From positions 2,861,390 to 2,925,389 of the forward strand of contig NC_061061.1 of the NCBI RefSeq assembly GCF_021917145.1: a stretch of DNA of 64,000 nt. Direction: 5' to 3'. Positions 1 to 64,000 of the stretch are shown here, one piece after another; within the stretch, counting starts at the first letter, position 1; each line of letters begins with the position of its first letter. The notes under the pieces were generated by a model. It saw only the letters and a list, made by a program, of their open reading frames with translations, was not told the DNA's origin and did no database searches. The stretch comes from Hypomesus transpacificus. Lineage: Eukaryota; Chordata; Actinopteri; Osmeriformes; Osmeridae. The position numbers were made by a program, and so were the translations under genes.

Positions 1-1600
1 ACCAGACAGTTGTTAGAAGAAGCCCGTGAGTGGCGGGTGGGGTTGTAAGGCTGGAGGAGACACTTGATGTAGTCGGCTGCAGTTCCGTTCACCGCTCGGA
101 AGGTCAGTACCAGGGTCTTGAATCTGATACGGGCCGTGATGGGTAGCCAGTGAAGGGAGATGAGGAGCAGGGTGACATGGGAGCGTCTGGGTAGGTTGAA
201 GACCAGGTGGGTTGCTGCATTCTGAATCCTCTGGAGAGGGCGGGTTGCGCATGCTGGGAGACCGGCGAGCAGCCAGTTGCAGTAGTCCAACTTTGAGAGG
301 ACAAGTGCTTGGACTAGCAGCTGGGTGGAATGCTCAGACAGGTATCTCCTGGTCTTCCGGATGTTGTAGAGGGTGAATCTACTCGACTGGGACACTGCAG
401 CAATGTGGGCTGTGAGGGATATCTTGTCTTCCATGGTAACCCCGAGGTTCCTGGCAGAGGATGAAGGGGTCACTGTCGCAGACCCCTGGGTGATTTGAGA
501 GATTGTGGGAGATGGAGGGTTTGGCCGGGACGATCAGAACTTGTGTTTTTGCGAGGTTCAGCTGGCGGTGGTGCTTGGTCATCCAGGCGGAGATGTCTGT
601 GAGGCAGGCCTCGATCCTAGCTGAGATCCCCGGATCAGTCGGGGGGAATGACAGGTACAGCTGCGTGTCGTCAGCGTAGCAGTGGTAGGAGAAGCCGTGG
701 GAGGTGATGATTGGTCCAAGTGAAGTGGTGTACAGGGAAAACGGGAGGGGTCCAAGGACGGAGCCCTGTGGGACACCAGTGTAGAGCTGGCGGGAGCCTG
801 ACACTTTGCCTCCCCAGGAGACCTGGTAGGATCTTCCCGACAGGTAGGATGAGATCCACTGAAGTGCAGTGCCAGTGATGCCCATTTCAGAAAGTCTGGC
901 GAGCAGGATCTGATGGTATCAAACGCTGCAGAAAGGTCCAGCAGAACGATGACGGATGACCTCGAAGCCGCTCTGGCAGACTGAAGGGCAGTGGTGACTG
1001 AGAGGAGGGCAGTTTCTGTGGAAAGGCCAGTCTTGAAGCCCAATTGTTTGGGGTCAAGCAGGTTGTTCTGAGAGAGAAAGTTTGACAGTTGGTTAGATAC
1101 AGCGCGTTAAATTGTTTTTGAGAAGAAGGGTAGCAGTGATACTGGTCTGTAGTTCTGGAGGACAGCTGGGTTAAGGGAGGTTTTTTTTAATAACAGGGCT
1201 AACTCTGGCCTATTTGAAGGCAGAGGGGAAAGTGCCGGAAGTAAGAGAGGAGTCAAGGACATGGAGAATATGAGTTATGATGGAGGGAGAGATAGTTTGA
1301 AAGAGAGGGGAGGGGACTGGATCAAGGGGACAGGAGGTGGGGCGATGAGAGAGAATGAGGTCAGAGATTTCTGCCTCGGACAGGGGAGAGAAAGAGTTTA
1401 GACATTTAGTTAGGTCAGTCATAGAGGGTGAGAGGGTAAGAAAGGTGGGTTGAGGGAACCGACTGCTAATGTCGGCGACTTTTTTCTCAAAGAAGAAGAA
1501 GTCGTCTGCTGTCAGGGTGGAGGGGGGGAGGTGGGTCGAGAAATACAGCTGAGGTGTTTTACTGCGACACAGATTGTTAAAACGACTGTTGAACGTCAAT
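1..1600 (-). mobile_element. Non-LTR retrotransposon (LINE, L2/CR1-like) reverse transcriptase, frameshifted
   Basis: On the minus strand, open segments encode consecutive parts of a LINE reverse transcriptase. The part nearest the N terminus is at 1210-1599. The fingers/palm part is at 579-1043 and contains LLDLSAAFDTI. The catalytic part is at 379-885 and contains GVPQGSVLGPLPFSLY followed by the YADDTQLY active-site motif. A C-terminal part runs to base 1. These pieces are in different frames, so the copy cannot make one protein and is probably dead. The element reaches the left window edge. It stops about 20 bases before a C4 exon at 1619, so it most likely sits in a C4 intron. The L2/CR1-like clade is judged from the RT motif style only. 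Confidence 0.85.
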
Positions 1601-1618
1601 TTTTCCTCCGTCCTTCAG

Positions 1619-4600
1619 GCTACATGAGGATTCTGACATTTAAAAAGAATGATGGATCTTACGGAGCCTGGATTAATACTCCATCCAGTTACTGGTCAGT
1701 TCCCACCTTCTTCTGCTACCATTTTCTACTGTAAGAGCTGAACCATATCCCTTACCCACTAGGCTTCTACCCTCTCAGTCACTCTTTGTGATTCCAACCA
1801 CACCTCATACACTGACATTGGTTTGTCACTATGTTTTTCCTCCATACTCCATGCCTCAGGCTGACTGGCCTGGTTGTGAAGGTGCTGTCACTGGTGGCTG
1901 AGCGCCAAGCATTAGTCAGCCAGGAGAGGGGAAGGATTGCCCGGGTTGTGTCTTATGATGACATCACGGTTTCGGTTCAATACCTCCTCTCAAAACAGAA
2001 TGATGATGGCTCATTTATTGATCTCAATCCAGTCTACCACAGAGAAATGCAGGTAAGAAATCGAGATGGAATGAAAGTGATCTTTCAGTAGATCACTGAA
2101 TGAACATTCTTTGTGTTGAATAGCAAATCTCACTCTACATTAGGTGACTCGGAATCGGTATTTTTCCTCTAGGGAGGTGTCGGAGGCTTAGAAGGAGAAG
2201 TATCCATGACTGCTTTCATAACTCTTGCCCTCAATCGTTCCCTCGCCTTCTTACCCGAGAAAGAGATGAACGATGCGGTAAGCCAGACACAGATAAGTCT
2301 TTGGAAGCCATGATAACAATGGGGATGCTGTATGTATTACATGCAACTGCATCACATGAGAGTATACCAACAATTGTTGCCAGTGAATTAAGCGGCTCAA
2401 TGTGGTGGCTTTGGGTCTTATTTTGTGTAGAAAGACAGTATCGTCAAATCCACGAGCTACCTCCGGTCCCGTCTCGATGGGCTGGAGAGGCCCTACGCTG
2501 TGGCCATCACTGCCTACTGTCTGGCAGTCTGCTTACCAGACCGCACACAGGCACAACCAGCCTGGAAAAAACTCCAAGGATTGGCCACAGAAGGTACGAA
2601 CTACTATCACATTCAGCACGTCAGTTAACAGTTCTCTCCTCCTGTGCCTCCCCTGACTCCTCTTTGCCTCCCCAGATACGAAAGGCTGCCAAGTTTGGAG
2701 GGCCAATGCAGAACTGGTGAGCCAAGAAAAAAGAACTAGGATACCTGTCACAGAGGCCATTACCGTGGAAACAACAGCCTATGCCCTCCTGACAGCAGTA
2801 GCTCACAAAGACTCAGAGTGGGCCAAATCTGCCGCTTGCTGGTTAACCACCCAGGAGAACTATGGAGGAGGTTTCAAATCAACTCAGGTGAGGAGTATGC
2901 TGCCATCGAGCCAACCAAGCTCAAAAACACGGAAACGTCTCATAAGGAAACACAAGCCGTCACCCTTCACCCTTGGGTTTCTCAGTTTGCTTGAATCGGC
3001 ATCACTGATATGCTGCCACTGTCTGTAGGATACTATAGTGGCACTGGAGGCTCTTTCAGAGTATGCTTTGGACATGCCCCCGCCCCCCGTCACAGAAGTG
3101 GATGCCTCGTTCACTGTTAAAGGGAAGACCACAAAACTGGAGCTTTCACTCGGAAATAAGGCTGACAGAGTGGAAACCGAGCTAAAGGTAGAACCTCGAA
3201 TAACACACACATACACAATCACACACACACACACACTTGTATAAACCTATTCCTCTCTTGTAACTTATTCCTCAGCCACTGATGGGGAAGAATATTGATG
3301 TAGTTGTGAAAGGACAAGGGAAGGCCAAGATGAAGGTAAGTGAAGGGCTCCAATGGTACTGATAACAGTTGCAATCAATCCATAATATGGGGGTCAGATG
3401 GCTGAGCGGTTAGGGAGTTGGGCCATGAATCAGAAGGTTGTTGGTTCGAATCCCAGCCGTGCCAATGAAGTTGTGTCCTTGGGCAAGGCACTTCACCCTA
3501 CTTGCCTCGGGGAGAATGTCCCTATACTTTCTGTAAGTCGCTCTGGATAAGAGCGTCTGCTAAAATGACTAAGTGTAATGTAAATGTAATAATTAGAAGT
3601 CAATGCAATCTTATTGTGTTACATATTACTGTTCTGTCCGGCAGGTTTTAAAGGCTTACCATCTCATAGATCCCAGGGATGACTGTCAAGATCTGAAGAT
3701 AGAGGTCACAATCGTCAAAGGAAAAGTGGTGTACACAGGTGAAAACTCAATATGGTTCTGAATCTGAACGAGTTGGTCTAATAGTAAGCAAGGGGATTTT
3801 CGGCGTTGGTCCTGTATTTCTCACTCGGCTTCTCCACGACCAGACAAGGTTCCTGATTATGACTACGGAGAGGACTATGGAGAGGAGGAGAGGAGGGAGG
3901 ACTTCCCCTCATCATCTATCGAGTGGTTTGATGCCCGCACCAGACACAAGAGAGATACCGCGCAGAGCATTGAAAACGAAGTCCTCTACGAAGTATGTGT
4001 CAGGTCAGTTCTAAAGATAAGCATCCCATTAGTGCTCCACACGCAAGTCAAATGGGCAACGTCTTCAAATGTGAACTCTGAGGATCTTCAAGGCATGTAG
4101 TCTTCTTCCAACCGTGTACCAACACACATACCGTACCCTAAAAAACACTTTCCCGTTGTAGTACATCGTGCTATGACGGAGCTGTGATCAACCTCCATAC
4201 CAAAGTGTGCTTCCTCTCCTTTCACAGTTACAGCCTGAGCAGGAACTTGTCAGGAATGGCCATCGCAGACATCACACTGCTCAGTGGCTTCGAGGTGCAG
4301 ACTGACGACCTGGAGAAGGTCAGTCCCTAAGACGTGAAAGAACGCTCTCCACGGCTTGAGGTTAGGGCTAGCGTTAGCTGCTCCATGCGTCTTGTCAACA
4401 TTCTCCTTCGGTGTCTGTCAACAGCTGAAGGAAAAGCCAGAGGAGTACATATCGCACTACGAAACGTCACATGACAGAGTGCTGATCTACTTTAACGAGG
4501 TAGGACTTTCTCATTGACGAACTTGTCATACTGTACCCACCAGGACCCCGTAGAATTGTTCCAACCATATACTACTTCCAAATTTCCCTTTGAGGATGAA

Positions 4601-5924
4601 TGCATTTCTGTCTGATCTAATCTCGAAACCCCAAATAACTCATTGTCGTCTCACCATCGTATTCTAGATGTTCGAGAATGAAGAGTGCATTACATTCCGG
4701 GCAATGCAAAGGATTCCCATTGGTCTGCTTCAGCCAGCTCAAGCTTTATTTTATGACTACTATGAACCATGTATGAATAACCCTAACCCTTCTATCCATA
4801 CCTCCTCCATGATTCTTCGACTGAAGTTGATGTGAAATGATAAAACCTTGTGAAAACGGTGTTATCACCTATTGTATGAGTCTGCCTCTGTCTTTACAGC
4901 CAGGAAGTGTGCTGTTTTGTACTCTGCCCCTCAAAGAAGCAAGATGATCGCTCAATTGTGTGAAGGGAGCGTGTGCCAGTGTGCAGAGAGTAGGTCTTTG
5001 TTTCCTGGGCACAGTCATCAACATTTCTTCACAGGTTTGAACCGTTGTGTAATCATGTCTAATCGCTTGTCTAAAGGACCTTGTCATAAGGAAAGGAAGT
5101 TTTCCGATAAACCGACGATTGGAAAACGGGATCGTCAGGAACATGCATGCAGATACCCTCTTGCAGATTATGGTCTGTATCACAATAGCTAGACTCCAAT
5201 GACATCGATGTGGTCATTTGTACAAAACGTGATTTGATTAATACAAGGTGGCTTTTTTTTATTAGGTTACAAAGTTGAGGTTCTTAATGTGACAGTGAAG
5301 GGTAATTTTGAGCTCTACTCGACTAATGTGGTGGAGGTACTCAGAGCAAGTAAGTGTCTAGTAAACCATAGTTACCGTGTATAGTAAACCATAGTGACCA
5401 TGTATAGTAAACCATAGTTACCATGTATAGTAAACCATAGCCACAGAGTAGTAGCTGCAATACCTGTGTTCTGATGTGTTGATGGTCCCTCAGACAAAGA
5501 CATGCAGATGGAAGAGAGCCAGATCCGAGTGTTTGCTAAGAGGCTGCACTGCAGAGGAAAGCTGCAGAAGGGAAAGCAGTACCTGATCATGGGCAAAGAT
5601 GGCCTAACCACTGACACCAATGGCCGGTGAGTGCAGTCAAGATGTCAGGTTTTTCTGACTTGTATCCGACACTCTCTCTCCATGTTTTTCTCTCTCTTTT
5701 CTGTGTACTTCTGTTTCTGACTCTGTGTTTTGCTGGCTTATCTTTTTGTCTCTCTCTCTTTCAATATCTCTTCTCTTCTTACCCACAGGATGCAATACCT
5801 GTTGGAATCAACAAACTGGATTGAACAGATACCGAGCCGATGCGGTGCAACACTTACCCAAGGCTATTGCGCCAATTTCCATAATTTTGTGTCTGAATAT
5901 AGATTGAGTGGCTGTACCCAGTAA
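1619..5924 (+). CDS. c4: Complement component C4, 3' half (17 exons, partial at 5' end)
   Basis: Exons: 1619-1694, 1860-2052, 2173-2277, 2431-2593, 2676-2887, 3029-3187, 3276-3335, 3645-3738, 3844-4003, 4228-4318, 4425-4499, 4668-4770, 4900-4989, 5077-5172, 5266-5349, 5494-5626, 5789-5924. They encode about 676 codons ending in TAA. The product is the thioester plasma protein of the classical/lectin complement pathway. Seen here: the second part of the thioester domain (GYMRILTFKKNDGSYGAW), an acidic Tyr-rich segment (DYDYGEDYGEEE), a RHKR cleavage-like site, the macroglobulin receptor-binding domain (SGMAIADITLLSGF) and the C-terminal netrin/C345C domain (KQYLIMGKDG). Alignment by eye follows human C4 almost exon by exon. 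The GCGEQ thioester exon and everything N-terminal lie upstream of the window. At the isotype-determining site the sequence is LNPVYH, with His as in C4B. AATAAA lies at 6033-6038. Confidence 0.95.
3205..3238. repeat. (AC)n microsatellite in a C4 intron
   Basis: An interrupted AC dinucleotide run lies just after the donor of the C4 exon ending at 3187. Confidence 0.8.
3391..3590 (+). mobile_element. tRNA-derived SINE, copy 1 (C4 intron)
   Basis: The head has tRNA-like A-box (GGCTGAGCGGTTAGGG) and B-box (GGTTCGAATCC) sequences, consistent with a Leu/Ser-type tRNA origin. The body shares TTGTGTCCTTGGGCAAGGCA with the three other copies in this window. The tail contains GTCGCTCTGGATAAGAGCGT and ends in ATGTAAATGTAAT-type repeats. 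Confidence 0.9.
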
Positions 5925-6032
5925 AGAGTTCTGTAATACATCGTTCTTGACAATCATACCAACATACTTCCAGTAATCTTAAATACAATATTTCAATGGA
6001 ATCATTGTTTATGTGTGTGTTCCGTCTTCATC

Positions 6033-6038
6033 AATAAA
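6033..6038 (+). terminator. Polyadenylation signal of C4
   Basis: AATAAA lies about 110 bases after the C4 stop codon, the usual position for the 3' end of a compact 3' UTR. Confidence 0.7.
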
Positions 6039-6059
6039 ATAATACTTTCACTGCCATCT

Positions 6060-8800
6060 TGTTCGTATTTGCAAAACGTGTGCGATAACTGAAGTCGAGA
6101 TGTTTCACATGATCGTAATCACGGCAATGTTATGCAAAAAGACAATATTTGATTTGGATCACAAGGTAACAAGTTTTACAAATCACTCATTTCTGGCAGC
6201 ATGCGAAGAAAAAAAATCCACTCCAGCAAAGTACATGGCATGAGGGAAAAGCCATGTCCTGCCCCTGTTTCATGTTCAGCCAGTGGTTAAGATGCAGTTC
6301 AGTTTGCCGGTGTGATTTAGCTTTCCCAGCAGTGGTATTTATTTTTGATGTCGTTTTTTCTTCTTCACCTGAGGCAGTCAAGGACATAAGAGAGCTCTCT
6401 GTGCTCAAAACAACCCCTGACCCCCCCAGGCCCAGTAACCCCACCACCCCTTTCCCAATATCTGTACGGGAAAGGGATGGGGGTGGGGGCGACGATGGGG
6501 GCGTGGGGGAGAAGGTTGTGCACCAGGGTTAATACAGTGCATCTACATTGAAGGACTGCAGCTGACCCGACGGGGCCAGACCCAGACCAGGTTCCAGGGC
6601 TCATGTAGAGACAACAGTGACACACGATGGCTTCATCTTCCTCACCTGACCATGACAGATAATGTGCTGTCCATCATAAAGACACTACTCTGATTTTTAT
6701 AAACACACAGACGTATATATCAAATACGTGGATGAGAGGCAGCCCAAAGGGCTATCCTTTGTCGAGTTATGATAGAGAGGCACACGGAGAAAAGGGGGAA
6801 GAGAGAGGGGTCAGTTTAGAAGGGAGGGAGTGAAGAAGGAGGGTTCTGATGCGGGAGAGGCAGGGGAACAGGCCTGGGCTTATGCGCTTATATTATTTTA
6901 ATCTCTGAAGCCTGCTCCAATGTAAGCAACATGAGAGCACTGGCCGTCACTTCAATCACATCCAGGTCAATGGCTGCCCTGTTCCTGACTTTGCCATCAG
7001 ACTTCTCATTAAATGTGAATCAATAAGGAGTAAGCAAATACACATACCACAACATCACATATTTTCACATCAGAAATACCTTATTTGACTATTTGTGAGT
7101 AACACCTTTTGCACATTTCAAATCGTACGTTTGTTTATATTATTTCCTAAATGGTGTGCGTCTGGGATTAGCATAATGCTACCCCACCAACTCATCTGTG
7201 ATGGTGCCTACTGTACTAGACTGTAAAGCACTGTTTTCTCTAACATAAAATATTTTAAAGACACAACTCTGCTTACACATGACATTTGCAAAGTAACACC
7301 TTGCATCCAGATAAGTAGAATTCACTAGAAAAACAAACTGGATACATTAGTATTGAGGAGGTGCATATCAGAATAGAAACAGTGTCCGTCAAGCAAGACA
7401 TCAGAAGCCCAGTTCTGTCAAAGCGATGGTAAAGTAGATGGAGGATCATGGGATATGTGTTTTGTTAGGTGACCATGGAGTCGTAGCTGGCTCACGGTTT
7501 GGCTTCACCCATTCTTTAGAGGCCAAGGCAGGGTCAGAGGATGGAGGGTGGTCCGCACAGAGATGGAGGGAGGAGGAGAGGAGGGCGGAGTCGTATCTGT
7601 GCCCGGCCACCAGATGGAGGCACCAATGGTGTCGGACCACCCAGCCTGGACGCTGCTCCGGGGGGGACAAGAAGTTCCTTCTCTTCCATGTGGATGGGAG
7701 GGTGGATCAGCTCAGGATGTCTCTGGATTCAGAGTCGACCACCTACGCCCTCAAGCCCGTCGTGTGCACTACCACACGTCACCCACAGGGGTCCTGAAGG
7801 AGTGAGCGAAGCATATTGTTTTCAGTATTTTTCCGCTTTTCGGCACAGGTCATGAAGTTAACTTAGACAGTGTGACATTCAAATTGCTATATTAATATTG
7901 CTGTATTATTCTTTTTATTATTATATGTCCTTTTCCACAGGAATTGATTTTGTATTGATGAATGATTCCATTAAGTTGAAAGGCACCCATTGAGATGTTT
8001 CTCTATGAGCAGTTGGATTTTGTATTAGTGCTCGTATGTGTGTGTGTGTGGGGGGCATGAGAGGGTTTGTGTGGGTGTGTTAGTGTGTGTGTCTATTTGT
8101 GTGCGTGTGTGCATGTAAAGAGAGTACTGTCCTTGCACATGGTTTACAAAAGCGGGCTGGTGGGTGGTCATTTAGCCAACGATTGCAACGCAGTACTACA
8201 GTGTTCGTTAGCTGGTGGATATTTGGTAAGTTACATAACTCCCACGTAGCTACATCTCATTAGCTCCAACAAGCAAGCCATTCATATGGAACGATGTTCC
8301 TCTTGCCCAGCTATGGAGGTGAATACCTGTGGTGTGAAGCTGTGTATTCCTGCTGAATCATGGGTATCTGAATGACCAGGGGCTTTTTATGCAAGCCTGA
8401 CTGATCACAGTGTGTTCAGAAAGAAACTGGATGTCATTGGGTTGGACCCACCTGGGAAGTCATAACATCAAACTGAAAAGTGAAAGTATGAATTGATTAA
8501 AACACGGTTGAACATGAAATGTCCTTGTTGTGTGTATACCCATTAAATGATGAACATTAACATGAAATGAAAAGTGTGACGTCACTTACAAAATGCGCAT
8601 ACCCCTCCCCGCCAATATAAAAATAAAAAATATAAATCAGTGTGGATGTGTATTATATTTGTAACCAACAAGTCCTCATCTAAATAAAATGTAACTAGTC
8701 CCAATCTAATATTTTCTGCAGTGGTTGGGTAAGAAAGAACAAGGTGGGTGGAGGGTGGAGGCAGGAGGAGGGGGGAAGTCCTTAAGTAGCTGCACACTTT
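6060..8800. other. Intergenic region with no gene seen
   Basis: Only short, unrelated open frames are present on both strands. A GT-rich microsatellite lies at about 8035-8110. I see no exon chain, recognisable protein motif or intact mobile element. The right end presumably holds the tenascin promoter. Confidence 0.5.
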
Positions 8801-8839
8801 ATCACCCTGCTCGTTTCTAGTGGTGCTCCGGTCTCTCTC

Positions 8840-8964
8840 TCTTCTCCCTTCCTGCCTGCCTCCCTCAATGCTCAGCCAGACTCCATGAAGTTCTCCAGAC
8901 AGATGAGAGTAGCACAGACTGACAGACGCACAGCCAAGGAGGAAATCACCGATCACTGCCCAGG
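8840..8964 (+). other. Probable non-coding first exon of the tenascin gene
   Basis: A pyrimidine-rich stretch followed by about 100 bases ends at a strong donor (GCCCAG|GTGAGT, exon end 8964). The next acceptor in line is ATTTCTAG at 10271-10278, which opens the exon carrying the tenascin start codon. The transcription start is not visible, so the left border is approximate. It is inferred to be 5' UTR. Confidence 0.45.
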
Positions 8965-10415
8965 TGAGTGACTGTCCTTACGTGACATTGGAAAGTTCAC
9001 CTGAATCCTAAATTGCTAGCACGGGCATAATAAATATACAGTGATACAGTCTACAGTGCCTGTTTCACAAGAGGCCCGTTTTGGCTATAGCTGTAACGGT
9101 CATGGTATTTGGATGGACTGATCCTCGTGTGAGAGGATTGTTCATGATTTTCCTATTTTAAAACTCAGTTTCTTCACCTGTGCAAAATTAGGTAATTCGT
9201 TTTTTGAGGGCAACACGAACAAGGATGCTGAGGAGTGGCGATGCATTGACTCAGTATCTGTTGAATTACACAGTTGCCGTCTCATCAGTACTACAACTGT
9301 CTTGAATGGCTATCATGATTGGATCACTGTCATAGTTTGAACTTGTAAACACACTAAATCCTATGTAAACCTTCTAAGACAGTACTTTGCTTTTGTTCAC
9401 AATTCAAAGCCCTGACTCTTCCAAAATATAATTGAACACCTTCAGCATCTCGCGCACATTTTCCTCTTCTACTCCATTGAAGCACTAAAAGCACCAATTA
9501 CTTTGTGGTTTCCATGAAGAGTGTGTGTTGGTTATGCAACCTTCTCCAAAATCAAAGAGGTCCAGTCTCCAGGAGAGCTATACAGTACCACGTTGTTAGG
9601 CCCCTGCACAGGCTCTCCTCTGACTGCAGCTTCTGGCTGTCTCTCTCTCACCAGCCACCTCTCTCTTTCATGCTAAAAACCAAACCTCCCGGGCGTTCAC
9701 TCAACCATATCATTTTCAACTGAAGTTAATCACCATTTAGTTGTATTCATATGATTAATTCTTCCTTTTAGTATGTTAGCGGTACCAGGTTTTTGATCAA
9801 AAACTTTTCTCTGTTAATATACATTTTTGGGGGAAAGGTTTGGGTTAGTTTACGGTTCCATTCTTTTAGCTTCATTATCCGTGTGCCTTGATGACTTAGT
9901 ACATGCAAACATGCAGATCGGTGGAATTGAATCTTGTGGACAGTTTTACATCCACAGCCCCCCAAGATACACAAATTGAGCGAAGTTCATGTGCAGTATA
10001 ATGTCTCCTTTCTTCTCAACGGGATGTGATACTTGGAAGTGGGAGTTTTTGGAGTGATCGCAAGAGGGAGAGTGTTTGTGCAGGTCGAAGGGACGTAGGA
10101 CTGTGCGATTGGATGTGAGCATGCGTGGGTCCATGACACCCTAGAAAACAGTCCTGACACCAGGTAGAAACCTCATCTATGGTGCCCTATACTGTAATGA
10201 TCCCAGTACACCCAAACTGCTGTTTAAACTGATAACATACAGTGAGAATTTAAACAATGTTTCGTTTTTCATTTCTAGTAACACCCTGTGGATTTATTTG
10301 ACTGTCCATCACTGAAACATAGAAGAAGGAGTTTTTTGTTCCTCACAAGCACTTCATTTACAAACCCTAAAAAGCGGTTTTACCTTGATATCCAGTTACT
10401 GGTTTTAAAGGTAAA

Positions 10416-13400
10416 ATGCTGTTTACACTGGCCCTGCTCCTCTTGGTCACCCCATTACCCTCTCTCCAAACCCCAACCAATGAGAAGAGGAACTCCACAG
10501 GAAGTGACCAACCCAAGCCAAATGTCGTTCTCACCCTGGTGAAACCAAAACCTGTAGCTGCGATCGCTAAACAGCCCAACAAGACCCCTCGCCCCACCCC
10601 CACCCTCAAACCAACCATCAACCTGACCATTTTGACCCCCTCAGTCCCTACCAAGCCCCCCGCAGTTAGTACACCCAAGACGGTCAAAGACAAGACCACC
10701 CCTGCCCCCCCACCACCTGCTGCCATCAAGGTGATTCTTACCGATGGCTGCCTCCACAAGGACATCCAGAGTCACTCTTCCAGCACCCCGGAGCAGGGCC
10801 AGGAGCTGCAGCTGGAGCTGAAGCCTGGGTCTCCACTGGTGATGACCCACAAGATCAGCCTGGTGCCTGGGGGCTGCACAGGGGGCTGTGTGGCCGAGAT
10901 GGCTGCCCTGAAAGGACGCGTGTCCAGACTGGAGAAGGAGATGTCGTCCATCAAGCAGCAATGTACGACCTCACATCCTTGTTCTGTTCTCCAACATTCT
11001 TCGATCTTACACTTGTTGATGCATCTTGAGCATCTATATGGGATGCAGAATGATAGTGATGCAGCCAGCTAGTCCAGTCAACGTGTTGATGATTTGTCTT
11101 CTCGTAAACCAGGTCCCTGCTCAAAGGTGAACTGCCCGAATGACTGTGGCGAACGAGGTAAATGTGAGAAGGGAAAGTGCGTTTGCCTCCCAGGATTCCT
11201 TGGGCTTGACTGCAGCAAGTGCGCCCCCGGATCGGACTGCAGTAAAAGTGAGTCACCCGCGTTTGTTTGTCTGACTTCCTGATCATGTGACTGATCCTCC
11301 TTTGAATCGTATAGTTCACCTACACTTCCTGTCTCTTTTCTTTCCCCAGAAGATGTTAAAGACAAGGCGAAGACAACAGTGGAGAGGGTAACCCCTGAGA
11401 GCAATGCTAACAAGACCAGCACGCAGGTGAAGACAACAGTGGAGAAGGTAACCCTTGAGAGCAATGCTAATAAGACCAGCACACAGGTGAAGAAGGTAGC
11501 AAAAGAGGATGATTCCAAAACCAAAATCAAAGTGGTCACCGTCACTGCGGTAAAACCACAGGTTACGGTTACTAAGACTACCAGCAAGGCTGGAAAAACC
11601 AAGATTACACTGGGCCGTCCGACAGTGGGACAGGTCCTCTTGAAACACAGTGGAGGAAAAAAGCTGAATGAAGCTCGTAAAGGCGAAACAAAAGTTTTTC
11701 TTCCTAAGAAAATAACCAAACCAGACCTTAAAGGCAAAGTGACTGTTCAGGACCAACCTCTTACAGACACCATCACCCAGACTACAGTGAAGAAATCGAA
11801 CGGCACCACTAAAGGCACAGACACTGCGAACAAAATTCGCCCAAGAAAGGAGAACCTAGAACAGTCCACTCTGGCTGAGAAGAACTCCACCCAGACATCT
11901 GGGAAGAAACCCACCAAGAAGGTGAATGAGAGTGTCACCAAGGTAACAGTGTCTGTCAACAACACCCAAATGGCGACAGGCAAAACGAAAATTCCACAGA
12001 GGAGTCAGTATTTAGTGAACGTGACCACTCCGAGTCCCGAGGTCAAAGTCACAAAGGTCAACAAGACAATGGTGTTGCTGGTGAACGCCACCAGGAAGCC
12101 TCTGGCGACCGGCCTCGGTTCTGTCAAGGTCCAAAACATCTCCTCCTACGGCTTCACCCTCACGTGGTCCGCTCCGCAGGCCATGTTCAAGAACTTTACC
12201 GTGACCAGACGGGAGCTGAGGGCCGAGGGCGAGGAAGAGGAAGAAGCAGAGGATGGAGCTCTTGGAGGACAAGACAAAGGACTGGCATCAGCAAACGCCA
12301 CAGAGAGTGCTGTCAATGGAACTGCGTCCTCCGCCAAAGTTCTCAGTGGCTCCAAGTCTAAGGCTGACGGCAAGCACACCAGGAGAGTCGCCATGGCTCT
12401 CCCAGGAGGTGTTCGCTCGGTGGAGTTTGGCAACCTGCGTCCTCTGACCCGCTATGCACTCAGTATTTACGGCACGGCTCCCGGAAAGAGGTCCAAAATC
12501 CACAGAGTGACCATCACCACAGGTGACCAGAACCACTCCTTCTGAACTTTCTGAACTGAATGCTCGGATCTTTATTTAAACACTCTTACAGCAGCATTAT
12601 ATTCTGCTACATTTGCTCACAATATACAACTCCTGAGTGAAACCTGATTCTTCCCTTGACCCCTCTCTCCCTCTCTCTTTTAAATCTCTCTCTCTATGTC
12701 TCTCTCTCTCTCCCGGCCTCTCTCCCTGTCCTCAGGACCTGAGCCCCCTACAGACATGGTCTTCAGCAACGTGACCGAGTCCTCCCTCGCTGTGTCCTGG
12801 TCCAGACCCAAGAGCGCCCTCACCGGCTTCCAAATCACCTACACCAATATTGTCACAGGTGCTACTCTCTCCATTGGCACAATGCTCTTGAAATCTTCTG
12901 CATGTCTACCTTAAAGAAATCCTGTACCCCCGAGATGACCCCCCGTTTCTGTGCTTTGACAGCGGAGAGCAGCTCAGTGTCAGTCAATGCCCAGCAGTCC
13001 CACGTGGTCCTGCCCATGCTGTCTGCAAGCTCCTCCTATGTGGTCACCGTGACCTCCGTTCTGGGCAAGATCAGGAGCGACCCTGCCGTCGCCATCATGT
13101 GCACAGGTGCGGGACTCGACATTCAGTCGATACATTCTCCAGTCAGTCATAATGGAAGAATCTGACGATGGAGAGCGGATGTTTTCTGCCCACTCTCTGG
13201 AGTCAGATGGCTGAGCGGTTAGGGAACCGGGCTAGTAATCTGAAGGTTGCTAGATCGATTCCCGGCCGGGCCAAATTACGTTGTGTCCTTGGGCAAGGCA
13301 CTTCACCCTACTTGCCTCGGGTGGGAATGTCCCTGTACTTACTGTAGGTCGCTCTGGATAAGAGCGTCTGCTAAATGACTAAATGTAAATGCACTCTAAT

Positions 13401-16113
13401 CCTAAACAGCATCGACAAAACCACATGCTTTACCGTGAACTGATTCTCCCCTGCAGTGCCCGCTCCCCCTGTCCAACTCCAAGCCGTCAACATCACCGAC
13501 ACCAGAGCGGTGCTGCAGTGGACACCCAGCCTGGGGAAGGTCGACCGTTTCATCATCAGCTACGAGTCAGCCAAGAGTGAGTCAGCAGACACGTTCTTCC
13601 CCCCACGGCGCTGTGGTGGGGGAAATGTCCTGTTTTTCTGTTCCCAGATACACTCACAAGGCCTGTGGCGGAAGCGAAGGTAACCTTCTCTCCTCTCCTC
13701 TGCCCTCCTCAGCGCCCAACGTGACGGTGTCGGTGATGGTGTCGGGGAATTCGGTGGAGCACCATCTGAAAGGGCTTCAGAGAGCCACCCTGTACACAGT
13801 CAAGGTGCTGAGCGAGAAGGATAGTCTCCGGAGCACGGCCATGGCCGCCACCTTCACAACCGCCAACAGTGAGGAGGTTATGTACAGTACGGTGCCGAAA
13901 GTCTTCGGCACAAATATAAATGTTTCAAGTTAAGCCAAAATGTGTTAAGAAATCATCTCATTAAAAGACCAAACACAACACTGCACTTTTATACTACGAC
14001 AAATACGGACAAATATAAGACAAAATGCATGTCAAATATCATTTAAGACATTTGCACAGTCCTGTATGAGGAACCTTGGGATGTTTCAAAGTAACTTGAT
14101 CCTGTCTGTGTGTGACTTGTCTCAGTGGTGAAGGCCAGCGATGTCGACGCTCATTCCGCTGTGATCACATGGAAAGCCCCAGCTGTAGCGTTCCACAGCT
14201 ACAGAGTGACCTATCAACTGGCAGGAGGGGAGGCCAAGGTGACCACACTCCCCTGACCTCTACCACACGTCTCCCTCACGAGTTCCTTCACGAGTTCCTT
14301 CACAAGCACAGTTGTTGATGGAAGAATGCTAACCTGATAATATATACTGTCCTCTTTGTGCGCAGGAGGTTATACTGGAACCATCTGCGAGTGAGTACAA
14401 GCTAACAGGACTGCTAGCCATGTCCAGGTACACTGTGGTGGTTCAGGGAGAGAGGGAAGGAGAGTACACTTCTGTGATCGCCGCAGAGTTCACCACAGGT
14501 AAGGCTTACCCACCGGAGATGTCAACATTGCGATAGGCGGCTAGTCTAAATCCAAACGAGGCGTCGTATCAGACGAAGCGTTCACCGGCAACGTGGGTTT
14601 CCTCTCTCCCAGCCAAGCTGCGTTTCCCCTTCCCTATGGAGTGCTCCCAGGAGCTGCTCAACGGCGCCCTGCAGTCTGGGGAGGTGAACATCTACCCCCA
14701 AGGCAAGGAGGGAGGGGCCGTCAGGGTCTACTGCGACATGGAGACTGACGGAGGGGGCTGGACGGTAAGGAGAGAGGCTTCATGTATGATACTGATGCTT
14801 CAGGTGGGGCAGACACTGCAGAGATACAGTGGTCTTGGGCCTGTACTGCAATCATATTTTGGACACAGCAGGACGCCTATACAGTATGTTATATTTAGAC
14901 ACGTTCCATGGTTCACACTACATCCAAATTGTTTTCTGAAGGCAGTTATGCGGTTCTGATAGGTGTTCCAGAGGCGAGTGAACGGAAATACCGATTTCTA
15001 CAGAACCTGGAGTGAATATGCCCACGGCTTTGGAAACCTCAGCGAGGAGTTCTGGCTTGGTAGAGTGATTATGATGAACCAATCCTGTCTGCCTTGGGAT
15101 TCAAATACAAAGATTGTCATCGTAAAGCTTCATTAATATTGAGTTATGTTGAGTCACATGTCAGGAAGTGACTCACCTGTCAGGAAGTGACTCAGTTTAC
15201 GGTTGTGACTCAACAGGAAATGAGCTGCTGCACAACCTGAGCAGCATGGGCCCTGTCAGTCTGAGGGTGGACCTGCGCTCAGGACATGACACGGCGTACG
15301 CGCACTACTCCAACTTCACCATTGGGTCCGAGGCCAGGCACTATGCCATCGAGGTCTTTGGCTACACCGGCACTGCAGGTGAGTCCAGAACTGGACAGTG
15401 ATGGGAAACGAGAGCTTGAAAAATTATAAAAAACATGATATCTATCGCATGACAGGTACTGCATATAAGTCGGGTCTCTTAAGTTTTATTTTCCACATAT
15501 AACTATTGGTTCAATTCCCTCCTCGGTATGAATACTGCCCATTGCCCACTTGCGGCATCGAAAAGTGACCTTTTTGGTTAACTCCTCCCCTCCCTTCTTC
15601 TCCGTCCCGTATGCCAGGTGACTCTATGAGGTATCACAATGGCCGCCCGTTCTCCACCAAGGATAAAGACCCCAACCCCCTGGGGATCCACTGTGCCAGG
15701 GCCTACATGGGGGGCTGGTGGTACAAGAACTGCTACAAGACCAACCTCAATGGTCTCTACGGTGTCAACAGCAACAACCAGGTATAGTCTCCTCTCTAGC
15801 TCTCCCTGAAGTTCCACTAGCTACGACACGTTTTTCAAATGATTCGACATGTAAGCAGTTGTGGATATTCGTTGAGACCCGAGTCCGATGATGAAATGCT
15901 TGTTTTTTTTGGTCTTCTACACTGTTGAGGAAGTCTGGAAATCAAAGATGTGATTGCCAACGACTCTTTTCATGTGCACATGATGTTATAACCGGAACTT
16001 GTGCTGTGCCTCAGGGCATAGTGTGGATAGACTGGAAGGGGAAGGATGCTTCCGTGGGCTTCGCTGAGATGAAGTTCAGACCAGCTGGATTCTCCCCCGC
16101 CACCCATGGCTAA
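10416..16113 (+). CDS. tnxb: Tenascin, short TNXB-like (14 coding exons, about 1,105 aa)
   Basis: Coding exons: 10416-10962, 11113-11247, 11350-12522, 12736-12858, 12963-13106, 13457-13576, 13713-13868, 14126-14238, 14366-14498, 14613-14764, 14963-15059, 15217-15378, 15618-15781, 16015-16113. They sum to 3,318 nt, exactly in frame. Order of domains: signal peptide ([16 protein letters not shown]), Pro/Thr/Lys-rich segment, heptad coiled coil ending in Cys ([19 protein letters not shown]) that should trimerise the protein, one EGF-like repeat ([18 protein letters not shown]), a roughly 260-residue Lys/Thr-rich linker with two near-identical 25-residue repeats, four fibronectin III domains, and a complete fibrinogen C domain ([12 protein letters not shown]). 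It is a secreted extracellular-matrix protein. The domain set is tenascin; the TNXB assignment rests on position beside C4 and CYP21A2. Human TNX has many more EGF and FNIII repeats. AATAAA is at 16556-16561. Confidence 0.9.
13201..13391 (+). mobile_element. tRNA-derived SINE, copy 2 (tenascin intron)
   Basis: Same family as the copy at 3391-3590: tRNA-like head, shared body, GTCGCTCTGGATAAGAGCGT tail and terminal AAATGTAAATG. It lies between the tenascin exons ending at 13106 and starting at 13457. Confidence 0.9.
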
Positions 16114-17000
16114 CCCCATCCCGCCAGCCCTGCCGCCCCCCAAAGCCCTTCGCTACGGAGAAACAGAAACGTGGTTTCCGAGGCGACGCCTGGAATGTTC
16201 TGGAATGATAGCATGTTCTGCGTTTTTTTCCACGGCTGTTGCAAAGGTTTATCTTTCAGTATTTGTACAGCACTACAGGTATTTTCCTCTGTGCCCTATC
16301 CTTGTCATGCATGGAGAGCTGTCTCTCTCTTTAAAAAAAACAACACGTACGCTGATATTCGATGTACTAAGCAGACATGGGATGTTAGTGGTGGCAGTCT
16401 TTTGTATTTTTGTCGTTTTCTTATGACTCACATGACCCCACAATCTCCAACAAGAGTTTACACTCTGTCCCTCAAACACCTCAGGTGTACAGGAGATAGG
16501 TTTGCCACCTCACTACTACTGGAATCAAATATGCACTGCCTCTCCACTTCATTGGAATAAATGTGGCAAACCAGGATCTGAAGTTGGTTGACTTTATTTC
16601 GTCTCATTGGGTGTGTGTGTGTGTGTGTGCATGTGTGTGTGGGGGGGGGGGGGGGGGGGGAGGGGGGGAGGCTGGGTTTCAATGAAAGCAAAACAAAGCC
16701 CTCTCCCCAGTGAAGCATCTTGTTTTCATGCCCCAGTTCATCTCTCCACCAGGGTAAACACTATCCTCTGTAAAGGTTAAAACACAACCTTCAGCAGGCC
16801 CTATGCTGAAGCACCCTAACCTGGGTAGTGTAGCCTTCCGGAACTGAGACTCGATATTTTTATCCTGTAGTACAATGGACACAGACCTAGGCACTCCCCT
16901 CTACCCTGTGTGGTATTAAAACATGGAGCTGTTTGTCTTTACTTCACCACCTCAATCCTTTACAATAAAACCATCCTTGACGATCACCATCACCATGAAG
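16114..17000. other. Tenascin 3' UTR and intergenic spacer to CYP21A2
   Basis: It holds the tenascin 3' UTR with AATAAA at 16556-16561. Just downstream are a GT microsatellite and an uninterrupted 20-base G run (16641-16660). No coding sequence is seen. Confidence 0.6.
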
Positions 17001-17006
17001 GGACAA

Positions 17007-17109
17007 TCAAGGTGAAAACAATATTTTCCTAACCTTGAGCCAAGTGCTGTACCCACACAGCAAGAACGTTACACACACACACACACTTGTTGGATGAGGT
17101 GTTTATATG
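17007..17109 (+). promoter_or_regulatory. Candidate CYP21A2 core promoter: SF-1-like site and TATA box
   Basis: TCAAGGTGA at 17007-17015 is one base from the SF-1 (NR5A1) half-site TCAAGGTCA. SF-1 sites are known to drive CYP21 in the adrenal cortex of mammals. A TATA-like TTTATATGG follows (TATATG at 17104-17109), about 60 bases before the start codon. The site calls come from motif reading only. Confidence 0.4.
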
Positions 17110-17167
17110 GTATATGAGCAGAGGACAAAACGATGGGTCTTTTTTGGCGGCAGTGAAGGACTGAGTC

Positions 17168-20100
17168 ATGATGGTAACGGACGTATCAGTGGTGAGTTTG
17201 GGAGCTCTTCTCATGCTGCTAGCCCTGTGGTTACTGCTAACCTTTTCTGCTGGACACCATGACACATCCACACAAGGTAATTGAACATGATGTCAATACA
17301 ATACAATGTACAATATGATGAGAAGAAGTCATTTCACATAGACTTGTTGGGATATAAGATGGACTATTGCTTTATGATGCTCCACGTTGAGGCAGGTCCA
17401 ATCTGTATTTCTACCACTTTGCTTGCAAATCTAGAAGCAGCTCAAGGTTGGTGTGAATAAAATGAAAATTATGATTTACATTATTAGTGAGGCTTTGTGT
17501 TACTTTACATTCCCTTTCTCCTCAATACAGCGCTTAAATCTAGACTCCTGGCCTCGATCTATCAATTTCTCCCCTGTTCTCCCTCTCCCTCCCCCTCCCT
17601 TCCGGGGCCTACCCCCTTACCTCTGGTGGGCAACATGTTTGAGCTGGCACACGACCACCTGCCCATTCACCTGACTACCCTGGCACAGCGCTATGGCAAC
17701 ATCTACCGCCTCAAGTTTGGCAGCACCAGTAAATATACATTTCCTCATTGCTCAGTTTCGGCAGACAAACAACACTTCTAAAAGCATGACCTAAATAAAT
17801 CTGACAGGAATTCAGTGGTTTGAGTTACGTTTTGAACTTTTCAAAAGGCTGTTTTTGCAGATGGATGGAGTTGTAGGGTTACTCGAGAAAAATGCTATCT
17901 GTTTCAGCCATGGTGGTGCTAAACAGTGGCGATGTCATTAGAGAAGCCCTGGTGAAGAAATGGTCCGACTTTGCCGGGAGACCGCATTCATACACGGGTA
18001 AAACACCTAACGAAGGCAGCAGTCACTAGCGGTCGCGCTAATTAATACAATACCTTTCGACCACAGTTTATCCTCCTAACGGCGTCTGTAACTCCACCCC
18101 CCGCATGTGTGACGGCCTCAGGAGACGTGGTATCGGGGGGAGGGCGCTCCATCTCCTTGGGTGACTACAGCGACGAGTGGAGGGCTCACCGCCGCCTAGC
18201 CCACAGTGCTTTGCAGCGATGCACGCAGCAGTCTCTACACGGCGTCATCCAGAAACAGGCCCTGCGCCTAAGACAGGTAGAAAACACGGGTTCCACTCAT
18301 AACCCCCACAGTGACGAGAAAGAAGGAGGAAGATTGGAAATTAAGTTCTATAAAGAAGTCATGGGAACCACATAGCTGCGTATACATGGACATATGACCC
18401 AATGATCACACACGTTAACATGTAGGGTTGCCAACCGTCCCGAAATGTCCGGGAGATCTCGAATTATGGGTGATTTTGATTTGTCTCGTCAGGGACAGCT
18501 CCAGTCCCGTATTCCAATCACAGCCTCGCCGGCCAATAGTAGGCTACTGTAAATGTGCCAAAACTCACGCAAACGTTGAGGACACGTTGCTTGTTGGGGA
18601 CAATAGTTGGTTTAGGCTTAGAGCTTTTCAGTGTCTGTGTCATATGGTTAGAGTCTAATGCTATTTCAAGAAAACAACATGAATTTTAAGAGAAACTTGT
18701 AATAATTGTCTTGACTATTACTATGAACAATACATCCAAGCTAGCCTGACGTTGTCATACTCATAATTCTAGTCAGAATATGAGTCTGAAAACTCTCCGT
18801 TGGGCTGTGACTACGGGGTGTGTTTCAACCGAACTGTTAAACAAATGCCTCTTCGCTCAATTGGATAGACCTACAACCAATCAGAGCAACGTAATATGTT
18901 CTTTGTTGAAAACGAATTCAACCCAAGCGCTTTCGTGAAGTTGTTGATTACGTTACTGTTGATCATCTGTCCATAATCGTGTAAAGCCCGCCCTGGCAAT
19001 TTCATTGGTCCGTCCCGATTCTGGTTTTCTGTAGTTGTCCCCAATACGAGATAGCCTGGCTGCCAGCCCAACTTCTCCCCGCCCAAAAACAAATTTTGTC
19101 GGGAAGTTGGGTCTGGAGGGTCTCGTATTGGGGACCAACTACAGAAAACCAGAATCTGGGCGAACCAATGAAATTGCCAGGGCGGGCTTTATACGATGAT
19201 GGACAGATGATCAACAGTAACGTAATCACCCACGACACAAAAGAGCGCTTAAGTTGAATTCGTTTTGAACAAACATGGCTACCGCTGGAGATCTGGGATG
19301 TTATGATTCTGCCATCGAGTCTGTTTTAGAAGACATCGACAGCGCATTAATTTTGAAAGAGGAACAGAGAGACGCAATCAAGGCATTTGTCGATGGAAAA
19401 TATGTTTTTGCCGTCCTTACTACAGGACTCGGTAAAAGTTTAATTTATCAGCTGGCCCCGATGGTCACGAAGAAGATGGGACACAATGAAAACCCAGTGG
19501 CCATTGTGGTTTCTCCTTTTCTTTTGTGGAGTTGTAATCCTAAACGGAGAACTTGTTCGTATATGCATTGCCCTTTATTGTTTTGCTCAAAAAGGTTGAC
19601 CGTGTGAACAAGTACTCCCCCTACCCTTAAATTAATTTTACAACACAGGCAAAAATCGTTTGTATTCATTCTTCAAGCATACTTCAAGTCTGCTTGCAGT
19701 TTAGTCAGTAAAGATTTAGCTGCCTCTCAGTTTAGTTCTGTTGACAACAACTATGCGGCGCTTAACATACGTCACCTACTCTGTTGCTCTGATTGGTTGT
19801 AGATCTATCCAATTGAGCGAAGAGGCATTTGTTTTCCAGGCTCGTTTGAAACAGGCCCCGTAGTCAAAGCCCAACGGAGAGTTCTCAGACTCATATTCTG
19901 ACTAGAATTATGAGTATGACAACGTCAGGCTAAATACGAGACCCTCCAGACCCAACTTCCCGAACATTTTTTTTTGTAGGCGGGGAGAAGTTGGGCTGGC
20001 AGCCAGGCTACATCCAAGCAAGTACAGTAGTGGTTTGCCAAAATTACACTGAAATGAGTCGTTTTATTAGCTTGGCTGCCAGCCAAACTTATCATCGCCC

Positions 20101-23100
20101 ACAAACAAATTTGGGCGGGAAGTTGGGTCTGGAGTAGCTTGTTTCCGGAAAAACTATATCCGAATAGGAGCTTTTCGGACCAATCAAATTGTCAGGGCGG
20201 GCTTTATACGATGATGGACAGATGATCAACAGTAACGTAATCAACAACGTCACCAAAGAACGCTTGGGTTGAATTCGTTTACAACAAACAAGATATTACA
20301 TTGCTCTGATTGGTTGTAGGTCTATCCAATTGATGGAAGAGGCATTTGTTTTACGAGTTGTGTTGAAACACGCCCAATAGTTACAGCCCAACGGAGAGTT
20401 ATCAGACTCATATTCTGACTAGGATTATGAGTATGACAACGTCAGGCTATAGGTTTATGGTATGGCTAATGAAACCTTGCGATTTCCTTTATTGTTGGTG
20501 AACTGTTGGCGCATAGAAAGTGTCCCTCATTTGGAGTTGAGGAAGTTGGCAACCCTATTGACATGGCCAAATCACAAACCAATCATTCATCCATGTTTAA
20601 ATACACCATGTATTTAGCAGCCCAAATATGCCCAAAATGCAGAGGCTCACTGTGACCACTCAAGGTGCTGTTGGACTATCAGGGCCAGGCTGTGGACCTA
20701 TCAGAGGACTTCACTGTGGCGGCTAGTAATGTCATCACCACCCTGGCCTTCGGCAGAGAGGTGAGCATCTTACATTTACATTTAGTCATTTAGCAGATGC
20801 TCTTATCCAGAGTGACTTACAGTAGTACAGGGACATTCCCCCTGAGGCAAGTAGGGTGAAGTGTCTTGCCCAAGGACACAACGTCATTTGGCACGGCCGG
20901 GAATCGATCCAGCAACCTTCTGATTAATAGCCTGATTCCCTAACGGCTCAGCCATCTTCCTGGCTCTCTGCCGGTCCTTCTGTCAGAGCGTGGGTCTCTT
21001 GTGGACAACCAGAGACCCAGGATTAGAACTGGAGGCTCGTCTGTTTGTATACAGCTTTAGTAGCTGGAAAAACTAAACTGGATGTATTTAAGTATTTGTA
21101 CAGAGTGGTCAGCACATCCTAAAAACAGAGACCCCCTATGAGCAAATGTATTGCTGCTGGAAAAAAGGACTATTCATTCAGGGACACAGCCTGCTTATCT
21201 TGTGTGGCTCATGTAGGCATATTCCATGAGGGAGATATATCACAGAATATGTTACAGTTATAGACGTGGCATGACCGCTATGGTTATGATGGTTTGACCA
21301 AAATACATCATGGCTCTCTTCTCTAATCGAATGATTTCAGATCCCTGTATGTCATCACTATTATATCTTCTTATATATCGTGACCCGGATGTTTGTGTTC
21401 CAGTATGAGAAGAGCTCACGGGAGCTTCAGCGGCTGCACAGCTGTCTTAACGAGATCGTGTCTCTGTGGGGCTCACCCTGGATATCTGCCCTCGACTCCT
21501 TCCCCCTGCTGAGAGTCTGCCCACGCTACATACTCACCCACACACATGACTAGATCCTACCTAGTGTCAATGGATAATGCTTGTTATCAAAAGAACTTCC
21601 ATGACAGAAAATCATGTCAGTTTGAGACTACATTATAGCCTCTGTTGTTGTTATGCCTTCCAGAAATTGCCCAATCCTCCCTTTGCCCGTCTTCTTAAAG
21701 AGGTGGCGAGGAGAGATGACATCATAAGAACACATCTGAATGAATACAAGGTTACAGCGTTAGTTGTTTTTTGGGATGCTGCTGGTTTCGAACGTATCCA
21801 CCAATCATGGAATTTAGTACAGCCCAAAGTTTAGAATGTACAATAATGCATATCCACTGTCAACGAATAATGCAGACTCAAGATCGCAAATGTGAGGATG
21901 CCATCACAGGGTCCCTTCTCCAAGGAATTGACCAATCACAGGCCAACTCGACACAGGGAGTGGTAGGAACTAGTTGACTATGGTACTGACTCATCAGAAC
22001 ATTGAAGGTTAATGATAATGAGGTTAATATAACCAGTGTACTGGTCTATCTGCAGGTACTGACAGACACTCATGTCCACATGGCCACAGTGGACCTTCTT
22101 ATTGGTGGAACTGAGACCACTGCTTCCTGGTTAAGTTGGACAGTGGCCTTCCTCCTACACAGACCGGAGGTACTGTAAACCATGCAGCATATCAGGGTCC
22201 TCCTGGGACTTGTAGTTTTTTATAGGATCAGAAATTAGGGTGAATACTGGTGGGAACATTTCTTCATTGAAAGGGTGATGAATATGTTGCATCCCACCCA
22301 ATGACTGTAAAAACAATGGACATAGTAAAAGCCCCTCAGAAGTGAAGCCAAAACGTCTTGATCGCCCCCATCTGGCTGGCTGCAGTATAGGTCATAAGTC
22401 CCACCCCCTCCATGTTAGCAGATGGGACATGAGACAAACTCAACAGTCTAAGTGCATGTCTAATACTTCTTTTTCAAAGATGGTTTCTGTCATATAAGGT
22501 AGTTCTTATCACGCTGATGTCTGTTCAAGTGCTCATTTTTATGATCAGTTTGTTTATAATTGTGTGCTTCTGATTGGGTCGGGCGAGCGTCAATCGGGAC
22601 CTCCTTACCGTGGCTCCACCACCCAATCAGTACTGCACAGACTGGCTCCAAATGATATCACCAGCGCAAGATTGCAGAACCTGTATGCAGGACATTTAAG
22701 CTTCATTTACGTACAGTGGGAGGAAGCAGAGTTTTTGGTCACCCCTTGGTCACGCCTGGAAGTGATGTCATGGCCTCAAAACCTATAGATTTTGTATTTG
22801 ATACTTCCTTATGATGAGCTCCGTGTTGATGTTTAGTAATGGAAGCATATACACTACATGGAAAGATACTGTCCCACTTTACCCAGTATTCACCCAACTA
22901 AATGTCGATGATTGAAATCTCGGTGTCTCAGGTGCAGAGCTTGGTGTACGAAGAGATGTGTCGGGAGCTAGGTGGACGCTACCCTCAGTACAGCGACAGG
23001 TCCCGCCTCCCGGTGCTGTGTGCCGTTATCCACGAGGTGCTGCGGCTCAGGCCGGTGGCACCGCTGGCTGTCCCTCACCGAGCCATCAGGGACAGCAGGT

Positions 23101-24081
23101 GACCAGCAGACACGACTCTACCCCCGGGTTGTTTGTTCCTACGTTACACTGTATCTCTGGTGTTTTTGAACTCAAATCAAGGCCGTAACCATGGAGTCAA
23201 CATTGGGGGGGACGATTATTTTTTTTAATGATAATTCCGGACAGCTTGCGTGGTTGCCTGTCGTAGCGTAGCACATTTATATTTCTATATCAAAATATTG
23301 GGGGGGACATTTTGACCAGATTTGAATATTGGGGGGGATGTGTCCCCCCCAATATGTATTATGATTATAGCCTTGACTCAAATATATATATGGTGTTTTT
23401 TGAGCATCATGTATGTGGTGTACTTATTTGATGACATATCTGGCGTGTTTTCTTTCACAAAAATATATGTCAGGTGTTTTTTATGATGCATTAAATCAGA
23501 TGATTTATGGTTTTATATAATTAAATCTGCTTCTTGGCTTTCGGAGCCAAACTTCAGTTTCTATACTATTTCCTCATTTTCCTGGGTTAGCTTGTTTCCT
23601 GTAAAGGTTATTTCAACAAGTGTTGTTGCGTCAGTATTGCAGGATATTTCATTGCCAAGAACACAGTCATCATCCCTAATCTGTTTGGAGCACACCACGA
23701 CCAGGCCGTTTGGACCGACCCCTACTGCTTCAAACCAGGTGCTTGGCCGTCGAGTGCATTCCTTTCGTCCAGCCCAGCGCAGCCCCAAACCCAGCAGTTC
23801 CAGACAAGACTAACAGTAGTCCCCCTCTCTCTCTTTCAGAGCGCTTCCTGGAGGGCGGGGGAGCCTCGCTGCGTGCTCTCCTGCCTTTCGGAGGCGGGGC
23901 CAGGCTGTGCCTGGGGGAGTCGGTGGCCAAAATGGAACTCTTTCTGTTCACGGCCTACTTGCTGCGCGACTTCCAGTTGGTCCTCCCCGTCAACGAGGCT
24001 CTGCCGGATCTGAGGGGCGTGGCTAGTGTGGTGCTCAAAGCCGAGGCCTACAAGGTCGTCGCGCGCGCCAGGCCTGCGTAA
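17168..24081 (+). CDS. cyp21a2: Steroid 21-hydroxylase, cytochrome P450 21A2 (12 exons, 519 aa)
   Basis: Exons: 17168-17276, 17531-17728, 17908-17997, 18122-18276, 20665-20760, 21404-21514, 21664-21750, 21876-21962, 22056-22169, 22932-23098, 23635-23738, 23840-24081, totalling 1,560 nt in frame. It hydroxylates progesterone and 17-hydroxyprogesterone at C21 in the endoplasmic reticulum, on the cortisol pathway. Visible features: an N-terminal hydrophobic anchor ([14 protein letters not shown]), the proline-rich hinge ([16 protein letters not shown]), [18 protein letters not shown]-type residues as SLGDYSDEW, the I-helix oxygen-binding motif GGTETT, the K-helix EVLRLRP, and the heme-binding loop [11 protein letters not shown] with its Cys ligand. 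All key residues are intact, so it looks functional. The start is the first of two adjacent ATG codons. The second exon could use a different acceptor. AATAAA is at 24175-24180. Confidence 0.94.
18742..20449. mobile_element. Palindromic DNA transposon cluster with three shared termini
   Basis: TAGCCTGACGTTGTCATACT at 18742 reappears inverted at 19913-19932 and again at 20430-20449 (ATGAGTATGACAACGTCAGG with flanking CTA). The inverted match extends about 50 bases inward, through the segments reading AGTCAGAATATGAGTCTGA. A further foldback centred near 19085 pairs about 18930-19045 with about 19110-19260. The right-hand part (20030-20449) is a second, diverged copy of the same arm. These look like nonautonomous elements inserted into each other. 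Confidence 0.75.
19275..19607 (+). pseudogene. RecQ-like DNA helicase N-terminal fragment carried by the transposon
   Basis: The open frame starts with an ATG directly inside the palindromic arm. It encodes a helicase-like beginning: a Q-motif-like region ([20 protein letters not shown]) followed by Walker A ([14 protein letters not shown]) and then AIVVSPF, where a DExH motif should soon follow. The frame ends after 110 residues without motifs II-VI. It is therefore a truncated helicase, as if captured or left behind by an autonomous element, and not part of CYP21A2, which runs through on the same strand. Confidence 0.6.
20771..20961 (-). mobile_element. tRNA-derived SINE, copy 3 (CYP21A2 intron 5)
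   Basis: This is the reverse-oriented member of the SINE family. It begins with TACATTTACATTTAGTCATT (the complement of the family tail) and ends with the complement of the GGCTGAGCCGTTAGGG head. It starts only ten bases after the exon ending at 20760. Confidence 0.9.
22300..22800. mobile_element. Possible dispersed teleost repeat in CYP21A2 intron 9
   Basis: This stretch has the look of a dispersed element rather than unique intron, with phrases such as GCCCCTCAGAAGTGAAGCC and CTGCAGTATAGGTCATAAG. I recognise the style but cannot name the family or borders. Confidence 0.3.
23195..23385. repeat. Imperfect foldback with TTGGGGGGGAC repeats in CYP21A2 intron 10
   Basis: The segment ATTGGGGGGGAC or a near copy occurs at about 23200, 23299 and 23325. 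Its complement GTCCCCCCCAATAT lies at about 23341, so the region can fold. It could be a small nonautonomous transposon. Confidence 0.35.
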
Positions 24082-24752
24082 AGTCTCCTCCAGTGACTCT
24101 GCCGTCGGATGGGTCGTGATCTCATTCTAATGACGTTCTGATACTCTAGAGTTGACACTGTCACAGTAAATATCAATAAAATAGTTGTATATTTGAGATG
24201 GAGTAGCTTTTGTTGACAGTGATGATGAGGGGTGGCCTACTGCTGCTGCTTGGAAGTTTCAACGAGAATGTTTTCAGTCTCTTATAGATCTGAGACCGAA
24301 CCAACTGTGGCCCAGTAGGAGGAAGAGACCCATGAGGTCAGTGTGGGGACCAAGTGATTGCAGTAAACTGATACTACCAAAGCAGAAGAGGACAGCTTGA
24401 GCACTTAACACAGAACCTTGCAGACAGACTTGTGGTCTCTCACTATGGTATGGTTATTTCTGACACTTTAATAACCATTTCTGAGACTGAATTCGAGTTA
24501 TGGGCAACAGCTTTCTTTGCTAACAGTCCAACAGCAGCGTCGGCTAGATTCCGTGTCGATGAAGTACTGTCACCAGTTGTATTACAGCGCAGACCTCCAC
24601 AGAGTCTGTTAAACCAAACAGATAGTAGCCAGGTAGAGAATGCTAATGGTGTTTAATAAAAGAGAAATTGAAAAGATGTGAGGTGGGTTGAAGAGTTTAA
24701 GGGGAAAAGGGAGGATTGAGGGGAGGGGGCAGACAGGAGCGAAGGAGAGAAG

Positions 24753-27700
24753 TTAGTTGGTCCTCTGGATGGACTGCCCTGGGCGTGTTCTGCGCAGGAT
24801 TCTCATCAGGTTTCGAGACATAACGTATGGCTTCTGCACACTGCCGTCATTCCTCTCCAGGTCCTCCACTGTGGAAGCAAGAGGGCAAGAGTCTCTCTAC
24901 TCTGTTTGACTATATTCTATTTGAATCGACTCTAACCCATTCTGGTCTACTCGGCTACGATCTGCTCTGCTCGACTCTAACCCATTCTGGTCTACTCGGC
25001 TACGATCTGCTCTGCTCGACTCTAACCCATTCTGGTCTACTCGGCTACGATCTGCTCTGCTCGACTCTAACCCATTCTGGTCTACTCGGCTACGATCTGC
25101 TCTGCTCGACTCTAACCCATTCTGGTCTACTCGGCTACGATCTGCTCTGCTCGACTCTAACCCATTCTGGTCTACTCGGCTACGATCTGCTCTGCTCGAC
25201 CCTAACCCATTCTGGTCTACTCGGCTACGATCTGCTCTGCTCGACTCTAACCCATTCTGGTCTACTCGGCTACGATCTGCTCTGCTCGACCCTAACCCAT
25301 TCTGGTCTACTCGGCTACGATCTGCTCTGCTCGACTCTAACCCATTCTGGTCTACTCGGCTACGATCTGCTCTGCTCGACCCTAACCCATTCTGGTCTAC
25401 TCGGCTACGATCTGCTCTGCTCGACTCTAACCCATTCTGGTCTACTCGGCTACGATCTGCTCTGCGGTCCCCTTAGCGGAGTGGTACGTACTGAAGCACA
25501 TGTAGAGGGTGTCGATGCACATGCTGTAGACACTGAAGAAGCCCTGAGCGATGAGGTAGGCTGCCACTATCACCGTCTGCGTGAAGACACCACCAGGCAA
25601 GCTCAGTCACACTCAGTTCTCAACGCCACGACCAACACACCTACGCACACTCATCTTCACTGTGACGGGTTACAACTTACGATGCTGGGGACCCAGTAGT
25701 AGTTGAGCATGTTGGCTTGGAAGGCGTCCTCGGGCATGTTGATTCCACCCGAGAAGAAGAAGAATGCCGGCACACCTGTTAAGTCATAGAGGAGGAGTCA
25801 GGTGGCTGAGCGGTGGGGAATCGGGCTAGTAATCTGAAGGTCGCCAGTTCGATTCCCGGCTGAGCCAAATGACGTTGTGTCCTTGGGAAAGGCACTTCAC
25901 CCTACTTGCCTCGGGGGAATGTCCCTGTACTTACTGTAAGTCGCTCTGGATAAGAGCGTCTGCTAAATGACTAAATGTAATGTCATAGGTGAGTTCAATC
26001 GTCAAAAGGGGTGTTATGGTACATGCAAAATAAAGACTGAATGATTGTATGTTTGAGTTGGAAGTGAACATTAGGTCGGTTTTGACGTGGCCTTACCAAC
26101 TGCTGCGACCACTATGAGTTTGCAAAAGAACAAGAGCATGTCGGCCACACCGTCCAGTACTACCACCCTGTGGACAAGAGAGGTATTGCAAAATCGTAAA
26201 TGTAAATCCCTCAAACCCCTACAGATTCATTATTACATTTTCAACTGAAAATAGATGTATTATTACCGGCTAATGTTCCTCAACAGTAGTGCATAGGCAC
26301 TATGTGCTGACACAGCGAAGTTCTCGCCATACATAGCCATCTGAGGATTGTCCAGATTTAAAGACGACAAAGTAAGAGTTGATTCACATTTGCTTAAAAC
26401 ATTGAACAGGGACAAAAGAACACGCCTACTTCTAGCTGCTAAATCAAAGTGGACAAGTGAAAACTGACGAAACTGACCGCGATGAAGGCGTTCCTGCTGA
26501 CAAATTTGAGGAAGCCCTCCAAACAAATGGAGCAGGGCCGGAAGCAGGTCACCAGGAACCGAGCGCACGAGCCTTTGGAATCTACCAGAACATGACAGTA
26601 GAGGCATCCCTTCAACGGGTCTGAGGTATCAGCTGTGAACTCAGCAATGGTTTGCTATATCTAGGAGGGAGGGAGGAGGGAGGGAGAATGGAGGGAGGAG
26701 GGAGAATGGGTGTTTTAGTCCATACCACGGCACTTGCGGTCCAGGTATTCCATCAGAATCCTGGGGAGCTGGAAGAATAGGAGCGTTAGGGAGCCGATCG
26801 CCAGAGAGCCAACGTGATACCTATCGTAGACGGAAGCCAGAGCATGAAACAAACACACAGACGTTCGTTCACCTCACAGAGAAGGTTCTAGCACTCCGTT
26901 GATCCATCGCAACGTCGCAGCTAGCTTTGACACCAGTTCTAAGTCTCTCTCTTCGAGACGAGGTGAGCCTGGTATGAATCTAAGATCCAGTCCCTTACAG
27001 TTTGAGGTCTTACCGTAGCGTGCGGATGAAAGCATGGCTCAGGGAGAAGGCAGGGATGTCGGTGGGTTTGGTAAAGGCCCAGTAGTAGGATGAAAACACC
27101 CCAGCCAGGGTGCTCTGTCCCAAGGCAATGACAAAGTTGACACACCACAGGAAGGCAAAGACGTTGAAGAGCTGGAGGCTGACCAAGTTCCTCTGGAAAA
27201 AGCCTTCCTCGTCGTACTTGTAGAAGAGGCATCGCGCCGCGGGGCAGTCTGGGTATATTGAGGAGTCGAACGTCTGATTGGAGAGGAAAGAAAAGGAAGG
27301 ATATGAGGACACAAGGGTTTAAGGGGATTCACAAGGACGCTTAGCCCCACATGTAACTCCAAACATCGCCTGAACCATGAGCCCTGCTGTTTTACCTGTG
27401 GGCGGCAGTTTTGTGTTCCATTGATAAGATTGCATCCCGGCATGATGGTGTTATTCAGAGACACCACTCTGTATACAGGGATTCCGGAGGTTGCCAGGTA
27501 CAGAGCGGTTATCCCCCAGTAGGAGACACACACCACCACCAGCACAAAGGTAAACAGAGGGTATACAAGGGTGGACATCATGCAACCCACGGCCCTGCAG
27601 GAGCAACAGAGATATGATGAACTCGGATCAATTCAAGTGTTGTACTCTACTCCTGTACCTGTAAGGTCGACCTGTGAAAGCTGAATCCGGAATCTAACCT

Positions 27701-27847
27701 GCTGGACTCTTCGATGAGAGACACAGCTGTGACCACGCTCCTCCTGATGCAGCTGAGGACCACAAGGAGAATGAACTCCACCACACACAAGACGATCACT
27801 GGGGAGGGACAGAACGAAAAAGAGAGGGAGGAAGAGAGAGAGAGAGC

Positions 27848-27932
<85 letters not shown>

Positions 27933-30027
27933 GATAAAACCGCTGATGTTTCCAGCGAAACAAGAAAAATGTCAGCATTTAACACAATTGAAAATGAACT
28001 CACAGATGGCCAGCCAGGTCTCTTTAACTTGAAAGTAGACAGACATTTTTTCCTTGAACCTGAGGTCACCAATAGTCATTTTTGACTTGCTGAAATAGGC
28101 ATATTCTATGTAGCAGCGAAATATACCTAAAAGGAAAGGAAAAAAAACAAACATGACACTGGAATGGGAAATTAAGCTTACATACAATTGCAGTTGTAAA
28201 GCACTGAATACTTTTTTTCAGGTCTGAAGCTTTGTGGCATCACACTTACCATAGCCTCCCATGGCTAGCACTCCCAGGATAAGCACCCAGACCAGGACAA
28301 AGGCCAGATACCTCAGCAGCAACAGGAAGACCAGGCTGACGACCATGGCTACTATCATACCACTGAAAGCACAGCAAACAACCATTCTGTAGCCATCTGT
28401 ACCATGTGAGACACGACAACAAATCTTTTTTTTCAGACTTACAGTAATATCCAGTACCAGGACGAAGCAAAGTCTTCAAATATCCTAACTCCCACGGCTT
28501 TGGTATTATAGCCTGTTATTAGGGAGCTTGAGGTAAAAAAAGGTAATGTTTAGGGTATACATACACTTAATAAAGAGGTAGGTCATTGTCATCATCACGA
28601 CTATCACATACACCTGTTCTACGTGTAAGTTTTGTGGGTGCAGGGTTATCTACCGTATGGCTGTGGTAATACTGGTAACAGTTTCGTTGACATTGGCCTT
28701 TCCAGGCAAAGTGAAGTTGGAGGGCATCTTTCTTAGAGCAGCAAGAGTGGGTAAACATCTCCCCAAAGCTGAGTGGGATCCACGTCATATATTAGTCCTC
28801 TCAGATATGTATTTGATTATCCATGAAAGAATACACAATTACACCACTTTACCTGGTTCACTTGGGATATAGAAGGACGGGCAAAGTTCCTGATCAAGGA
28901 TGTCTTGGACTGTCTAAACAATAAAAGAGAAGCTTCAACATGCATGGTCAAATCACATGTTATTTGTATGGTCCTGGTCCAATGACTCAATTGATAGCAC
29001 TACAATCGATTCCAGTGAATGCACTGTACCAGTGTTGTCCCTGCCAGGTCAAAGTTGGGGTCGCAGTACTGCCGCGGGAAGAAGTCCATGGGGATGGCAC
29101 CTGCTTCATAAGCAGCTTCTGGTAACATCCAGTACTGTGAGGGACACTTTGTGACGCACACCTGCCGAGCAAGAGAGACCACGAGTGAACAAGTGAGTGA
29201 GTGAGTGAGTGAATGAGTGAGTGAGTGAGTGAGTGAATGAGTGAGTGAATGAATGAGTGACTTGACTGATATCACCTGTGTTGTAGGGCACTGACGACCA
29301 TTCAGTGCTGCAGCCATCGTATTGGTAGTGGTGACACACTTCAGTATGTCCAGATAGAACATGCTAGGCTTGTTCCTGAAAACACAAAGTACAATGTCAC
29401 AACTGAATGATAGGTATACTAACAAGCAAAATGCCTGTGTTGTATCTCCTGTACACCATATTGATTGACTACTACCTACAGTAGATACTCACACATTCAT
29501 ACCGGTACCACAGAACATTCCAGTCGAGTTCCTGGGGAAGAGAACATGGCGAGGGTCTCCAAACAGCCAAGCTGGGGGACAGGGAGAGAAAGGGGGTTAT
29601 TATCTCTAAATGGTTAGGGCTTATTGCTATGAGATGGAGTGATACCACTCCAAGAGGAAATTATCTGAAAATGTTGAGCGGTCATACCCAGAATTCCCAC
29701 AACCATGTAGGCAGCAACTGTTGCCACGAAGAGAGTACAACAGGCCACATCTGTGCAATGTCTGTAAATAAAGTTGCAAAATGAACTCAAAATAGTGTCT
29801 GACTTATAACTGCCCTTAATTTGTAGCCTAATACGACCAGTAGGCGACCATTCTAAACAAACCTTTTACGGATCAGTCCAGAAAAGAGAGGGTCATAAGG
29901 GCCTGGAATAAAAAAGCCGAGGATACGGTTATGATATATGATTAGGTTGTAGGAAGAGTTCAAGGTGTCGTATTTTCAAAACGCACAATGCTAGAATAAT
30001 AAACTCACCGTGATTCACTGGCTTCAT
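24753..30027 (-). CDS. slc44a4: Choline transporter-like protein 4, SLC44A4 (21 exons, 709 aa)
   Basis: Exons in transcript order: 30009-30027, 29863-29902, 29688-29761, 29493-29571, 29276-29375, 29030-29161, 28853-28913, 28654-28768, 28443-28526, 28250-28362, 28004-28126, 27699-27798, 27396-27594, 27014-27273, 26726-26820, 26478-26572, 26267-26340, 26097-26167, 25681-25775, 25492-25576, 24753-24868. They total 2,130 nt in frame; human SLC44A4 is 710 aa. It is a plasma-membrane solute carrier of the CTL family, with the human protein known to carry thiamine pyrophosphate. Seen: the short cytosolic N terminus ([12 protein letters not shown]), first membrane helix, a large Cys-rich extracellular loop with N-glycosylation sites (NFT, NET), [13 protein letters not shown] opening the membrane core, [39 protein letters not shown] and the C-terminal EDLERNDGS. 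All are in the family order, with no damage seen. Confidence 0.95.
24926..25465. repeat. Minisatellite: 12 copies of a 45-bp unit in the last SLC44A4 intron
   Basis: Twelve head-to-tail copies of a 45-base unit (beginning TCGACTCTAACCCATTCTGG) are almost identical. Most differences are a T/C change early in the unit (GACTCTAA or GACCCTAA). It fills the intron between SLC44A4 exons 25492-25576 and 24753-24868. The near-identity implies recent expansion or continuing homogenisation. Confidence 0.97.
25795..25983 (+). mobile_element. tRNA-derived SINE, copy 4 (SLC44A4 intron)
   Basis: Same family as the copies at 3391, 13201 and 20771. The head, TTGTGTCCTTGGGAAAGGCA body and GTCGCTCTGGATAAGAGCGT tail are all present, ending in TGACTAAATGTAATGT. 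Confidence 0.9.
27832..27928. repeat. (AG)n microsatellite in an SLC44A4 intron
   Basis: A nearly pure AG run of about 90 bases. It creates long Arg/Glu and Ser/Leu open frames that are not genes. Confidence 0.95.
29188..29260. repeat. (GAGT)n microsatellite in an SLC44A4 intron
   Basis: A tetranucleotide GAGT/GAAT run lies between exons 29030-29161 and 29276-29375. It ends only about 16 bases from the donor of the latter exon. Confidence 0.9.
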
Positions 30028-31086
30028 TTTACCGCTGTTGCGGAGAGGACGACACATTTATTAACGGTTTTGCAGGTAAAAACGTCCTCATACAGATGAA
30101 GTTAGGCCCCTGTTTAAGGAGTCCAGCTGTGATCTAACGGAGAGATAAATGTGAAATCTCAATTTACCGTGATAACCCACTATGACGCAATAGACGTGTA
30201 CGTTGCCAAAGCAACACAAGCCGTGTTCATAGACATAATAAAGAGTCTATAATGGCCGTGTTCACACTTGACTAATTTTTTTAGAAAAAAGCGCTGCTCA
30301 GCGTCGTTTTTTGTCACTGCTTAGTAGCCCCAATGCACCTGTGTGTTAGCAAAGAGTAGCTATAGAAGCACAATATAAGTTCTTCGGTGTTTGTTGACAC
30401 TGTCAATGTCAAACAAAGTATCCATTGTATTTAATATTACATAAGAAAATGTGTTCTATCCGATATACCCAACTTGTAGTCATCATACCCCTGACCTTGC
30501 ACCCCGGTGATAGCCGTACAGTATGGGAGATCGAATGAAATTGCCTACTGACTGTGTAGGCCTACAACTTGTCTTTTTTTTTGTTTAGCATACAATACAT
30601 TACAACTAACCAAGAATCCCGTGTATCTCTGGCTATTGGTTTTTGTGGACCAATGTAGAATTTATTTTTATTATAATAATAATTGTTCGTCGGTTTAAAA
30701 GTTTGTGTCAGAGATATTTTAATCGGAACTAGCCTATGTTGTTTGTCTGTAACCTATATAGTCTACTACATAATTCACTATTAACTGGTTCATTACTGTA
30801 CAAACAAAATATTCCTACCCCAATACAGGCCTATATGCGGTGGATACAAAAATGTTTGTCCATAATTTGGAGACAAAAACGAAAATTACGAACTATTATT
30901 AGTCTGATGGTAAAAGTAGCTTAGACATTTTTTTTTACTTTTGACTATCCTTTTTCTTTCTTTCTTTTCTTCTTTTCTGTTTTTTCTTTTTTTGCTGTTG
31001 CGTAAGTGGTGAAAGAACGTTGATAGGAGGGGATGCTAGCAAGACTTACTAACACAGGAAATACATTTCAAGAAGATAAGATAGAA
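30028..31086. other. Divergent intergenic region between SLC44A4 and an Ig-receptor gene
   Basis: The two flanking genes read outward from this AT-rich kilobase, so it should hold both promoters. A pyrimidine tract rich in TTTC and CTTTT lies at 30945-30995. I see no gene, repeat unit or clear TATA box. Confidence 0.5.
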
Positions 31087-33349
31087 ATGGATTTCTTTTT
31101 GATGCTGTGTCTCTGCTTTATAGTAGTTGGGCATCAGTCCTCAGGTAATTTATTTTTAATCAACTAAACATAATTTAAGGTTTCATATTTATGAACAATG
31201 AAACAATACTCTTTGTTCCACATTTCTTAGGTCTAACAACAATGTTTGCTTCAGTGGGTGGTAGTATTTCCTTACCTTGTGGTTCAACCTCACCAACGTA
31301 CTGCTCTTCTGTTAACTGGAAAATGAAAGAAGGGCAGAGTGGCATCCCCAAATTTGTGGTCAAATCAGGAAAAATTACAAACCAAGAACAAGCCAGTCGA
31401 CTGACAGTTGCACAGGACTGTTCACTGCAAATTCATCATCTTAACATGTCGGATGGAGTACTTTACATTTGTGAAGATACAGAAACCAGATCAGAGATCT
31501 CACTTGAGCTTCTAAAAGGTATGTGATGTCCCTTAAATCGAACACATATACAGTACATTGGTTTTTATTTGTAGAGTAATAAGATTTTTTTTCTTTTCTC
31601 CAATATATTTAGTTGATCTGGTGCCTGCAGAGAAAACAGACATTCTGCTTCAGTGCTACTTGAATAACTATAATGGAAGTCCCTTTTGTAACGAAACAAT
31701 TACACAAGAGATGAAGTGGCTTAACGAAGACGAAACAGAGGTAATTGGAACAAGATTTCGGACAGATAAGAAAAATGCTTGTTTTCATACACTGTTCATC
31801 ACACCCAAGAAGTCAGACCATCACAGGAAATGGACATGTCAAGTAACTGATATTAATGGCATTAAAACCAGCTACAGTTACACCACATCAATTCCAGGTA
31901 GGCTACTTATCCAAATCTTTATAACGTATAATTTAGTCAATATTTAAAACTACGACAACTTCCAAGCAGTTCACAACTGTTCTGTCTCTGCCTTTCAGAT
32001 GGTATTGAGGAAGTGTTTGCTGTGGTTGGTGAGTCAGTGTCACTTCGCTGTGACAATGCATCCTCTCTGGTCAAAGGTAGCAGTCCATGGTGGAGAAGGA
32101 AAAGTGAACAAGAAAGTGCATTGGTCCGTCTATCTGAATCAGAGACTGTTACAGCAGGCTCAAGGAGGGAGATACCTGAAACCCATATGAACCATGATTC
32201 CTCCTTAGTCATCAACAAAGTGAGACCACTGCATTCTGGGTATTACACATGTTCACTCCTCAATGTATCCCTCAACAGAATCAAACTACACACATTAGAG
32301 GGTGAGTGTTTAGGGATTCTCACTCCAATTTAAGGTTGTTAAGATGTATTGAGAAAATAGCTTAACATATCTTGTTTATCTTCCCAGTAACGGCAGAGTG
32401 GGCTTCTCCAGGTAGAAAAAATCTCACCTTGACCTGTTTGCTCATGTGTGGGGGAGCATGTGGACAAGACCTCAATTTAACTTGGGCACCCAGTAACCCA
32501 GATGCAAAGCTGAGTACAAGAAAAGACCATGAAACCCTGGTGTCTACATTCTTCCTGCCAGATCCAAAGAGCAATGAGTCAGCCTTCTGTTCCGTGTACA
32601 GAGAAGGGGTCAAAATGGCGACGAGAAAGTGGCCCTTTCAAGAGAGTGAGATCATATAGATGTACATCTGGACACATTTGACCTGTTTTAAACTAGATTC
32701 CTTTTCTGTTTCTTCCATAACTAGACAATTTAGTCAGATATCACTTGTGTAATCGGTGTTCTCTGATGCAGATCGAACAGTGATTTTGGTTGCTTGGTTA
32801 GTCCCTCTTCTGATCTTACTGCTGTGCCTGGTTGGAGGGAGTGTCTACTATTTGAGGAAGAAGTTCAGGAGAGCTACAGGTCTGTGGGTTTTTGCTTACT
32901 CAACGTTTTCTCACTTTCCTGAAACAGATGTGTAAACTGTAGAATAAGTAGGATACAGGCAAAACATTGTTCAAAAGACTGATACGGTGAAATTTATTTA
33001 TGTATTTGTCTCTTTGTAGAGGAAGCACAGGGTTCTATTGGAATGGTAAGTTGACTTGTTTGTAGAATAGGAAAAAGAGTGCAATGTACAATAACAAAAT
33101 GCACACTATGCCACAACAATTTGGTGTGATTTAATCACACCAAGTTGTGATTAATACCAGCACAATTTGCTGGTACTAATCATTTTGAAAACTGCTTCAG
33201 TGACGTGTGTATTGCTGATCTGTTCATGACAGAGCCATGTATATGAAGTTGTTCTTGACGGACTACCACCCAATTCACAGCAACCAAGAAGAGAAGCAAA
33301 CAGTACAGATAACATTTGTAGTTATGATCTTTTACAAGCTGTGAACTGA
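31087..33349 (+). CDS. Type I membrane immunoglobulin-superfamily receptor with four Ig domains (8 exons, 480 aa)
   Basis: Exons: 31087-31144, 31231-31518, 31613-31897, 31999-32301, 32388-32645, 32772-32879, 33020-33045, 33233-33349, in total 1,443 nt in frame. Exon 1 is a signal peptide (MDFFLMLCLCFIVVG). Exons 2-5 each encode one Ig-like domain. Domains 1 and 3 look V-like (SVGGSISLPC...LYIC and VVGESVSLRC...YYTC). Domains 2 and 4 look C2-like (ILLQCYL...RKWTCQV and LTLTCLL...AFCSVY). Exon 6 is a transmembrane helix (VAWLVPLLILLLCLVGGSVYY) in 21 residues or so followed by RKKFRR. The tail has two tyrosines in YxxV and YxxL settings (HVYEVV, SYDLL), resembling SH2-docking or weak ITIM-like sites. 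The V-C2-V-C2 order recalls CD4/LAG3-type proteins, but orthology is not established. Likely an immune-cell surface receptor; ligand unknown. AATAAA at 33662-33667. Confidence 0.85.
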
Positions 33350-33506
33350 ATGTCATATTATGTCTTATGTTGTATACACTGTCTAAATATCATTAACCAG
33401 AACCTGGGAAATTACATTTACACAAACTGGACAACAATGAAATTGTTTAAAATTAAAGTGTTCAAAAGTGTTTTTGAAAGAAATACGTATTGGCACACTT
33501 TCTACA

Positions 33507-35533
33507 CTAGAAATTACACTTTGGAAAGAATGTCTTGGAACACTCATAGTAACATGTCAAAGAAAGGCAGAAGTGCAGTTCATCCTTTTCACTCGTATAT
33601 AACTGCAGAAAAAAAGATGAATCGAGATTATGTTTACTCATAAAAGAATGATCAAATACACAATAAAAAAAGGAAAAAGGTTTGATATTGTCAGAGTTAT
33701 GATTTGGAAACTCACAGGTACACACGCTCTCCTCTTGGTCAGTCGGCAGAGAATAGTCTTCATTGACCACTAATATTGTGAGAAAAGAATATGGACATTA
33801 AGTGGCCCACCTATCTTGAGATTGTAGACAAATTGATTCATTATTTTTTTATTATTAATCTGACCTGAAACTGGGACTTCTGAAAATTCGTAGTGGTGGT
33901 TTGGCCATGTTGAGGCATCTGCTTGATACACAGTGGACAGAATAATGTATTTAAAAAAAAAACATTGTACTAATTTAGCTTTTATCCAAAGCAATGTACA
34001 AATAGTGAACGTAGAAAGCGAAGCAGCATTTATATAATAACAATATACGTTGCCAAATCCCTCAGCAAATTTGTAAAGTAAATTGCTGTACATCACATTT
34101 CAGGGGTCATGCAGTACCTGTGTGTCCAGTGGTCTTCCATCTGCAGTACAGTCCCACAATCAGTGCAATGGCAGGGATGACGGTAACACTTGAGACCACG
34201 AGAGTTACAACCCAACCGCTCGACTCAGTCTGCACACTTACGACAGTTTCACTTAATGTGGCTGCAAAGGTGCGTGTAGCTGTCGAGAACAGAGCTGTTT
34301 ATGACCAAGTTGGAATTAATTGCTTGTGAAAACTCCATGTGTTTTCTTTATACACATGGAGCAAAACACGTTTTCCAAAAGGGCCGTGTAGTCCTTCTTT
34401 CGCTTCCTCAAATAACTCAAACTAAAAAGTCAACACATGTCTACCTTGTGCTGTGATCACCATTGTTGTCTGTGTTGACAAAGTCGAAGTGTTCGGTTCG
34501 TCCTTTTCTGCGAGATGACAGAGCATTGTGTACAGGGCCCATTGCACTACTACATGTTCACTTGACATTATTACAAGGCATCATTGAGTAAGACTGTATT
34601 TGAAAATACTGTACTCACGTTTCACTTGCAGATTCACTTCAGAGCATTGCTTCTTTTGCCCTACATAGAAAGTACATCTGAACCACATATTAGAAGCCTC
34701 CCCAGAGAGTATGACTAATGATGCATCCCCTGCTGTGATGTTCCGGAACCTCCCTTTTCCATTTGCGGCTGTTGCAGAGTTCAGACTGGACTCCGTACTT
34801 AGACTTGAGAACTCAAGGATTGGTTTCATTGTCTCTCCTTTAATCTCTGACCAGGAGATGTTTCCTCTTGTGTAAAGTGGACAAGGCAAAGTAGCTGTGG
34901 AAAATGGGAGCAACTTCACACTTCCCAGCACTTTGCAATCTTTAGAAGAAGAGAATCGGGTTCAATCTGTACATACTTTATTCATGATAAGATCATTCAT
35001 ATTCAAGGATGATCATGTTTGAATATGCAAATTTTGTTTGTCGACGATGTATTGTTTTACCTCTCAATTTCAGAGTGAGGTTGGTTGTCAAATCACAAGA
35101 AAATCCTTCACAGACTTGGCAGATATAGTCTCCTTCTTGAGGCTCATCTGCTGCCTTCAGAGTCAGGTCTCCATTGAAGTTCAAGGCTTTCCCAACTCGT
35201 TCCGAATCTGGGACCACAGAGAACGTTGAACTACCAACGGTCTGTTTCATCCATCTGACACGAAACCAGCTCTGTTGTGATCTGGGAGTTCTCAGAGTAC
35301 AGGGGAGGACGGCATCTTCTCCCTTAGTGGCTCTGATCACCTGCAACCCCTCACCTTCATGAGAAGGAGAAGGCAGCACTTTGAAAGCAGAACAAACCAT
35401 GCTTACAAATACATCTAACAATGATTCCTTGTTTTTTCTTGTCTAGACAATGCACTCATCAACTCTCCAGACAGTACTTACCAATGCATCCTGATATCAG
35501 CATCAGTAGCACTAACATTGATGACTTTGCCAT
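33507..35533 (-). CDS. Type I membrane immunoglobulin-superfamily receptor with two V-like domains (7 exons, about 410 aa)
   Basis: Exons in transcript order: 35482-35533, 35061-35378, 34619-34939, 34445-34507, 34118-34279, 33865-33918, 33507-33769. Exon 1 encodes a signal peptide (MAKSSMLVLLMLISGC). Exons 2 and 3 each encode an Ig-like domain (ATKGEDAVLPCTL...GDYICQVC and STATLPCPLY...MWFRCTF). A Thr/Ser-rich stalk follows, then a membrane helix (VVTLVVSSVTVIPAIALIVG) and a short tail with tyrosines (HHYEFSEV, NEDYSLP). The sum is 1,233 nt in frame, but the last exon has an inner donor (ACCT|GTGAGT), so the true C terminus may differ. It resembles CD276/NCR-like or fish immune-type receptors only in general plan. 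No ortholog is named. It converges on the four-domain Ig gene. Confidence 0.75.
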
Positions 35534-35539
35534 TGTCTG

Positions 35540-36090
35540 TGTATGTGGACTCATGATTCAATTACACATCTAGTCTACTCCTGTTAGAACTCCGCCTATT
35601 CCCACTTCTACATTTCACAAAGTTGGTCTTTATGGTCTAGTTTCATTATGAATTCACACACTGGAAATAAAATATTCAGTACAACATGAGAAGCATGTAG
35701 AACTATGCTGTATCTACATATCCTATACTCCTATCTTTGAAAGGTTTTTAAATGAATACACCTTAGAGACGTAATTTATTGAGTAGGCTCCTACCCGAGC
35801 AGTACGTTACTTGTATTGTAGTGTCACCTAGTGTTAGAGAGGTTAGAGAGACTACTGTACAAGTGGCAATGGCCAATTAGAATTCAGAATAAGTTTGGAT
35901 CGCAAAGTAGTTTACACAAGGAATTCACTTTGGTGGGCAGGTTCATACACATACAGTGTAAGAATATTTAAAAAGTAAGACATTTGACCAAATTTACCAA
36001 AAAAATACTGACAGAAGCGTGCTAAATAAAATATGAATATAAAGTAAAATATTGCAGTGAGGTTTTGTGATAGAGGAGCGTTGATGTAAC
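35540..36090. other. Intergenic, AT-rich, no gene seen
   Basis: Upstream of the minus-strand Ig gene, so it should contain that gene's promoter. No open frame, repeat or site was convincing. Confidence 0.5.
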
Positions 36091-36092
36091 GC

Positions 36093-36740
36093 TCAGCATT
36101 TTATACGTGAGTTAGTGTCAATTGGGGGTCCTGGCCCTTGTTGATGAGGCCTGCTGCAAATGGAAAGAAACTGTTCTTGTGAGGTGAGGATGGACTCAAT
36201 GATGGCCGTGTAGAAGTGCACCATTGGCAGGTTGAACTTCTTCAGCTGCCGCAGGAAGTACATCCTCTGTTCTGCTTTCTTGGTGAGGGAGCTGAAGTTC
36301 AGTTCCCACTTCTCACACAGGTCTTGGGAGAAGATAGTGCCCAGGAAGCGGAAGGACTGTACTGTGTTGACTGGGGAGTCACACGGGGTGATGGGGGTGA
36401 GAGGGGCTGGGTTCTTTCTGATGTCCACAACCATCTCCACTGTCTTAAGAGCATTGAGCCCCAAATTGTTCTGGCTACACCAGGTCACCAGGTTACCAGC
36501 TTCCCACCTATAGTCAGACTCATCCCCACCGGAGATGAGCCTAATGAGAGTGGTGTCGTCCACAAACTTCTGGAGTTTGACGGACTGATGACTGGAGGTG
36601 CAGCTGTTGGTGTACAGGGAGAAGAGCAGAGGTTAAAGGACGCAGCCCTGAGGAGATCCGGTGCTGATGGACTGGGAGTCAGTGTTTTCCCAGCTTCCCG
36701 CACTGTTTTCTGTCTGACAGTCTGGGATCCACCTGCAGGA
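36093..36740 (-). mobile_element. Decayed non-LTR retrotransposon RT fragment
   Basis: Minus-strand pieces read GSPQGCVL (RT motif B) and then, in another frame, DDTTLIRLISGGDES (the catalytic motif C region). The thumb-like segment WCSQNNLGLNALKTVEMVVD follows. A stop and frameshift separate them, so it is a dead 5'- and 3'-truncated copy. The family differs from the LINE at 1-1600, whose active site is YADD. Confidence 0.8.
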
Positions 36741-37041
36741 GTTGTTGTAATAAATGTATTTTGATTCCCTTATGAAACTCATGAATTGTCTATTATGTAA
36801 AACATTGATACTCAAAAGACATTCCCATAATCAGATCTATTTAACCATTCTCATAGTTAGGCCTATTATTCACATCTTGCCAAGTATATCCTTTCAGATT
36901 TGATGCATGGCATCTTCCCTTGCTAAGGAGCTGGGACATAGCATGGGGTCAAACTAGGCTTTATGAAGGTACAAACTGTTGTAAAAACATTACCACTGAG
37001 AGGAACAACGTGACTTACCACATGCTAACTTTAGAGTTCTG

Positions 37042-37050
37042 CACTTCCTC
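37042..37050 (-). promoter_or_regulatory. Candidate PU.1/ETS site upstream of AIF1
   Basis: CACTTCCTC reads GAGGAAGTG on the minus strand, the core of the PU.1 (SPI1) myeloid motif. It lies about 95 bases before the AIF1 start codon, and AIF1 is a macrophage/microglia gene. This is a motif reading only. Confidence 0.35.
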
Positions 37051-37142
37051 CTCCTCTTTGACTCTGAGTGTTCATGAAGTAACATTCATATACCCTGCTT
37101 GCTGCAAATTGTATATAAATCACCAAAGAGAAGAAAACTGAA

Positions 37143-38377
37143 ATGGCCAAAGAATTTCAAGGTAAAAAGAATGTCTGTCTGCTTCTGTCAATGCTGTTAC
37201 TTGTTGAGAGTGATATACTGCTCTGCTTTCAGCAAAACTGCTGATTTTATCGTACAATGCAACTAATACAACTAGGTTGTGAGCATGAAATATTAATTAA
37301 TATATTTTGTAGAAATGTTTGTTCTGCATCTGAAAAGATTGTTATGGTCCAATCGCATAGCCTTTGTTCACCCTTATTGTATTTGTCAAAAGACCCTTTA
37401 AGCAGGAAATGAAAACATGTGATCCGACATTTTCAATTTTTCAGGAGGGAAAGCATTTGGATTTATCAAGTCCCAGCAGGAAGAAAAATTAAACTTGACC
37501 AATGAGGTTTGCTTGATCATTGATATTCATTAGTAGTAGTAGATTTATTGATAATTACAGTATCAGATGCAATCATGCAAAACATTGAATGAGCAGAGTA
37601 AACCTTTTCAAGTTTTCATTATGGTTTGATACTCTCTTTGTCACTCTGAAAGGCTTTCCTCTCAGATCCCAAATATGCAGAAGAGGAGGAACTTGCCTCT
37701 AAGCTTGAGTTGTTTAAAAGTGAGAATTCAAGCTTTCTGACATTATTCATATGCACCAATAAATATGTGTTTCTTAAAAATGTAACAAATTCAGTCTGTT
37801 GCACTGTATTCATTCACAGATAAGTACATGGAGTTTGATCTCAATGACCAAGGAGATATTGGTAATTTCGATCATATTTTTATTTGTGTCATTTGAGACT
37901 CACAGTGAAGAGACTCGAGGCTGGATAATATTTAAATGACTCTTTGTCTTTGCTCCCTCTTTCTGTCTACTTCTTGAGACAGACATGATGGGGCTGAAAC
38001 GTATGCTGGAGAAGCTTGGGGTGGCCAAAACTCACCTGGAACTTAAAAAGATGATTTCAGAGGTTTGTGGGAGTGCAAAAGACACTATCTGCTACACTGA
38101 CTTCCTGAATATGATGTTGGGGAAGAGGAACGCCATACTGAGACTGTGAGTTCAAATATTTTTGTTGTGACTTCCTTATTCTGCACAAGTCATGCTATTA
38201 TCAATTGTACCTCAGTCCATTAATAGTGATCCTATTAATTATTCATACTAATTAACTGATAGTATTATTAACGCTATTCTCTTCTTAAGGATCTTGATGT
38301 ATGAAGGCATGGCTAAACCGCAGGAAGTCCAAGAACCTGGGGCACCACCACGCAAGACCTTTTCAGATTTTCCCTAG
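37143..38377 (+). CDS. aif1: Allograft inflammatory factor 1 (AIF1/Iba1; 6 exons, 146 aa)
   Basis: Exons: 37143-37161, 37445-37506, 37653-37719, 37820-37861, 37983-38145, 38290-38377, 441 nt in frame; human AIF1 is 147 aa. It is a cytosolic EF-hand protein of macrophages that binds F-actin and Ca2+ and supports membrane ruffling and phagocytosis. The sequence follows the family closely: [16 protein letters not shown] near the N terminus, [14 protein letters not shown] (first EF-hand loop), [19 protein letters not shown], then a degenerate second EF hand ([19 protein letters not shown]), and the ILMYE tail region. The start is supported by MAKEFQGGKAF matching the family N terminus. AATAAA is at 38426-38431. 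Confidence 0.96.
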
Positions 38378-38464
38378 TTTGATGACACACTTTGGATATT
38401 AAATTGTTAATAACATAGTTTTTTAAATAAAGATTTACCATTTAAAGAGTGCAGTTTAATATTG

Positions 38465-38839
38465 CTATTGATATGTCACTGATTGGTACTTGCAACATAA
38501 GAAAGTCCAGAGTGGATTCAAAGGTCCTCCTCTTTCCTGAAGATAACCATCAATTTGGGCCATGGCCCTTCTGTTATCGACAGGATACTTATCTGATGAA
38601 TCTTTCAGCTGTTGAAGCATTTGTATCTTTTCTGGGTGGAACATAAAGGCAACATTAAGCAGAATTTGCATGCGTAGTTCCTTCTTTTGTTTAGTATGAT
38701 TTTGTGACATATTTCGACAATTATTGAACATATTAACAAACTTCACAAAATTGAGTTTGCTTTCAAACCATATCAGTGTCTTCACCTTTAGGCCATGGGC
38801 CATGATCTTTAAAAGGTTACGTTTGAGACATGTCGTCAA
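38465..38839 (-). CDS. Possible small single-exon gene (124 aa), function unknown
   Basis: An uninterrupted frame in AT-rich DNA reads away from the CSNK2B promoter and towards the AIF1 3' end. The predicted protein is basic, with a Lys/Arg/Met-rich middle (QKKELRMQILLNVAFMF) and a possible short helix region (EKIQMLQQLKDSSDKY). I recognise no family. In its favour are its length in AT-rich sequence and the head-to-head position with a housekeeping promoter carrying two ETS-type sites. Against it: no known homolog and no splice support. It may be spurious. Confidence 0.35.
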   Translation of the reverse strand: MTTCLKRNLLKIMAHGLKVKTLIWFESKLNFVKFVNMFNNCRNMSQNHTKQKKELRMQILLNVAFMFHPEKIQMLQQLKDSSDKYPVDNRRAMAQIDGYLQERGGPLNPLWTFLCCKYQSVTYQ

Positions 38840-38878
38840 TGTTAATATTCTAGTGTGTGGTTCATGTGCGGTTTTTGA

Positions 38879-38917
38879 CCGGAAATTTCAACCACGATCT
38901 TTTTGTGGGCCCCGGAA
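38879..38917. promoter_or_regulatory. ETS-type sites in the CSNK2B (possibly bidirectional) promoter
   Basis: CCGGAA occurs at 38879-38884 and 38912-38917. Paired ETS/GABP sites are typical of housekeeping and bidirectional promoters. A likely 5' UTR exon of CSNK2B follows and ends at a GTAAGT donor near 39022. Confidence 0.4.
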
Positions 38918-39401
38918 GAACTGTCTGTTTACAGTTGCTACCACCAGCTCCAGCAGCAGGCAGATAAATCGTTAGCTAGTTATCTTGATAGCTAGGTAAC
39001 AAATATTGAAAACAAATACAGGGTAAGTTGAGTGGCTTTATTATTTTATCCAACTTCATGCTGCGGATGATTGTGTTTTAGGTTGGTAGCTGATGTACTG
39101 TAATTAAAAGTTTAGACGTGTCGGCGTACTGTAGTAGCAGGCACGTAGGGTTAGCTAGCTAGCTACAGAAACGCATCATCACAGTGTATATTGCTTAAAT
39201 TTCTGTTTTACTCCACGATACGTTCGGGGGTAATTATTTCCACGATACGCTCGGGGGGCATGTGTAGTTATTATCCCGGTGTAGCTAGGTTAATTTAAGT
39301 GTTGGCTAGCTACTAGGGTTGAGAACATAATGATAACGTATGTTGGTTGATTTAGAGTGGTTGCCGATTGTTTAGCAATTTTTCTCGTTTCACACAGGAG
39401 T

Positions 39402-40998
39402 ATGAGTAGCTCAGAGGAGGTGTCCTGGATCTCCTGGTTTTGTGGACTGCGGGGGAATGAATTCTTCTGTGAGGTCAGAGTTGAAACTACACTGTCTCCC
39501 GCATGCTGGATACTTCTCTTTAGTTTAAACCCAGTTTGTGACTCCTTCTCCTCAACAGTACAGTATTAGTCAGTCACAAATGCTTTCCAGCATCTTTCAC
39601 CATCATTGAAATGGTTTCTGAAATGTTTGAAGGAGTTACCTTACTGCATCTTTGTTTGCAGTAGTAGTATTGCCTTGTGGATCCCACAATTAAACATTGT
39701 AGAAGTAGACTATTATCCAGTTGAAAAGTCTATTCTTAACTCTCTTGACTTTGTTCATTTTGAACACACGAGTAATCCTTTCAGCTTGTTATGCAACAAG
39801 GTTGCATGTGTGGGCATAAGACTGTAAACTGTTTGCAGCTGCTGTGAAACTCTAAAAGAAGCACCATGTCTTATGCCTGCATGACTGATCTTATGCTCCA
39901 GGTTGATGAAGACTACATTCAGGACAAGTTCAATCTGACGGGACTGAATGAGCAGGTCCCCCACTATCGCCAGGCTCTCGACATGATTCTGGACTTGGAG
40001 CCAGGTGAGGTCCCCATGAAAGTCAAACAGCTTCTTTTTTTTGGGGGGGGGGGGGGGGGGGGGGGATTTGTATTTTTTGTATTTATCTCATGGTAGAAAA
40101 ACATGAATTAAATAAGACTTAGAAGTAAATGAAGATCTACATTAAACGAGTGGCGGTTTCCTTGGTGCAGTGTGTCGCCTTGAAAAAGCCGTTCATTGCC
40201 CTGTGTGTGATTCTCAGACGAGGAGCTGGAGGACAACCCCAACCAGAGCGACTTGATCGAGCAGGCCGCGGAGATGCTCTACGGCCTCATCCATGCTCGC
40301 TACATCCTCACCAACAGAGGCATCGCCCAGATGGTGACTTGTCTAAAGCTCATGTCGTCTGCTCGTGAAGTTGATGCCGAATGACCCACTGTGCAGGTTT
40401 TCAGGAACACTTCTGTTACTTTCTAGTTGGAGAAATACCAACAGGGGGATTTTGGCTATTGCCCCAGAGTGTATTGTGAAAACCAACCCATGCTTCCGAT
40501 TGGTAAGTGCCACTTGATTATCTGGCTTGTTAAAGAACATTCCCTGTTGATGGAACTAACGAGCATTCGGACACCTGTGTCGTCATGGTGATCTTTTGTT
40601 GTCTGTCCACCAGGCCTGTCAGATATCCCAGGGGAGGCCATGGTGAAGCTGTACTGTCCCAAGTGCATGGATGTTTACACCCCAAAGTCCTCCAGGCACC
40701 ACCACACAGACGGGGCCTACTTTGGCACCGGCTTCCCCCACATGCTGTTCATGGTGCACCCAGAGTACCGGCCGAAACGACCTGCCAACCAGTTTGTGCC
40801 CAGGTTTGCCCAGTTTATTCCCCCCACCCCCACGCGTTCGTTCGACAAAGTAGCTTGTGACCGGTTCCTGTGTCTCCTGTGGTCTTACTTGTGGATTGAC
40901 TTTGCAGGTTATATGGTTTCAAAATCCATCCTATGGCTTATCAACTCCAGCTCCAGGCTGCCTCGAGCTTCAAAAGTCCCGTGAAGACAATTCGCTAG
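39402..40998 (+). CDS. csnk2b: Casein kinase II subunit beta (CSNK2B; 6 coding exons, 215 aa)
   Basis: Coding exons: 39402-39473, 39902-40004, 40218-40333, 40427-40502, 40614-40803, 40908-40998, 648 nt in frame; the protein length of 215 aa equals that of vertebrate CK2 beta. It is the regulatory subunit of the CK2 kinase tetramer, which dimerises through a zinc finger and docks two catalytic alpha subunits. Seen: [15 protein letters not shown] (autophosphorylation segment), acidic loop [15 protein letters not shown], the four zinc ligands in CPRVYC and CPKCMD plus context, and the alpha-binding C-terminal part ([14 protein letters not shown]). It is essentially identical to the mammalian protein by eye. 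AATAAA lies at 41083-41088 and another near 41829. Confidence 0.98.
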
Positions 40999-41099
40999 AC
41001 CTTGAGCATGACCAACGATGAAGACACTAAGGAGACTTATTTTCTATGTTGATTGTTACTCGGTTGAATGATTATGTAGATCAATAAAGGCTTGTATAT

Positions 41100-41930
41100 G
41101 TAACCCATGACCTATAGGTACTGATACGCACACACACACGTCATTCATCTTCCTGTTTCCCATGGTGCTGTGTGATGGCTGGGTCTCCTTGTAATCATCA
41201 CTCTTCTAGAACAATCTCTACCCCCCTGGAATGATCTGGTTTGATGTCATATCCTTTATCCTAAGTGGGGTTTACATAGTTGCAAGAATAAAGAGGTTTA
41301 GTGAGTTGAATCTGTGCAAATCAGTAATCATTTACCGACTCCAGGTTTGAAAGGATTGCTGAAAACAACCGGCAATCAATCAGTCATTATTTGTTCATTT
41401 TGAGCTGCACTTTAGACACCAAGTTAAATGTAAAGGTAATTTTCAGATGCTTGCAGATTGCGGTAATGCTGAAAGGTGCACAAGACATTTTCTCAAGGTG
41501 AAGACAATGTATTTGATTTGTGTTTGTGTTTGGTAAGCTGTCTCTGAGGAGGGGGAAACATCCAGGACTGGTCTAGTCTCCTTCGTTCTCAACTCAAGGG
41601 GTTTAAACAATTACATGTTTTGTTTAGATTGATCTGTTCAAATATTTTATTTAACTTAATACATACCTACGGATGCCATTTTACACGACACGCCCTATTT
41701 CTCTGTCTGCAGCTTGTTAAAACTACATTTGAAAAGATTTCTTTTCCATCAATAAATTCAATGGTATTTGATGCTGTCTTAGGTATTCATGCTCTTGTCT
41801 TAAAGTGAGACAGCAAACTAAACTTCAATAAACTGTTTTGTTTCTTATGTTTAGTGTCATTTCTTTGGTCCACTGCGGTACTGCAAATCATACACAAAGC
41901 ATTACCTTTATAATTATTTCAGGTTTATTT
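41100..41930. other. Convergent intergenic spacer between CSNK2B and the protein 4.1 gene
   Basis: It contains possible extended CSNK2B 3' UTR (second AATAAA near 41829). On the other strand, a polyadenylation signal for the protein 4.1 gene (TTTATT at 41934-41939) lies just to its right. No coding sequence is seen. Confidence 0.5.
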
Positions 41931-41933
41931 TTT

Positions 41934-44016
41934 CAAGTTTCGATTTTTTTTTCTTAAAAAAGCATGGATAAGTCACAGGAAAGCATGAACATGTTTGAGT
42001 TCTAAAAACTACAGATTTGCTCTGTTCCAAGGACTTACATTCCCCTTCAGCTAAACCACCAAAATATTCTTCAGAGGGTAAGAAAGAACGCTACCAAATG
42101 GACTGTCTCCAGAGGGACTTACATTTAACATGATTTGCTCTACAAAAGGATTGAACACAGCAAGTGATAGAAGAGTATATTTTCTAAAGTGGTAAGAAAG
42201 CATTACAAACTCTGTTGATAACGAATGCAATTGTGAACAACATTGTGATGACTCTGATAAAAGCCTGAAAACATACTGGAATTAAAACATCAATGTACGT
42301 AGAATCACAGGAAACAGTCCCTACTTTACAAATAAATTATGGTAGACCTTGTACAAAAGACAAAAGATACACCCCTATGAAAGAAATGCCACATACACTG
42401 AAACAGCTGCCTTTGATAAATACATCTTTAAAAACAGACCATTATTATATAACAGATCTGAGCTAGCTTCACATTGTTCCCATTGGCTGGGCAAGAATGT
42501 ACACCAATAGTAGGGATGGATGGACATGCTGTGTCTGGACATTCTTCATACAATCATACAAGAGGTCTTTTGTCTCACTGTAAAGAAAGAACGAACAAAA
42601 CCTGAGATACAAATACCAAAGCTTGTTCTACAACAACTTTGCAAATCAATCACGATTTGAACGCAAAAAGAACAAAAAGGGGAGTCAATTCTACCGACAG
42701 CGGACTAACAGGGAGCTGTCTTTTGTACTCAACAATGCATTAAAAGAAAAGAAGTGAAGGAACAATAAGGGCATGTCATGGAAAATGGGCCACGCCATTT
42801 TTAAGGTGTACAAAACCAAGAAAAGATGATATGTTAACCTATAATAGAGTGGATGGATTTCAATAACTTAAAAACCTCATTTTGTACAAATACTATAAAA
42901 GCATTAATCCTATAAAATAGAGTAGCATTTTAAAATAGATTTCAATCGAAAGTTTACAAAAAAGGTGTACTATTAGTACAGTACATCTGTTTACTTGGCT
43001 GGTTGTGGAAGAGACAAAATATTTTATTAGTATTTTACCTGAGCAGAGAACTAAGCCAAACAGCAGTCCAGATTTAAGCATGAAACACCTCAGTTCAATA
43101 CTTCATGGTGAGGTATATCATTTGAATAAAAGTCCTAACTGCTCATTAATCATAGTAAACATGTAAACAAGGAAGGAGTTCCCTTATAAACAACCCTGTG
43201 TATTGAAATACGGTTATTTCAATTCAAGTACTATCATTACTTATAAGCTCCCCCCAAAGATTGCTTTTAATATAAAACCAGCCAGTAAAATGTCTAGAAG
43301 TACTGACAAAAGACGCGAAAACCAATGGACAAGATGGTGTTGATAAGCATTTTTAAACCAAAAAGGGACAGAATCATCTTTAAACTGAAAACTTTTTTCC
43401 ATCTACAAAATAAAAAAAGTTAAAATGGTGTTTTATACACCCGACTGAAGATATGAGACGAGTTGTCAGAGTATACAAGAAGCTGAGACGAGTGGTCAGA
43501 GTATACAAGAAGCTGAGACGAGTGGTCAGAGTATACAAGAAGCTGAGACGAGTGGTCAGAGTATACAAAAAGCTGATACGAGTGGTCAGAGTATACAAGA
43601 AGCTGAGACAAGTGGTCAGAGTATACAAGAAGCCACGCGTGAGTTCAGAAAAAAAACCTTCAGAATAGACAGGACAGCACCGTGGAAACAAAGGGTTCGA
43701 CGACAATCACGACGCTCCACACAAGTGTGGAAGTCTTCGCCTGTAAGGGCTCAAGCTCTTGCCTGTCTCAAACTGCCTCGGCAGGATAGACAGGATTCCG
43801 GAGCAGAGCAGAGACAGTATGGCGCCGGCCGTTTCTGGGTGACAATGACGAGTTTTCTTCTCCCTCTCAAGGTGGCCGGCTTGGTTTGTATCAGATCCAT
43901 AGGGCTTGTTTACTTTGAAGCCTTAGCAGGTGGGGGGATGAGGGTGATGTTGATAGAGTGAGAGAGAGGAGGATGATAAGGACTGTCTTACGGAGTTGGC
44001 TTGTTTCCTGGCCTGG
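41934..44016 (-). other. Probable 3' UTR of the protein 4.1-family gene
   Basis: About 2 kb of AT-rich sequence without coding potential lies between the last plausible coding exon and a minus-strand AATAAA (complement TTTATT at 41934-41939). It includes a six-copy 30-bp tandem repeat at 43456-43635. The extent is inferred. Confidence 0.5.
43456..43635. repeat. Minisatellite: six copies of a 30-bp unit
   Basis: Six head-to-tail copies of AGACGAGTGGTCAGAGTATA plus ten more bases, with few substitutions. It lies in the inferred 3' UTR of the protein 4.1-family gene. Unit length is a multiple of three, so open frames on both strands are by-products. Confidence 0.95.
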
Positions 44017-45198
44017 TTAATCGGCTCCTTGATCTGAGATGTTCTTCTTCAGGTTGTCCTGCAGCTCTCTGATTGGCTTTAACTTCTCCAGTGTGGGTGG
44101 GTGGGGGGTGGGGGGGCTCTTCTCACAGAAGCTGGAGGTAAGGGGGGTGGGGGGGCAGTTGAAAGCAAAGCCAGGTGGCAGGGAGTCAGATCACATGGAG
44201 TCCGCTCCCCCGTCACTGCCCTACAACACACAATGGAAGAACCAGTTACAACCGAGGACCGTCAGATACGTCGAACGACAATTCACGTCAAAGGCCTCAC
44301 GGTCCTCCGCGTCCGCAGAGAAACAATCGGGGGTCCTTCACGTCAGATCGGACGTTCACCAGCGTACCTGCTCTTGCTCCACTGTCTCAGAGTCTGCCGT
44401 GATGACGATTCTCTTCTCCACGCGGGTCTCTGAAGAGCCGCCCTTCACCACCTGAGGCAGAGCAGAGAACACATCCCCATGCAGGATGTCAGACCAATGC
44501 CACAAGGAGAAGAACGTTTTTTTTTTTTGAAGGAGATAAGAGTGTTCCTTACCTTGGAGATGTGGGTGGTCGTGGTGGTGACCGTGGTCCCACTGGTGGT
44601 GTCTGAGGTGATGGTCTGCATGCTGGCCAGGGACACTCCATCTTTGTTCCCGTCGATCCCATCCGTCTCCACCTGAGAGGGAGGGGGGAAAAGACCCGGA
44701 GTTACGGACGAGTACCACCATCCCGAACCGGGGAAACCTCCTCCGGGCCGACCTCAGCTTCCTAGTCCAGCCGTCCTAGACGGGACTGATCTTTAGCCAG
44801 GCCAGCGTTGCTGTCCTCCTCATAGTAAGAGGAACCAGGAGCCACCGCAGAGGCTGCGCTGTTGGGAAGTGTCCAGGGTGGGGGTGTGGGAGAACCGGGC
44901 CGTGGAGCCCCTACCTGTGCAGACTCATAGGTGATAGTCTTGCTCTGGGTCTGGACAATGGGGACGACCCTGGTGGTGGTGCCAGCGGGGAGGGAGTTGG
45001 AGGAGTCTGAGATGGTGACTGTGTGCGTCTGCACCAGGGGGGGCTGTGGAGGGGAACACACCCAGGAGAGGGGGGGGGGGGGTCTTACAGGATCTCCCAC
45101 AGCTCCGCCCCTCCCCGTTCAACACACACACACAGCCTCACAGACACACACACACACACAGCCTCACACACACAGAGCCTCACTCACACACACAGCCT

Positions 45199-45234
<36 letters not shown>

Positions 45235-48200
45235 GACATCACTCCAGCCCAGTCATCGGTAAAAACCCTCCTCATGCACAGAAATCATCCCCCTCCACCA
45301 CCACCACTTCACCTATTCATTTGCTGATTAGATCCCAGAAAGGTCTGGAAAGGCTACCGTGAGTGCCATGCCGAAAACACTTCACACCACCCACCACCAG
45401 AGGGCAAGAGAGGAACAGGGGGGGAAAGCCCTTCCCACAAAAAAGCCTGAGAATGATGCCAGTCCCAAATCAGTGTGAAAGAGAGGGAGTAAGAGAGGGA
45501 AGCCAGGAGAACAGGTGAGATAGAGAAGTGGCAAAGGAGTCTCCGACAGCATAGAAGCCCATCACCCGAGTTGACAGTACTCGTCGCACAGTGTGCGCTC
45601 TCTCTGTGGCATGCTGTAATAGTTCACCCATGCTGCCGACCGCAGACCCCGTGCAGTGACTGAAGATTCGTCCGGAGGGATTTGGCCCCAGCCTTGCCCT
45701 GCTGGGTCTAGCCAAGGTGCAGAGGATCAGGAAGCAACCCAAGAGAACCCGACCGAGGCCAAGCAGAGCTGAGCATCACCAGCACTTTGACGGGCGGAGG
45801 GGGCTACCTTGAAACAGCGAATGACTTGGGGACCACCGCCCACGAAATAGGAGGCATGGGAGGCCCCGGCTATCCTGACAGACTGCTCCAGGCTGGGGTC
45901 TGTATCCTCCTCCTCCACCACCTCCACCTCCTCCACCTCCTCCTCCACGGCTGGGCAGGAGGGCTGATAGGGGTTGTGGGGGTTGTGGAGCCGGGCCAGT
46001 TCCACCTCAACGATGGGCACGAGGTTGTTCCCAGAAACCACACCCTCATCCTCGTCCCCTGACTCCGCCCCTTCAGGTGCATTGTGGGACTGAGCCCCAT
46101 AGGGCCCACCGGCGTTTGGGGTCATGTTGGGGTCGGGGAGAAGAGCCCCCCCCACACTGAGGCCGGCCTCCTGCACTGCCCTAGTGGGGGACTCATCCCT
46201 TACAGGGGTAAAGCATACACTCTAAAAGAAACACACACACACAGGTAATCAGTGTGTGTGTGTGCATGCGAGTATGAGAAGGTGAGATTCACGTTGGAGG
46301 ATGTCGGTGGGAAAATTGACAGAGCAGAGCAGCACACAATTCAAGCATTTTCAACGTAGACAGTTATTCAACATAGCTGGACAGGTTTTTTTATACTGAC
46401 AGCTTCTTTCAAAATTGTCATGTTCACCTGAAAGGTCTTTATTATGTTGGTCAAATTTGATTGTCAAAAGGTCATGCAACAAGATGACAAAAGTGATATG
46501 TTTTTTTTCAATAATAACTACTAGTGAATACTAAATAGGTATCAAATGCGTCCTCACAGTGAGTTATATTTGATCATTTGAGCAAGTTCTTCTTTGCAAA
46601 TGTATTGCCTTAGCAAGTTCTAGCATGTAACCTAGTCTTGTGAGGTTTGGGTGCCACATGATATGATTGTAGGTGACGCTCTACATATTGAAATATACAA
46701 CGTGATTCTGAATGTTCATTCAAATGAGTTCCAGACAAATCACTGTGTTACTGGTCATGCCACCAATCACGTGTTAACCACATTAAGGAAGAAAAGGTGA
46801 GACAATTGACACCTCTGATTGATTGATTGTGTGTACAAAAAACATGTTCTGCAATTGACACCTGCACAAAAAAAAAATCTTAGTAAAAAAGTCAATTGTG
46901 ACAACATCATTGCCAGACAACTCAAAATAATGAAGTCCAGATCGTGAAAAAGTAAAGAATTAAGAGTAGAGCGGGGTTTGGGGTCGTACGGAGTCCTTCC
47001 GACTAGTCTTTGAAGCACAAGTCCGTCACAGCCGGAGGGGAAAACCCGGCGAGCGAAGGTGTGACTCCAGAGCCAGAACCAGGCCGCCTCACCAGGACGG
47101 GATGAAGAGGGGGAAGGGTGCAGCAGTGACGGTGCAGAAGAGGGGAGGAAGGAGAAGGAGGAAGTTGATGGGCAGATGACAGGGCAGGCCACGCCCCCTC
47201 TCTGGTCCTGCCGGTCGGGACAGGCCCCGCCCCCACTCAGCTGCGCTTGGAGTAGAAGTCTAGGAGAGGCCCGCGAGGGAGGCGGAACACAAACTGAAGG
47301 GGGGAGGGCGGAGGGGGGCGAGAGGGGTAGGAGAGGAGGGGGGGGGGGAGGTGGAGAAGAAAAAGCGAGGGGAGAGAGATGACAGTTGGAAATGCTTGAA
47401 ATGACTGAGGTGAAAGGCCGTAAGTCCATTCTTCTTTTGTGCCCCTGCCGACAGTGTCTTATGTGCGCCTCCTAAACCTGCCATGCACAGAGGCACCTGT
47501 TCTTCAGACTGTCAACAGTAGCTTACTAGTATCCAACCACTCCAAAACACGTTAACCCAGAAACCATATGCACTTGTGCTTTTAAAAAGGGGAGGTGGTC
47601 AATGGATAGGCATGAATGTCATTCGGGTCTTGGTGTCATAACTGAAAAGCTGGATCATGAATCACAAACAAGGTCCTACATGAGACACAGCTCGGTATGG
47701 AGAGAGCTAAGCAGCTACAACAGAGCATGCTAATAACTGGTGGAGGTCCATCCGAGCTATCATTCAGATTCGAGTGTCGCACATGCCTGTGTGGGTTGGT
47801 GTCAGGAGAGGGAGAGCTGGGGGTTTAGGCCGCTAAGAACGAGTGGCTTTTTCCACACTCCTAAAGAGGGGGGAGGACGGAGGGTAGGCCTGGGGACTGA
47901 GGGCCAGGGCCGGGCATCGAGGCATCAGGCAGGGAGGCAGGGGAGTGTGTGTGGGGGGGGAGGGGGGAGAAGAGGAGGGAAAGGGGAGAGCAGGTGAAAA
48001 AGCTTGATAAACAAGGAAGTGAAGAGAGTATAAGCACACCGGTCGGCCTCCCATCTCCTCCTTGGGAAAACGTAAAGAGGCTGGGCTCATCTGCAGGTCA
48101 TGCAAGGGCAAGTTTGTCTGTCCACCATGCGAGGAACGAAGGCTCAGAAACAGCCAATGAGGAGGCGGCTACAGGGCTGGACTTCCTACAGGAAGAGGAG

Positions 48201-49126
48201 GAAGTAACCAGCTACATGTAGCTAGCTCAGTGACTCAATGAGTAGTAGCAGGTGCAGACACCTCTAGCATCCCAACGCTTCGAAAGAAGCTTCTCAGCCC
48301 GTTCAGCAGCATTCTATAGACATGCACCTGCCTTACGTCACATGCCGAAACCACATGAACGTCCGACGTGCACGTGTTAATAATGCACATGCTGACAAAT
48401 CTAAAAGCCGGGCTCCCGAGAACGACTGGGCCACAAAAGATACAGAAAGAGAAGAAGAAAAAAAAAGTGTTCAAGTCCCGCCCTCGCTTGGTCCATCCAA
48501 ACGAGAGCACCGCACACAGACTCAAGCAGGAGTGACAGCCTTCCACGAGGGGCCAGTGCAGTCTGTGGTATTCAACCCATCACATCCATCTGGGTAGAGA
48601 GATACCGTGACGTGATACCGTGACGTGTGTGCTTTACCAGAAACTCCATTTATGCTTCCGTCCAATTCAGGGGCTGACTCAAAACAAAACTGAAAATACG
48701 ACTAGTATAAAAAAAATATATATCTGTCCCCCTGAATTGACTCGGAAGTGAAAATGGCCTGGTTCCCCCGAGCCTGAGGAACGCCCGTGGGGTCCAGAGG
48801 ACGGAGGGTCAGACTCACCCCGTCTGCGCCGGCCAGGGACTGGCCGTTGACGCCCGCGCTCCGGAAGGGGGAGTGGGTGGACAGGCGCTTGTCCCACTCG
48901 CTGGGGCGCTGCTCGGGGACAGACTGCATGAAGTTCCTCTTCAGCTCGCTGATGCTGGCGTGGTGCCTCAGCAGGTCCTCCTGGGGCTTCTCAAACTCCT
49001 GTGAGGGGGGGGTGATGAGAGAGAGGGAGGTAGAGAGAGAGAGAGAGGTAAAGAGAGAGAGGTAGAGAGAGGGGGGGTGATGAAGGGGAGAGAGAGGGAG
49101 GTAGAGAGAGAGGGGGTGATGAAGGG

Positions 49127-49173
<47 letters not shown>

Positions 49174-49293
49174 GGAGGTAAAGAGAGAGAGGTAGAGAGA
49201 GAGGGAGGTAGAGAGAGAGAGGGGGAGTGATGAAGGGGGGAAGAGAGAGAGAGAGACAGAGACAGAGGTAGAGAGAGAGGGGGTGATGAAGGG

Positions 49294-49337
<44 letters not shown>

Positions 49338-49492
49338 GAGAGAGGTAGAGAGACAGAGAGAGAGAGAAAGAGAGAGAGAGGGGTGATGAAGGGGGGAGAG
49401 AGAGAGAAAGAGAGGGAGGTAAAGAGAGAGAGAGAGGTAGAGAGAGAGGGAGGTAGAGAGAGGAGGAGTGATGAAGAGAGACAGAGAGAGAG

Positions 49493-49569
<77 letters not shown>

Positions 49570-49944
49570 GTGAGAGACAGAGAGAGTGAGAGACAGAGAG
49601 AGACAGAGGTGAAGAAGCAGGGAGAGGAAGCAGGGAGAGAAGGGAAGAGAGAAAGGGAGGGCAGGGGCAGGGGAAGACAGAACATGACACCCCAAAGTGG
49701 GACGAGCAGAGAGAGAGAGAGAGAGCGAAGGACAGAGGGCATTAGGAGGTGACACACAAAAAGAGGGAGGATAGGATGACAAAAGAAGTCAAACAAAAGA
49801 GGGATGGCGAAAAGGAGGAGAAGGAACGGAAGAAGGGAGGGGTAGGTTGGGAGCGCAGGTGTGAGGACGGGTGACAGAAAAAACAAAGGTCAGATTTTCA
49901 GAACACATTGTTTGTATATTTACATATATCTGTGTATATTTATA

Positions 49945-49984
<40 letters not shown>

Positions 49985-52900
49985 AATATATATATATATG
50001 TTTGATTAATGATTAGACAATCATTAGACTTATTTGGACAAAGCAGCAGGGGAGTAACTTTGCTGGTTGGTGCCCGTTGAAGCTAGTGTTAGAGCTGGGC
50101 TGGGCTGGGCTCTGGTTGGTGCCCGTTGAAGCTAGTGTTAGAGCTGGGCTGGGCTGGGCTCTGGTTGGTGCCCGTTGAAGCTAGTGTTAGAGCTGGGCTG
50201 GGCTGGGCTCTTCCAAGTATGGAGGGCCAGACTAAGGCCTTATTAGAGAGCAGGGAAGGACACTGCTGTCCTCTTCTCAATGCTACTGCAATGACGGAGT
50301 GCATGTTTAGTGAGCTCTAAAGGAGGGGGGGGATCAAGAAGCAGTCTGCAGTGGTTCTGTGGAACTAGGGAAATACAGGGGGGGGGGGGGGGTAAGAGTT
50401 GATTCACATTGATTATAAAAACAGATTCACTGCTGGATTTGCTTCCGGATAGATCATTGTGGGCGTACGACCCTGTTGCATAAACATGTAGCATCAGAGC
50501 TGGCAGACGATTGACAAGATACGGGCATACACATCACAGAGAATGACAGGTGAAGTTAGCAGACATGACCGCTCAGCCCTCTGAGGCCGGGGCTAATGGG
50601 GATGGAGACTTGACAAGCAGCGGCAGCGGCGGCAGTAACAGCAACATGGGGGGGGGATGACCGTCATAACTTATTCATTAAACTGCAGAAATATATGACT
50701 GGGCAAAAACACCATCCAGGCTTGGCTCATTTATAGCCCTGAGGCTAACCTCAAGCGCAGGGTGTAGAGGCACTGGGCCTAGTCTGGAAAGATGACGCGC
50801 AGTGTGAAAGGTTTTACGCTGGGCTGGGAGTAGTGATGAGATGGGCTGCTGATGGGATGGCAAGGGGAGGCGGGGCGGGGGGGGGGGGGGGGGGGGGGGG
50901 GTAGAGCAGGCAGGCTAAACGAACAGACCAGCTCAACAGTTTCAGAATGGAGCCCATTCACCTTGAATACTGGTGCGGAACCTGCACAGGAAAGGCTTTC
51001 AAAAGTAAATCATGAGGCTTTTTCCAGCTATGCCCTTGCCCATTCATTCAGCCAGATATAGATGATATGAGATAGAGGATCATAACGGGACCTAACGACG
51101 CCACTGCCTTAGCATGCAGCTCGTTTATGGCGCTAGATGGATATATTGCGGACAAGACCACAATCCCAATCATATACTTTGCAAGCAGCTCAACAACGTT
51201 CCCCTGAAACAAGTAGCCATGTTAGAAGTTAATGGCGCCACGCACAATACAAAATTAAAATGATAGGTTATGCGGTCGAATCAATCTAATAGCAAAATCA
51301 AGGATACCAGTGTCAAAAGTGAGAATTGGGCCACATGCAAAGCGTACGGCACAGCAGCCATTGAGACAGAGCAGGAAAACACGGCACGAGGAGAAGAGAT
51401 CTCTAGGGATACCAACCTCCAACATTAAAAGGCTATGTCTGATATAAATTGAGTCACCCTCAATTCTCCTAGCTCTTTTCTGTGAAAAACGAAAGAACAA
51501 ACAAGACAAACAAAACAAAGTGTGGGTTTTCAGAGATTTCCATGCGTGACATGGCAGTGTGTCACGACCTGGACATGCATGGTTACTGTTTAGCACACGG
51601 ACGTGCACTAGGGTAGAGTAAAGTCGAGTTGTCAGCATGCAGGGGCCTCAGGGAACCCAGGGGGGCCCCCAGAGAACAGGAAGGAACCCTAGGTGAGCAA
51701 GGCAGGAGACCTGGAGTCCTCTAACTACAGTCGGTGTTAAGACGGCATTCAGAAGAGTGCAGCGGCGACAGTAACAGCCCTCGGAAAATAAACATAAGTC
51801 GTCATCTACAACAGTTCAAAACCTCAAACCAGTCACGGGTGAAACGGACATTCCACGGTTTTCAAACGTGCGATGACCCATTTCGAAAACCTCTTCCGAA
51901 GATCATTCAACACAGGCTTAAGTCACATCCTGTGCCTTAAAAACACGAAGCACTGTTCTAATGGTTTGTCTACACGGCAAAAGGGGGGGGGGGGAGGAGA
52001 GGGTGAAGATTAGTCTGACGGATGGACAGGAGGAGTCGCGTCAGGATGAGGGGATGGAGACACGATGGAACTAAAGCACAGCCGGGACTGAGGTATCTGA
52101 CCTTGCGCATGCGAACCTGCTCCGTGCTCGTGTCCTCAGACTAGCGTTCCCCCGGGGGGCGGGAGAGGGGAGAGAAGGACACACGTTAGCATCCTCCGCC
52201 AGCTTCGAGCCGCCGGCTGCACGCTACGCTCGGAGGCGTTTACGTGCGTGAAGGCCCCCCCGAGTCTGACACTAACCTGAGGCCAAGTCTCCCCATTGGT
52301 GGTGGCTGTTACCGTGGAGACAGCCTCTCTCTGCTGCCTCCCCGCTGCTGTCTACAGCAGCAAGAGAGACAGGTCACACTCAGACACAAGGAGGACCGGG
52401 CTACACTCAAACACCTCAGAAAGGGGCCGTCCTTGCGATAGCCACAGACTGGCAAGTGGACACACTTTGTACTAATCAAACTATCTAATCAACCTACCTC
52501 AAAGTACTGTTACTCGTAGCCAGTAACTACACGCTAAATACTCTCTGTAGGTAATTCGCTGTATCCAACATGCAAAGACAACAGTTATGCAACGGTATGT
52601 TGTACTACAATTTTATTTGATAGTCATTGGCGCTTTAACGCTTCAGGCCAGTGTGTATGCGGGGGAGAAAGTGAGATCCATGAAGGGGTGCAGCTGCTGT
52701 ACCTTGACCTCGCCGTCTGGTCTGGAAGGCTCCACGGCCTCTACGGTGACCTCCAGCTTCCTGTCCTCCGGGCGTCCGGGCCTGCTGATGGGGGTGGAGG
52801 TCTGGGGCTGCTCCAGGGGGGTCATGGGGATGCCGGCCTCCATTAGGGCGGCCTGGGAGAAGACCGGGGCGCTGACGGGGCGGGCGCCTCGCTGGGTGCT

Positions 52901-55900
52901 CACCACTGGGGGGCAGAGAGACGGAGGGGGAGAGGGGTGAGGGTGGAGGAATGGAGAGGCCGTGTCGGGGCGGCGGGGGAGGGGCAGTCCACGCGCGTGG
53001 GACTGTCCCGGCCCACTGAGAGGCGGTCCGGTTTGAGCGCGCGCGCGCACAGACGGAGGGTCACGACATCTTACCTCATGTTGACCCCTCAGCGCACATA
53101 CGGGGCCCGCGGAAGCATACTGTACCTTCTCAGCCTCGCGGGCGCCGGAACGTTCCGTTTGAGGGAGGCTAGCGAGTGGAGAAAGGAGTGAGCTGGAAGC
53201 AGGTGCCCACAGTTGGGTGGGCAGCACGGCATGGTCAGCACTTCTGTCTCAACCACGGACGCACGCAGAGAAGTTGTCGTGACCCACTGAGTTAAATAGC
53301 ACAAGCCTGAGTGTGGTGAGTCAATGTTCCTACGGCAGGCTAAAAATTAATTCAACAGTTCTTCAATGAGCAGGGCAAAGCATTCACCCCAAAAGGTCAT
53401 GGGAATCATTCATGCCGAAGAATAATTCAGAAGACCAATTGAGATATTTTGGTTTTAATGTTTAGCTTAAGATCGTTTTTTTGTTATTTTGCAGCAAAGC
53501 AATGGTCACAACGAACTCAAGAGAGTTGGGTACCTGAGTCAACATCCAGCAAAACAAACCAGTCATCCACCACCTCTCTCTGTGCTTGTGGCTGCCTTTC
53601 TTCCAGAATTCTCTTCTCTAACATTGGTCTCTTCTCATCAGGCGCTGTAAGTCTGGGCTCTATGGTTGGAGCTTTGACCATAGGTGGAATGTCTGGGGAA
53701 ATCTGCAAGCGCTTTTGTACAGCTATTGAAAAAAAAAAAAAAAAAAAAATTCTCAGTGGACGAATCAGTGGATATGAATGATAGGTTACATGTTAAACAA
53801 ATGATGAAGAATACAATATACCTAGTCACCATCATTCATACTCTGTTTTTATTACGGGATGACAGGCCTTAGAATGTTAGAATGTTCTCATGGTTTCCAT
53901 GTGGAGCCGACTGATCGGGAAGGATTCTGAGGGTGTCGCTAGGAATACCTGATTCTTCGAGGGCAACTTCCAGCAAGATAAACCAATCGTCTTCCACATC
54001 CCTCTGGGGCTGAGGTACCCTCTGTGTGGGTATCTCCTGCGGTATCTCCTCTACTGTGGTGACAGTCTCCCGCACTCGCTGCTCTAGGGTTCGAACTCCG
54101 GCAGTATAGCCAGGTCTGACTTCACTCACTGCACAGAAACAGCAAGGTCAGACTGAACCATTCTGAAGAACCGATGTGCTGACGAAGATTCAAAATGCTG
54201 CTTTTATGAAAAGACTTTGGGGGGTGGATTGGGTTTCGGGGTGTTGATATTTAAACTGAATAATACATTTGTGTTTGATTAAAACATTTAAGACAATGTC
54301 TTAAAGCAATATAACAATATATGAGAGCCACAGTCAACTTTGGGATAGTGGGAGGTACCTTCAGGAATCCTAGGAGGTTCCTCGCGGATAGCGTTGAGGA
54401 GCACAAACCAATCATCTCCCTCCTCTCTTTCTACAGGTGGTGTTCTCTGCACCGCCACGACCTCAGGCTGATAGCTTTCCACGCCCACCAGCACCTTCTC
54501 CTCCTTCCACCCAGTCTCCTCAATCACCAACGTTCTCTCCTCCACAACCTCTCGTGCTGCTGCGAAGGCATAACGGATTAGTGTTGCTGAGGAAAAGAGA
54601 CGAGGTGAATCGCTGAAGAAAATAAATGGAAGTCAAATCCTAGCACCTGGGACAAAGGTCATCGTCTCCACGGGAACACGGTCCAACAGGATAAACCAAT
54701 CATCATCCACTTCTCTAGGTGTTGGTTGGGATACAACCCTCTGCTCCAGCTGAATGGTCTCTTCCACTATCTGCACTCTCCTGATTGGCTGTACGTCTAC
54801 TGGCCCCATCTCATGCTGGACACTCACTACAGCTGGAACCACAGCTGGTGCAACGGCTTCAAAAAACAACAACAATCGACTTATCGGAAACACGGCGAAA
54901 CCACAACAACAAGCGAGCCAGGAGTCATGTTGCCACAAGCTTTTCATGAACCTCAGATGCTAAGATCCCGTCAATTTACTGGAGGCCAATTAGGGCGAAA
55001 GCGTTGAACTGTAGAATACCTGATACTTTAGGTGCAACATCCAGTAGCACAAACCAGTCATCCTCCAGCTCTCTCAGAGGCTGCGGTGGTCCAGTCTCCT
55101 GGGGCCGGGCCAGAGGAGGGGCCACAGTCTCTTGAGGCAAACTCTCCACTTCTACCGTGGCTACTCTTGGTTCTGGTTCTATGGTTGACACGACCACACG
55201 CTCATCCAGACCAACTGATAAACAAGTAGAGAACAGCTTTCAGATGCGGCAGGGCGAAATGTAGGGTTGTTGCTAGGATGCTCGCTAGGGAAAACCGATA
55301 TGCTGATTCGTCACATTTGAGCCATAAAGAAAAAAGCTTTTGGTCTAGTTATAGATGCTTGGGTTTGGAGATAAGGGGGCTGTACTGTTTTTCCCAAACC
55401 AGGTGAATGAGACCCGTGTTTTGCAATAAGTTCCGTTGTATTAGCAAATGTTACCTGGTGGGGACACAGATGCTTCGTCACGGAAAGCCTCAAACAGAAC
55501 AAACCAGTCGTCTCCTTCCCTCCTCTCAGTTGGGGGAGACCTCTGGACTGGTGGAGACTCAGTTTGGAAGCTCTCGTCTACAATTTGCGCCTTCTTCAGT
55601 ATTGTCTTCTCTATGGTGACCGTCTCCACCACGGAGACGGTCTCAGTCACAACTCGAGAGACCTGAACGCGTTCCTCAGGAACGACTAAACAGAATCATA
55701 AACAAAACGTCATACTTCTGTATTCTGTTAGTCAGCAGGCCAAACACACACATGCTGGTTAGGCTTTGGAGACTTGAGGTGATGGGTTAAGTTTATCATG
55801 TTGAGAATCGGGATGGAAAGCAATGCTTTAGATACTGGGAGGTGAGATACATGGAGGTACGATAATCAGTTCTCTGGGAACCACATCCGACAGGACGAAC

Positions 55901-58900
55901 CATCAAATACGGGCAATGGGCTGACAGCAATGAGCACAAGCACAGAAAACTGGTGTTCTGGTGAATGGCGAGGCAGAGCAAGGGATTATGGGAATTATAC
56001 CTGGAGGTACATAAACCGGTTCCTCAGGAACAACATCCACCAATTCAAACCAGTCGTCATCTCTCTCTACCACTGGCTGGGACCGGGTCGTTTCTAGAAC
56101 AAGTGTGTCCTCTTCTTCTTGTAACTTGATCTCTTTAACCACAACTTCTCTCCTCTCTTCAACCACCCTAGAGATGGCGTCTTCTGTGACACGCTCCACC
56201 GAAGCAACTAGTGCACAGAGAATTAGAATCCTTAAACACAACACAGGGGCAACTGAGGAGCATTTGTGTAGAAAGCACACTGTAGCTTCTGTTTAGGAGC
56301 CATGCGAAGCATAGTAATACCTGGAGGTACATATGATGGTTCTCTTGGAATCACATCCAATGGCACAAACCAGTCATCTTCCATCTCCCTCACTGGTTGT
56401 GGATGGATCATTTCTGGCCTGGCCTGCTCTTGCGGTATTTCTCTCTCTTCAGTGACAACTTCTCTTCTCTCCTCTCGTCTCTCAATGACGTTCACCTCAG
56501 TTAGTGTTGAGATAGTGTCTTCTGCGACAGGCTCCACCAGTGCAGCTAATACAAAGAAACAGGATCTTCACAATCCAGCTATCGTACAACGCTGATGCTA
56601 AACGGCAAGCACCGGACAGTGGCTATTTTAGAGGCATGAAGAAGCGCAGCAGGGTCATAGAGTCGTACCTGGGGCTACGTGTGTTAGCTCTCGGCTAACA
56701 ACATCCAGTAACACAAACCAATCGTCTTCCATCGCTCTCAGAGGCAGCGGCGGTGCGATTTCAGACGGACGCCTCTCTGCCGGCTTTTGTAGCTCAATCA
56801 CCTCAACGGTCACCTCTCTTGTCTCCGCCTCTAACTCCTCCATCATAGAGACGGTTTTTTTTGGAGAGACCCGAACACGCTGATCCACAGACACTGATGA
56901 AAACGAGATGCAGAACCCGGAGGTATGAGAGCACAAAATGGCTGTTGGCAATTAGCATACAATGCACAAGGGAGGTGTAGTTCTTTGGTCTGGACAAAGC
57001 GACCACGGGCAGGGATTACATCTGCTTTACCTGATGGCATTACAGATCTGGGAACAACACCAAGCAGGATAAACCAGTCGTCGACTCTCTGAGGCAGCGT
57101 CTGGGCTGGTTTCTCCTGCATCTCTTCCAGCTCAAGCTGTATCTCTTCAGCTACAACCTCCCTTCTCTCCTCTGTCTGCTCAGCGGTCGTCACGTCAGTC
57201 CCAGCAGAGGGGCTGACCGCAGGATGTCTCTGAGCACCCTGCTCAAATGATGCTAAAACAAACGCACACCAAATTCCAGAAGACCGTCGGCTACATGGTC
57301 ACTGGAGTTATCCATAGCCAAAAACGAGTACTTTGTAATACTAGTTATATTTAATGACAGTTCATTCTATAGCAGCTAAATCAAGAGGTTTGGTTAGTTT
57401 TTGCAGAGGGTGTGCCTGTTAGCAATTTATATAAGCCAGTGTTTGGAGAGAGGGGTAAAGCTGGTATTTCCTAAAAGGAATCTGTGAAAACAGCTTCAAG
57501 CAAACAAGAGGCACAAACCTGGAGGAATTGGAACTGCAAGGTATGGAGGGCGGTCCAGGAGCACAAACCAATCATCTTCATCGGCCCTCTGGGCTTGAGG
57601 CATACTACGATCCATCGACTTCTCTTCCTCATATCTTTCCTCAACGTTGACTTCCTGCCCGAGTGTCCCTTCCTCTACCACTCCAACCCAGTTTGTGACC
57701 ACCACCCCCTCCTCTTGCTTCTCCACCTTACTAGTCTGCCACTGGCCCTCCTCTATCTCCCCCTGCCGTCGCCAGCTCTCCTCCACAATAGTGACTCGCT
57801 TCCGTGTCCTGCGCTCCACCCTTTTCACCTCAGACACTGAGCAGGTGCTGATGCCGCCTGTTCCCTCGCCCTGCAGCATCTGACGTTCCTCGTCCTGTGC
57901 TCCGTCTGGCAGCAAGCCCTTCAGGAACACCTCCTTTATCTGCTCCTCCAGCTCGTCCTCAGTCTTAACCATCTCCTTTAAGGACTCCACCTCCTCCTCA
58001 TCCTCCCCCAAGTCCATCTTTTCCACCTCTTTGTCTGACTGATCCTCTCTCTGCTGCCTGGTGTCTTCCGGCTCTTTGAGAACTTCTCCCTCTTTCTCCC
58101 CCTCCTCCCCGATATCCATTGGTTCTACCACTTCTTCCTGCTCCCTGATCTCTACCCTCCCTTCTTCCTCCTGGTCCTCCTCCCCGACCACCTCAGCCTT
58201 TCCCTCTTCCTCCGACGCCACGCCTTCCTTCTCCTCTTCCGCCTCCTTTGCCCTCAATTCCACCTCCAACACTTCCTGGATCCTCCCCTCTAACTGGTCG
58301 ACCTCCTGAAGCCGAGCTTCCAGCTCCAGCACCTCCCTCAGCCTCTCCTCCACCTCCTCCACCTCCCTCAGCTTATCCACCAGCACCACTCCCTCCCGCA
58401 GCCTCTCCATAACCTCCTCCCTGGACCGAGGCTCCTCCTCCTGCTCCTGCCTCGCCTCTCTGGCCCCCTGCTGCTCACTGCCCTGGGGCTGGAGTGGCGC
58501 AGGGGGGGAGACTGGAGGAACAACTTCAGTGACAACTTCTCTTCTCTCCTCTCGTCTCTCAATGATGTTCACCTCAGTTCGCGTTGAGATAGTGTCTTTT
58601 GTGACACGCTCCACCGAAGCAACTAGTGCACAGAGAATTAGAATCCTTATACACAACACAAGGGCAACTGAGGAGTATTAGCATTGAAAGCACGTAGCTT
58701 CTGTTTTGCAGCCATGCGAAGCATAGTAATATAGTAATACCTGGAGGTACATATGATGGTTCTCTTGGAATCACATCCAATAGCACAAACCAGTCATCTT
58801 CCATCTCCTTCACTGGTGGTGGATGGATCATTTCTACCCTGGCCTGCTCTTGCGGTATTTCTCTCTGTTGCGGTACAACTTCTGTTGCGGTATGAGAGCA

Positions 58901-61900
58901 CAAAATGGCTGACGGCAATTAGCATACAAAGCACAAGGGAGGTGTAGTTCTTTGGTCTGGACAAAGCGACCATGGGCAGGGATTACATCTGCTTTACCTG
59001 ATGGCATTACAGATGATACTCTGGGATCAACACCAAGCAGGATAAACCAGTCGTCGACTCTCTGAGGTAGCGTCGAGGCTGGTTTCTCCTGTATCTCCGG
59101 AGGTAGGCTCTCCCCTTCCAGCTCAAGCTGTATCTCTTCAGCTACAACCTCCCTTCTCTCCTCTGTCTGCTCAGCGGTCGTCACGTCAGTCCCAGCAGAG
59201 GGGCTGACCGCAGGATGTCTCTGAGCACCCTGCTCAAATGATGCTAAAACAAACGCACACCAAATTCCAGAAGACCGTCGGCTACATGGTCACTGGAGTT
59301 ATCCATAGCCATAAAACGAGTACTTTGTAATACTAGTTATATTTAATGACAGTTCATTCTACAGCAGCTAAATCAAGAGGTTTGGTTAGTTTTTGCAGAG
59401 GGTGTGCCTGTTAGCAATTTTGATAAGCCAGTGTTTGGAGAGAGGGGTAAAGCTGGTATTTCCTAAAAGGAATCTGTGATAACAGCTTCAAGCAAACAAG
59501 AGGCACAAACCTGGAAGAACTGGAACTGCAAGGTATGGAGGGCGGTCCAGGAGCACAAACCAATCATCTTCATCGGCCCTCTGGGCTTGAGGCATACTAC
59601 GATCCATCGACTTCTCTTCCTCATATCTTTCCTCAACGTTGACTTCCTGCCTGAGTGTCCCTTCCTCTACCACTCCAACCAAGTTCATGACCACCACCCC
59701 CTCCTCTTGCTTCTCCACCTTACTAGTCTGCCACTGGCCCTGCTCCCTCTCCCCCTGCCGTCGCCAGGTCTCCTCCACAATAGTGACTCGCTTCCGTGTC
59801 CTGCGCTCCACCCTTTTCACCTCAGACACTGAGCAGGTGCTGATGCCGCCTGTTCCCTCGCCCTGCCGCCCCTCGCCCTGCGGCGTCTGGCGTTCCTCGT
59901 CCTGCGCTCCGTCTGGCATCAAGCCCTTCAGGAACACCTCCTTTATCTGCTCCTCCAGCTCGTCCTCAGTCTCAACAATGTCCTTTAAGGACTCCACCTC
60001 CTCCTCATCCTCCCCCAAGTCCATCTTTTCTACCTCTTTGTCTGCCTCTTTCTGCTGCCTGGTGTCTTCCGGCTCTTTGAGAACTTCTCCTCCCTCTTTC
60101 TCCCCCTCCTCCCCTATATCCATCGGTTCTACTACTACTTCCTGGTCTCTAATCTCTACCACCCCCTCTTCCAGTAACTCTCCCTCCATCTCTTTCTCCT
60201 CCCGTGGCCTGATCGCAGCTACTGCATCTTCCTCCGCATCCTCCTCTCCCAAATCTATCGGCTCTATCGCTTCTTCCGCGGCCCTCCCCTCATGCTGCTC
60301 CTTGATCTCTAACCTCCCTTCTTCTTCCTCGACCACCTCAGCCTTTCCCTCTTCCTCCGACACCACGCCTTCCTTCTCCTCGTGCCCCTCCTGTGGCCTA
60401 AATTCCACCTCCAACACTTCCTGGATCCTCCCCTCTAACTGGTCGACCTCCTGAAGCCGAGCTTCCAGCTCCACCACCTCCCTCAGCCTCTCCTCCACCT
60501 CCTCCGCCTCCCTCAGCCTCTCCTCCACATCCTCCGCCTCCCTCAGCCTCTCCTCCACATCCTCCGCCTCCCTCAGCCTCTCCTCCACATCCTCCGCCTC
60601 CCTCAGCCTCTCCTCCGCCTCCCTCAGCTTATCCACCAGCACCACTCCCTTCCGCAGCCTCTCCATCACCTCCTCCCTGGACCGAGGCTCCTCCTCCTCC
60701 TCCTGCCTCGCCTCTCTGGCCCCCTGCTCCTCACTGCCCTGGGGCTGGAGTGGCGCAGGGGGGGAGACTGGAGGAACCAGAGGCATGTTGTCAGTACTTT
60801 AGACAGGACTAGTGGTGAAGACTTGCCAGGTGGTAGGTACTAGCTATATTCAGCGTCAGCATATTTGATAGGCGTGTAAGAACTCACATGGTGGAGTGTA
60901 TGAACGCTCGTAGGAAGACGCGTCATCGGTGCGGTCAAGCTCCCGGAACCAATCATCACGTTGATTGAGTCGTGGTTGTAACAACCTGTCAAGTTTGTCA
61001 AGCTTTGCGGAGCTGGGTTTGGCTGGAGACGTCACAGAAACACCTATTTTTTTTTTTGAAGGGTAGACTAGAATTTGTATGCATTCTTGTGCTATAGGTG
61101 CCACCCATTCATTTGATGGCTTTTACACCTAGGTTAAATGAAATGCAGGGTCACAATTCAACACTTTTAAAAGACGCCGAGGCAGAACCTGAAACATAAA
61201 ATATACCTGTCGTAGGGTAGCGATACCGAAGAGATGTCGTAGGGTCAGGAATAAAGGGAAGAGAGGGCCGTCGACGTAGCAGTAAATACCACTCCTCTTC
61301 CTCCTCCTCACCTTCCTCCTCCTCCACTCTCCCCTGCTGCAGCGCATCAGACGCCCGTCCCTCCCCTGATTGGCTGATAGTTTGAGTGACAGCCTGTCCT
61401 TTCTCAGTTCCCTCCCACGTCTGGGTGACTGTTTGGACAGACTGCTCCCGAGCTGTGAATAGAATATGTGGATGATCCTGAGAGAGATCATATCAGGCCA
61501 TGGCAGCATTCTGGCGGTCTTTCAGACCCCGGCTTTGACGGTGGCCGCTACATGTAGCAGTTATTATGCTCTGTAAACCGAAGCTCGCACAAAGCACATG
61601 AAAGGAGTAGCAGCATGCTTATTTGAAGATTCACACAGTCGAGCCCTGCAGGAGACGGCCCCGGTGTCCGCAGAGCCACAAGCAAGACCAACGACGCGGC
61701 TGAAATGGGACAGATGACTTCCGCGCCGGCGAATTTCAAAAGGGCTGAATCGGAACGTTCCGGCGTAGTCACAGGACGACTCGTTCCAGCGGGTCAGCGT
61801 TCAAGAGCGGGGGGGGTGCACACATAACAGGAGGACCGAACGCTGGTCCCAGACCTGGGCGTCTTCAGTTGCAGAAACGGCAGCCTGTTTGGAGAAGCTC

Positions 61901-63641
61901 ATGGTCTTGGCGGGAAAGCGCAAGCAAACGAGCGTTAGGTCATCGGCGAGACGCGACGCAACAGAACAAGGCCAAAAAAAAAGAGCTGAGAAGCTAATGT
62001 TAGCGATGGGCGCAGTTGGGTGTGACAGAGATTGAGACGGCGTTGTGAAGAGCCGCTCTGCCAGACAGAACCGTCCATGATAACCGGACCCGCCCTGGGG
62101 TTAGACGGGGGGGCGGGTGACCAGCTCAGGAGAGGCCGGTGACCCAAGGTGACCCCAGTGTCGGGGCCGCAGCGATGACACCCACAGGGTGAGGGTAAGC
62201 GTGGCAACAGAGAGAAACATCAACAGAAGCGTTTCAAAACAAGCCGAAGTGCAGCGACCAAGTCCAATGAGGGTCCACACGGTACCTGAGGATGGGCTGG
62301 GCCGTGGTCGCTCTGATTCCAGCAATAGGAACCAATCATCCAGCTCAGTCCTGTTTGGGGTTGAGAGCTGCAGGCTTTGGGAAGAATCGTCCTCAACGGC
62401 TACAAGAGTGGGAGAGGTAACGTACAGGATGGTCCTGTGGCCTTAAACGCACGCACGCACACACACAGACAAACGCACACACACTAACCTCCGTCGATGG
62501 TGCGGGACAGCCTCTTGCTGGCGGAGCGCGTGAAGCGCGGGGCGGGGCGGTCGATCATGGAGCTGGCGTGGCGGGTCTGGGCCTGGGTGCGCCCGCTGTA
62601 ACGGAACTTGGAGCCCAGCCCCAGGAAGCGGCGGGACGACGGCGGCTCCACCGTGGACACCCTGCGGGAACATGACCAAACGACTCAGCCAAAAGCGGGA
62701 ACCCTCCACCACGCCTTCCTGTACCGACGGGGCTCAACTCGAGCCGCCGTGACGGGCCAGACCGACGAGGCGAATCACCGTGACCGAGGTGAAGCGTCCA
62801 GCTGTAAACCTCAGTCACGTTCCTCCAATGTCACGGTGCCAGCCGCTCGGACGAGGTGGCCGGTGTCACGTAACGAGATTACGCCGACCTCCAGGTGCCT
62901 CCGTGACATGTCACATAACATGTCACGTAGGCGAGACCTTAAGAGATTTCATTCTGGGCCTCGGGACACACAGCGGGTGCTACGTGGAGATACCGTCGAT
63001 GGTTTAAATGGCCACGCTGCCTAATAGAATTACTCCATGAGAGGTTAAGCCGCGGGGGGGGGGGGGCTATTAGCCAATTAGCATCAGGGTCGCCTGAGAA
63101 GGGGCCTCTGTTGTCAGGCAGGTCAAGGGGAGGGGGCATGGCCTCACCTGAAGAAGGTGTGGTTCTCCACAGACACCTTCCACAGCTTCTTGGAGGCTTT
63201 GTAGTTGGGCAGCTTGAAGCCAATGGTGCTCTCGTACTGCTCCTGCTGCAGGGGAGGGGACACAAGCGTCACATGACTCGTCCTCTTACCCCAGTTCTTA
63301 CCACATCCTCATGTGGTAAGAATCCACATCCACGTCCTCTTACCACAGTTTAACAGCACATATGTTCCCATTGTATTGATACTAGTGAGAAAACAAATAT
63401 ATATGTGTTTGTTTTTTTATCATTACACATCGGATTAGGCGGAGGGTTTCAACGGGAAAAAGCATGATGGCGCGGTGCCTTGCACTACCTCTGACGGTCG
63501 GATCTTGATGAAGAAGCTACTGCGCTTGTAGGAGATCTTGAGGACTTTGGGCCAGGGGAAGCGATTGATCCTCAGCTTGTCCTTGTAGACCATTAGCCCA
63601 CCGGAGCACACCCCCAGCATGATATCTACACCCTCCAGGTC
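44017..63641 (-). CDS. Protein 4.1 (band 4.1/EPB41) family member with 17 tandem DDWF exons, partial at 5' end
   Basis: In transcript order: FERM C-lobe exons 63489-63641 ([20 protein letters not shown]) and 63148-63245; FERM-adjacent exon 62489-62661 ([15 protein letters not shown]); 17 repeat exons between 62399 and 53534 (separate entry); 52703-52905; 52277-52351; 52102-52140 ([13 protein letters not shown]); 51417-51479 and 48819-48998 (spectrin-actin-binding); 45808-46221 (acidic, perhaps optional); 44915-45043, 44553-44672, 44368-44451 (C-terminal domain). All junction phases agree, giving about 2,360 codons. The N-terminal FERM lobes lie beyond base 64000. The protein should link spectrin-actin to membrane proteins at the cortex. 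The last coding exon is uncertain: 44191-44220 or 44017-44121 both join in frame, but neither encodes the ALA-IKEA-type end of known 4.1 proteins. The 4.1R/G/N/B paralog is not resolved. Confidence 0.85.
44368..45043 (-). CDS. C-terminal domain exons of the protein 4.1-family gene
   Basis: Three phase-0 exons (44915-45043, 44553-44672, 44368-44451) encode the conserved 4.1 C-terminal domain: [68 protein letters not shown], then [18 protein letters not shown]. In known 4.1 proteins this domain binds NuMA, 14-3-3-interacting and membrane partners. The following canonical exon was not found. Confidence 0.9.
45120..45232. repeat. (AC)n / CACACAGCCT compound repeat
   Basis: An AC-rich compound repeat lies in the intron upstream (in transcript sense) of exon 44915-45043. 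Confidence 0.9.
45808..46221 (-). CDS. Large acidic candidate exon (138 codons) of the protein 4.1-family gene
   Basis: The open stretch has a good acceptor (TTCTTTTAG, exon from 46221) and donor (AAG|GTAGCC, to 45808), and is phase 0 at both ends, like its neighbours. It encodes an acidic segment with [12 protein letters not shown], a run [16 protein letters not shown] and a Gly-rich end. Long inserted exons between the spectrin-actin-binding and C-terminal domains are known in some 4.1 paralogs, but I cannot match this one. It would be skippable in frame. Confidence 0.55.
46222..48818. other. Introns of the protein 4.1-family gene
   Basis: No exon that I could support. G-rich and purine-rich stretches lie at 47290-47370 and 47930-47995. 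A short frame near 47245-47270 (acceptor CCTCTCCTAG, then FYSKRS and a stop) could be an alternative terminal exon, but the support is thin. Confidence 0.4.
48819..51479 (-). CDS. Spectrin-actin-binding domain exons of the protein 4.1-family gene
   Basis: Exon 51417-51479 is 63 nt and encodes 21 residues including [15 protein letters not shown]. It corresponds in length and sequence to the regulated exon 16 of human EPB41, which supplies part of the spectrin-actin-binding site. Exon 48819-48998 (180 nt) follows with [19 protein letters not shown] and [16 protein letters not shown], the most conserved part of the domain. Both are phase 0. The 2.4-kb intron between them holds the purine tracts described separately. 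Confidence 0.92.
49008..49730. repeat. Long polypurine (GA)n/(GAGG)n tract
   Basis: About 700 bases of almost uninterrupted purines on the + strand, mainly AG with GGGGTGATGAAGGGG interruptions recurring roughly every 60-130 bases. It starts just upstream of the 48819-48998 exon. The many long open frames here are composition artefacts. Confidence 0.95.
49949..50000. repeat. (TA)n microsatellite
   Basis: An alternating TA run of about 50 bases with a short CACAAA interruption, in an intron of the protein 4.1-family gene. Confidence 0.9.
50063..50209. repeat. Minisatellite: three copies of a 49-bp unit
   Basis: Three identical copies start at 50063, 50112 and 50161 with CTGGTTGGTGCCCGTTGAAG, each ending in a GGGCT triplet run. 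They are intronic. Confidence 0.95.
50500..51416. other. Intron of the protein 4.1-family gene
   Basis: It includes a G run of more than 20 bases at about 50878-50901. Nothing else was recognised. Confidence 0.5.
52102..52905 (-). CDS. Linker exons between the DDWF array and the spectrin-actin-binding domain
   Basis: Exon 52703-52905 begins in phase 1, accepting the last DDWF exon, and ends in phase 0 ([17 protein letters not shown]). It therefore marks the switch from the phase 1-1 array to the phase-0 C-terminal half. Exons 52277-52351 ([10 protein letters not shown]) and 52102-52140 (VRMRK end) follow in phase 0. The last joins directly to the 63-nt spectrin-actin-binding exon. Confidence 0.7.
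55845..55910 (-). pseudogene. Decayed DDWF repeat unit
   Basis: Between the exons at 56001-56207 and 55455-55685, the minus strand reads a [12 protein letters not shown]-like segment followed by a PP-like end. It has lost the DD dipeptide and the 5' part of the unit, and no acceptor is seen. It is a relic of an eighteenth unit. Confidence 0.55.
57519..58622 (-). CDS. Chimeric long DDWF exon (1,104 nt, 368 codons)
   Basis: The first 35 or so codons ([25 protein letters not shown]) match the start of the short units at 56001-56207 and 56321-56545. After [11 protein letters not shown] the exon becomes a copy of the long exon at 59511-60767. In that copy the splice acceptor lies exactly at the VPP|VSPPAP point, whereas here the reading runs through. 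The exon therefore appears to be a fusion of a short-unit head with a long-unit body. It ends in [12 protein letters not shown] like its partner. Confidence 0.82.
59511..60767 (-). CDS. Long Glu/Arg-rich DDWF exon (1,257 nt, 419 codons)
   Basis: The exon starts with [15 protein letters not shown] and continues as a charged, probably helical region. An internal ten-residue tandem repeat ([10 protein letters not shown], four to five copies at about 60480-60625) is followed by acidic runs ([28 protein letters not shown]) and a basic patch ([13 protein letters not shown]). It ends with [13 protein letters not shown] coiled coil is likely in the repeated part. The homologous exon is 57519-58622. 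Confidence 0.85.
61460..62280. other. Intron between the first two DDWF exons
   Basis: No exon or element recognised. Several antisense open frames exist but lack splice support or similarity. Confidence 0.5.
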
Positions 63642-64000
63642 CTGTACAAACAGACACAAGACCCCACAAGGTGTCATTGACCCACTGGTCCCACAGGAAC
63701 GCTAAGGACTAGCTATTGCTCTAGGGTACTTCGTAGATTTGTGTCACAATCAATCAATAACAATTTTCCATTCAGAATCTTGTTGGCATCCATTTCGGCG
63801 TCTCGCGCTCGCCAAACATAACGCTAGCCTACTACTCTTTGGCCCAAACAAGTACGTGTGGCGTGCCTGTTGTTTTGTTTCCGGTCTAGCTAGATCCGGT
63901 GTGGTGTTGTAGTTTTTCTAACGTCAGTAGTTGTTGCAACAGCATGTGAAAAAAACTACAACATTTGCTAGGCCAAAAAGTAGTAAACGTGTATCATCAG
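62662..64000. other. FERM-region introns and right window edge
   Basis: Apart from the FERM exons at 63148-63245 and 63489-63641, nothing is recognised. The stretch 62760-62910 has recurring GTGACATGTCAC-like half-palindromes. Upstream FERM exons should lie beyond 64000. Confidence 0.5.

Follow-up and report, generated by a model that had tools for sequence, protein, structure and literature searches.

A tandem array of frame-neutral Trp-motif exons, a candidate docking ladder, in a protein 4.1R-type gene of ray-finned fishes

Alternative splicing in the U2/V2 region of mammalian protein 4.1R (EPB41; exons 14-16), which lies between FERM/FA and SAB, changes the properties of the membrane skeleton, according to the relevant portions of two papers (PMC9926112, PMC10887211). 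In the smelt Hypomesus transpacificus the same place in the same type of gene is occupied by an exon array totalling 5,244 nt, or 1,748 codons, whereas the cassettes named for mammals comprise 19 and 21 residues. This raises the question of whether so long an insert is a genuine part of the gene, and, if it is, whether it merely lengthens the protein or displays something to be bound.

The array and its gene

The window analysed here is a stretch of 64,000 nucleotides of contig NC_061061.1. On its minus strand, from 62399 to 53534, the joined exon model has 17 exons, all of phase 1-1 and all multiples of three in length (114-1257 nt), with FERM/FA exons before them and SAB exons after them (Table 1). 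Together with the flanking exons (25 in all) they can be read in a single frame for 2,076 codons without a stop, while the other two frames of this model contain 94 and 100 stops, and Pfam places FERM_C (1.6e-29) and FA (4e-19) upstream of the array and SAB (3.7e-24) downstream. The joined open model and the Pfam matches thus confirm what a sequence-only reading of the locus had proposed, namely 17 consecutive frame-neutral phase 1-1 exons between FERM-adjacent and SAB exons; its estimate of an insert of about 1,780 residues was too high. Since each exon of the array leaves the frame unchanged, its duplication, loss or skipping causes no frameshift.

The FERM N-lobes lie outside the window and are present in the database model P0003, which seems to come from the same species as the window. 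The C-terminal domain (PF05902) is precomputed for P0003, the C-terminal part of which maps to 45046-44368. In the exons common to both, the window corresponds to H. transpacificus LOC124472933.

The motif DDWF[VI]LLD had been placed near the 3' end of every exon. DDWF does occur in 16 of the 17, D02 having EEWY instead, but the full motif is confined to seven (D04, D06, D07, D09, D13, D14 and D17), and the distance from the motif Trp to the exon end ranges from 27 to 84 nt. The minus strand holds 16 codon strings for DDWF and the plus strand none; 200 Markov-1 control sequences averaged 0.115 of them and never had more than 1. Two exons, D04 (1257 nt) and D07 (993 nt), are giants with long E-rich sequence ahead of the motif, and the array has a net charge of -235 over 1,747 residues. 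The 5' end of D07 is uncertain (58511 or 58622), since a D10-like exon head lies in frame ahead of it. The intron before D15 is 60 nt, and longer with the P0003 start.

Table 1. Exons of the protein 4.1R-type gene in the window (positions are those of the window)
Feature	Description	Position	Strand	Basis
F1	FERM C-lobe exon	63489..63641	-	joined model; Pfam FERM_C
F2	FERM C-lobe exon	63148..63245	-	joined model; Pfam
F3	FERM-adjacent (FA) exon, ends phase 1	62489..62661	-	joined model; Pfam
D01	DDWFLLLE, phase 1-1	62286..62399	-	joined model; identical in P0003
D02	EEWYLLLR	61207..61452	-	joined model
D03	DDWFRELD; P0003 start 21 nt earlier (61043)	60888..61022	-	joined model
D04	giant, E-rich, DDWFVLLD	59511..60767	-	joined model
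D05	DDWFILLG	58998..59243	-	joined model
D06	DDWFVLLD	58741..58881	-	joined model
D07	giant, DDWFVLLD, young copy of D04 type; absent from P0003	57519..58511	-	joined model
D08	young copy of D05 type; absent from P0003	57031..57252	-	joined model
D09	DDWFVLLD; absent from P0003	56669..56893	-	joined model; reciprocal best match in Osmerus
D10	DDWFVPLD; absent from P0003	56321..56545	-	joined model; reciprocal best match in Osmerus
D11	DDWFELVD	56001..56207	-	joined model
D12	DDWFVLFE	55455..55685	-	joined model
D13	DDWFVLLD	55020..55214	-	joined model
D14	DDWFILLD	54647..54856	-	joined model
D15	DDWFVLLN; P0003 start 27 nt later (54559)	54359..54586	-	joined model
D16	DDWFILLE	53949..54128	-	joined model
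D17	DDWFVLLD, adjoins S1; unit tested with motif-independent anchor	53534..53722	-	joined model
S1	first post-array exon (10 protein letters not shown), starts phase 1	52703..52905	-	joined model
S2	optional exon; in P0001, absent from P0003	52277..52351	-	joined model
S3	optional exon; absent from P0003	52102..52140	-	joined model
S4	21-codon exon (16 protein letters not shown); presumably the counterpart of mammalian exon 16	51417..51479	-	joined model
S5	SAB exon	48819..48998	-	joined model; Pfam
	exon between SAB and CTD	45808..46221	-	tblastn extent
	C-terminal exons 44912-45046, 44550-44678, 44368-44493	44368..45046	-	tblastn extents

Occurrence, splicing and duplication

The idea that the array is an isolated oddity is not supported. 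The same array as in the smelt gene stands in public proteins of many ray-finned fish, zebrafish protein 4.1b included, and, as judged by sequence, it is already in public fish protein records, only without being named as such: the records are called "titin-like", "trichohyalin-like", "uncharacterized" or "protein 4.1b". Among the matches listed (the best 120 of 319), all that carry a species name are from ray-finned fish. No name or description of the repeat unit was found in the open literature searched; the zebrafish 4.1R isoform papers (Nunomura 2007, Murata 2010), which may show part of it, lie outside that search. In each of the three protein searches, scoring was limited to the 7,989-7,998 candidates with the most words in common, and gar, with 3 units, was matched at E 0.12; at this sensitivity a single-unit protein would be missed, in tetrapods, lobe-finned fish and sharks included. 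To our knowledge, human 4.1R has no DDWF unit between FERM/FA and SAB.

In 34 rows picked from 214 (213 proteins and the window model), and as lower bounds that depend on the isoform in the database and on the score threshold, the units number at least 3 in gar, 4 in sturgeon, 9 in bowfin, 10 in zebrafish (Danio rerio 4.1b isoform X2), 4-14 in other teleosts, with Trichomycterus (4), Salminus (5) and Anguilla (6) at the low end, and 17 in the H. transpacificus window. In Salmo, Lampris, Polymixia and Lates, the first unit of the array pairs with D01 and the last with D17 as reciprocal best matches. In a FERM tree of 14 rows (6 of the 20 chosen, all otophysan, lacked the anchor and were dropped) the six euteleost copies with the array group into a single clade (100/100), with the other Osmerus 4.1 outside it; the base of this tree does not resolve, and eel and bonefish have no fixed place in it.

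P0003 skips four units, D07-D10. Whole-unit skipping between isoform models of one locus was seen in 8 of 14 isoform sets and was absent from 6, the sets having been picked from the listed matches and consisting of database models, not RNA (Gasterosteus, with an N-truncated isoform, was not counted as skipping). The idea of a splice-adjustable modular insert in the U2 region holds in these models, in which the frame is kept and whole units are skipped. As for the expected transcripts joining the array to its flanks, P0124, a 3,750-bp contig not tied to a species or tissue, contains a single frame of 1,085 aa with ten units, SAB and CTD and no introns, which supports the downstream connection; the FA junction falls outside the contig.

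A dN/dS near 1 for the motif across related species had been named as an argument against the array, and the eight exon pairs compared, all within the window, bear on this in part. The young copy pairs D04/D07, D05/D08 and D06/D10, whose main matching stretches are 89.7-94.1% identical in DNA, have values of 0.72, 1.24 and 1.08, whereas four of the five older pairs have 0.14-0.30, the fifth being saturated. Overall, it is probable that the array is functional and spliced as part of a fish gene of the protein 4.1R type; going by the names of its relatives, this gene is epb41b.

Motif conservation and candidate partners

The exon just before S1, the D17 position, can be found without recourse to the motif. 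Among 62 non-redundant proteins its Trp is kept in 61, and the residue at +3 is Leu in 61 and Ile in the remaining one, while most linker columns vary more than motif columns. Across 326 non-redundant units from a motif-seeded profile (identical 32-residue windows merged; bowfin has 7 there against 9 in the unit counts), Trp stands at position 0 in 325, a count that the seeding inflates (with a looser pattern, Trp was found in 98% and Phe in 2% of 248), with Phe/Tyr at +1 in 93%, L/I/V at +3 in 285, and a hydrophobic residue at +4 in 313 (Leu/Phe/Met in 95%). The consensus is roughly [DE]-D-W-F-hydrophobic-L-[LF]-[DE]. Trp is not absolute: in Lampris it is replaced by Phe in two units and by Ser in one, and in D17 of Salmo by Ser.

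When window units were compared with their best matches in salmon, opah, barramundi, zebrafish and bonefish, identity was 0.63-0.77 in the motif against 0.32-0.46 in the linker (local alignments, not all orthologous, with the two giant exons left out and units scoring below 60 dropped); between smelts the two are nearly equal (0.92 v 0.88 and 0.91 v 0.87). The motif codons of the window vary synonymously, with five Leu codons at +3 and both GAT and GAC at both Asp.

The units are predicted to be disordered. Residues 497-735 of the gar AlphaFold model, which comprise the units, lie wholly under pLDDT 50, as do the units of the P0124 model. A search for PDB chains matching a unit gave none at E <= 10, either with one unit or with a 16-row profile, a weak negative with so short a query. 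Docking of the units on the protein's own FERM domain was considered and set aside, the gar model leaving them without confident structure, which is likewise a weak negative.

We infer that the motif binds a partner and that the array serves as a ladder, and we regard it as reasonably likely that this ladder is disordered, offers multivalent docking and changes in copy number through exon duplication. Most phase 1-1 exons would add about 40-80 disordered residues (two of them 330-420), each ending in the same short linear motif; with the protein tied to membrane proteins by its FERM domain and to spectrin-actin by its SAB domain, the ladder in the middle would display many copies of one putative docking peptide, a partner with weak affinity for a single motif might be gathered by avidity, and splicing would set the number of motifs displayed.

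Among known peptides the motif most resembles the LC3/GABARAP-interacting region (LIR), and binding of this kind is putative. Under LIR rules taken from part of one source, in which an aromatic at +3 is also tolerated (PMC7615515), the core (aromatic at 0, L/I/V at +3) is present in 284-285 of the 326 units, in 15 of 17 in the window and in 8 of 13 in Salmo; 274 of the 326 additionally have D/E/S/T at -1 to -3 and no G/P/K/R at +1 and +2, and the disordered setting expected of a LIR agrees with the predicted disorder. L/I/V is missing at +3 from 41 of the 326, some of which have an aromatic there, and from the D03-type unit in every unit-count row that shows it. Because the canonical form of a LIR is W0-x-x-L3 preceded by acidic residues, we tentatively name Atg8-family proteins (LC3/GABARAP) as the most likely single partner class, a possibility that falls well below an even chance. 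The full proposal, that 4.1, the red-cell membrane-skeleton adaptor, has become in ray-finned fish a giant multivalent Atg8 (LC3/GABARAP) ladder with up to 17 putative motifs, built by serial duplication of one frame-neutral exon, mainly in one of the two teleost 4.1 copies and separately in bowfin, seems to us unlikely as a whole. If true, such a ladder might connect the spectrin skeleton with membranes coated by Atg8, splicing setting the valency, or alternatively link it to marginal-band microtubules via microtubule-binding Atg8 proteins.

It is a serious possibility, if not quite an even one, that the ladder serves a partner outside the Atg8 family. This variant of the ladder idea would have another domain read the entire WF-hydrophobic-LL core, Phe at +1 and Leu/Phe at +4 included; the reader might belong to an adaptor of the cytoskeleton or of trafficking, or be a groove that holds a helix with W0, L3 and L4 on one face. 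Positions +1 and +4 are as constrained as +3, and in a 36-row alignment no columns are invariant but the D, W, F and +4 Leu of a single unit; LIR theory needs neither position, and the prevalence of Phe/Tyr at +1 goes, by sequence, beyond what a LIR requires. The simple forms already known are a poor fit, however, the AP2-beta cargo pattern [DE]x(1,2)Fxx[FL]xxxR occurring in only 34 of the 326 units and the clathrin-box pattern in only 9, and the AlphaFold models, made without a partner, have no helix or strand where the units lie.

We think it improbable that the insert acts as a modulator of the spectrin-actin-4.1 complex, altering skeleton stability in the nucleated, ellipsoidal red cells of fish by analogy with the alpaca cassette before SAB. 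The array does lie on the same side of the SAB domain as that cassette; in the part of the study concerned, alpaca e14 together with the preceding PE peptide, and not PE alone, gives more ternary complex in human 4.1R, and non-mammalian red cells are ellipsoidal (PMC9926112), while an excerpt of another describes epb41b as elevated in an erythroid cluster from catfish spleen (PMC11426453). The alpaca effect needs exon 14, however, the counterpart of which is here probably S2, not the array.

Little credence can be given, either, to purely non-adaptive growth, in which phase 1-1 exons, being frame-neutral, are readily duplicated and surplus copies tolerated. The young block duplication, with exon dN/dS of 0.72-1.24, and the very different copy numbers among relatives are what such growth would produce, but it accounts for the expansion and not for motif residues kept with synonymous change. 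An entropic spacer, in which only length and charge matter and the motif is a relic of exon birth, is highly improbable, for while predicted disorder, the charge of -235, low-complexity giant exons and length changes between lineages would suit it, it predicts no site-specific conservation, and Trp is kept in 61 of 62 at the orthologous exon as most linker columns drift. Of the spacer and docking ladder first offered side by side, we favour the ladder, because the Trp motif is kept while the linkers diverge over long time.

Comparison with known systems

In many fish, much of the length of a textbook membrane-skeleton protein, 4.1R, is a repeat ladder filed as titin-like. Since a single short motif recurs from 3 to 17 times at one place in the protein, the ladder offers a natural valency series, and, with frame-neutral exons removable one by one, the value of multiplying a weak docking motif in a scaffold could be tested in an animal. 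Should the partner be an Atg8 protein, the erythrocyte skeleton would be linked to autophagy or microtubule machinery in animals with nucleated red cells.

The LIR of giant ankyrin is an acidic Trp motif in a giant exon. Giant ankyrin-B/G are, like smelt 4.1, membrane-skeleton adaptors in giant form, and the sections of two papers that treat them describe an Atg8-binding motif (PMC7803741, PMC8727931); as described in the latter (in part), this is one strong LIR with a C-terminal helix, whereas smelt 4.1 has up to 17 short motifs with no acid at +7 and often Pro at +8. In the 326 units the +7 acid and C-helix of the giant-ankyrin type were not found, residues at +7 being mostly S, V, A and P (D in 7%), with Pro at +8 in 45% and no helix modelled.

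The PEVK region of titin is, like the smelt array, long, Glu/Val/Pro-rich, modular exon by exon and disordered. Unlike titin, the fish proteins carry FERM, FA, SAB and CTD. A titin-like or folded repeat was rejected, D09-D17, the exons scanned, containing no Pfam family and the models no fold. "Titin" is the name given to array-bearing proteins by several database sources.

The array and its place in the gene

Most of a protein 4.1R-type gene lies on the minus strand of the window, its 5' part falling outside. As the sequence-only reading had stated, the 17 array exons (D01-D17, here called units) are all of phase 1-1 and of a length divisible by three, with the FA exons on one side and the exon of the spectrin-actin-binding domain (SAB) on the other. 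The insertion point is a single phase 1 junction, from F3, the last exon before the array, to S1, the first after it, and joining the 25 exons gave 2,076 codons with no stop, compared with 94 and 100 stops in the other two frames. The motif tryptophan is indeed present in every unit, within DDWF in 16 and EEWY in D02, but the exact DDWF[VI]LLD that the same reading had ascribed to all of them was found in only seven of 17. Codon strings for DDWF number 16 on the minus strand and 0 on the plus strand; Markov-1 sequences (n = 200) held a mean of 0.115 and a maximum of 1.

Features of the 4.1 gene and other observations in the window
Feature	Position	Strand	Basis or remark
FERM_C and FA exons	63641-62489	-	exon model and Pfam
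D01-D17, between FA and SAB	62399 to 53534	-	exon model
D10-like exon head, in frame, directly upstream of D04-like giant exon D07	58622..57519	-	
Post-array exons, S1 to SAB	52905-48819	-	exon model and Pfam
C-terminal exons	down to about 44368	-	tblastn extents
30-bp unit, six copies, beyond the 3'-most 4.1 exons located	43454..43633		
Open frame, V-set immunoglobulin-like	34996..35421	-	2.3e-5, just under cut-off
Choline transporter-like coding material	27042..27590	-	Pfam Choline_transpo 3.3e-6, right at cut-off
45-bp unit, twelve nearly identical copies (98% matches)	24926..25465	+	one frame open (ORF 24827-25699)
Open frame	11379..12542	+	weak fibronectin III match, 5.7e-5, below Pfam cut-off
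60-bp repeat, overlapping the start of the preceding open frame	11365-11493		
Retroelement reverse transcriptase	382..885	-	Pfam RVT_1 7.4e-14

Splicing, distribution and growth of the array

The supposition that the units are joined to the flanking exons was borne out on the SAB side by one contig of 3,750 bp, whose 1,085-residue frame (P0124) holds ten units followed by S1-type, SAB and C-terminal sequence; the FA exon junction lies outside that contig. Because the same stretch in the window occupies about 15 kb with many introns, the contig is read as spliced RNA, a retrocopy being the less probable alternative. P0003, isoform X15 of Hypomesus transpacificus LOC124472933, holds all 8-mers of F1-F3, D01-D06, D11-D14, D16, D17, S1, S4 and S5 of the window model; for D15, whose start it places at 54559, the shared fraction is 0.88. 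The window thus belongs to this species or to one that these sequences do not separate from it. It lacks S2 and S3 and joins D06 directly to D11, a four-cassette skip (D07-D10) that leaves the frame intact and is either a splice choice or an assembly difference. Whole-unit skipping was seen in eight of 14 sets of isoform models of single loci, all database predictions, with no such skip in the other six. Two units drop out in Larimichthys models, where two different pairs are affected, and likewise in Etheostoma, Plectropomus and Trachinotus; Salmo loses three, and in Perca flavescens, Anarrhichthys and Acanthopagrus latus the skipped block measures 419-474 residues and contains one or two units. 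The array is best classed as a splice-variable insert in protein 4.1. The accessible part of a study of channel catfish spleen nuclei (PMC11426453) describes epb41b as raised, alongside band 3, ankyrin and spectrin, in an erythroid cluster, a finding for the gene as a whole rather than for the array exons.

Neither a description of the array, as judged by titles, abstracts and selected passages, nor the motif letters were found in a collection of open papers searched for the gene or motif, a scope outside which subscription papers mostly lie. Zebrafish 4.1R is said to have been treated by Nunomura 2007 and by Murata 2010, which reportedly dealt with two isoforms unique to the heart, while the merlot/chablis mutants were reportedly the subject of Shafizadeh 2002; these three may already contain part of the array. 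We know of no mammal with an insert of such size and regularity, and to our knowledge the human 4.1 protein has no DDWF unit.

Three protein searches gave 319 matches at E <= 1e-3 (best 120 of 319 listed), 16 at E <= 1 and 105 at E <= 10. Among the matches listed, all those with a named organism are ray-finned fish; cluster P0183 additionally bears a mammal label in nr. The array proteins go under such source names as titin-like, trichohyalin-like, uncharacterized protein, band 4.1-like protein 2 and protein 4.1b. A unit profile run on 34 picked rows counted 17 units in the window, 14 in Polymixia, 13 in Salmo, ten each in Danio rerio 4.1b X2 and Albula, nine in Amia, seven each in Ictalurus and Hoplias, six in Anguilla, five in Salminus, four each in Trichomycterus, Acipenser and a second Osmerus eperlanus 4.1 protein from a separate contig, and three each in Lepisosteus and Atractosteus. 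In a FERM tree of 14 rows, the base of which is without resolution, this second Osmerus protein is not part of the clade that unites six euteleost copies with the array. We tentatively infer an ancestral condition of three or four units, expansion of one teleost copy and a separate expansion in bowfin, a scheme tempered by the small numbers of units in catfish and characins and by eel and bonefish, which the tree does not place.

Array evolution is exon birth and death around a constant motif. The young copy pairs D04/D07, D05/D08 and D06/D10 are 89.7-94.1% identical in DNA over their main matching stretches, with dN/dS of 0.72, 1.24 and 1.08; of five older pairs within the window, four gave 0.27, 0.14, 0.30 and 0.27 at high dS, the fifth being saturated. 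D01 and D17 are reciprocal best matches to the first and last units in Salmo, Lampris, Polymixia and Lates. Most of the units in between lack one-to-one counterparts in salmon and spiny-rayed fish; zebrafish and bonefish gave five and three reciprocal best pairs with the window, by small margins. The D10-like head before D07 apparently arose by unequal crossing over, and the fused exon would measure 1104 nt, still divisible by three. In P0125 (jgi contig, 3987 bp) the frame appears to read through in-frame introns separating units that are almost identical, which looks like a very recent tandem expansion in a fish.

Conservation and predicted structure of the units

Conservation was measured on 326 unit windows, less than 60% identical and chosen from 1,406; since the motif served as seed for the profile, the following figures are biased towards it. 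Numbered from the motif Trp (0), W was present in 325 of 326, D at -2 in 93% and at -1 in 85%, F/Y at +1 in 93%, L/I/V at +3 in 285, L/F/M/I/V at +4 in 313 and D/E at +5 in 79%. Under a looser pattern F replaces W in 2% of 248, and in single alignments W is replaced by F or S in three Lampris units and by S in Salmo D17. As a motif-independent check, the last unit was located by the neighbouring exon S1 alone in 62 non-redundant proteins, and showed W in 61 (the exception being salmon), F in 60 and D at +5 in 59, with +3 occupied by L in 61 and by I in the remaining protein. Information reached 3.6-4.2 bits per motif column and mostly 1.5-3.5 in the upstream linker, with a few columns up to 3.9; S1 is conserved as well as the motif. 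The first unit, beside FA, is looser, with a D-W form no more than 75 residues away in 43 of 60 rows, often DDWSLML. Within the window the motif codons vary synonymously from unit to unit. When smelts are compared with one another, the motif is hardly better conserved than the linker (0.92/0.88 and 0.91/0.87), whereas in five more distant fish the motif stands at 0.63-0.77 against 0.32-0.46 for the linker; the contrast is therefore visible only over long time.

AlphaFold2 models, built on shallow alignments, folded the FERM domain and part of the C-terminal domain of gar 4.1 (P0209; 33 rows), with pLDDT below 50 over residues 497-735, which contain all three units, and no helix or strand over 528-774. 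For P0124 (36 rows), 964 of 1,085 residues fell below 50; helices were predicted at 20-28, 58-78 and 123-154, which precede the first units of DDWF type and fall in the giant-exon counterpart, with two more (816-821 and 925-943) close to S1 and SAB. On these models the units are most plausibly disordered stretches that carry a short motif.

Candidate partners

Judged by anatomy and conservation, the array most likely serves as a multivalent docking ladder, set between the parts of 4.1 that bind membrane and spectrin. One candidate partner is the Atg8 family, which binds LC3/GABARAP interacting motifs (LIRs). In the accessible text of PMC7615515, the canonical LIR has an aromatic residue at 0, L/I/V at +3 and an acid just before, G/P/K/R in the core usually impede binding, and I/L/V/F at +2 permitted LC3 binding in three tested proteins. 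The aromatic, +3 and acid demands (Ser/Thr counted as acid) are satisfied by 284 of 326 units, 274 of which also lack G/P/K/R in the core, and I/L/V/F stands at +2 in 253; the form fits all gar (3), sturgeon (4) and distinct bowfin (7) windows. Giant ankyrins, members of the same skeleton, are described in the text available as binding Atg8 proteins through such a motif. Several features speak against Atg8, however: conservation of the +1 aromatic and the +4 hydrophobic residue equals that of +3, the form is not matched by D03-type units or by five of 13 in Salmo, and the array units lack the C-helix of the ankyrin type. We therefore consider some other reader of the whole WF-LL core somewhat more probable, and Atg8 proteins a less likely candidate. 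As a further possibility, the array might act directly on the spectrin-actin-4.1 complex, for which the accessible part of PMC9926112 offers a parallel in alpaca, where the cassette is encoded by exon 14 and acts together with a PE peptide.
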